This document shows, piece by piece, positions 1 to 36,528 of a DNA stretch of 36,528 nt. Under the pieces are notes generated by a model, which saw only the letters and a program-made list of their open reading frames with translations, was not told the DNA's origin and did no database searches. This stretch comes from Pirellula sp. (GTDB lineage Bacteria > Planctomycetota > Planctomycetia > Pirellulales > Pirellulaceae), in contig JAJTEK010000025.1 in NCBI GenBank assembly GCA_021299695.1, forward strand, positions 1 to 36,528, read 5' to 3'. Numbering within the stretch: position 1 is the first letter of the stretch; each line of letters starts with the position of its first letter. A program made the translations under genes and the position numbers.

Positions 1-51
1 TTGAGGCTTGGCACTAAGAAACACGGACTTCGCAAAGTCATGTGGCGTTGA
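1..51 (+). CDS. possible C-terminal tail of an upstream gene
   Basis: Frame 1 is open from the first base to a TGA ending at position 51 and would encode a short basic tail. The other two + frames close at once. There is too little to recognise a family, and an open stretch of this size can arise by chance. It is listed only because the strong ribosome site of the next gene lies 20 bases further on, which fits a gene boundary here. Confidence 0.2.
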   Translation: MRLGTKKHGLRKVMWR

Positions 52-87
52 TTTGTTTTGATTCCCCTTCTCAAAGGAGTGTGAAAG

Positions 88-459
88 ATGACCATTCCCA
101 ATGGCCCAATCGGCCCCAACGGACAACGACCACCCTGGTGGCCGCCTCCTCCATTTGATCCACCTGGAGAGCCGCTTCCGAATGTACCTGAGCCGCGACC
201 GGTTTGGTGGCCTCCCCATCTTGCTTGGCCACCGGTATCCGAACCTCCTGTCGAGGTCCTTTATCCTCCGCCGATTTACACTTGGCCAAGGCTACCACCC
301 GATCATCCCTATCATTTGCCGCCTGGTTACTCGTATCCGAATAACCTACCGCCTGGCCACCCCGGGCGCAATGTTCCACTGCCTCCTGGATGGCCCCGTC
401 GAAAAGTTCGTCCCGAAGACATCGTAGATTCGGGCAACGATTCGGACGTGGTTATTTAA
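88..459 (+). CDS. proline-rich protein, possible modification substrate
   Basis: 123 aa, not recognised as a named family. About 40 residues are proline, with 7 Trp and 5 Tyr placed beside the prolines (PPWWPPPP, VWWPPHLAWPP, LYPPPIYTWP) and a C-terminal half built on LPPG/LPPD units (HLPPGYSYP, NLPPGHPG, PLPPGWP). It ends in an acidic tail (EDIVDSGNDSDVVI). It has no cysteine, signal peptide or membrane segment. The start is fixed by AAAGGAG eight bases before ATG. An intrinsic terminator follows 22 bases after the stop, and then a radical SAM gene and a glycosyltransferase gene. Inference: a peptide substrate of those enzymes, or a polyproline leader whose translation (PPP, PPW, PPG, PPD stall ribosomes lacking EF-P) affects readthrough. 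It could also be a simple structural protein. The overlapping +2 frame of similar length has no ribosome site and is taken as a shadow. Confidence 0.72.
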   Translation: MTIPNGPIGPNGQRPPWWPPPPFDPPGEPLPNVPEPRPVWWPPHLAWPPVSEPPVEVLYPPPIYTWPRLPPDHPYHLPPGYSYPNNLPPGHPGRNVPLPPGWPRRKVRPEDIVDSGNDSDVVI

Positions 460-481
460 CACGGGCAGTTAGTATTCTCGC

Positions 482-520
482 GAGCCGACACGTTACTCGT
501 GTCGGCTCCTTCTTCTTTCA
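482..520 (+). terminator. intrinsic terminator after the proline-rich gene
   Basis: A perfect 10-bp stem (GAGCCGACAC at 482-491, GTGTCGGCTC at 499-508) encloses a 7-base loop and is followed by a pyrimidine-rich, T-rich run (509-520). The first possible in-frame GTG of the radical SAM gene (499) lies inside this stem, so it is unlikely to be the start. The position, between a small Pro-rich gene and putative modifying enzymes, allows partial readthrough: high expression of the first gene and low expression of the enzymes. Confidence 0.8.
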
Positions 521-531
521 CTTTACGAATC

Positions 532-1344
532 ATGACCATTATGATCGAGATTGCCAACCTTGAGTTCCATGCAGCACATGCGTGCAATCTCCATTGTGCA
601 CAGTGCTCGCATTATTCCAACTTCCACGCTGGCGGTATCGTCAGTGTGGAAGTTGCAAGAGAGAACTTCAACGCGTGGCGAGGTCGACTTGCACCGAAGC
701 AAATAGCGATCCTCGGTGGAGAACCAACGCTCAATCCAAATTTGATTCAAATCATCGAGCTTTCTCGTCGCGCATTTCCGGACTCGCCTGGGCTCTTTGT
801 CACTAACGGCTTCTTCTTAGATCGCCACCCAGATTTGCCGAGAGCGCTCATCGACAACGGCTTTCGCATGGATGTGTCGCAACATGGCAACGCACCAGCA
901 TATCGAAAGAAATTCAACGAAGTGCTTCAAAGACTCAACGAATGGCGAGCTGCGTATCCAGCTCTACAGATTGCAGTCCGTGAATCGCACAAGGGCTGGC
1001 GACAGCAGTATCGCATGATCGATGGCAAACCGATGCCATTCGACAGCGGCCCCAAAGCAGCTTGGAAAATCTGCCTCCAAAGATCATGCACGCAACTATT
1101 CAAAGGCCACCTTTGGAAATGCCCAGCTCTCGCGTACTTCGCCAATATGGAGCGAAAACTTCGACTGGAAGCGATCCCAGCTTGGCAGCTCTTTCGTAAC
1201 TACAAGGCTTGTCCACCGAGCGCAACCGACGCTGAGGTCCGGGAGTTCTTTGCGACTCAGGAAATTCCCCAATGTGGTCTATGTCCAGCACGTAAGATCC
1301 CGTTCCATCACCAGGATCCTACCAACAAGGAGCAAAAACGATGA
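532..1344 (+). CDS. radical SAM protein with Cys-rich C-terminus
   Basis: 270 aa from the ATG at 532; a second ATG at 541 is equally possible, and the upstream GTG at 499 sits in a terminator stem. The radical SAM motif is C18-x3-C22-x2-C25 (CNLHCAQC), with the SAM-binding GGEP at about 62-65 and a TNG strand motif after it. The C-terminal third carries six further cysteines (ICLQRSC, LWKC, YKAC, QCGLC), the layout of an auxiliary cluster region of the SPASM/twitch kind. Known for the fold: 5'-deoxyadenosyl radical chemistry, often on peptides. It shares an ATGA overlap with the glycosyltransferase gene, so the two are translated together, and it follows the Pro-rich gene on the same strand. 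The substrate is unknown; modification of the neighbouring Pro/Trp/Tyr-rich protein is inference. Confidence 0.85.
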   Translation: MTIMIEIANLEFHAAHACNLHCAQCSHYSNFHAGGIVSVEVARENFNAWRGRLAPKQIAILGGEPTLNPNLIQIIELSRRAFPDSPGLFVTNGFFLDRHPDLPRALIDNGFRMDVSQHGNAPAYRKKFNEVLQRLNEWRAAYPALQIAVRESHKGWRQQYRMIDGKPMPFDSGPKAAWKICLQRSCTQLFKGHLWKCPALAYFANMERKLRLEAIPAWQLFRNYKACPPSATDAEVREFFATQEIPQCGLCPARKIPFHHQDPTNKEQKR

Positions 1345-2348
1345 AGCGAGTGATTGCAGTACTCGACTTGCCACCGCGCCGAAGCCTACCAAATGTTCGA
1401 GCCAGCTACAAAGCCGCTGCCAAGCGATGGGGCGCTCAGGTTCTTTGGATCACCAACCCATTGCATTCTTGCCATCCGTTCTGGCAGAAGATGTTTGTCT
1501 GCGAACACGTGCAATCGCTCTTCGGTTCCAGTCATGTTCTCCAGCTTGACAACGACATGGTAATCCGCAGTGACTGCCCATCGCCGTTCGACCTCGTCGA
1601 ACCAACAGACTTCGCAATGGTCTCGGGTCGCCAGAGCCCGCAACGACGCGTCGATCGAGCCAGTTGGAATCAGATGGCACATGAAGAATGGGCCCGACGC
1701 TGTGACGTCCTGGCAGCGCCAGCCTGGACGCATCCGAACGGAGGCTTGTACCTCTATGGAACCGATGCCTTCGGTTTGATGTTCGCAGAAATCATCAGCA
1801 ATCTATTGCCAACCGGTGGCAAGCACGATCTCGGCTGCGATGAGTGCTTGATTGTCAATCACTTGTGGACTTTTCATCGCCGCTCCATTCGCTTTCTTCC
1901 GCCAGACTTCAACATCAACTTGCATCAGACGCCAGCGTGGGCAAACAACCCCGTGATGCAAAGCTTCATCTATCACTTCGTCGGACCAACCAAGAAGCAC
2001 CTTGACCAGTGCAGATGGCAACGAACTATTCCGCCCGAGTTACCTTATCCCTGGGACGCTAAGGCAAATGCTTTAGCCAATAGATTCGGTGAAAACCCAC
2101 CTCGCATTTGGCAAGCATCCAATTGTTTGCAATCTGACACAATTGCGAACCTGCTTGCAATTTATCCTCAGATGCGAATCGAGATAATGCAAGTTCTCGA
2201 TCAGTCGCCACGCCAAACGGACGAAGTTAGAAATGTCGATCGAAATCAACAGTTCAATGCAACTCATACCTCCTACCTTTGTCTTCCAAAACTCCTTCTT
2301 CGGCTCGGTCCGAATTCGCGACGAATCAATATCTCAGGTTCCACGTAA
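1341..2348 (+). CDS. GT8-like glycosyltransferase
   Basis: 335 aa; ATG overlaps the radical SAM stop (ATGA), with AAGGAG eight bases upstream. GT-A fold features are visible: the metal/nucleotide-sugar DxD motif as D70-N71-D72 in LQLDNDMVI, an NGGLYLYG segment, an acidic CDECLIV stretch, and a late HFVGPTKKH similar to the C-terminal His-Gly metal-binding motif of family GT8. There is no signal peptide or membrane segment, so it is probably cytoplasmic. The coupling to a radical SAM enzyme suggests both act on one substrate; the sugar donor and acceptor cannot be told. The last 60 residues do not resemble the core and may be a separate tail. The gene ends against the oppositely directed metal block. 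Confidence 0.7.
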   Translation: MKRVIAVLDLPPRRSLPNVRASYKAAAKRWGAQVLWITNPLHSCHPFWQKMFVCEHVQSLFGSSHVLQLDNDMVIRSDCPSPFDLVEPTDFAMVSGRQSPQRRVDRASWNQMAHEEWARRCDVLAAPAWTHPNGGLYLYGTDAFGLMFAEIISNLLPTGGKHDLGCDECLIVNHLWTFHRRSIRFLPPDFNINLHQTPAWANNPVMQSFIYHFVGPTKKHLDQCRWQRTIPPELPYPWDAKANALANRFGENPPRIWQASNCLQSDTIANLLAIYPQMRIEIMQVLDQSPRQTDEVRNVDRNQQFNATHTSYLCLPKLLLRLGPNSRRINISGST

Positions 2349-2374
2349 GAATTCCCGCGATTTAATGCGCATGA

Positions 2375-2659
2375 TCATGGCCTGAATGATTGTGACTGAT
2401 GAAAGATATAAATCGTGACTGATTTTGAATCGTGCACAAGCTCGGCATGAAACTCTTCCTTTCCCAATTCGACCAGCGATCCATGATGAGGACCTTCGCT
2501 TGGATGGGCGTGAATCTCGACCGTTGCTGGCGGAGGCATATCCATACTGAGCGATGATGCTGGAGTATTGGATGATTCTGGTTTCGAACCTACCTTGTCG
2601 CAACCCACTAACATTGAAAGACTCACGACCACAATTTTTACGAATGGCTTACTCATCAT
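2375..2659 (-). pseudogene. truncated metal-island lipoprotein
   Basis: 94 aa from the ATG at 2659 (AGGA seven bases upstream; another ATG lies at 2665). It has a lipoprotein signal (SMLVGC) and a core reading HHGSLVELGKEEFHAELV. This core matches the same region of the 304-aa lipoprotein at 27892 (AHGGIMVSLGRDSYHVEAVV), which then continues for about 200 residues that are absent here. After VTIYI the sequence departs from the homologue and stops within nine residues, so I read this as a copy cut off at the junction with the radical SAM cassette. The shortened lipoprotein might still be made. It is the last gene of the minus block, 40 bases after the His-rich repeat gene. Confidence 0.65.
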
Positions 2660-2699
2660 TTTCATGTCCTATCTTTTCAGTTGAATATGGGAATCGGGA

Positions 2700-3407
2700 T
2701 CAATGTTTGTGAGGTGCGACTTCGAAACCGCTCTTCTTGAGCCACGCTCCGAGCTCATCAGCAGCTTTGTGTTCGGCGACATGAACGTCGCGCCAAGTTG
2801 GTGCACGGAATTTGATGTCTTTGTGTCCGGAGTGTTCAGCAACGACGACTTCACAGCCGACTTTTCCGAGCAATTCGATGAATTGCTGTTCGTCTGCCGT
2901 CCCTTTTCCGTGAATCGACTTCCAATTCACCATACGGAACTCGACTACCTCTTTTCCCTCGGCGTAAATGGGATCTGCGTGAGCATGGGATACATCGAAA
3001 CCGGAACCTTTCAGCCATCCGATCCATTGCTCGGCGAGTGCGTGTGTTTCGACCGTCATTGAACTCCATTCGACGCAACGATAGGTCAAGTCAATATGCC
3101 CCGAGTGTTGACCTTGCTTGACTTCACATCCGAGCTTTTTGACCATTTCTGCATGTTGCTTAGCTTTCGTAGCATCTTCAAAGTGCATCGTCTTCCACTG
3201 TGGCAATTGAAACGCAATGGTTTCCTTGCCGTGATCGTGGCCGTCGTGCGAGTGGCCTTCATGAGAATGCCCTTCATGTCCAGGTTGAACTGGTTGTGCT
3301 CGGCTAGCAGGTTGAGCTTGAACCTGCGCCGAAACAGTAGATGTTGTGAATCCAAGGGCGATCACTGCAAGCGAACCAACAACCAAGTTGCCAAAAGACC
3401 TTTTCAT
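2700..3407 (-). CDS. exported His-rich protein with four internal repeats
   Basis: 235 aa from ATG 3407 (AAGGA eight bases upstream; the longer reading frame has no ribosome site). A signal peptide (about 1-28) is followed by a His-rich linker (43-60, GHEGHSHEGHSHDGHDHG). Four units of about 40 residues then alternate in two types. Type A (about 66-104 and 154-195) has a Trp, then LGCEV or VGCEV, then HSGH. Type B (about 105-143 and 196-235) has W, a W(L)K-x-SGF(D/E)V end and a final H-x-H. The two type A units carry the only Cys in the GCEV position. I know no named family. Inference: a periplasmic metal-binding protein. It lies 85 bases downstream of the RND pump gene and is probably in its operon. 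Confidence 0.78.
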   Translation of the reverse strand: MKRSFGNLVVGSLAVIALGFTTSTVSAQVQAQPASRAQPVQPGHEGHSHEGHSHDGHDHGKETIAFQLPQWKTMHFEDATKAKQHAEMVKKLGCEVKQGQHSGHIDLTYRCVEWSSMTVETHALAEQWIGWLKGSGFDVSHAHADPIYAEGKEVVEFRMVNWKSIHGKGTADEQQFIELLGKVGCEVVVAEHSGHKDIKFRAPTWRDVHVAEHKAADELGAWLKKSGFEVAPHKH

Positions 3408-3492
3408 TTCTGCAATCCTTTTTTGTGAAACTATTTGAATCTGCCGCAGTGCGACAGCACGCGGTTTTAGGAATATTCGAACCAAACGGACG

Positions 3493-6400
3493 CTAATGCG
3501 TCTTGGCTGCCTCTGATTCCTCGTTCAACTCAATGCGTTGCTTGGAGCTGCGAACGACTTGTTCAGCCGATCGCAGTCCAAACAACCAAAACAATGCTGG
3601 ATGAACGAAGAAATCCAACATCGTTGAACTAATGACTCCACCCAAAATGACCGTAGCTACGGGATAGAGAATTTCTTTACCAGGTTCGCCCGCTGCAAGA
3701 ACAAGTGGCACCAAAGCAATGCCCGCCGTCAAAGCGGTCATGAGCACGGGAGCCAATCGCTCAAGCCCAGCGCGAACGATCATCGGCTTGCTAAAGCTTT
3801 CGCCCTCGAACTCGACTAGGTGTAAGTAATGTTGCAGCAACAGCACTCCGTTACGCGACGCAATACCTGCGAGAGAGATAAATCCAACCATGGCCGCGAT
3901 CGTGACCGTTTGACCTGTCCAGACGAGCGCCGCAACCGAGCCAATAAAAGCCATCGGTAGCGCTGCCATGACTTGCAGCGCCAGATTGACCGATCGGAAC
4001 AGCGTGTAGAGAACCAGGAATACTCCGATGAGAGCAACGGCGAACAGGATGCCGATCATCTGACTTGCCGACTTTTGGCTCTGAAACTGCCCTTCGTAGG
4101 TCGGATAGTATCCCGCAGGTAAAGTCGCGACGACTGGCTGAATCGCTGTTTGAATATCCTTAACGACATCGACGACGCCGCGATCCTTGACGTTGCACTG
4201 GATCACCACTCGCCGCCGCACGTTTTCGCGATTAACGGTATTCGGTCCGCCCGATTCGTAGATGTTGGCAAGACTTCCCAATGGAACAGTTCCGCCTTCA
4301 GGCAGGTGGATCGCAAGTCGCTTGAGGCCCTCGATATCTTCGCGAACCTCGTCTTTCATGCGGACGACTAAATCAAATGTTCGCATCCCGTCGAGCACTT
4401 CGGAGACCACTGCTCCATTCATAGCTGTTTGCACATAATCATTGACTTTTGCAGCACTGATTCCGTACTGTGTGAGGGCCGCACGGTTTAGCTCAATCCT
4501 TAGCTGTGGAATGATGACTTGCGGTTCAATCAAAAGATCGGTCACGCCAGGTACGTTTTGCATTTTCGCTTTTACCGCTTCGGCTTTTTGGCGAAGCAAG
4601 TCTAGATCGTCACCATAGATCTTGATTCCTACTTGCGCCTTGACGCCCGAGAGCATGTGTGAGATCAAGTGCGCGATCGGTTGCTCGACAGCGGTTACAA
4701 TTCCAGGTATATTTTCCATCGCTGTACGAATTTCATTGAGCTGCTCTTCTCTCGAACGAGGCGATTTTGGATCAAGCTCAATGAGCATTTCGCTCATGTT
4801 GACCCCTTCCGCATGTTCGTCCAGTTCCGCCCGACCAGTTCGACGCACAAATCGCTGCACGTCTTCGATCGCCATGAGCGATTGCTCGACCGTGCGTGAG
4901 ATTTCATTCGATGCTGCTAGCGAAGTACCCGGCGGCAGAACGACATTGAGCTGGATCGTTCCTTCATTGAAGGGTGGTAAGAAGTCGCGTTCTAATCGCG
5001 ATAAGAATAAGCCAGCTATCGCGACGAGCAATAACGTGATTCCCAAGTTCAGATAGGGGAAAGCAAGACTGAATCGAATGATTCGCTCGCCGAGCCATTT
5101 GAAGCCACGCAGCACAAACCCATCCGACTCGTGAGCCTTGCTTGTGCTTGATCCAAGTAACCAATAAGAGAGCACGGGTGTCACTGTTAACGACACAACC
5201 AACGACGACAGAATCGAAACGATGTAAGCAACTCCGAGTGGTGCAAACAACTTGCCCTCCATACCTGACAATGCAAACAACGGCAAAAATACTAAGATCA
5301 CGATCATCGTGCTGAAGACGATCGAACGTCGCACCTCGGCGCTCGCTCGGAACACGACAACCAAAGGATTGACTGGATTTCCCGCCAGTCGATTCTCCTT
5401 GAGGCGTCTAAAGATGTTTTCGACGTCGACGATGGCATCATCGACCAGTTCCCCCATCGCGACCGCTATGCCGCCGAGCGTCATGGTATTGATCGACAGC
5501 CCAAAGACTGCGAACACGATTGCCGTCATGAATAGCGAGAGTGGAATCGCTGTGAGCGTGATAAAGGTAGTGCGGATATTCATCAGGAATAGAAACAGAA
5601 TGATAACAACCAGAATAACGCCGTCGCGAAGAGCCTCTTCGACGTTTTTGATCGCTCGTTCGATAAACGACTTCTGTGAGTACGTTGCTTCAATTCGGAC
5701 TCCTGGTGGAAGCGATGGCTTCAGCTCTTCAATCGCACGCATCACGTCATCGGTCACGCGTCGAGTATCCGCACCAGGTTGCTTGTTCACGGTCAGAACA
5801 ACGGCCGGACCACCGGAGAAAAGTCGAGCGCCGGAACTTGTGGGTTCAGAGTTGGAAGTTTTACTCTCATCATTCAACACTGAACTCTCAAACTTTCGAA
5901 CAAAGCAAGAACTATCACCTCGCTTAATCTGGGCTCCTTCTTGCACTTTCGCAACTTGGGACAGGAGAACTGGTCTACCGTTTCGAATCGTGACTGGCAA
6001 GTTTTCCAAATCAGAGAGCGAACTGATGCGACCAAGTGAACGGACAAGGAGTTCACTGGGTCCCTGTCGATCGAGGTAACCACCCGTTCCATTCTCATTG
6101 CTTTCACGAACGGCTTGCTCGATTTGGTCGAGCGTTACGCCGAAGCGTGTCATTGCCTCCGGATCAACCAGCACTTGAAACTGTTTTCGCTGGCCCCCCA
6201 TCGTGAAAACTTGTGACACGCCAGGAATAGTCAGAAGCCTTTGACGCACGGTCCAGTCTGCTGCAGTGCGGAGTTCGAGCGGTTTGACTTGTCCATCTTC
6301 ACTCCACATTCCGAGCATTAAGATTTGGCCCATGATCGACGAGATCGGAGCAAGCTGTGGCTGGATGCCTTGTGGCAAACGATCCTGTACCATCTGCATT

Positions 6401-6738
6401 CGTTCCGCAACGATCTGGCGATCGGTGTAGATATCAGTACCGTAGGCAAACTCCACATAAACCACTGAGATTCCAACACCCGACGAACTCCGCACTGCTT
6501 CGACACCGTTGGCCCCGTTCATCGTAGTTTCGATAGGAAACGTAATCAGTGACTCAACTTCCTCGGGTGCCATCCCGAGCGCTTCTGTCATGATGACGAC
6601 TCGCGGACGATTGAGGTCCGGAAAAACATCGATCGGCATCTGCATCGTTTGCCAAGCGCCGAACGCAACCAAGAAAATGGAGACGGCTATGACAAGCAAA
6701 CGTTGTTGGAGTGCAAATCTTATAACTGCATTTAACAT
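3493..6738 (-). CDS. CusA/CzcA-family RND efflux pump (pump 1)
   Basis: 1081 aa, normal length for a heavy-metal RND pump: inner-membrane proton/metal antiporter with 12 expected membrane helices and two large periplasmic loops. Visible family signatures are the N-terminal MLNAVIRFAL helix, MPIDVFPDLNRP, and in TM4 AMGELVDDAIVDVEN (D433, D434, D438, E440). The position of the first acidic residue of the CzcA triad is Ala here, as in the CusA AIG motif, so it is not classic Czc type; the substrate is unresolved. An insertion of about 30 residues (near 277-305) follows RGDSS and is encoded by a small inverted repeat. The start has AGGA eight bases upstream; the adaptor gene ends 14 bases before, and the His-rich repeat gene follows. 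Confidence 0.95.
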   Translation of the reverse strand: MLNAVIRFALQQRLLVIAVSIFLVAFGAWQTMQMPIDVFPDLNRPRVVIMTEALGMAPEEVESLITFPIETTMNGANGVEAVRSSSGVGISVVYVEFAYGTDIYTDRQIVAERMQMVQDRLPQGIQPQLAPISSIMGQILMLGMWSEDGQVKPLELRTAADWTVRQRLLTIPGVSQVFTMGGQRKQFQVLVDPEAMTRFGVTLDQIEQAVRESNENGTGGYLDRQGPSELLVRSLGRISSLSDLENLPVTIRNGRPVLLSQVAKVQEGAQIKRGDSSCFVRKFESSVLNDESKTSNSEPTSSGARLFSGGPAVVLTVNKQPGADTRRVTDDVMRAIEELKPSLPPGVRIEATYSQKSFIERAIKNVEEALRDGVILVVIILFLFLMNIRTTFITLTAIPLSLFMTAIVFAVFGLSINTMTLGGIAVAMGELVDDAIVDVENIFRRLKENRLAGNPVNPLVVVFRASAEVRRSIVFSTMIVILVFLPLFALSGMEGKLFAPLGVAYIVSILSSLVVSLTVTPVLSYWLLGSSTSKAHESDGFVLRGFKWLGERIIRFSLAFPYLNLGITLLLVAIAGLFLSRLERDFLPPFNEGTIQLNVVLPPGTSLAASNEISRTVEQSLMAIEDVQRFVRRTGRAELDEHAEGVNMSEMLIELDPKSPRSREEQLNEIRTAMENIPGIVTAVEQPIAHLISHMLSGVKAQVGIKIYGDDLDLLRQKAEAVKAKMQNVPGVTDLLIEPQVIIPQLRIELNRAALTQYGISAAKVNDYVQTAMNGAVVSEVLDGMRTFDLVVRMKDEVREDIEGLKRLAIHLPEGGTVPLGSLANIYESGGPNTVNRENVRRRVVIQCNVKDRGVVDVVKDIQTAIQPVVATLPAGYYPTYEGQFQSQKSASQMIGILFAVALIGVFLVLYTLFRSVNLALQVMAALPMAFIGSVAALVWTGQTVTIAAMVGFISLAGIASRNGVLLLQHYLHLVEFEGESFSKPMIVRAGLERLAPVLMTALTAGIALVPLVLAAGEPGKEILYPVATVILGGVISSTMLDFFVHPALFWLFGLRSAEQVVRSSKQRIELNEESEAAKTH
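5844..5885. repeat. small inverted repeat inserted in-frame in pump 1
   Basis: GTTCAGAGTTGGAA (5844-5857) faces TTCAACACTGAAC (5873-5885), pairing with one mismatch and one bulge around a 15-base loop. The simple-repeat look (GTTCAG/GTTGAA words) differs from the surrounding coding sequence and resembles the intergenic repeats at 9173 and 9770. It encodes the Ser/Glu/Asn-rich insertion of pump 1 and keeps the frame open. Confidence 0.55.
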
Positions 6739-6752
6739 GAATCGGTTCCTTC

Positions 6753-8258
6753 CTAGTGGTTGTGCCCGGCGTGAGGATCAACACCACCGCCTGATTTATT
6801 CTTGAGAGCCATCTGCAATTGATGGGCGGCTCGCAAAGCCACAACGTCACCAGGGAAGAGCACGCCGTCGTTATCGATCACTACCGAGGATTGGTCGCGA
6901 TGCTTGACATGCACAGCGATTCGATCGAAGTGATCTCCGTTTTGTTGAAAGGCATACCAGTCGGCTCCGTCCTTCACCACTGCATCGACTGGAAGAACAA
7001 TTTGGTCTTTCCAGACATCTACTGGGACTTGCAATTGAAGCCTTTGTCCAACCCGGAATTTCCAAGTGAGAAAGCGTTGGCCGTCGGCATTGGTATCATC
7101 GCGGAGTATTTGATTGGGAAGTTCAACGAAGAACGATAACGTTCGAGTGGCTGGATCAACTGAGTTGCCGACGAAAGCCAGTTTTAGTCCTTGGACAACT
7201 TCCTGTCCTGAAGTCGATTGAACGATCGCATCGATCATCCAACCATTCTGTGCCGCTCGAGTGACTGTCGGTGCGTCTTGTTCAAACGCCTGACCCTCAA
7301 TGTAGAGCTGCGAAAAATCGGACAAAGAACAAAGCATTTCGCCTGACATCACGCCTTGCCCTTTTTGGATCTTCAAGTCCTCTATGATGAGTGGGCGCGA
7401 CGTGAGGTCCGGTCGACGTGCTTGCTCGGTTTGGAACGACACAGGCCGGAAAGGTAATCGACTCAATCGCATTTCTTCGGTCTTGTCATGTGAATCAATG
7501 TCTGGGGTCACAATGGCAAGATCACGAAGTAATTTGCGTTCGGTTTCAATGGTTGCGATCTGTGCCGCAGAAAGTCCGTGAAGCTTGAGTGCTTCACGGG
7601 TAGCGGCAAGTGACGACTCCGTTTTGTCCCTTGAATACTTTCGCTCTAGCAGAGTCTTCGCCGAGATAGCTCCCGATTGGGTCACTTCTTCCAATCGGGC
7701 GATCTCGCGTCGTTCGACATCAAGCTCGCTAAGCGTTTTAAGGAACTGGGTTTGCGTGTCGACCAAATCTTCATAGGTCAATCGGACTTCAAAGAGTAGA
7801 GTCCCTGCAGTAACTGCTTCGCCAGTAACAGCATGAACATGGGTCACCACCCCACTGAGCGGTGACGAAACTCGAATTTGTGTTCGTCCTGGCTTTGCGG
7901 CGACGATAGCAGGGATCGTTATCGTGCGTTTGTAGTCGCTGAGCTCGATTGGCTTCAAATAGTCACTGGACAGCCCAAGATTTTTGAGCGATTGAGCGTT
8001 CAATTCGAGGGCCGTGCTTTCGTCGTGTGCAGCATGATCATGCCCAGCGTGATCCTCGTGACCTTCAGCACCATGGTCATGGCCGGCATGTTCATCAACT
8101 GGTGCATTCACGGCACGCCGCTGCTGTAGCGTGCGATCGATGAAGCTTGAGAAAGTCGGCCACCATAGTGAGTACGTCGCTCCCAAGGCGATCACCACCA
8201 AAACACTGGCCATACCTAGGGTCTTCTTCGTGTTGAGTCTGGCAACAATCCATCTCAT
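6753..8258 (-). CDS. RND periplasmic adaptor, CusB/CzcB family (adaptor 1)
   Basis: 501 aa; the membrane fusion protein bridging pump 1 to an outer-membrane factor. The N-terminal membrane anchor (about 14-32) is followed by a His/Asp-rich segment (about 55-80, EHAGHDHGAEGHEDHAGHDH). Then come the barrel-sandwich half-motifs (SSPLSGVVTHVHAVTGEAV), a coiled-coil hairpin (LKTLSELDVERREIARLEEV onward), beta-barrel and membrane-proximal domains, and a second His cluster at the end (VDPHAGHNH). Start ATG has AGGAG nine bases upstream. It is the first gene of a short operon with pump 1 and the repeat protein; 277 bases upstream to the next gene leave room for a promoter, though I recognise none. 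The two terminal His clusters suggest direct metal capture, as CusB does with Met residues. Confidence 0.92.
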   Translation of the reverse strand: MRWIVARLNTKKTLGMASVLVVIALGATYSLWWPTFSSFIDRTLQQRRAVNAPVDEHAGHDHGAEGHEDHAGHDHAAHDESTALELNAQSLKNLGLSSDYLKPIELSDYKRTITIPAIVAAKPGRTQIRVSSPLSGVVTHVHAVTGEAVTAGTLLFEVRLTYEDLVDTQTQFLKTLSELDVERREIARLEEVTQSGAISAKTLLERKYSRDKTESSLAATREALKLHGLSAAQIATIETERKLLRDLAIVTPDIDSHDKTEEMRLSRLPFRPVSFQTEQARRPDLTSRPLIIEDLKIQKGQGVMSGEMLCSLSDFSQLYIEGQAFEQDAPTVTRAAQNGWMIDAIVQSTSGQEVVQGLKLAFVGNSVDPATRTLSFFVELPNQILRDDTNADGQRFLTWKFRVGQRLQLQVPVDVWKDQIVLPVDAVVKDGADWYAFQQNGDHFDRIAVHVKHRDQSSVVIDNDGVLFPGDVVALRAAHQLQMALKNKSGGGVDPHAGHNH

Positions 8259-8535
8259 TTGGTTTTTCTCCTAGCCGTAGATTTCCTGAGTGCCAAGGCG
8301 CGGTTCACACGACATCAGGTTGTAAATGGAATCTGTTGAATCGTGGCTAGCGATCGCACTGGCGAAAAGCTAATTCACGGTTGTACTTGCTCGAACGACG
8401 TCTCCAAGGCTCGTCCGCATCAATGTGATTCAGAACGAAAGTCCACGGGACGATCAAGCTTGCTGATTTCGAAGATAGCGCTCGAAAGTTAGCGTGGGCT
8501 AGCTAAATCAGGAGCACTGTAACGATAGAAAGAAA

Positions 8536-9024
8536 TCAAATCTGCCAGGATTGCATGAGAATGCAATGGACACGTGAGCTCCCAGGCAACACGCATTGGT
8601 CGCGTCGCTGGACGCCAAAGGTATTTCCAACCAATACGCTTTGGGACAATAACGACTGCTCACCGATGTAAGCGACTACCCAGGTGAACGATGATACGAC
8701 GTCGAGCGTTTCCGGTGTAGCAGCGATGAAGTTGCAGCCTGGTTCGTCGCAATCGTGTGAACCATCACAGGGCGATTGATCTTGATGCTCATTGTCACCT
8801 TCATTTCCATGAGTTTCGATCTGCCCGTGGTGGCAACAGCCTTCGTGACCTCCAGCCTCTATTTGGATCTTTGAGTCATCATTCTCGTGGTGACAAGCGT
8901 CCTGTGCATGGACTGCATAGCAAGCATCAGTCTCGGCATGATGATGGTGGTGAGCGCAGCAGCCCATCGCCGCATGTACGGAGAAGGCGAAGAGCGTAAG
9001 GTAATGAATTGCTGCTGCGAACAC
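8536..9024 (-). CDS. secreted Cys/His-rich protein
   Basis: 162 aa from GTG 9024; no other ATG/GTG lies between it and the upstream in-frame stop, and the ribosome site is weak. A short hydrophobic N-terminus (about 1-19) resembles a signal peptide. The next 80 residues are packed with His and Cys (GCCAHHHHHAETDACYA, CHHEN, GCCHHGQIE, CDGSHDCDEPGC). The last 60 residues are ordinary and may form a small domain. No family is recognised. It is one of several small exported Cys-rich proteins in this island (see 11407, 21133 and 25087), and metal binding in the envelope is inferred from composition only. Confidence 0.65.
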   Translation of the reverse strand: MFAAAIHYLTLFAFSVHAAMGCCAHHHHHAETDACYAVHAQDACHHENDDSKIQIEAGGHEGCCHHGQIETHGNEGDNEHQDQSPCDGSHDCDEPGCNFIAATPETLDVVSSFTWVVAYIGEQSLLSQSVLVGNTFGVQRRDQCVLPGSSRVHCILMQSWQI

Positions 9025-9172
9025 AAACTAGTCTCTGAAGTAAACGACTCGATCGTCTGATCGTACCAAATCCACCGTACGACTGCTATATTGATCGGAC
9101 GGCCAAAGGCTGCAAATTGACTCAAAATCTGGGACGTTGAGTGCTTGTCGTTGATTGGCGTTTAGCGAATTC

Positions 9173-9200
9173 CTCAATTCCCCATTCTCAATTCCCCATT
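9173..9200. repeat. tandem 14-bp simple repeat
   Basis: CTCAATTCCCCATT occurs twice head to tail (9173-9186 and 9187-9200), just downstream of the stop of the Gly/Tyr-rich gene on the minus strand. It resembles dispersed simple repeats of planctomycete and cyanobacterial genomes; the function is unknown. Confidence 0.8.
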
Positions 9201-9214
9201 TTCTGTTCCGAATC

Positions 9215-9565
9215 TTAGTGGTGTCCGAACAAGTAATGCCCTGGATGCCAACTGTGATGGGAATACGTTGGGCGAACGTAATAGTTGTTGGAATAGAACG
9301 ACGAAACCTGAGGAACGCCTGCCTGCGGGTAGGCGTAGTTGCTGCTGTACTGCTGGGGAATCGAGTTATTGAAGCCGTAAGCTGAAATGCCATTACCATA
9401 GCCTTGAACATAGCTTTGCGGCAGCGAGACGTGATGATCACCATGCCAGTGATGTCCGCCGTAGCTTTGGCCATAGCCGCCGTACGAAGGATATTGAGCT
9501 TTCGCGTCAGTCGTGGAGAACAACAACACCAAACCAAAGACCGCCAAACCGTAGAGTGTTTTCAT
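9215..9565 (-). CDS. secreted Gly/Tyr/His-rich protein
   Basis: 116 aa from ATG 9565, chosen because GAGGAG lies seven bases upstream and a clean signal peptide follows (MKTLYGLAVF to about residue 23, AKA before QYPSY). The mature part is low-complexity: Tyr, Gly, Ser, His and Pro (YGQSYGGHHWHGDHH, SNNYYVRPTYSHHSWHPGHY). No Cys is present in the mature part. The longer reading frame upstream has no ribosome site, and the overlapping frame ending at 9028 runs through the simple repeat and is a shadow. Function unknown; His-mediated metal binding is possible. It follows the outer-membrane factor gene by 263 bases with a repeat between. Confidence 0.75.
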   Translation of the reverse strand: MKTLYGLAVFGLVLLFSTTDAKAQYPSYGGYGQSYGGHHWHGDHHVSLPQSYVQGYGNGISAYGFNNSIPQQYSSNYAYPQAGVPQVSSFYSNNYYVRPTYSHHSWHPGHYLFGHH

Positions 9566-9599
9566 TCGATTGCTCCTCAAAGCACCACCAAGGGATGTT

Positions 9600-9619
9600 G
9601 GAAGCAAGAAATCGCTTCC
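9600..9619. promoter_or_regulatory. GGAAGC-N8-GCTTCC dyad upstream of 9565
   Basis: A 6-bp perfect inverted repeat with an 8-base spacer lies about 35 bases upstream of the start codon at 9565. The same GAAGC...GCTTC arms with 6-base spacers stand upstream of both metallothionein-like genes (22025 and 24675), at similar distances. It could be an operator; the binding protein is unknown. Confidence 0.4.
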
Positions 9620-9769
9620 AGTGCTTAGCATCAGTCGCAAGAGGCGTACCAATCGTCGATGAACCAGAAATTTGTTGAAAAGCAAGTGTTTTGGCTCAAT
9701 CGTAGCCGATTGCCAACTCTCTGCAATCACGGTCGTCATCACTTTGACATTGATGTCGTCAAGTTGACA

Positions 9770-9829
9770 GTTGAAGGTTTAGAGCTGAGACGCGTCCTTG
9801 CCCTCAACCTTCAACGCTCAACCTTCAAC
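9770..9829. repeat. inverted and tandem simple repeat after the outer-membrane factor gene
   Basis: CTCAACCTTCAAC occurs twice (9803-9815 and 9817-9829), and GTTGAAGGTT at 9770-9779 is complementary to its end, giving a 10-bp perfect stem. The second copy runs directly into the stop codon of the outer-membrane factor on the minus strand. It may work as a transcript end, and it resembles the repeat within pump 1. Confidence 0.7.
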
Positions 9830-11337
9830 TACTTCTGTCCGAACGTCAATCCGCGAAGCGAATCACTGCCGCTTCGATCGATAACCGCGTCCAAAGATCC
9901 TGAGAGAACGAAGCCATCAACTTTGGCTCGCGCCGAAGCAAGTTGCGATTGAGCATTCACATACTGAAGATTCGATTCGAAGTACGTTCGCCGCGCAACC
10001 AACAATTGGATGAAATCCATCTCGCCGGCTTTGTAAGCCGTTTCCGCGAGCGTCAAAGCCTCTTTGGCACCGGGTAGAATGTCCGCTCCATAAACATTTA
10101 CCGCTTCCAACGATGTCTCGAAATCGCTTGAAACGATGGCGAGCCTAGCTCGAATCGCATTCTCGATCCGTTTGGCTTCCATCACAGCTCGGCAGTATTC
10201 TGCCCTTGCGGCTGCGATATTCCCTTGATTCTTATTAAAGACTGGAATCGGTAAGCCAACTTGCAAGTTCATCATGCCCGAGTCCGTGCCATTATCGTAC
10301 CCTGCACCAAACTGAGTCGTAACATTGGGCACCGCTTGAACTCCATGTCGAGCGAGTTCCGCCCGTGCTTGGCTGATCCTAGCCTGGGACGCTGCGTACT
10401 CTGGGCTGGAAGCAACTATGGTCGATGCCACACTATCCCAGCTCATCGTTTCGGACGTCAATGGAAATTCGGTGACCAGTGGCATTGGCGTGAGTCCTTG
10501 CATACCGGCAGTTGCCGCGATTTCCCGCCAGGCTGCGTCGTAGCGAGCTTGGGTTTGTCGATATGCAAGATCAATCTCATTACGTTGGACTTTGGTTTGC
10601 AAAACATCAATCTTCGACCCTTCGGCCGCTTTCAATCGCTGTTGAGCCAGCTCAAAACCCTTGTCCATCAAGGCGCGAAATTCCTTGATTAAGTCAAGCT
10701 GTTTTTGATAACCAAGGGCCTGATAGTAAAGAGTCTGGATATCGGTCGACACTCGCAGCTTTTGAGCTTCCAGTTCTTGCAATTGAGCTCGCAACGCTTC
10801 GTTTTGAACGCGACGATTGAGCTCGAGTTTTCCAGCAGTTACGAATTCTTGCTCAGCAAATATGGTATGTTGGTCTGTCCCACGATCAGCAAGCTGTTGT
10901 CCCTGGTAGCCGACCGTAGGGTTCGCGTAAAGGCCGACCTGTGTTCGATATCCAGCCGCCTTTTGAGTCGTAGCCGCAAGCTCTTTCACGGCGGGATTGT
11001 TATCGAGCGCAAGAGTCACTAACTGCTCTAACGTCATGCCATTTGATGTAGGCAACGGCGGCTCGATCGGCGTGTTTTGTGGAATCGTATCCACGGCTGC
11101 GACCACTGCGTTGCCTTCGCCCGAAGCGTTATCGTCCAACAACCCACTGGCTGGTATCACCGCCGGTTCTGCCAAAGGCGATAGGTCACTTCTCGATATC
11201 GCCGTTTGGGTTTCTGCCGGCGTGACATGCGAGGCATGTGTGGATCGTCGATCCATTGATCGACGATGGTTATCTGACGCGCATCCGCCGCAGCCGGCCA
11301 ACAAGGCGGCTGCTAAATAAAAGAGGTTGTTTTTCAT
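9829..11337 (-). CDS. outer-membrane factor, TolC/CusC-like lipoprotein
   Basis: 502 aa from ATG 11337; GTG 11346 is an alternative start. The lipoprotein signal ends at LLAGC (Cys16). A low-complexity stretch of about 80 residues follows, then the repeated helical OEP layout: NPAVKELAATTQKAAGYRTQVGLY in the first half and SSPEYAASQARISQARAELARHG in the second, each with long helices that would build the trans-periplasmic barrel. Length fits the CusC/CzcC family. Role: the outer-membrane exit duct for RND pumps. It is the only such gene in the window although three pumps are present, so it may be shared. It stands alone between two small Cys-rich or His-rich genes. Confidence 0.9.
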   Translation of the reverse strand: MKNNLFYLAAALLAGCGGCASDNHRRSMDRRSTHASHVTPAETQTAISRSDLSPLAEPAVIPASGLLDDNASGEGNAVVAAVDTIPQNTPIEPPLPTSNGMTLEQLVTLALDNNPAVKELAATTQKAAGYRTQVGLYANPTVGYQGQQLADRGTDQHTIFAEQEFVTAGKLELNRRVQNEALRAQLQELEAQKLRVSTDIQTLYYQALGYQKQLDLIKEFRALMDKGFELAQQRLKAAEGSKIDVLQTKVQRNEIDLAYRQTQARYDAAWREIAATAGMQGLTPMPLVTEFPLTSETMSWDSVASTIVASSPEYAASQARISQARAELARHGVQAVPNVTTQFGAGYDNGTDSGMMNLQVGLPIPVFNKNQGNIAAARAEYCRAVMEAKRIENAIRARLAIVSSDFETSLEAVNVYGADILPGAKEALTLAETAYKAGEMDFIQLLVARRTYFESNLQYVNAQSQLASARAKVDGFVLSGSLDAVIDRSGSDSLRGLTFGQK

Positions 11338-11406
11338 TTTGTCCACATCCAGCCAACATCAAGACAATCGCTCACACCATAAAACGTTGATACAGTGAGG
11401 CTCCGC

Positions 11407-11820
11407 TCAAATGCGCAGATGAAAGACCTGATGCGAGTCTGAAGGCGGGCTGTTTGCGGATTCCACAAGTCTGCAACCGAAAGCTACTGCTTCGAAGCTC
11501 AGTACGCCTGAGAACGCACTGAATTCTTCGGGCTGACGTTGGACCTCAACGGCAGGATTCAAAATAATCCCCATGCTCTTCATGATGCATGATGGGCAAT
11601 TGGAATCATCATATGGAATTTGGATAGGCGATCCGTAATCATCGCCAGTCTCATCCATTGCACCAACAACGCCGCAGCAATCGCAATAGGTGTCTTCCAC
11701 GCGATCGCTCGCCGCCAGCCGCGTGACCAAGCAAGACAAACAAACGTCCTGGGGCGCAATAAAGCATATCAGCATCCAAGCTGTAAGCCATCGCGATAAT
11801 CCCAGTGACCGATAAAACAC
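11407..11820 (-). CDS. secreted Cys-rich small protein
   Basis: 137 aa from GTG 11820, supported by AAAGGA eight bases upstream. The N-terminus is signal-like (RSLGLSRWLTAWMLICFIA). Cysteines are clustered after it: DVCLSCLV, YCDCCGVV and a later NCPSCIMKS. The rest is unremarkable. No family is known to me. Its layout (hydrophobic start, CxxC pairs, CxCC) resembles the proteins at 21133 and 25087, which also precede pump or ATPase modules. Inference: an envelope metal-binding or redox protein. Its start faces the 645-base gap before the ATPase gene. Confidence 0.6.
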   Translation of the reverse strand: MFYRSLGLSRWLTAWMLICFIAPQDVCLSCLVTRLAASDRVEDTYCDCCGVVGAMDETGDDYGSPIQIPYDDSNCPSCIMKSMGIILNPAVEVQRQPEEFSAFSGVLSFEAVAFGCRLVESANSPPSDSHQVFHLRI

Positions 11821-12465
11821 GCCAGCATTCCTTTGCTAGGTAGGAAGTCTTTTGTCCCTCTGGTGCGAGAAACATTTCTCTCATCTTCTTCGGCATGCCC
11901 GAAGTCAGTCATCAGTTTGGAACATCTCTTTGATTCTAAAATTCTTTGCTGTTTGTGTTCATCTTACCAGGCTTTCCTAATTTCACTCGCAGATCGCTAT
12001 TGCGATTCTACTTGCCAATCAGCAACACTGGCTGGTGAGGGCATGTGTGGCGAGCGTTCGATGAGCGCCTTTTTCGTCGGCGCAGCACCACTGGTCGCCA
12101 CCCAACGGTTGACGGGCGGATCTCGACCATACGAAACAGGACACTCAGCCAATTGGCATCCGCTTCGAAATAAATAACGGCGTCAGCGGCCACGCATTTA
12201 TGTCTGCTCGACCGTTCATAACGGCGGCGAAGATGACGGACGAAACATGGAAAAAAACAGGATAGTATGCTGTCTCTGCGTTTGGGCCACTCTCTCGCGT
12301 CAACGACGATGCGCACGATACATCGCAAATCGGCCTTGATTGAGCCATTGTGTTTCAATCCGCTTCAGCGATTCAACAAACCGATACCGGAAAAAAAGGT
12401 TGGAGCGTTATCTCGCAATCTACGTCGACGTCCCATGGATTTGCATTTCAGTATCTTTGGTAGCA
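11821..12465. other. 645-base stretch without a recognisable gene
   Basis: It lies between the ATPase gene, which ends at 12466, and the Cys-rich gene starting at 11820; both are on the minus strand. Open frames here (for example 12008-12358 and 12145-12348, minus) have Arg/Ser/Val-rich translations without motif, signal peptide or ribosome site, so I regard them as chance or decayed sequence. The part next to 11820 must hold the promoter of the Cys-rich gene, but I recognise no clear element, and I see no convincing terminator for the ATPase transcript. Confidence 0.5.
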
Positions 12466-14589
12466 TTACGCTTTGAGTAATCGCAGCCCGTTGGCGACAA
12501 CCAACAGTGATGCACCCGTATCGGCGGCAATAGCTCCCCACAGCGACGATGTTCCCATCAATGTGGGCGCAACAAATATTGCTTTGACGGCAAGGGAAAA
12601 AATGATGTTCTGACGGATGATTTGCATCGTTCGTTTGGAATGACCAATCAGCCATGGCACCTTGGCCAGTTCATCCGACATCAAGGCGATATCGGCGGTC
12701 TCGATCGCCGCGTCGCTACCGACGGCACCCATCGCAATTCCTAGTGAAGCTCTCGCCAATGCTGGTGCGTCGTTCACGCCGTCTCCGATCATGGCGACCT
12801 GTCCATATCGCGAGACCAAATCGGCGACTGCGTTTACCTTGTCTTCCGGTAGCAATTCAGCTTTAACTTCGTCGATGCCGACTGCTTTTGAGACCACTTG
12901 CGCTGTCCCCGCATTGTCGCCCGTCAGCATTACGACCTTTTCAATCCCGAGCCGGTGAAGTTCCTTGATGGCTTCGACACTTTCCTCGCGAATTGCATCA
13001 CCCAACGCAATGAACCCGCAAACATGCTCGTCATTGCCTACCACGACGATCGAGCGACCGGCGTTTTGCAAAGCTTCCAACCGATTGTGAACCTCGGGCG
13101 TTTCTTGACCGCGCTCTTCAAGATAGCGATGCGAACCTAGCCAATAGGCTTTGCCATCGATGGTGCCTCGTGCCCCCTTGCCTTGAATGATCTCAAACTG
13201 TTCAGGCAACGGAAGCGCGAGCCCTCGCTTCGAGATTTCGGCGAGGATCGCTTGGGCAAGAGGATGCGAGCTGCTTTGCTCAAGAGCACCCGCCCGTATA
13301 AGCAGTTCGGTTTCGTCATGTCCGTTCATCGGGACGATTTCTACGACCGTTGGTTTGCCTTGCGTAATGGTTCCAGTTTTATCGAGTGCAATCGCTTTCA
13401 ACCGCGACGGGATTTCCACATACAACCCTCCCTTGATGAGCACACCGTGTTTTGCAGCCGAAGCAAGCGCCGCGACGATACTGACCGGCGTAGAGATCAC
13501 CAGCGCACACGGGCAAGCGATTACCAACAACACCAGGGATCGATAAAACCAATCCGACCACCAGCCGCCAAAAAATGTTGGCGGAATGACAAAGATCAAG
13601 AGCGCCGCGATCATAACGGCCGGTGTGTAGATCGCGGCGAACTTCTCGACCCACATCTCCGAAGGAGCACGTTTTGACTGGGCATCGCCGACCATGTTGA
13701 TGATCTGAGCCAGCATCGTATCTTCGGCTAGTTTGGTCGTTTGCACTTCGAGCAATCCATCACCATTGACCGTTCCCGCAAAGACCATGTCGCCCAGCTT
13801 CTTTTCGACAGGCACGCTTTCGCCGGTGATCGATGCTTGGTTGATACTGCTTGCACCCGATACGACTTTACCATCCAGCGGCAATTTATCGCCGGGGCGA
13901 ATGACGACGATGGAACCCACTTCGACTTCGGTGGGGGCTACTTCTTTCGATCGACCATCCGGTAGCTTGACATTGGCCATCGGCGGACTGAGGTCCATCA
14001 GCTTGCTAATGGCATTGCGAGCACGCCCAACGCTCCATGATTCCAGCAGTAACGACAGAGAGAACAGAAAGGCGACCGTAGCTCCTTCGGACCATTCACC
14101 GATCGCCGCCGCACCGATGACAGCAACCGTCATTAGAAGATTCATGTCCGGTCGTTGAGATACCAAAGACTGCCATGCTTTAGGAAAGACCATACCGCAG
14201 CCAGCCAAGATCCCAACCGCATAAAAGGCGTTTGCGAACCATAACAAAGCAAGGTTTGTAGTCCCGCTTCCAAGCCACTCGATCAGAAATCCAATCAGTC
14301 CAGCCAGTCCACTCGCAAACGTTAAAAGCGTTCGTTGATTCCTAGTCCAATACGAATCGACTGTCGTCTCAGACTTTGCTGACCAGCGTACTGCCTTTAG
14401 CCCACTTCTCGCGATCGCCTCCACGATCTCACGTTGTCCAATCTTTGAATCATTCGTCGTTACCGTAAGCTTTGCATTGAGCAAGTCGAAAGCTATCGAT
14501 TCTTCTCCAACCAGTGGAACAAGTTCACGCTTCAAAAGCGCAACTTCTTCAGCGCAGTCCATTCCCTTAATATAATATTGCAGTTTCAT
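12466..14589 (-). CDS. zntA: P1B-type ATPase, Zn/Cd/Pb exporter (ZntA/CadA type)
   Basis: 707 aa from ATG 14589, which begins directly with the N-terminal HMA domain; GTG 14619 is an alternative. Visible: the HMA motif GMDCAEE with only one Cys (Glu replaces the second), TGES (255-258), CPC in the membrane (359-361), the phosphorylated Asp in DKTGT (D403), the SSHP motif, and GDGVNDAPAL. K669 (AVKAIF) and D690 (ADTGAS) lie 21 residues apart, as do K693 and D714 of E. coli ZntA. This marks group P1B-2, which exports Zn2+, Cd2+ or Pb2+ from the cytoplasm; the Cu+ motifs are absent. It follows the thioredoxin and HMA genes on the same strand and probably ends that operon. Confidence 0.95.
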   Translation of the reverse strand: MKLQYYIKGMDCAEEVALLKRELVPLVGEESIAFDLLNAKLTVTTNDSKIGQREIVEAIARSGLKAVRWSAKSETTVDSYWTRNQRTLLTFASGLAGLIGFLIEWLGSGTTNLALLWFANAFYAVGILAGCGMVFPKAWQSLVSQRPDMNLLMTVAVIGAAAIGEWSEGATVAFLFSLSLLLESWSVGRARNAISKLMDLSPPMANVKLPDGRSKEVAPTEVEVGSIVVIRPGDKLPLDGKVVSGASSINQASITGESVPVEKKLGDMVFAGTVNGDGLLEVQTTKLAEDTMLAQIINMVGDAQSKRAPSEMWVEKFAAIYTPAVMIAALLIFVIPPTFFGGWWSDWFYRSLVLLVIACPCALVISTPVSIVAALASAAKHGVLIKGGLYVEIPSRLKAIALDKTGTITQGKPTVVEIVPMNGHDETELLIRAGALEQSSSHPLAQAILAEISKRGLALPLPEQFEIIQGKGARGTIDGKAYWLGSHRYLEERGQETPEVHNRLEALQNAGRSIVVVGNDEHVCGFIALGDAIREESVEAIKELHRLGIEKVVMLTGDNAGTAQVVSKAVGIDEVKAELLPEDKVNAVADLVSRYGQVAMIGDGVNDAPALARASLGIAMGAVGSDAAIETADIALMSDELAKVPWLIGHSKRTMQIIRQNIIFSLAVKAIFVAPTLMGTSSLWGAIAADTGASLLVVANGLRLLKA

Positions 14590-14629
14590 AAAGTATGCTT
14601 CTCTTGTTGATTTGTCCACAATGTCGGCA

Positions 14630-15106
14630 TCATCTCTCGATGCCTATACCATCGTCAACGATCTTTGCAGCCTCCAAGGCATCGAGAAGGATGCTTGAGG
14701 ATTGAGTACCAATGAGTCGTTTCACTTCGATCCCTCGACTAAAAATCAATACCGTTGGATAGTGGTTGACCTGATACTTCTCCTTGATGAATGGGTTTTG
14801 ATCGACGTTCAATTCAGCAACAATTACTTTACCCGTCAATTGCTGGGCAAGCTCTTGAATCGTAGGTTTCATTCGAATGCATGGCCTACACCATGGTGCC
14901 CACATGTCGACCAACACAAGTTGATCACCTCCTCTGATCGTGTCTTGAAACGTCCGGTCGGTGAGTTGAAGAGGTTCGACGCGAGGTGAAGAATCTTGTT
15001 CGGTGTATAACTTTTCCTGACGATTCACACATCCAAACTGGCAAAGCGATAACGTTATAGCCAAAACGGTTTGAGGAAATGCAAATCGCGAGAAGTTTCT
15101 TTGCAC
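14630..15106 (-). CDS. exported thioredoxin-like lipoprotein
   Basis: 158 aa from GTG 15106. The frame is open to 15235, but that part would overlap the HMA gene and has no protein-like character. A hydrophobic N-terminus ends at a lipobox-like LCQFGC. A complete thioredoxin fold follows: VLVDMWAPWCRPC with the active site W72-C73-R-P-C76, then the beta-strand/cis-Pro region NHYPTVLIFSRG. Known for the family: reduction or oxidation of Cys pairs. In this context it may keep the many exported Cys-rich proteins or the HMA protein in the right thiol state (inference). It lies between the HMA gene (98 bases upstream) and the ATPase gene (40 bases downstream). The start has no strong ribosome site and is the weakest part of the call. 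Confidence 0.82.
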   Translation of the reverse strand: MQRNFSRFAFPQTVLAITLSLCQFGCVNRQEKLYTEQDSSPRVEPLQLTDRTFQDTIRGGDQLVLVDMWAPWCRPCIRMKPTIQELAQQLTGKVIVAELNVDQNPFIKEKYQVNHYPTVLIFSRGIEVKRLIGTQSSSILLDALEAAKIVDDGIGIER

Positions 15107-15203
15107 AGTTAGGATTCTCAAAATGTAAGCACTCCGAACGGACGCACTCGTACACCCTTCACCCTGTGAAGCACAGGACGAAGGATGCACGCAGTGACAA
15201 CCA

Positions 15204-15545
15204 CTATTTCTTTGGTTTTGATGTGAAAGTTCCACCAGGGCCAGTCAGTTTCACGGGCTCCTTGCCTGCTTTCTCGATCGCTTCCCATAGCTGTAGCGGC
15301 GACAATCCTAAATTCTTCTTTGGAGTCACGACAACTACCTTCGACTTGACATCCGTTTTGACCGAATCAACGCCTTCCACTTCAGACAGCTTTGCAGCAA
15401 TCTTCTTGGCGCAACTCTCGCAGTCGAGCGTTTTCAAGGTAATCGTCGTTGAACCTTTCGTATTCGCAGCTAATGCCTCGGATGGCTGGATCGCGATAGC
15501 AGTCGTTGCCAAAACGAACAAGAGACATAGGGAAACACGGTGCAT
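15204..15545 (-). CDS. exported HMA-domain metal-binding protein
   Basis: 113 aa from ATG 15545 (AAAGGA eight bases upstream). A signal peptide (about 1-27, ending ALAA) is followed by one heavy-metal-associated domain with the metal site in TLDCESC (C42 and C45) and the usual EVEGVDSVKTDVKSKVVVV strand pattern. A Lys/Gly-rich tail ends the protein. It resembles MerP in being a periplasmic HMA protein. Role inferred: shuttles metal ions to the CzcA-type pump or away from the ATPase outlet. It complements the ATPase, whose own HMA motif has lost its second Cys. Confidence 0.85.
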   Translation of the reverse strand: MHRVSLCLLFVLATTAIAIQPSEALAANTKGSTTITLKTLDCESCAKKIAAKLSEVEGVDSVKTDVKSKVVVVTPKKNLGLSPLQLWEAIEKAGKEPVKLTGPGGTFTSKPKK

Positions 15546-15591
15546 TTTCAGAATCCTTTCATTGGGTGGAAAAAAACATAAGTTTAGCTTT

Positions 15592-15654
15592 CGAATCATG
15601 CAAAATGCGGCCATTTAGGACTCCTCCGCAGGACCGCGATTTTGCAATGATTCG
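15592..15654. repeat. long imperfect hairpin between lipoprotein and HMA genes
   Basis: The arms are 15592-15610 and 15634-15654, 19 and 21 bases, pairing throughout with two single-base bulges. The 23-base loop itself contains TCCT/AGGA. It starts 8 bases after the lipoprotein stop (minus strand). A run of seven T on the transcript lies only about 20 bases beyond the stem, so it is not a textbook terminator; RNA processing or 3'-end protection is as likely. Confidence 0.7.
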
Positions 15655-15662
15655 TACTGGAT

Positions 15663-16016
15663 CTATTCAGCAGGTTTTGGTGGCTTGTGTCCGGTTTTTG
15701 CTTCGTAAGTCGCGGCAAATTTCTCGAATCGCTTTGGACCGCAGAGGAAACACTGCGACTCTGGGCGATCGTGTTCCTTGCACCAGTCTCCGGCCGCTTT
15801 GAATTTGGCGACCAAAGTTGAATCGCATCGGGCGCATTCACTCTCCGGTACACCGTGCTCGACGCACCACCAGCCACCATGACTGTGATCCACGTCAGAC
15901 GCGGTCGTCGTTTTTGCGCCATCGGACGTTGTCTTGCCGTTGCATCCACTCAGTCCAATCGCGCCCATTGCGAGCAATCCGATTGCCAAGCAGCGGGTTA
16001 CAGTAATCAAACGCAT
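15663..16016 (-). CDS. Cys-rich lipoprotein with two WCxEHxxPESxC motifs
   Basis: 117 aa from ATG 16016 (GGAG six bases upstream). The lipobox is GLSGC (Cys25). After an HSHGG stretch, two copies of the same motif follow: WCVEHGVPESECARC and WCKEHDRPESQCFLC. The same motif occurs in the N-terminal extension of the adaptor encoded two genes upstream (19296), so both probably bind the same metal through Cys/His. It lies 33 bases after the CzcA-type pump gene, in its operon. Inference: a membrane-tethered periplasmic metal carrier for that pump, comparable in role to CusF but unrelated in sequence. Confidence 0.8.
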   Translation of the reverse strand: MRLITVTRCLAIGLLAMGAIGLSGCNGKTTSDGAKTTTASDVDHSHGGWWCVEHGVPESECARCDSTLVAKFKAAGDWCKEHDRPESQCFLCGPKRFEKFAATYEAKTGHKPPKPAE

Positions 16017-16049
16017 TTAAATCTCCATCGGCTTTGCCGAAACAAGGGG

Positions 16050-19000
16050 TTAGACTGTCGATCGCTCTCGCTTGTAAGAAGCTTCAGACGGACCGTCTAA
16101 GCTCCATTCGTGCGAGACCTCTGGTTCAGTCGGGGGAACAGGTTTGAAACGATGACCATCATCGTTTCCACCATCTTCGTCGTGGCTAGCACTCGGAAGA
16201 TTAAAGACTACGTACAAGACTCGTAAAACAAGTAAGCTCATGACCATCGCACTGCACACACCTCCGATGACAACGGTAGCAAGGGGCCTTTGTACTTCTG
16301 AACCCATGCCATCGCTAAACGCCATAGGAACAAAACCGAGACTAGCTACCAACGTCGTCATGAGGATTGGTCGAAGCCTGGTCATTGCTGCCTCTTCAAC
16401 AGCGTCATCAAGTGATTTTCCTTGGCGGCGCAACTGCCGAATCGTAGAGACCAACAGCATGTCGTCGAGAACGGCGACCCCAGACAAAGCAATGAAACCG
16501 ACGGCCGCCGAGATCGAGAACGGCATGTCGCGAACCCAAAGTGCAAGAATGCCGCCGATCCAAGCGAACGGTACGCCAGTGAATACTCTCAGGGAATCAA
16601 CCCAATTGCGATAGGTCATATACAGCAGCGACAAGATCATCAACAGTGCAATGGGGACGACAATCATCAGTCGCGTTTGTGCTCGTTGAAGATTTTCAAA
16701 CTGCCCGCCCCATTCGATTCGGTAACGACCGGCAGGCAATTGCACTCTCTGTGAGATGACTTGTTGGGCTTCGGCAACGAAACTGCCCAGATCGCGACCA
16801 CGAACGTTGGCTTCGATCGTGATCCGTCTTTGATACCAATCGCGTTTGATCGTGTTCGGGCCTTGGACCTTCTCGATCGTCGCCAGACGCGAAAGCGGTA
16901 TTCGTTCGCCACTGGGGGTCGCCACGAGTATTTGACTGATTGCTTCAGGATCGGCCCTTGCCTTTTCGGGCAATCGAATGATCAAAGGAAATCTCAATTG
17001 TCCTTCGTAGACTTCGCCGACATTGTGAGTTCCCAGAGCGCGGACGATATTCATAACGGTGCTCGCGGTAACACCGTATCGAGCAATTTCATCTTGCTTG
17101 ACTCGGATTTGCAACACCGGTTGGCCAGAGACTTGTTCGACTTTGACCTCTGCCGCACCTCGTATCGAGTTCAAAGCACGTTCGACCTCCGATGCTTTGG
17201 CCACCATCAGATCCAGATCGTCACCATAGAGGATAGCGGCAACGTCTGAACGGACTCCCGAGATCATTTCGTTCATCCGCATTTCAATGGGTTGCGACAT
17301 CGCAAGCCGAGGGCCAGGGAGATCTCGTAATTCTTCTTGAACGAGCGTCGTCAGTTCCTCTTGTGTCGAAGCTCGCTTCCATTGTTTTCGTGGATGCAGT
17401 GTGATAAACAGGTCCGTCAACTCCGTTCCCATCGGGTCCGTGGCTACCTCCGCCGTTCCGATCCGACTCCAAATCTGAGCAATCTCGTCCGGAAACTTCT
17501 CCAGCAGCACTTGCTCCATTTTAGTGTTGTATCGAATCGACTCCTCCATCGTCGTTCCAGCAAGTCGCACAACGTTGAGTGTGATGGCACCTTCAGAAAG
17601 GCGAGGAATGAACTCTGAGCCAAGGTTAGGAGCAACGAGAGCGAATACACTCACGAGCAGCAAAAGCGCCGATCCGATCACAATCGTTTTATGGTGCATC
17701 GTAAATCGGAGCACCGGTGCATAGAGCCGCTTCAGTACTCGAATCAGCAGCGGTTCTTTTTCTTCGATCTTTTTCGGCAGGAAAAGACTTGCCAACACCG
17801 GCATCAACGTCAGCGATAACACCATCGAACCAGCCAATGCCAAAATGACTGTCATAGCCATAGGGCGAAACAGCTTACCTTCGACTCCTTCCAAAGTTAG
17901 GATCGGAAGGTAGACGATCATGATGATCAACTCCCCAAACATGGTTGGTTTGCGGACCTCAATTGCTGCATCGCGAATGATTTGCAGTCGGCTTCGTCCA
18001 TCTCGATTGTGTGCCAAGTGGCGAACACAGTTTTCGATCATCACGACCGAGCTATCGATAACCAACCCAAAGTCGATCGCACCCAAGCTGAGCAGACTGG
18101 CTGCGATCCCAAACTTCAGCATCCCCGAGAAGGCGAACAACATTGAAAGTGGTATCGCCATCGCCACAATGATTCCCGCGCGTAGATTGCCAAGAAAGAC
18201 AAACAAAACAGCCACGACGAGTAGACCGCCCTCGAACAGATTCTTTTGAACGGTGTGAATAACATGATCGATCAATTCGGTCCGATCGTAGACAGTTTGC
18301 AGCTTTACTCCCGGAGGCAAACTCTCTCGAATGGCATTCACTTTGTCTTTAATGGCCCACGTGACATGGTGGCTATTCTCGCCCATCAACATGAAACCCA
18401 GACCCAGTACTGCCTCACCGCGACCGTTTGCAGTAACCGCACCGCGACGAATTTCGTGACCAATCTCCACATCTGCAACATCACGAATGCGGACGGGTAC
18501 GCCATCCTCGGAAGTGATGACGATGTCTTCGATCTCTTTGAGGTTTACCGTTCTACCGATTCCGTGAACGAGCAGCATTTCGCTTCCGTCGTTGACGGTT
18601 CCACCGCCGACATTTTCGTTGTTGGACTCAATTGCGTCAGAAACCTGTTCAAAGGTCAGGCCGAATTTGAATAACCGTTCGGGATCGAGCCTAATTTGGT
18701 ACTGCTTCTCGTAGCCACCCCAACTATTCACTTCCGCGACTCCGCGTACGGACCGCAACTGAGGCTTGACGATCCAGTCATGTATAGTTCGCAGTTCTGT
18801 AAACCGCTTTATGCGTTCTTCCTGCGAAACCTTTGAGAAGTCAACGCCATCGTAAACCAATACATAGTGGAATACCTCACCCAATCCGGTCGACACCGGC
18901 CCCATCTGAGGACGCTGAATACCATCCGGAAGGACGACCGTCGAAAGACGCTCGTTGATCAACTGTCTCGCAAAGTAGACATCAACGCCATCATCGAAAA

Positions 19001-19286
19001 TGACTACGACTTGTGACAACCCGAATTTAGATATCGAACGGAGTTGACTCAATTTTGGGAGGCCACTGATTGCCTGTTCAACTGGGAACGTGATTTGGCG
19101 TTCAATTTCTTCGGACGCTAGCGACGGAGCAACGGTGTTGATTTGAATCATCACCGGCGTCGTATCGGGGAACGCATCGATGTCAAGTTGTTGGAGCGAG
19201 AATCCACCGATGACCGCGAACAATACTGTCACAAGGATGACGAGAGCACGATGTTTAAGTGAGGCATCAATAATCCAGTTCAGCAT
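16050..19286 (-). CDS. czcA: CzcA-type RND efflux pump (pump 2)
   Basis: 1078 aa, full length. It starts with MLNWIIDASLKHRALVILV and carries QLDIDAFPDTTPV. The TM4 motif is DFGLVIDSSVVMIEN, giving D405, D411 and E418. This spacing (6 and 7) is the same as that of D402, D408 and E415, required in CzcA of Cupriavidus. This supports divalent-cation (Zn/Cd/Co-like) transport driven by protons. The C-terminus has an acidic, Pro-rich cytoplasmic tail (DEDGGNDDGHRFKPVPP). Start: AGGAG six bases upstream, overlapping the stop of the adaptor gene nine bases away. Unlike pumps 1 and 3 it has no insertion after the RRGA segment. Confidence 0.95.
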   Translation of the reverse strand: MLNWIIDASLKHRALVILVTVLFAVIGGFSLQQLDIDAFPDTTPVMIQINTVAPSLASEEIERQITFPVEQAISGLPKLSQLRSISKFGLSQVVVIFDDGVDVYFARQLINERLSTVVLPDGIQRPQMGPVSTGLGEVFHYVLVYDGVDFSKVSQEERIKRFTELRTIHDWIVKPQLRSVRGVAEVNSWGGYEKQYQIRLDPERLFKFGLTFEQVSDAIESNNENVGGGTVNDGSEMLLVHGIGRTVNLKEIEDIVITSEDGVPVRIRDVADVEIGHEIRRGAVTANGRGEAVLGLGFMLMGENSHHVTWAIKDKVNAIRESLPPGVKLQTVYDRTELIDHVIHTVQKNLFEGGLLVVAVLFVFLGNLRAGIIVAMAIPLSMLFAFSGMLKFGIAASLLSLGAIDFGLVIDSSVVMIENCVRHLAHNRDGRSRLQIIRDAAIEVRKPTMFGELIIMIVYLPILTLEGVEGKLFRPMAMTVILALAGSMVLSLTLMPVLASLFLPKKIEEKEPLLIRVLKRLYAPVLRFTMHHKTIVIGSALLLLVSVFALVAPNLGSEFIPRLSEGAITLNVVRLAGTTMEESIRYNTKMEQVLLEKFPDEIAQIWSRIGTAEVATDPMGTELTDLFITLHPRKQWKRASTQEELTTLVQEELRDLPGPRLAMSQPIEMRMNEMISGVRSDVAAILYGDDLDLMVAKASEVERALNSIRGAAEVKVEQVSGQPVLQIRVKQDEIARYGVTASTVMNIVRALGTHNVGEVYEGQLRFPLIIRLPEKARADPEAISQILVATPSGERIPLSRLATIEKVQGPNTIKRDWYQRRITIEANVRGRDLGSFVAEAQQVISQRVQLPAGRYRIEWGGQFENLQRAQTRLMIVVPIALLMILSLLYMTYRNWVDSLRVFTGVPFAWIGGILALWVRDMPFSISAAVGFIALSGVAVLDDMLLVSTIRQLRRQGKSLDDAVEEAAMTRLRPILMTTLVASLGFVPMAFSDGMGSEVQRPLATVVIGGVCSAMVMSLLVLRVLYVVFNLPSASHDEDGGNDDGHRFKPVPPTEPEVSHEWSLDGPSEASYKRERSTV

Positions 19287-19295
19287 TACAGTCTC

Positions 19296-20972
19296 CTATT
19301 TAGCGACGCAATCGCAGCCCGCGCCGAGATTGTTCTTAAGAAGTTGAGCCCGCAACACGTCGCTGCCGGCAGTTGCGATTACTTCACCTGGTAATACACC
19401 AGCAATCACTTCGGTGTACTTACCGTTGGTTGCCCCCAAGCGAACCGATCGGACGTGGAAGACTTTGTAGCTATCGGGACTGTCGAAGTAGTGCTTGTCA
19501 CGAACGAATACCACTTGGCAACATCCTTCCCAATGTGACGAACCGGCGGGTATGACGATTGCGTCGGATTCCGAACGCAAAATGACTTCCCCGGTTCCAA
19601 ACGTTTCATTACGAAGCCTTCCGTCGAAATTGTTTAGCACCGCGCGGACTTGCAGCATACGTGTCGTTTTATCCGCCGAAGTACTGATCCAATCCAGCTT
19701 GCCCTTGATCATTTCGCGACTTCCGTCGGCACGAAACGTGACGGTTTGCCCGATCGCCAATTGATTCATGTTTTCTAGCGGGACATTCAGTGTCATCCAC
19801 ATTTGGCGAACATCGGCAATCTGAAAAAGGATGCGGGTCGAGTCGACTACTTCTCCCGGTGCAACCGTGCGTTCGAGGACGACACCGTCCAGCGGCGAAA
19901 AGATCGGCATCAGATTCGACGAGCTCAATTGACCGTTGAGTCGAGCACGAAATGAGTCCGGGATTCCGATCAATCGCAGTTGGTCAAGAACCTCTTGTTC
20001 GGATAGCGTCTGCAACGCTGTCACTTGCACGGGCAAGCCAAGATTTCTAAGAGATTGTTCCGCACTCAAGACATCAGCTTGGGCTTTCGAATAAGCAGCT
20101 TGGGCGTCAAAAATTCGAGATCCCACGATTGCTTCTCGGGCTTCGGTAAGTCGAGAGACGTTTTGACTTTGTAGTTTTCGCTCAGCAAGTGATCGCATCA
20201 ATGCAGTCTTTAGTCCGCCGACTTCAGCAGCATCGATAATTGCAAGCACTTCGCCTTTCGCCACGGAATCGCCAACATTCTTTTCGACAGTCCAGACACT
20301 ACCGGCCACGCGAGAAGCCAAACTAGCCTTTCGAGTTGGGTCATAAACGATCGCCCCACTGGTATGAATCGATTCAGCAATAGGCTGACGCTCGACCAAC
20401 TCTACGTCCACACCCGCTTGCCGAACCGATTCTACCGAAGCGAATTGGATGCGCGTTTTGTAGATTTCGCAGGCACTATTGTTCTCTTTTCGTGGGACGA
20501 CGGACATCGCACGTGCCGCCCGTTCAAGGTCAGACGGAAGTACACTGGGTACCTCTTTGAGTTGTGCAACTTCCGGGTGATGCAAAGGACAATTGTGAAT
20601 TCCATGCTCAGGGCACCATCCAAAGTCAGGGCCCTTAGACATCAATGAAGGATCGCACTCGACGCAAATCGATTCTGGCACACCATGTTCCTCGCACCAA
20701 TCCTTGGCTGTAGGTTTTACGGTTCCAGTTAGAGCTCCAAACTTGGGGATCTTCCAATCGTTATGGTGTCCGAAGTAAAAGACCGCCGCGAATCCAACCA
20801 GAACGAGCGTCGGCCCCAACGCGTTAAGGAATTTCGCCAGCGTTTGCTTTGTATAGTTCGGCTTCGTAGATGGAAACGTCTCGCTCGCTGGCAACAACGA
20901 CTCACCGCCATTTTGGCTTTTAAGTGCATTGTCTGGTTCCTGCAAAACGGAACCGGAGGGATAGCGAATCAT
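19296..20972 (-). CDS. RND periplasmic adaptor with Cys/His N-terminal extension (adaptor 2)
   Basis: 558 aa from ATG 20972, chosen because GGAG lies six bases upstream; the frame extends to 21041. A cytoplasmic leader of about 45 residues and one membrane helix (TLVLVGFAAVFYFG) precede a Cys/His segment: WCEEHGVPESICVEC, then WCPEHGIHNCPLHHPEV. The usual adaptor domains follow (lipoyl half-motifs ASRVAGSVWTVEKNVGDSV and FSPLDGVVLERTVAPGEVV around an alpha-hairpin, then beta-barrel and membrane-proximal domain). The Cys/His motif is shared with the lipoprotein at 15663. It pairs with pump 2 (9-base gap). Inference: the extension receives metal in the periplasm. Confidence 0.92.
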   Translation of the reverse strand: MIRYPSGSVLQEPDNALKSQNGGESLLPASETFPSTKPNYTKQTLAKFLNALGPTLVLVGFAAVFYFGHHNDWKIPKFGALTGTVKPTAKDWCEEHGVPESICVECDPSLMSKGPDFGWCPEHGIHNCPLHHPEVAQLKEVPSVLPSDLERAARAMSVVPRKENNSACEIYKTRIQFASVESVRQAGVDVELVERQPIAESIHTSGAIVYDPTRKASLASRVAGSVWTVEKNVGDSVAKGEVLAIIDAAEVGGLKTALMRSLAERKLQSQNVSRLTEAREAIVGSRIFDAQAAYSKAQADVLSAEQSLRNLGLPVQVTALQTLSEQEVLDQLRLIGIPDSFRARLNGQLSSSNLMPIFSPLDGVVLERTVAPGEVVDSTRILFQIADVRQMWMTLNVPLENMNQLAIGQTVTFRADGSREMIKGKLDWISTSADKTTRMLQVRAVLNNFDGRLRNETFGTGEVILRSESDAIVIPAGSSHWEGCCQVVFVRDKHYFDSPDSYKVFHVRSVRLGATNGKYTEVIAGVLPGEVIATAGSDVLRAQLLKNNLGAGCDCVAK

Positions 20973-21132
20973 AGCTAACTCCATATGTTTAATAATTGAC
21001 GCGATGTAGATTGCCCTGTCCGCAGTCTGTAGCACCCTCATTAAATGAAGACGGACAGAACGCTAGACGAGCTACATGAATTTGACTTTCCCAAACACCA
21101 ACGTGCGTTTGAGCCGCGAAGAAAGAGATTCG

Positions 21133-21543
21133 CTAGATTTGAAGGACGCAATAGGCGCAGAGAATCGCGCGCCCAAAAATCAACGCCCCGTCCGCCACAT
21201 GCTCGGCAGGCTGAACGCAGTCAGTGTGCTCCGTCGTAAACGCACATTGTGCGATCGTAGCAACATCTGATACAGCAAAGTGAATCGGAAGGTAAACCGA
21301 ATCGGTCTCCGAAACAACAGCACCACCGCAAAAGCAATTGCAGCATTCGGACGAGGGATCACAGGGAGCGTTCGATTCATTCTCAGGACTCGCGTCAGAG
21401 CCACAACAATGACATTGGAGAGAACCCTCCAGATGGGACGAGGGGCCGTTAGCCTGTTCGTGGAGCTGGCAAACGTCGATGCAGAGCGCTGGACAGACCA
21501 GCACTTGAAGACACATCAAAATTGCGAGCAGATTTCGAACCAA
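21133..21543 (-). CDS. secreted Cys-rich small protein, TTG start
   Basis: 136 aa from a TTG at 21543; AAGGAG stands six bases before it, while the ATG-like start further out (21681) lies in sequence that is not protein-like. Signal-like N-terminus: VRNLLAILMCLQVLVCPALC. The Cys cluster CQCHCC-like (LQCHCCGSD), then ECCNCFCGG, then scattered Cys to the end (AQCAF, TDCVQ, ILCAYC). No family recognised. It begins 139 bases after a metallothionein-like gene and 160 bases before the adaptor start, so it may be the first gene of the Zn/Cd module. Metal binding is inferred from composition. Confidence 0.65.
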   Translation of the reverse strand: MVRNLLAILMCLQVLVCPALCIDVCQLHEQANGPSSHLEGSLQCHCCGSDASPENESNAPCDPSSECCNCFCGGAVVSETDSVYLPIHFAVSDVATIAQCAFTTEHTDCVQPAEHVADGALIFGRAILCAYCVLQI

Positions 21544-21681
21544 AGCTAAACTCCTTGCATCGATAGTACTTGACCGTCGGTTACGAGTCAATGTTACTGT
21601 TGCGCTTCTCCTGTTTCGTTCCCACTCTGACTGAGTCAGGGTCAGAGTGATTTCCCAGCCCGCCAGAAACCTGCTGACCAT

Positions 21682-21978
21682 TTACTCCTTACAACAACCC
21701 TTGGTGCAAGTCGCTGGTTTATCTGTGGGGTTGGTTGCGACTTTGTCGGTGCAGCAACCAGCCAAGCAGCCGGTTGCTCCCTCGGCGCAGCAATCGCATT
21801 GGCAATCATCACAAGAGCAAACGCCGGTTTCACAGCAGCAACCGCCATCGGGACAGCAGGTTTCGCAGGCACAAACCTTCGATTCGGCATTCAAGCTTGA
21901 CTTGCATGCGTAGTTTGCCCCCATCGCCACGCCAAGACCAATCAAACACAACACAACCAACGATGCAGCAATCTTCAT
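21682..21978 (-). CDS. exported metallothionein-like Cys-rich protein (copy A)
   Basis: 98 aa from ATG 21978 (GGGAAAATGAA upstream; frame open to 22002). A hydrophobic signal (MKIAASLVVLCLIGLGVAMGA) precedes a mature part with 20 cysteines in about 75 residues: VCACETCC, GGCCC, VCSCDDCQCDCC, GCLAGCC, CTKGCC. The CxC and CC spacing is that of metallothioneins, but known bacterial metallothioneins (SmtA/BmtA) are cytoplasmic and have no signal peptide. Copy B at 24304 is very similar over the first 75 residues and diverges after that, so the two arose by duplication. Role inferred: binding of soft metals in the envelope or outside. A GAAGC-N6-GCTTC dyad lies 46 bases upstream, as in copy B. Confidence 0.8.
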   Translation of the reverse strand: MKIAASLVVLCLIGLGVAMGANYACKSSLNAESKVCACETCCPDGGCCCETGVCSCDDCQCDCCAEGATGCLAGCCTDKVATNPTDKPATCTKGCCKE

Positions 21979-22024
21979 TTCATTTTCCCGTAAAAATGGC
22001 ACTGGTATATGATATCATTCTTTG

Positions 22025-22040
22025 GAAGCTTTAGTGCTTC
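22025..22040. promoter_or_regulatory. GAAGC-N6-GCTTC dyad upstream of metallothionein-like copy A
   Basis: The 16-bp dyad has the same arms and spacing as one upstream of copy B (24675-24690). On the minus strand both are followed by an AAAGAAT word, while the spacer bases differ. Conservation of the arms but not the spacer fits an operator; shared descent of the two promoters is the other explanation. Confidence 0.45.
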
Positions 22041-22144
22041 TCAAGTGTTGGATGCCGAGAAGGCTGCAATACTTCACGGAAATTTCGATCCGTTGCCATC
22101 TACTTCGCATCCTTCTTCTGATCATCGGAAAAGCTCACATCGTG

Positions 22145-22208
22145 CTTGCGGGTAATTACCCACAAACCAGTTTAAAATTCCTTGGTTTGACTTAACGTCT
22201 CCCGCAAG
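22145..22208. repeat. two-tier inverted repeat
   Basis: The outer arms CTTGCGGG (22145-22152) and CCCGCAAG (22201-22208) enclose inner arms CAAACCA (22163-22169) and TGGTTTG (22183-22189). A palindrome GGGTAATTACCC (22150-22161) overlaps the left side. No poly-T follows closely. It may be a structured RNA or a small repeat element in the 367-base gap between 21978 and 22346; the rest of the gap beyond it and the terminator at 22240 shows nothing recognisable. Confidence 0.5.
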
Positions 22209-22239
22209 CAAGCCAACTCGTTGAAGCCTCCAGGAATTC

Positions 22240-22278
22240 CCAAAAAGCAAATCAGCGGATTGAATAGTCAACCCGCTG
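22240..22278 (-). terminator. intrinsic terminator downstream of the helical His-tailed gene
   Basis: On the minus strand CAGCGGGTTG, a 6-base loop and CAATCCGCTG form a 10-bp stem with one G-T pair (22253-22278). It is followed by ATTTGCTTTTT. It lies about 70 bases after the stop of the gene at 22346 and separates it from metallothionein-like copy A. Confidence 0.75.
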
Positions 22279-22345
22279 AATGCTAGACATTGCATAGTCT
22301 GTCGCAAGAGCAGAAGCCCACCCCAAACAGACTTGGCAAAAAATG

Positions 22346-22945
22346 CTACTTACTGTTTTTGTTTTCAGTACCGCCGTGATCGTGATGCTCATGGTCCGAT
22401 GCTTGGTGTTCATGAGCCGCGTCTTCGTGACCAAGTTCCTTCAGAAGCTTATCGTGCTCTACTTTCATTTGATCGAGCGATGTATGGATTTTGCTGCACA
22501 TCTCTGCGCACATTTTTCCATCTGGCGATGTTTTGCAGCACTCTTCATGGAGAGATTTTTGCACGGTGGTTGCCTGCCCAAGTTGCGTCTCAATCTTCTT
22601 GACTTGCTCGACAACTTTTGGATTGGATGCGTATTCTTGGCGTACGATTGCCATGTCACGCTGGATCGCTTGGAGTTGTTGCCCAAGCATCTGCGATTCC
22701 GCTTGAGTCACCGTTGGCTGGATGACCTGGGCTTGAGTTGCATAACGTTGAATCCCGCGAGAATAATCTCTCGCATGTTGGATGTTTCGCGAAGTGCGCT
22801 GGTTCGCGAAGAAAGGTGCTCCATTGTTTCTGGATACCTTGTCATTGACTCCAGACTGAGCGTGTACTGCTTGCGGAATAGCTAAAGCCAAGCCCGCAAC
22901 AAACGCTAACGAAAGCACAAATTTTCCGATACTCGCAATACTCAT
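22346..22945 (-). CDS. exported helical protein with Cys cluster and His-rich tail
   Basis: 199 aa from ATG 22945 (AGGA six bases upstream; another ATG directly before). The signal peptide ends near VHAQ (about 29). The middle is rich in Gln, Ala, Lys and Glu with long predicted helices (QLQAIQRDMAIVRQEY, VVEQVKKIETQLGQATTVQK). A Cys-bearing turn follows (HEECCKTSPDGKMCAEMCSK), then another helix and a His-rich tail (GHEDAAHEHQASDHEHHDHGG). It resembles in plan the helical periplasmic metal sensors/chaperones (CnrX/ZraP style), but I see no direct sequence match. Metal binding is inferred. A terminator follows. Confidence 0.7.
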   Translation of the reverse strand: MSIASIGKFVLSLAFVAGLALAIPQAVHAQSGVNDKVSRNNGAPFFANQRTSRNIQHARDYSRGIQRYATQAQVIQPTVTQAESQMLGQQLQAIQRDMAIVRQEYASNPKVVEQVKKIETQLGQATTVQKSLHEECCKTSPDGKMCAEMCSKIHTSLDQMKVEHDKLLKELGHEDAAHEHQASDHEHHDHGGTENKNSK

Positions 22946-23141
22946 CATCGTTCCTTTCGAGAACATGCCTTCGGTGCCATCTGTGATGAGATACCGAATG
23001 AAATGGACATTGAGCCGCCACTCGGCCCATGAATATCTGTTAGATGCCCAAAGAGATTGTTTCCTTCAACAAAACGGATGATTTAGAATCAGTTTTGCAA
23101 GTCGAAGCTGCGATCCAAGACCAAACAGCCAGCGGTGGGTG

Positions 23142-23804
23142 TTAGCAATCGCCAACGTATTTGCCGAGTTTGCTTGGCAGAAAAGATGCACTTACCTCGT
23201 ACCGTGCTCGTTTCCAACCAGAAAAAGCTGAGAAGCTAGTTCTTCCGTAAAGCTCAAACCCCATTCGTTGTACTGCTTTAATCGAAGAACTGTTCCTTAT
23301 ATCGGTCGTAAGAATAATTCGGCGGATGCCGTCACCAAGGATCGTTGAAGCGATTCCAGAAGCTAATACTTGGTACAGTCGTTGGCCTCTGCTGGACGAA
23401 GTCACATAGACTGAGAACAGGTAAGCGGTCTCCTGATCAAGGTAGATGGGAAGCCCAGTCCATTCGTGTCCATTACAATTGTGCAGCGCAGGAATATCAC
23501 CACTGCCAAGCCAAGCGTACGCTACCGTGCGTCCGTCTTTTCGTACTGTATAGCAGCGAAATCGCGTACCATCGAGCGATTGAAAGTCGGCTAATCGGAA
23601 CTCAGGGTTACATTCCCTAAGTGAGCCGCATTGATCCTGCCGAAGCATACAAAACTCCTGGCCGCTTGGAAGTACGTACGGTAGATTTGCTATTGTTGTC
23701 GTGTCGCAACCAAATAGCAGACTTCGATCCGCAATGCCAATACGTCTCGATAGCGAGTAGGCGAAGGTATCGAGCTTTGACACAAGACCATTCAAGCTTG
23801 GCAT
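23142..23804 (-). CDS. GNAT-family acetyltransferase
   Basis: 220 aa from ATG 23804, preceded by GGAGG ten bases upstream and starting 22 bases after the stop of the lipoprotein gene. The longer frame to 24002 overlaps that gene and is not protein-like. The C-terminal half has the GNAT core: beta-strand TAYLFSVYVTSSSRGQRLYQ, where SSSRGQRLY is the acetyl-CoA-binding loop in a degenerate form, then GIRRIILTTDIRNSSSIKAV, and the common C-terminal MGFELYGR. The N-terminal 100 residues are less typical. The substrate is unknown. No signal peptide is visible, so it is cytoplasmic. Its place within a metal island is unexplained. Confidence 0.75.
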   Translation of the reverse strand: MPSLNGLVSKLDTFAYSLSRRIGIADRSLLFGCDTTTIANLPYVLPSGQEFCMLRQDQCGSLRECNPEFRLADFQSLDGTRFRCYTVRKDGRTVAYAWLGSGDIPALHNCNGHEWTGLPIYLDQETAYLFSVYVTSSSRGQRLYQVLASGIASTILGDGIRRIILTTDIRNSSSIKAVQRMGFELYGRTSFSAFSGWKRARYEVSASFLPSKLGKYVGDC

Positions 23805-23826
23805 TTCCAGCTTGCCTCCAGAAAGT

Positions 23827-24096
23827 TCATCGACAACAACTGGAACCGCAAGATTCGCTCGACGACTGAGCAGGCATCTCGCTTTTCCCAGGAGACACGG
23901 ATGTGCTCGCATCAGCAATCGAAGGCGGCTTTGAGAAAGACAACTCGCCTGCGGTTGATGCGGTCGATGAAAAGGAGGCAATTGGTACTGGCGATGCCGC
24001 AATCGACTTGTAGCCTGGCCAATTTGATCGGCATCCAGCGTTGTGCGTTATCGCTACTACGAAAAATAAGAGCATCCCTCTCTTGAAACTTTGCAT
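23827..24096 (-). CDS. small lipoprotein with Ser/Pro linker and CCR end
   Basis: 89 aa from ATG 24096 (AAGG five bases upstream; GTG 24102 possible). The N-terminus is MQSFKRGMLLFFVVAI followed by a lipobox-like HNAGC (Cys22; Asn at -3 is unusual). The rest is Ser/Ala/Pro-rich without structure and closes with SESCGSSCCR. No family recognised. It is followed by the GNAT gene with 22 bases between, so the two are probably one transcript. The short Cys end matches the general habit of this island, but no function can be given. Confidence 0.6.
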   Translation of the reverse strand: MQSFKRGMLLFFVVAITHNAGCRSNWPGYKSIAASPVPIASFSSTASTAGELSFSKPPSIADASTSVSPGKSEMPAQSSSESCGSSCCR

Positions 24097-24303
24097 ATTC
24101 ACCTTCCTAGTGTTTGATCAGCATTAGCAAGTGGGTACACTCCGTTGCACCCATGTAGTAGAGAAATATGTCCTGCAGAAATCGCTTCAGTGATGATGTC
24201 CCACAACTGAATTAGACAGAGCAACTGGGACACCTGTACTTAAGGGGTTTGCTTTGAAACAGTTGCCCTGGGAAAGTCGAATCACAAGACACTTTCGAGA
24301 AAA

Positions 24304-24639
24304 CTAACTCAGCTTCTTGGGGCCTTTGGTTGGTGATTTGGGAGGGCACTTCGGACAAGTGCCCTGCTCAACACTAGAATCGTTCGAATGGGATGCGCCA
24401 GACTTGTTATCACAGCAACCTGCATTGCAGCCCTTGGAATCAGCCGCGCAGCAATCGCACTTACAGTCTTCGCAAGTACAGACACCCGTTTCACAGCAGC
24501 ATCCGCCATCTGGGCAGCAGGATTCACAGGCACAAACCTTCGATTCGACAGACAAACTTGACTTGCTTACATAGTTTGCCCCCATAGCCACGCCAAGTCC
24601 AATCAGACACAACAACACGAACGATGCGGCAATCTTCAT
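24304..24639 (-). CDS. exported metallothionein-like Cys-rich protein (copy B)
   Basis: 111 aa from ATG 24639 (AAGGA nine bases upstream). Signal-like MKIAASFVLLCLIGLGVAMGA, then 18 cysteines: VCACESCC, GGCCC, VCTCEDCKCDCC, GCNAGCC and a late TCPKCPPK. It matches copy A (21682) almost residue for residue up to the GCC group, then has its own Ser/Lys/Pro-rich tail. The shared N-terminus and Cys core but different tails suggest duplication and divergence. It is the last minus-strand gene before the divergent + block, with a dyad 35 bases upstream. Confidence 0.8.
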   Translation of the reverse strand: MKIAASFVLLCLIGLGVAMGANYVSKSSLSVESKVCACESCCPDGGCCCETGVCTCEDCKCDCCAADSKGCNAGCCDNKSGASHSNDSSVEQGTCPKCPPKSPTKGPKKLS

Positions 24640-24674
24640 TTCAATTTTTCCTTGTAAACAGACTCGATTCTTTC

Positions 24675-24690
24675 GAAGCACCTAGGCTTC
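24675..24690. promoter_or_regulatory. GAAGC-N6-GCTTC dyad upstream of metallothionein-like copy B
   Basis: A 16-bp dyad with a palindromic CCTAGG overlapping its centre, 35 bases before the start codon at 24639. The same arms stand before copy A (22025) and, with an 8-base spacer, before the Gly/Tyr-rich gene (9600). It is a candidate operator for a metal-responsive regulator not encoded in this window. Confidence 0.45.
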
Positions 24691-25086
24691 ACATTAGTCT
24701 GATGCAACTGCAAAGCTGTTTCTTCACGCAATAGATCGATTTTCTTTCTGTGCCCAACCACCAGCTACGTTTGAGTTTCAACCAGCTTGCTCTCTTTGCT
24801 TCTGTCTTTGGCAGAGAATTTGACCAAAATGGCTTAGATGCCCGAAACTGCCGAATCTTCATAAGACTTCCGAAGTTCGAAGCGATTGAGAATGCGCTGA
24901 TTTTCGAGCTTTCTTGAAATTGGAAGTCCTGAGTTTCTTGAAAACGGGTAGATTAGCGGTAATCCCTACGATCGATGGAGACTTCCACGCGCCGTAGCTA
25001 AAATTATGCAACGCTCGTGAAGGAAACGGCGTCCGGCAGCATCCAATCTGTGTCGCCCCCGAGAAAACCTGTATCTGACGTGCGTT
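24691..25086. other. divergent intergenic region
   Basis: About 400 bases between metallothionein-like copy B (minus) and the + block. It must hold promoters for both directions. I see a GCATCCAA word at 25040-25047 and GGAAAC just before it, but no confident -35/-10 pair. The open frame at 24859-25140 (minus) overlaps the start of the + gene and has no ribosome site or protein-like character. Confidence 0.5.
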
Positions 25087-25572
25087 ATGTTCCGAACGAT
25101 TCTTCATTCTGTTTTGCTGATGGCGGTTGCCTACAGCCAAATTCTGGGTGGGGTTTCGTGTTGCTGCTTAGGTCGATCGTTCCTCGAGAGCATTAGCGGA
25201 AAGCAGTCTGCGACTGCTGAAGCAGATGTTGCGTCATCGAAATCACTTGCCAGTCAGCCGGCCCGATGCCCCAAATGTACTGCTCGTCCGACAGTAAAAA
25301 CGAGTGATTCTGTCCGGTCGGCGGCGAAATCGTTGTTTCCGTCGTGTTTAATCTGTCAGGGTGCTCAATGTATTTGCAGCAAGCAAGTTCTGAGTGCAAG
25401 CGAGCCACCAAAGTCGGTTTCTGTACCCGCGAAGTCCATCGCTTGGGCATGCGTTGCATTTGCATCGATTAAACCTACAGCGACCGCCGTATCGAGCTTT
25501 GGAAAGTTCGAAGTACCCATTCGCTTTGGCGGACACTCTTGGCAGTCGATTGCCTGTGTTTGGAGGAATTGA
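25087..25572 (+). CDS. secreted Cys-rich protein
   Basis: 161 aa from ATG 25087; no clear ribosome site. A signal-like start (MFRTILHSVLLMAVAYSQILGG) is followed by SCCCLGRS, later ARCPKCTARP, LFPSCLICQGAQCICSK and a C-terminal IACVWRN. The plan, a hydrophobic leader with Cys groups spread through about 130 residues, is like that of the proteins at 11407 and 21133, suggesting a common type placed at the head of metal-export modules. No function is known; envelope metal binding is inferred. It is followed after 104 bases by the 57-aa CC protein. Confidence 0.65.
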   Translation: MFRTILHSVLLMAVAYSQILGGVSCCCLGRSFLESISGKQSATAEADVASSKSLASQPARCPKCTARPTVKTSDSVRSAAKSLFPSCLICQGAQCICSKQVLSASEPPKSVSVPAKSIAWACVAFASIKPTATAVSSFGKFEVPIRFGGHSWQSIACVWRN

Positions 25573-25676
25573 GAGTCCAAATAAATTCTCTTTGCGAGTT
25601 TGTTTGGAAGCGTTGCTCATCCGCTATTGGATGGCAACATATCTCTCTCAGTTAATTCAAAAACCATAGGTGAATC

Positions 25677-25850
25677 ATGTTTACGAAAATTGCATTGCTT
25701 GGTCTCGTCACGTTGGCTTCGATCGGTCTTTCTTTCAGCGATAACGCAATCGCAGCGAACGCGTCTTCGATGTCGGCAAAGGGGCAACCCATCTGCTGCA
25801 TGAAGAATGCGTACTGCTGTCTCGACAATCGTTCCTGCTGTCGCCGTTAA
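25677..25850 (+). CDS. 57-aa secreted protein with three CC pairs
   Basis: ATG at 25677 with AGGTG five bases upstream; stop TAA at 25848-25850. A signal peptide (MFTKIALLGLVTLASIGLSF, cleavage near IAAN) leaves a mature peptide of about 30 residues. It contains the regular motif CC-x5-CC-x5-CC (ICCMKNAYCCLDNRSCC) and ends in RR. A strong terminator follows 24 bases later. The regular spacing of vicinal Cys pairs suggests a folded metal- or disulfide-bearing peptide. I know no named family. It is not one of the metallothionein-like pair, whose Cys spacing is different. Confidence 0.75.
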   Translation: MFTKIALLGLVTLASIGLSFSDNAIAANASSMSAKGQPICCMKNAYCCLDNRSCCRR

Positions 25851-25873
25851 ACCTACGGCATAGCTAAGGTCAG

Positions 25874-25919
25874 CCTGCCTGAAGTCTCAAAAGAACTTCG
25901 GGCAGGTTTCACTTTTTTT
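25874..25919 (+). terminator. intrinsic terminator before the sigma factor gene
   Basis: A 12-bp stem (25874-25885 with 25895-25906, one G-T pair) and a 9-base loop are followed by TTTCAC and seven T. It ends 17 bases before the sigma factor start, so sigma operon transcription either reads through or starts inside the terminator region. Confidence 0.85.
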
Positions 25920-25936
25920 GCAGCATGGAGTGAAGA

Positions 25937-26530
25937 ATGCATCGAGCAGAGTCATCCAACTTTTCAGATTCGACATCTGGCAGACCGCCCGATGACGAGT
26001 TGGCAGTTTGGATCAAAAATGCAACGAGCGGAAGTCGCGAGTACCAGAAGCGAATTTATGAGCTTCTGGCTTCGAGGATTTATCGAGTGATTCGAAAGAT
26101 TGTAGGGACCAGCGACGCGGACGATGTGATGCAAGATTTTGTCATCCAGTTGTTTTCGAAGCTTGATCAGTTCCGATTTGAATCCTCGCTAGAGACTTGG
26201 GCTCATCGAATGGCGGTCAATCAAAGTTTGCAGTACTTACGAAAGACCAATCGAGAGGCACAGAGAGCATATAAAGTCGCATTGGGAACCGAAATGTCTG
26301 AAAATCCAAACCGCCAAACCCAAGTCGATGAGGCAGAGATTTTGAACCTTGCGATGGAGAAAATCTCGGGCGAACAGAGGGCAATTCTGCACATGAAGGA
26401 AGTCGAAGGGTTAGGATACGAGGCAATTGCAAGTGTGCTTGGTATTCCTGAAGGAACGGTAGGTTCAAGACTGAACAAAGCAAGAAAAGAACTTAGGACT
26501 TCGCTAATCCAACTGGGTTGGGAGGCATAA
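25937..26530 (+). CDS. ECF RNA polymerase sigma factor
   Basis: 197 aa; ATG with GGAG six bases upstream. Region 2 is clear (SDADDVMQDFVIQLFSKL with the DVMQD core-binding motif and FESSLETWAHRMAVNQSL), and region 4 holds the helix-turn-helix (YEAIASVLGIPEGTVGSRLN). Between them lies a short linker, with no extra domain. The stop overlaps the start of the anti-sigma gene (TAATG), the typical paired arrangement. Role: directs transcription of envelope metal-response genes when released by the anti-sigma. It heads an operon running to 35583. Confidence 0.95.
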   Translation: MHRAESSNFSDSTSGRPPDDELAVWIKNATSGSREYQKRIYELLASRIYRVIRKIVGTSDADDVMQDFVIQLFSKLDQFRFESSLETWAHRMAVNQSLQYLRKTNREAQRAYKVALGTEMSENPNRQTQVDEAEILNLAMEKISGEQRAILHMKEVEGLGYEAIASVLGIPEGTVGSRLNKARKELRTSLIQLGWEA

Positions 26531-27357
26531 TGAAAAATTGCGATTGGATTGAAGAACGATTGTCGGCGTACATCGATAACGAACTCGATGCACAAGAGCG
26601 AACGAATTTCGAGTCGCACTGTGATCATTGCAACGCCTGCCGCGCGTCGATTGTCGAGTTTCAAGCGATAGGTACGCTCATGCGGCAGTCCGAGGCGAGT
26701 GTTGACACCAATTCCCTTTGGGAGCAGGTTGCTCCACGACTGGATAGTGATCGAATCGTCTCGATTCCTTCTAAGCCGTTGCCGAAAAGCTGGATCTATG
26801 CGGTTCTAGTGACGGCCGCCTCTGTATCACTGATCTGGTTTTTTGCGAGGAATCCGACGTCGGATCATGATGCAGGAGAAGCTTCTCATGAACATGCTGC
26901 ATTGGCTGTTGACTTTCAAGAGGTCATCCGTGCAGCTAAGTCGGAGCCTAAGGTAGCAATCGCAAAGTTGGTATCAAAGTATCAAGGAAAGGAACTCGAT
27001 GCCAATGCAACCGAGAGCTACCTTGGCTATGAGCCGGCTGTTTTTAAGGGCATTCCCGAAGGTTTCACTCGAGTATCAACGCATGTGCTCAATATGCCTT
27101 GTTGCAAATGTTCGGCGTCGATATGCGAACGTAATGATGGTACATCGCTGATCCTGTTTGAGCACAAAGATGAACAACCTGTTTGGTTTGGCAGTCTGCC
27201 AGCCATTGAGACCCAGTGTAGCGGCAAGACATGCAAGATTATTGAAGCCGCAGGACAGCTCGCCGTGAGCTGGAAGAACGAAGATCGTCAGTTGACAATG
27301 ATTGGCGCAAACGATATTGCCGAAGTCAACCAGTGGGTGGCTTCAACGAAGTTGTAG
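26530..27357 (+). CDS. anti-sigma factor with Cys-rich sensor domain
   Basis: 275 aa from ATG 26530, overlapping the sigma stop, with GGGAGG four bases upstream. The N-terminal zinc-binding anti-sigma domain has H30-x3-C34-x2-C37 (HCDHCNAC). One membrane helix spans about 88-106 (WIYAVLVTAASVSLIWFFA). The extracytoplasmic part has a short HEHAA stretch and then a domain with two Cys groups: C191, C192, C194 and C199 (MPCCKCSASIC), and C230 and C235 (QCSGKTC), ending in an ANDIAEVNQWV helix like the C-terminal domain of other anti-sigma factors. Inference: direct soft-metal sensing (Cu/Ag/Hg/Cd class) outside the membrane releases the sigma factor. Confidence 0.9.
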   Translation: MKNCDWIEERLSAYIDNELDAQERTNFESHCDHCNACRASIVEFQAIGTLMRQSEASVDTNSLWEQVAPRLDSDRIVSIPSKPLPKSWIYAVLVTAASVSLIWFFARNPTSDHDAGEASHEHAALAVDFQEVIRAAKSEPKVAIAKLVSKYQGKELDANATESYLGYEPAVFKGIPEGFTRVSTHVLNMPCCKCSASICERNDGTSLILFEHKDEQPVWFGSLPAIETQCSGKTCKIIEAAGQLAVSWKNEDRQLTMIGANDIAEVNQWVASTKL

Positions 27358-27390
27358 TTAGTGTTCGTTTTCAAGTATGAAGAGGTTAAG

Positions 27391-27861
27391 ATGATTCGTG
27401 CATTTGGTAAGTTTTTTGTGATCGCTGTTTCGGTTTGTCTGGTTGGATTTTCCTTTGCGGATGAACCACAAAAGGAAAGTCCAGAGCAACGCCGCGAGCG
27501 ACTAAGAATCTCAGTACAAGCAATCTGTCCAGTCTCCGGCGAATCGCTGACTAGCCATGCAAAGCCAGTCAAGATGACTGATCCAGAGACCAAGGAAATT
27601 CTCTATGTCTGTTGCGCAGATTGTTTGAAGTCAAAGCCCGACGCAAAGTATCTCGACAAGATTCGGAGTAACTTTGCGAAGGCTCAAGGGCATTGTCTCG
27701 TGATGACCGACAATGAAGTCTCCGAGAAGTCCAAGCATGGGATTGTGGAAGGTCATTTCGTTTATGTTTGCTGTCCTCCCTGTGTAAAGAAAATGACGGC
27801 TGCGCCAGAGAAATTTCTTGCCAAGCTTGACGATCTTTACGAAGCCTCGCTCAAGAAATAG
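27391..27861 (+). CDS. exported protein with two YHS-like CC-x2-C motifs
   Basis: 156 aa from ATG 27391 (GAGG six bases upstream; a longer start at 27361 is less likely). Signal peptide about 1-23 (ending SFADE). Two related halves: CPVSGESL followed by ILYVCCADCLKS, and later HCLVMTD followed by FVYVCCPPCVKKMTAAPEKF. This is the plan of YHS-type metal-binding domains (CP-x-(S/C)-G ... Y-x-CC-x2-C-x4-F), in duplicate and without the usual His. The lipoprotein encoded next has the same CCPPCV end. Inference: periplasmic metal chaperone for the pump. It is in the ECF operon, 33 bases after the anti-sigma gene. Confidence 0.75.
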   Translation: MIRAFGKFFVIAVSVCLVGFSFADEPQKESPEQRRERLRISVQAICPVSGESLTSHAKPVKMTDPETKEILYVCCADCLKSKPDAKYLDKIRSNFAKAQGHCLVMTDNEVSEKSKHGIVEGHFVYVCCPPCVKKMTAAPEKFLAKLDDLYEASLKK

Positions 27862-27891
27862 TTCCATTCCACAAATAACCAGGGTCCAAAA

Positions 27892-28806
27892 ATGACAAAA
27901 AGCAAATGTCTTCTTTTAAGTTTGGTTGCGAGTTCGGCTCTAGGCGTGCTGTTCCTCGCTGGATGCAAACCAACGAATCAACAGGACGTTTCGGCCGCTA
28001 AGAATTCTCAGAAAGATATGGCTCGAACAAGCCTAACTGCGAACAACAAGACATCCGAAGCGTCGCTGGCTTCGTCCGTGCCGGGAGATTCCGACGCCGA
28101 ACACGGGCACAAAGCCGGTGCACATGGTGGAATCATGGTTTCGTTAGGGCGAGACAGTTACCATGTTGAAGCAGTTGTCGACTCTGAAGGGGCGATTCGA
28201 CTATACACTCTTGGAAAGGACGAGAGTCGCGTCATCGATGTCGAGAGTCAAACGCTGAAGGGATTCGTGAAAGCGGACGGTGATGCGGATTCTAAAGCCA
28301 TTGCCTTCGAGCCGACTCCGCAGGATGGCGATGGCAATGGAAAAACGTCGCTTTTCGTTGGCAAGTTGCCAAAGGAATTAGTCGGCCGAAAACTGGACGT
28401 GACCATTCCGAATATTCGAATTGATGGCGAACGATTCCGGCTTGGATTTGTCTCGGGTGAAGAGAGCCATGGAAATTCTCCCGATATGCCCGATAAGCTG
28501 GCGGATGATGCGGAGAGGGAACTCTATCTTACTCCCGGCGGACGATACACAGCGGCTGATATTACGGCTAACGGAAACGTAACAGCGTCCCAGAAGTTCA
28601 AGGGGATCAAGTCCGCACACGATATGAATCCAAAGCCTGGTGATCGAATCTGTCCCATCACAGAGACCAAGGCGAACCCGAACTTTACTTGGGTTATTGA
28701 CGGCAAACCTTACCAGTTTTGCTGTCCACCCTGCGTTGACGAGTATCTCAAAACAGCCAAAGCTTCATCCGATGCGTTGCCTGAACCCGATTCGTTTGTG
28801 AAGTAG
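27892..28806 (+). CDS. lipoprotein with HGG core and YHS-like C-terminus
   Basis: 304 aa; ATG with a weak AGGG site. Lipobox FLAGC (Cys25). A Ser/Ala-rich linker leads to the core HGHKAGAHGGIMVSLGRDSYHVEAVV, a short form of which is the truncated protein at 2375. A beta-rich middle follows (TLKGFVKADGDADSKAIAF, KELVGRKLDVTIPNIRIDGERFRLGFV). The C-terminus has ICPITETKANPNFTWVIDGKPY then QFCCPPCVDEYL, a YHS-like Cys motif matching the preceding gene. Inference: membrane-tethered metal-binding protein serving pump 3. It lies 15 bases before the adaptor gene. Confidence 0.8.
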   Translation: MTKSKCLLLSLVASSALGVLFLAGCKPTNQQDVSAAKNSQKDMARTSLTANNKTSEASLASSVPGDSDAEHGHKAGAHGGIMVSLGRDSYHVEAVVDSEGAIRLYTLGKDESRVIDVESQTLKGFVKADGDADSKAIAFEPTPQDGDGNGKTSLFVGKLPKELVGRKLDVTIPNIRIDGERFRLGFVSGEESHGNSPDMPDKLADDAERELYLTPGGRYTAADITANGNVTASQKFKGIKSAHDMNPKPGDRICPITETKANPNFTWVIDGKPYQFCCPPCVDEYLKTAKASSDALPEPDSFVK

Positions 28807-28821
28807 TTTGCGAGGTAAGTC

Positions 28822-31047
28822 GTGAGCATATTGAAGAGCGGTCTTTTGAGCATATTTTGGCTAACTACAAGTTCAATATGCTATGCCCACGAGGGTCATC
28901 AACCACTTCCGACAAAAGGAGTTCAAGTCGATACTCAGAACGGTTATGTGACGCTTTCTGGGCAAGCGCGAAGTGCGATTGGGCTTCTGTCAGAAGAGGT
29001 TGTTGTTGGCACAGTTGCTTCGAAAATGAACGTATATGCGGAATCAGTGACTCCTTGGCAGGCCAAAGCGTTTGGGTCAGCTCAGATAGCTGGACGCATC
29101 TCCAAACTTCTTGTTCGACCAGGAGATTTGGTTGAAAAGAATCAGGTAGTCGCCGAGATGAGTAGCAGAGAACTTGAGTTGGTACGACTTGATTTTCTCC
29201 AGGCAAAGAATGATTTAGCTTTAAACCTTCGCCTGTTGGAGATGACAAGACCTTCTGCGCAAGCGGGCGCAGTACCAATGCAGCGTCTTTTGGATATCGA
29301 GAATGCGGTAGAGCAAAGCCGAAATCGCTTGGAGGTATCGGAACTGCGAGCGCGCACGCTCGGAGTTTCACTTCAAAGTTCTCAACTCGATCCCTCGAGC
29401 GAACTGCTTTTCCCTCTTCGATCACCGATTGGCGGACGCATTCTCCACTCCGACTTAGCTGAAGGTAAGTACGTTGAAGCGTTCGAGCATCTTTTTGAAA
29501 TCGTGAATACCGACGAAGTTTGGGTACGCCTCCAATTACTTGAGAAGGACATATTCAACGTTAAAGTGGGCAATCGAGTAAGCGTCCATTTTCCGAGTTC
29601 ATCCCTATCTGTAGAGGGAGTCATCGATCGAATGGACGCGGTTCTCGACTCAAAAACGCAAGTGATATCAGCATGGGTGACATTGAATCATCCTTCGGTC
29701 ATTCCAGGGCTTGTAGGCTCGGCAACGATATACACATCGGAACAAGCGGACACGATTGCAGTTCCGCAACGGGCTATACACAGCGACGGTCTACAAAGCT
29801 ATCTTTTTGTCGAGGAAGCATCGACTCGGTCGACCGCTGAGTATCGTAAGAGGACCGTGCGGCTTGGTAGTCGCAAATTGACGGATGGTCATAGCTCCGA
29901 ATCAATGGTTGAAGTAATTCAAGGGGAGATATTTCCCGGCGATCGAGTCGTTGTTAGAGGCGGCCACGAGCTTTCGAGTTTATTCTTCCTCGGTGTGCTA
30001 AGACTCTCAGCCCAAGAACAGCAACGCTTGGGAATCCGAACGGAGGCTGCTGGTTATCGCGATGTATCAAAAACACTTCAACTTCCTGCGGTAGTTACCT
30101 TGCCTCCCGAAAATCGAAGTGTCCTTACGACGCAGTTGAACGGAACTGTTCAGTCCCATTCGCTAAGTCCTGGCCGGTCTGTGAAAAAAGGCGATAAACT
30201 AATGGAGATCACCTCACCTGAATTCTACAAGCTACAGCTTGACTTGATTAGTACCTCGTTGGACTCAGACTTGTCCCGTCGTCGCGCCGATCGGCTGGAA
30301 AGCGTCAAGGGAGACGCGGTCTCGATGCGCTTGGTTTTGGAGACACGCGCACAAGCGGAGCAACTTGAGATACGTGCCCAAAGCCTGCGACGACAACTCG
30401 CCACGTTGAGTTTATCAGATAGCGAAATCGACTCCATCGCCAATCAACGACGGATACTAGACTACCTGCCAATTCGTGCCAATATCAGTGGGAGAATTGC
30501 CTCATCTGTGGTCACGCTCGGTGAAACCGTAACGGCCAATCAACCTCTTGTAGAAATCCAAGATTTGCAATCGTTTTGGATCGAGGCCCAGGTACCTTCG
30601 AGAGAGGTTGCTTCTATGTCTGTCGATGCAGTTGGAGTAGCATCCCTGCTCGCCGACTCAGAAGTAAGGCTTCCAGTCGTTCTTTCGCGAATTGGGCCAA
30701 CGCTAAGCGAGTCCACAAGAACGCAGCGAATATGGTTCACTCCAAAAACTCCCCGCGTAGACGATTCCAATATCCCACAATTTAGCTCCGGCGCGTTAAT
30801 GACAGTCGGCCTGCCAGTGGGAACCAAGAGTTCGCGTTTAGCAATTCCTGCATCTGCAATTCTCCGTGATGGACTGCACCTTTTTAGCTTTGTTCGAAAG
30901 AACGACGGCAATATGGAGCGACGACGCGTAACTATTGGTCAGACCGATGGACAGTATACCGAGATTGTTTCTGGTATCGAAGCTGGTGAGTCGGTTGTAA
31001 CCGTTGGTAGTCGAGAGCTGCAGACGGCCTTCGCATCTTTGAGGTAG
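28822..31047 (+). CDS. tandem double RND adaptor (two CusB/HlyD modules in one chain)
   Basis: 741 aa from GTG 28822 (GAGG six bases upstream), almost twice the size of a normal adaptor core. After a signal-like start and HEGHQ come two complete modules in one frame. Module 1 spans about 40-385 (SAQIAGRISKLLVRPGDLV, hairpin helices, SPIGGRILHSDLAEGKYV, beta-barrel, end VEVIQGEIFPGDRVVVRGG). Module 2 spans about 391-741 (LSAQEQQRLGI, TTQLNGTVQSHSLSPGRSV, helices, ANISGRIASSVVTLGETV, end IVSGIEAGESVVTVGS). No stop or frame change lies between. RND pumps bind six adaptors per trimer, so a fused pair would give three chains per pump, each occupying two unlike sites. It precedes pump 3 by five bases. 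Confidence 0.9.
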   Translation: MSILKSGLLSIFWLTTSSICYAHEGHQPLPTKGVQVDTQNGYVTLSGQARSAIGLLSEEVVVGTVASKMNVYAESVTPWQAKAFGSAQIAGRISKLLVRPGDLVEKNQVVAEMSSRELELVRLDFLQAKNDLALNLRLLEMTRPSAQAGAVPMQRLLDIENAVEQSRNRLEVSELRARTLGVSLQSSQLDPSSELLFPLRSPIGGRILHSDLAEGKYVEAFEHLFEIVNTDEVWVRLQLLEKDIFNVKVGNRVSVHFPSSSLSVEGVIDRMDAVLDSKTQVISAWVTLNHPSVIPGLVGSATIYTSEQADTIAVPQRAIHSDGLQSYLFVEEASTRSTAEYRKRTVRLGSRKLTDGHSSESMVEVIQGEIFPGDRVVVRGGHELSSLFFLGVLRLSAQEQQRLGIRTEAAGYRDVSKTLQLPAVVTLPPENRSVLTTQLNGTVQSHSLSPGRSVKKGDKLMEITSPEFYKLQLDLISTSLDSDLSRRRADRLESVKGDAVSMRLVLETRAQAEQLEIRAQSLRRQLATLSLSDSEIDSIANQRRILDYLPIRANISGRIASSVVTLGETVTANQPLVEIQDLQSFWIEAQVPSREVASMSVDAVGVASLLADSEVRLPVVLSRIGPTLSESTRTQRIWFTPKTPRVDDSNIPQFSSGALMTVGLPVGTKSSRLAIPASAILRDGLHLFSFVRKNDGNMERRRVTIGQTDGQYTEIVSGIEAGESVVTVGSRELQTAFASLR

Positions 31048-31052
31048 TTCAC

Positions 31053-34000
31053 TTGCTCGATACCATTATACGTTTTTCACTTCAAAACCGCGCCATCGTC
31101 GCGATTGCGTCTTTGCTGGTGATGTTAATTGGAGCATCACTACTTCAGACAATGCCAGTCGATGTTTTCCCCGATCTAAATCGCCCGACGGTCACGATTA
31201 TGACCGAGGCACCGGGATTCGCGCCAGAAGAAGTGGAGGTGCTAGTAACTCGCCCCATCGAGTTGCTGCTAAATGGTGCGACGGGTGTAAAACGCGTTCG
31301 CTCTTCTTCAGCGATTGGTTTATCAATCATCTGGGTCGAATTCGAGTGGGGCACGGACATATTTATAGACCGTCAGATCGTCAACGAAAAGCTTCAACTA
31401 GCCCAGTCGAAACTACCACCTAACACGAATCCTACTCTTGCACCCATTTCGTCAATCATGGGCGAAATCATGCTGTTAGCATTGCGTAGCGATTTCAAAC
31501 CAAACACACCGGATGAAGCCAATGCGAAAGCGATGGAACTTCGGACGATTGGCGAGTTCACGGTCCGAAATCGTCTACTAGCGGTTGAGGGCGTGTCTCA
31601 AGTCTCCGTAATGGGAGGAATTCTGAAGCAGTTCCAAGTGCTAACTTCCCCCTCGCGTCTAGCTGCTCGCAACGTGACATTGGCACAACTAACAGATGCA
31701 ACGACGAAAGCCAACGTTCTCGCTGGCGGTGGTGTGATGAGCCGCGGTGAGAAAGAATCGTTGCTTCGAATTCAAGGGCAGTCTCTAACGCTGGACGAAG
31801 TAGCAGCGACTCCCATTCTCTGGCGCGACCAAGTGCCAATTCGCATCGGCGATGTGGCTGACGTGAGGCTCGGTGGGCCAGTTAAACGCGGCGATGCTTC
31901 CGCTGTAGTGAAGATCGAACCGGACGTGAACTTTGCGGTGAGTCATGACGCTACCCATGCGCACATGAACGATGGTTCGCACCTTTCTCCCAAGTCGTCA
32001 AGTCAACAGTCGCATTCCCATGCAAAGCCCTACCAAGAGTTGCGAGGCGGTACGGCGGTCATGCTGACGATACAGAAACAGCCAGAGGCTGACACGATCA
32101 AACTTGATCACAGGATCAATGAGGTGCTCGTCTCGCTTCAAAAAGAATTACCAGACGATATCAAAATTGAATCCGAGATTTTTCGCCAAAGTCACTTCAT
32201 TGAAGCAGCGGTTGACAACGTCAGCGAAGCGGTACGCGACGGTGCGATTTGGGTCGTAGTGATTCTGTTCCTTTTGATGGGCAACTTTCGCACTAGCATC
32301 AGCTCACTAACGTCTATGCCGCTATCGATCCTATTGACAGTAATCGTTTTCTATATGTTTGGAATCACGATCAACACGATGACTTTGGGGGGGATTGCCG
32401 TTGCGATTGGCGACCTAGTGGATGACTCAATCGTTGATGTTGAGAACATTTACCGACGATTGCGTGAGAATAAGCAGTTACCTTCAGATTCTCAGAAACC
32501 GGCTCTAGAAGTTATCTTCTTGGCTTCCAGTGAAGTCCGTAACTCCATTGTTTATGCGACGCTAATTGTGGTTCTGGTAGTATTGCCGTTGTTTATGATG
32601 GCAGGCATCGAAGGACGATTGTTCGCTCCTCTTGGGGTCGCTTACATCGTGGCATTACTCTGCTCCTTGGTGGTTTCATTAACTTTCACACCCGTACTTG
32701 CAAGCGTTCTACTACCTCGCGCACCGTTTCTCGCTGAAAAACGCGAACCATTCATCATGCGTTGGTTGAAACACTGGGACGAGCGCGTACTTCGCTGGAC
32801 GCTTAACCGCCCTCGAACCGTACTTGCTGGTGTTAGTGTTTTCGTCTTATTGAGTTGTCTAACACTGCCATGGATGGGAGGCGAATTTCTGCCTCCGTTC
32901 AATGAAGGAACAGCAACTATCAATTTACGTCTTGAACCGGGTACTTCGCTGGATGAGAGCCAGCGAATCGCTAGTGGGGTAGAATCGATTTTGCTTGAAG
33001 TACCCGAAGTACTGTCAGTTGCACGCAGGACGGGGCGCGCAGAATTGGATGAGCATGCAGAAGGTGTGAACAATACAGAGTTCGAGGTGCGATTCGCTCA
33101 GCACAAGACAGAGAAAGCAGGTTGGCTGAACACTATCCTGCGAGCCATTCCGATCGCGCATCTTTGGAGTTTTGAGTACCATGGGCGACCACAGGAAGTT
33201 GTGATCGCCGATCTGCGAGAACGAATATCGAGTATTCCTGGTGCGGCAGTAAATATCGGCCAACCGATCTCGCACCGACTGGATCACATGATGTCTGGAA
33301 TTCGTGCTCAGATCGCTGTGAAGGTGTTTGGCCCGGACTTACGAGAATTGCGAACTGCGGCATACGACGTCCAGGCACGCATGCAAGAGATCGAAGGGGT
33401 AGTTGACCTTCAAATCGAACCTCAGATCGAGATCTCCCAATTGCAAATGCGGGTGAAGCGTGAAGAAGCTTCGCGTTACGGTCTCGCACCCGGCGATGTC
33501 GCCGAAATTTTAGAAACGGCATTCAAAGGCACCATCGTTTCGCAGATCATTGAAGAGGATAAATACTTTGGTTTGGTTGTTTGGTACGACGAGGAGTCTC
33601 GTCGCGATCCGAACGTGATTGAAGAGACAATTCTCGAAACGCCCTCAGGAGCGAAAGTCGCGCTGTCACAAGTTGCAGAAATCCTGGATACGACTGGTCC
33701 TAATGTGCTCAATCGTGAACATGTTCAACGACGAGTCGCCGTTTTCTGCAATGTCCAGGGGCGAGACTTGGCGAGTGTTGTACGCGATATCAAACTAGCA
33801 CTCCAGCCGGTTGAGCAATCTCTTCATGCGCTGCCAGGTGAGTATTATCTCGACTACAGCGGACAATTCGAAGCTCAGCAGCAAGCCACCTATAGACTAT
33901 GGGGATTTGCACTACTGAGTATCGTCGGCGTCTATCTGCTGCTGATGAAAGCCCTCGGCTCGCAGCGTTCTGCACTTCAGGTAATTGTGAACGTTCCATT

Positions 34001-34487
34001 GGCAGCGCTGGGCGCGATTGTGGCGCTCCTGATTGTGAATAAACCGGAAGCTTCGGAGTTCGCGGGCCAAGCATGGTATCTCTGGCCTGGTATCTGGATA
34101 CAGGCAACTCATTTATCTTTGGCGCATTGGGTTGGATTCATCACGCTCATAGGCATTGTTAGTCGTAACGGCATCATGATGATCTCGCATTATCAACACT
34201 TGATGGAGGTTGACGGCATGCCATTTGGGAAAGAAATGATTATCCGTGGAAGCCTAGAGCGCCTTGCACCAGTGATGATGACAGCGATGACCAGCTTTGT
34301 AGGACTGCTTCCTTTATTGTTCGGGTACGGCGAACCTGGCAAGGAGATTCTTTATCCGCTTTCCGTCGTATTGTTTGGTGGCATGATTGCATCAACCGTT
34401 CTAGACCAAATCGTTACTCCTGCACTTTTTCACCTTTTTGGCTCTGGGCTATCCAGGTCAGACCAAGTGAGTTCACCGAATGCTTAA
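31053..34487 (+). CDS. CusA/CzcA-family RND efflux pump with His-rich insertion (pump 3)
   Basis: 1144 aa from TTG 31053 (GAGG eight bases upstream, five bases after the adaptor stop). Signatures: LLQTMPVDVFPDLNRP and the TM4 motif AIGDLVDDSIVDVEN (D457, D458, E464), the same class as pump 1 and lacking the first acidic residue of the Czc triad. It is about 60 residues longer than usual. The main insertion (about 288-331) follows VKRGDAS and carries six His (SHDATHAHMNDGSH, QSHSHAK); a second small one lies near GWLNTILRAIPIAHLW. Substrate unresolved; the ECF and Cys sensors suggest Cu/Ag-class metals. Its stop overlaps the next start by 8 bases. Confidence 0.95.
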   Translation: MLDTIIRFSLQNRAIVAIASLLVMLIGASLLQTMPVDVFPDLNRPTVTIMTEAPGFAPEEVEVLVTRPIELLLNGATGVKRVRSSSAIGLSIIWVEFEWGTDIFIDRQIVNEKLQLAQSKLPPNTNPTLAPISSIMGEIMLLALRSDFKPNTPDEANAKAMELRTIGEFTVRNRLLAVEGVSQVSVMGGILKQFQVLTSPSRLAARNVTLAQLTDATTKANVLAGGGVMSRGEKESLLRIQGQSLTLDEVAATPILWRDQVPIRIGDVADVRLGGPVKRGDASAVVKIEPDVNFAVSHDATHAHMNDGSHLSPKSSSQQSHSHAKPYQELRGGTAVMLTIQKQPEADTIKLDHRINEVLVSLQKELPDDIKIESEIFRQSHFIEAAVDNVSEAVRDGAIWVVVILFLLMGNFRTSISSLTSMPLSILLTVIVFYMFGITINTMTLGGIAVAIGDLVDDSIVDVENIYRRLRENKQLPSDSQKPALEVIFLASSEVRNSIVYATLIVVLVVLPLFMMAGIEGRLFAPLGVAYIVALLCSLVVSLTFTPVLASVLLPRAPFLAEKREPFIMRWLKHWDERVLRWTLNRPRTVLAGVSVFVLLSCLTLPWMGGEFLPPFNEGTATINLRLEPGTSLDESQRIASGVESILLEVPEVLSVARRTGRAELDEHAEGVNNTEFEVRFAQHKTEKAGWLNTILRAIPIAHLWSFEYHGRPQEVVIADLRERISSIPGAAVNIGQPISHRLDHMMSGIRAQIAVKVFGPDLRELRTAAYDVQARMQEIEGVVDLQIEPQIEISQLQMRVKREEASRYGLAPGDVAEILETAFKGTIVSQIIEEDKYFGLVVWYDEESRRDPNVIEETILETPSGAKVALSQVAEILDTTGPNVLNREHVQRRVAVFCNVQGRDLASVVRDIKLALQPVEQSLHALPGEYYLDYSGQFEAQQQATYRLWGFALLSIVGVYLLLMKALGSQRSALQVIVNVPLAALGAIVALLIVNKPEASEFAGQAWYLWPGIWIQATHLSLAHWVGFITLIGIVSRNGIMMISHYQHLMEVDGMPFGKEMIIRGSLERLAPVMMTAMTSFVGLLPLLFGYGEPGKEILYPLSVVLFGGMIASTVLDQIVTPALFHLFGSGLSRSDQVSSPNA

Positions 34488-35583
34488 GACTACTTTGGCA
34501 GCTCTTCTAATATTTGTTCCCGCTTTGGTCTCTGGTTCCGAACCTTTCACGATCTTCTCGGGAAGCAGCGAGAGATCACCGAAACAACCGCAAGCGAGTA
34601 TGGACTCGAGGGGTGTCGCACATGTTACATTCGGCGTTGGAGATGACGTTTATTACTGCAGAGTTGGATCGGACGAGAAGCCCTCACCGCTCGTCGCCTT
34701 TAGGGTACCTAACATGTCTCTCGGAATGCGAAGAGGTCCTCGGATTGCTCATGCCGGCGATTCTATTGTCATCACTGCAATTGGAGGTCCGAAGGGTAAA
34801 GGCACTGATGGGGACGTTTTGGCGTACCGCACACTGGACGGTGGAAAGAGCTGGCTTGGCCCAGTAAAGGTCAACGACATTGAGGCCTCGGCGCGGGAGG
34901 GCCTGCACGCAATGACATCGAGTAACGATGGAACATTGTGGTGCGTTTGGCTTGACCTCCGTGCGAAGCGGACTCAGCTCTTTGCCTCGAAATCGATCGA
35001 TCAAGGGGCAAGTTGGAGTAAGAATCAGTTGGTTTACCAATCGCCCGATGGAAGTATCTGTGAGTGTTGCCATCCATCGGTTGTGGCCGAAGGTAATTTC
35101 GTTCACATCTTGTTTCGAAACTCTTTAAAGGGGAATCGTGACATGTATCTTGTTTCTTCCAACAATCAAGGAGAGACATTTGGCATCGGAGAACGACTTG
35201 GACTCCAACATTGGAGCTTAAATGCTTGCCCAATGGACGGAGGCATGTTGGCGATCGCACCGAAGGGCGAAGTTGTTTCCGCTTGGCGTCGTGGCGGTAC
35301 TATCTTCACGTCCGTTGGAGAGGCCTCGCTGGAAACCATGTTGGAGCACGGTGAGCAACCGTGGATCGCAAGCGGCCCGAGCGGGACTTACGTCGTTTGG
35401 CTCACCAAACGCGACGGCCAATTGCGACTGGTGAAGCTTGGAAATGGCAACTCGAGAATAATTTCTGAAAACGCTCGAGATCCAATCGTCGCGGTTGGTG
35501 ACGGAAATGAATCGCAAGTTTTCGTGTTTTGGGAGCAGCGGTCCGGCGACCAAGTATCTATCCAGTGCCAGTTAGTCAAGTAG
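34480..35583 (+). CDS. exported sialidase-like beta-propeller with CECC motif
   Basis: 367 aa; ATG overlaps the pump 3 stop. Signal peptide MLKTTLAALLIFVPALVSGS. The mature part has BNR/Asp-box-like repeats (LDGGKSWLG, SIDQGASWSK, SNNQGETFG) spaced as in six-bladed propellers of the sialidase superfamily. The Arg triad needed for sialidase catalysis was not identified, so an enzyme is not claimed. Residues 194-198 read CECCH (SICECCHPSV), unusual for the fold and a likely metal site. Translational coupling to the pump suggests a part in metal export, perhaps receiving metal in the periplasm. It ends the operon. Confidence 0.8.
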   Translation: MLKTTLAALLIFVPALVSGSEPFTIFSGSSERSPKQPQASMDSRGVAHVTFGVGDDVYYCRVGSDEKPSPLVAFRVPNMSLGMRRGPRIAHAGDSIVITAIGGPKGKGTDGDVLAYRTLDGGKSWLGPVKVNDIEASAREGLHAMTSSNDGTLWCVWLDLRAKRTQLFASKSIDQGASWSKNQLVYQSPDGSICECCHPSVVAEGNFVHILFRNSLKGNRDMYLVSSNNQGETFGIGERLGLQHWSLNACPMDGGMLAIAPKGEVVSAWRRGGTIFTSVGEASLETMLEHGEQPWIASGPSGTYVVWLTKRDGQLRLVKLGNGNSRIISENARDPIVAVGDGNESQVFVFWEQRSGDQVSIQCQLVK

Positions 35584-35608
35584 CGTCGAATCGATCGATA
35601 CCAGGTTG

Positions 35609-35626
35609 GCTCGCCCGGTGGCGAGC
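35609..35626 (+). other. 7-bp hairpin after the operon
   Basis: GCTCGCC and GGCGAGC pair perfectly around CGGT, 26 bases after the propeller stop. There is no T-run behind it, so it would act at most as a Rho-type or processing end. Confidence 0.5.
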
Positions 35627-35970
35627 GTGGAGAATCCGAAACATGCACGCTAATCTAGCTGCTTTCCAACAAGCGTTGCTTCCCAACTATGGAAAGAATA
35701 GCAATTCAGAGCGTCGCTTTGATCGAATGGCTTGGCAATAGGCTGGTGAAGACAAACGGGGAAATGGCTAACAGATCGCGTCTTCCTCTTGATGCGAAAG
35801 AGCATCGTCGCTAAAATCATCAACAGAGGGTGTTAACCCATTGTTCGAACCTCTTCGTAGAGAAACAGACCGAGCGGGTCTCGAAATCCGCAAGTCCTTT
35901 CAAGTAAAGGGTTTGCGAATGTCGAGCGCAGAGAGTATTGTTACGAAGAGGGTTGCGCTCGCGGAGCTTT

Positions 35971-35992
35971 CGTCAAAGTTCGAACTTTGACG
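35971..35992. repeat. perfect 22-bp palindrome
   Basis: The sequence around the central TTCGAA (CGTCAAAG... and its exact complement) is self-complementary over 22 bases with no spacer. It lies 13 bases before a terminator stem and about 280 bases before the transposase remnant. It may be a protein-binding site or a mobile-element end. Confidence 0.85.
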
Positions 35993-36004
35993 ACCAAACA
36001 ACTT

Positions 36005-36046
36005 AACGCTCGGCATCGAGAGATCGACCGCCGGGCGTTTTTCGTT
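36005..36046 (+). terminator. intrinsic terminator
   Basis: AACGCTCGGC (36005-36014) pairs with GCCGGGCGTT (36030-36039) with one T-G pair and a 15-base loop; TTTTTCGTTT follows. There is no recognised gene just upstream, so it may end the long pump 3 transcript or an unrecognised small RNA. Confidence 0.8.
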
Positions 36047-36222
36047 TCTAGGCCGTAAATCACAGAGATTTGTGGTTTTTTTGCGCTCGGGTCGCCCAAC
36101 TCGCTGCGTTCTCTGTTCGAAGAGAGATTTCTGGAGTGCGAGTGCAACCCTCAAGGTTGCGCCTGAGAGTGCGGAAAAACGGTCTCGAACTCTCTGACTC
36201 TCTGTTTTTGACCGGCTCCAGA

Positions 36223-36528
36223 ATTAACACAGAGTTTTCACTCGGAGCCCAGGTGAAAACGGGTTCGAACTTTCGTCTACGGGTTCGAGATGGTCACAGC
36301 GTGACGATCGATGTGTGGGATTATCGAACCGATCGCTGGACGACCGAGACGATGCCGGGTGAGGAGTTCGTGCGCCGGTTCTTGCTCCATGTCATTCCAC
36401 CCTATGTGCATCGCGTGCGCTACGCAGGCTGCTTCCAATCAGGCAAGCGCAAGAGTCGATTAGAAGGGATGCGGGCTGCGATCCTGGAACAGAACCGACA
36501 ACAGGGGATCGCAAGTCCGCGTGCGGAG
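36223..36528 (+). pseudogene. IS91-family transposase, C-terminal fragment
   Basis: The frame is open to the right edge of the window. From about 36271 the translation has the C-terminal signature of IS91/IS801 Y2 transposases: a VTIDVWDYRTDRW strand pair, GEEFVRRFLLHVIPPYVHRVRYAG and a basic SGKRKSRLEGMRAAI. The part upstream of 36265 does not look like the expected catalytic region (no YLxRYV or tyrosine pair), so the gene is a truncated remnant rather than a transposase starting here. Whether it continues normally past the edge cannot be seen. Confidence 0.7.

Follow-up and report, generated by a model that had tools for sequence, protein, structure and literature searches.

Pumps of the RND type with a single kind of adaptor (AcrA, for example) carry the same protein at both adaptor positions, and separate mutation of the two positions needs an engineered tandem. 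Tandem AcrA constructs were reportedly described by Xu in 2011 and by Athar in 2023. Two reviews record a working engineered tandem AcrA and an assembly shifted towards 3:(3+3):3 (PMC4446572, PMC13328181), and in such reviews the functional unit is an adaptor dimer. TriA and TriB of Pseudomonas aeruginosa TriABC-OpmH share 36% of their sequence and are separate proteins that have different roles in the service of one pump, and a natural fused adaptor, DSY0927 of Desulfitobacterium hafniense, has been predicted for an ABC-type transporter (PMC4338810 for both and PMC4446572 for DSY0927). In a 2026 review, the assignment of roles to two unlike adaptors in a hexameric ring is said to be "not clear" (PMC13328181).

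We analyzed a stretch of 36,528 nucleotides from Pirellula sp. (contig JAJTEK010000025.1; hereafter, the window) that encodes a protein with two adaptor modules beside an RND pump. The protein resembles DSY0927 in that two different adaptor modules form one natural chain, and it is a fused adaptor in the same sense; it differs in its RND partner and in having a hairpin in both modules, whereas DSY0927 is linked to an ABC-type transporter in a Gram-positive bacterium and its N-terminal half lacks a coiled coil (PMC4338810). Like TriA and TriB, it brings two unlike adaptors to one RND pump, but in one chain rather than as separate natural proteins. Engineered tandem AcrA is likewise a covalent adaptor dimer and, according to the reviews, works with an RND pump, but it is man-made and consists of AcrA alone, whereas the protein described here is a natural fusion of unlike modules.

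Results

One Intact Frame Encodes Two Unlike Adaptor Modules

The tandem adaptor gene (28822..31047, plus strand) has a GTG start and encodes 741 aa without an internal stop in its frame. The models PF16576 (HlyD_D23), PF13437 (HlyD_3), and TIGR01730 (RND_mfp) each match two stretches of the protein, and its TIGR01730 score of 212.2 bits against a curated cut-off of 94.9 classes it as an RND periplasmic adaptor. Pfam and NCBIfam matches, an alignment of one half with the other, and an AlphaFold2 model delimit module 1 (28942..29988, plus strand; about residues 41-389) and module 2 (29989..31044, plus strand; about residues 390-741). The two halves share 89 identities over 358 columns (25%); their alignment scores 247, against 42 on average and no more than 80 in 200 shuffles of one half. 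RND periplasmic adaptors have one module per chain, but here the adaptor domain set (lipoyl/barrel-sandwich, hairpin, β-barrel, and membrane-proximal domains) is present twice, as judged from Pfam and the modelled secondary structure. The protein falls below the cut-offs of the models for CzcB/NccB adaptors (TIGR00999, 175 bits against 319.3) and for CusB (NF007303, 57.8 bits against 390). It is the only tandem among the five adaptor matches in the window's own genome, the other four of which lie in frames of 396-588 aa. The locus is one intact frame with two complete, unlike RND-type adaptor modules, and on both counts (two complete modules in one polypeptide, and a common layout with little identity) the original prediction was right.

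AlphaFold2, run with an alignment of 66 rows, gave a model of the whole chain with a mean pLDDT of 88.2 and a pTM of 0.78, in which there are two sets of lipoyl halves, α-hairpin, β-barrel, and membrane-proximal strands. The modelled hairpins of module 1 (29167..29358, plus strand; residues 116-179, helices 116-147 and 153-179) and module 2 (30217..30405, plus strand; residues 466-528, helices 466-494 and 502-528) have similar lengths, and over the 66 aligned relatives the hairpin segment of module 1 spans 64-66 residues and that of module 2 spans 64-69. Neither module conserves the RLS motif of the hairpin tip, and the two tips are unlike each other.

The top Foldseek matches of the model are ZneB (3lnn) and CusB (3ne5), heavy-metal RND adaptors that have one module per chain as against two here. 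Each match covers about 350 columns, the length of one module, and superposition over the full chain is poor (for ZneB, rmsd 14 Å and TM by target 0.52). A sequence search of solved structures also placed ZneB first, and it placed 6vej_P second. This 695-aa PDB chain, which we take to be an engineered TriA-TriB fusion, is the only solved match, among those listed, with two such adaptors joined in its molecule name; it is absent from the best 50 of 387 Foldseek matches.

The Modules Most Likely Arose by an Old Duplication

We built a tree from nine single adaptors and 30 examples each of module 1 and module 2, several of these rows lying on long branches. The first modules group together (SH-aLRT 96), and a branch with support 74 has the second modules on one side. 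Over 66 proteins, the distances between first modules correlate with those between second modules (Mantel r 0.91, a value reached in 0 of 999 permutations). Because of this correlation and the grouping in the tree, we conclude that the pair has been inherited together since before the sampled planctomycete lineages split.

The original prediction held that the duplication was old or that the modules came from two genes. Its claim of age stands, and the tree fits a single ancient event: the pair most likely arose by one old internal duplication. A fusion of two different single adaptors, with no duplication in place, would give the same function as the assembly proposed below, and we consider it unlikely. 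It would account for the low identity of the modules (25% in the window protein and an average of 26.8% in 30 proteins), which is near the 23% that modules share with the nine single adaptors, and for the two single adaptors that stand beside modules in a free quick tree. However, when the 60 modules were held together against the nine singles, the log-likelihood was 16 units above that of the free search and the constraint was not rejected (p-AU 0.83), in a comparison that draws on nine singles and a module 2 branch with support 74.

A Conserved Linker Joins the Modules

The inter-module linker (29959..30036, plus strand; residues 380-405) includes a modelled helix at residues 381-388. From G380 to L393, all 66 aligned full-length relatives have 14 residues; among 10 distant rows, seven share this length, two have 10 residues, and one has 12. 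The mean conservation of residues 380-405 (0.668) is the highest of 11 elements, the next being a lipoyl half of module 1 (0.657). Pairwise comparison of five related sequences (ten pairs, 26 codons) showed changes at 0.11-0.28 of the non-silent sites of the linker, a divergence lower than that of module 1 in 9 of the 10 pairs and lower than that of module 2 in all 10. Silent sites are near saturation, and dN/dS was usable in one pair of the ten, that of the window and L037 (0.07 over all and 0.13 for module 2). The length, conservation, and divergence of the linker fit an element kept by selection, not a mere passive joint.

The conservation of the linker bears on whether the chain stays whole. 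If it were cut in the periplasm, a refuting condition that the original prediction had named, two separate adaptors like TriA and TriB would result, and the fusion would only equalise their amounts. TriABC, with two unlike adaptors per pump, is a precedent for the products (PMC4338810), and the span is below 14 residues in 3 of the 10 distant rows. Nevertheless, we regard cutting as very improbable: the linker is short, constant in length in all 66 relatives, marginally the best conserved of the elements compared, and modelled at a pLDDT of 81 (residues 381-390) and 70 (residues 391-400).

The path of the linker also bears on an arrangement in two storeys, in which one module of each chain would lie in the ring while the other would stack above it or bind metal, and the duct would thereby reach through a wide periplasm. 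The membrane-proximal domain of known adaptors sits on the pump, and it is this domain that module 2 lacks at four loci from our screen of related genomes (L031-L034), where the ORFs comprise 687-945 aa and the match stops short of it, at residue 638-670. Module 2 thus appears not always to need this last domain, and the truncation may show which module must touch the pump. However, the hairpins are nearly equal, the linker runs from one membrane-proximal domain to the other, and module 2 is whole in the 66 aligned rows (although these were chosen as full-length), all of which makes a two-storey adaptor a distinctly poor prospect. The truncated adaptors form a sister group, and the same genes were recovered a second time as L133-L136.

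At the other end of the chain, a conserved segment, HEGHQPLPTKG (28888..28920, plus strand; residues 23-33), directly follows a likely signal-peptidase-I site, which we placed by eye; the residue before it (residue 22) is A in 51, G in 12, and a gap in 3 of the 66 rows. Residues H23, E24, G25, H26, L29, P30, and G33 are kept in 66 of 66 relatives, and H23 and H26 also in all 10 distant rows. Residues 19-30 were modelled at a pLDDT below 50. The segment could possibly supply metal ligands at the mature N terminus.

The Tandem Adaptor Is Encoded with an RND Pump

The listed start of a CusA/CzcA-like RND permease gene (31053..34487, plus strand; 1144 aa; PF00873, 758.7 bits) lies 5 bp past the adaptor stop. 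Its product scores 693.9 bits with TIGR00914 (CusA/CzcA permeases), narrowly under the cut-off of 701.45, and is therefore not assigned to that family by score; among solved structures it is nearest to ZneA and CusA. The metal site of CusA has three methionines, M573, M623, and M672. None of the three is kept in the pump, which has N, N, and H at the aligned positions (an alignment to 3t51_A, read by eye). A His-rich stretch of the pump (HDATHAHMNDGSH...SHSHAK) lies between two stretches that align with PDB entries (residues 1-283 and from 354).

As is expected of an RND adaptor, the tandem adaptor is encoded with an RND permease elsewhere too: at 71 of 74 testable GTDB loci, a pump homologue starts no more than 400 bp downstream of the adaptor (median offset 11 bp). 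At the other three, the pump starts 0.8 kb (L050) or 2.6 kb (L053) downstream, or none is seen (L086). A second adaptor gene was recognised at 4 of 80 GTDB loci.

In the window, the cluster runs from the ECF sigma factor through the anti-sigma factor, a 166-aa protein, a 304-aa protein, the tandem adaptor, and the RND pump to a 367-aa protein. Profile matches identify the ECF sigma factor (25937..26530, plus strand), which is the likely regulator, and the anti-sigma factor with zf-HC2 (26518..27357, plus strand). The lipoprotein-like 304-aa protein (27892..28806, plus strand) carries HGHK..HGG and FCCPPC segments and a weak TRASH/YHS-type match, and it is a conserved partner: a homologue is encoded upstream on the same strand, within up to 8 kb, at 73 of 74 testable loci. 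Both segments recur in the alignment of its family, as does an invariant cysteine at the likely lipobox. At E values of up to 1, TRASH matches 38 of 38 family members and YHS 33 of 38, the TRASH match of the window protein being below the cut-off; a fold search with the 304-aa protein gave no match under an E value of 0.001. The 367-aa protein, encoded directly after the pump (34480-35583), has a sub-threshold BNR_2 match, and its homologues occur at some related loci, at times upstream of the adaptor. The HEGH segment, the His-rich stretch of the pump, and the lipoprotein-like protein with its putative metal site point to a metal as the candidate substrate.

No channel gene adjoins the tandem adaptor cluster in the window. 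The sole outer membrane efflux protein among 26 window ORFs scanned with Pfam (9829..11346, minus strand; PF02321, 124.4 bits) is a candidate exit channel for the system. A channel gene was recognised at 14 of 80 GTDB loci by BLAST with the window's channel, a weak method. Among six distant regions with a full tandem, four (L128, L131, L132, and L138) have one gene each for a channel-like protein (weak matches of 44-84 bits), a tandem adaptor, and a pump, the channel-like gene immediately preceding the adaptor gene and the pump gene immediately following it; of the other two, L129 ends at the contig end there, and L130 showed no channel gene.

On its minus strand (3493-21041), the window also encodes a further two RND pumps, each paired with an adaptor, as well as an outer membrane channel, a thioredoxin-like protein, and a P-type ATPase whose HMA match is sub-threshold. 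The adaptors of these other two pumps have one module each (501 and 581 aa).

The Fusion Is Real and Recurs among Planctomycetota

A screen of the window's own genome and 59 related genomes (E values of up to 1e-30) gave matches in 30 of the 60: the window's genome itself, 23 of the 26 others in its genus, and 6 of 23 from the order's other families, with none in the 10 from other genera of the same family. At loci L006-L034 of this screen (n = 29), 24 tandem ORFs reach the last residue and one is cut at a contig end. We also screened GTDB contigs, where 131 stretches with the N-terminal pattern yielded 98 that encode relatives, 80 of which were kept; this set overlaps the first, and as the N-terminal motif was required, its distribution figures are lower bounds or biased. 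Titles name Planctomycetota taxa for 79 of the 80 loci. The search for adaptors of 700-800 aa with two units, which the original prediction had proposed, was borne out, with a full-length tandem ORF (730-861 aa, median 753.5) at 76 of the 80 loci and the other four cut by contig ends. In a draw of 392 Planctomycetota genomes (E values of up to 1e-60, two candidates scored per genome), 12 matched, including the window's own; 11 of these matches span nearly the whole model and one is a single-module adaptor, and these counts too are lower bounds or biased. At one locus (L127 in genome G246), a 429-aa single-module adaptor lies beside a pump that is nearest to the window's second pump. Within Planctomycetota, the family appears widespread yet patchy.

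Other phyla were covered through the GTDB contig screen and a plasmid collection. In the latter, 458 records match; among the best 60 of these, the 39 matches with at least 80% query coverage measure 0.9-1.1 kb each and are single modules, none of them a tandem, and the collection holds no near match of the pump cluster.

Some relatives have tandem matches at several places (two in G006, three in G022, and four, partial or full, in G012), so the system has apparently been copied within these genomes. We rejected three apparent three-module variants, ORFs of 945 (L136), 1069 (L129), and 1155 aa (L128), each of which is a two-module frame with an in-frame upstream extension. We also rejected a case of split halves in G011 (pieces of 441 aa, L030, and 384 aa, L137), as each runs into a contig end.

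Much of the window recurs in other assemblies. Positions 20822-35971 (15 kb) share 99.94% identity with L035, a contig from another Pirellula MAG, and 99.4% with L045; positions 25506-34877 share 96.9% with L036. Such near-identity suggests either recent transfer of a putative metal-resistance island or mixed bins.

The objection that the original prediction had raised against itself, a sequencing or assembly error that joins two genes, might be encouraged by the window's origin in a draft assembly of 229 contigs, but it has next to no likelihood given 0 interrupted copies among the 80 loci (76 fused at full length and 4 cut by contig ends) and a frame that is unbroken in these three near-identical contigs.

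Discussion

We propose, with a probability of about 0.7, that the tandem adaptor is a natural covalent hetero-dimer for a CusA/CzcA-like RND pump of the heavy-metal type and that three chains fill the six adaptor positions. Each chain would be exported and would place its two modules next to each other, so that a pump trimer would receive all six adaptor modules from three chains. The two non-equivalent positions would then always hold different modules, in fixed order and as a covalent pair. By leading from the membrane-proximal end of module 1 to the same level of module 2, the linker would let both hairpins face the channel alike, and the adaptor chain would stand at a stoichiometry of 1:1 with the pump and with the outer-membrane channel.

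We favor three chains because each ORF has two modules that are fused at 76 of 80 loci, with a conserved linker and near-equal hairpins; because a pump adjoins at 71 of 74 loci, a second adaptor gene is recognised at 4 of 80, and the modules co-evolve (r 0.91); and because four of six distant regions are operons with one gene each for channel, adaptor, and pump, and tandem AcrA is reported to work. Side-by-side placement is preferred to stacking because the hairpins are nearly equal and the linker joins membrane-proximal domains.

A fused adaptor is not a wholly new idea, since a natural ABC-type case has been predicted and RND tandems have been engineered. The view, taken at the outset, that a fused tandem adaptor was uncharacterised therefore gives way before DSY0927, tandem AcrA, and 6vej_P. 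It holds in a narrower form: the open-licence literature that we searched yielded no account of an RND pump with a naturally fused adaptor.

The fusion may also bear on how labor is divided within the ring. We suggest, tentatively and at a little less than even odds, that some RND pumps of Planctomycetota have a hard-wired asymmetric adaptor, in which one module would mainly dock the channel, the other would mainly drive the pump, and the gene itself would set the order of the ring. In a natural tandem, the two positions are already separated within one chain, so each could be altered alone, and adaptor, channel, and pump could stand at 1:1:1. If true, the hard-wired asymmetric adaptor would have no described precedent among natural RND systems.
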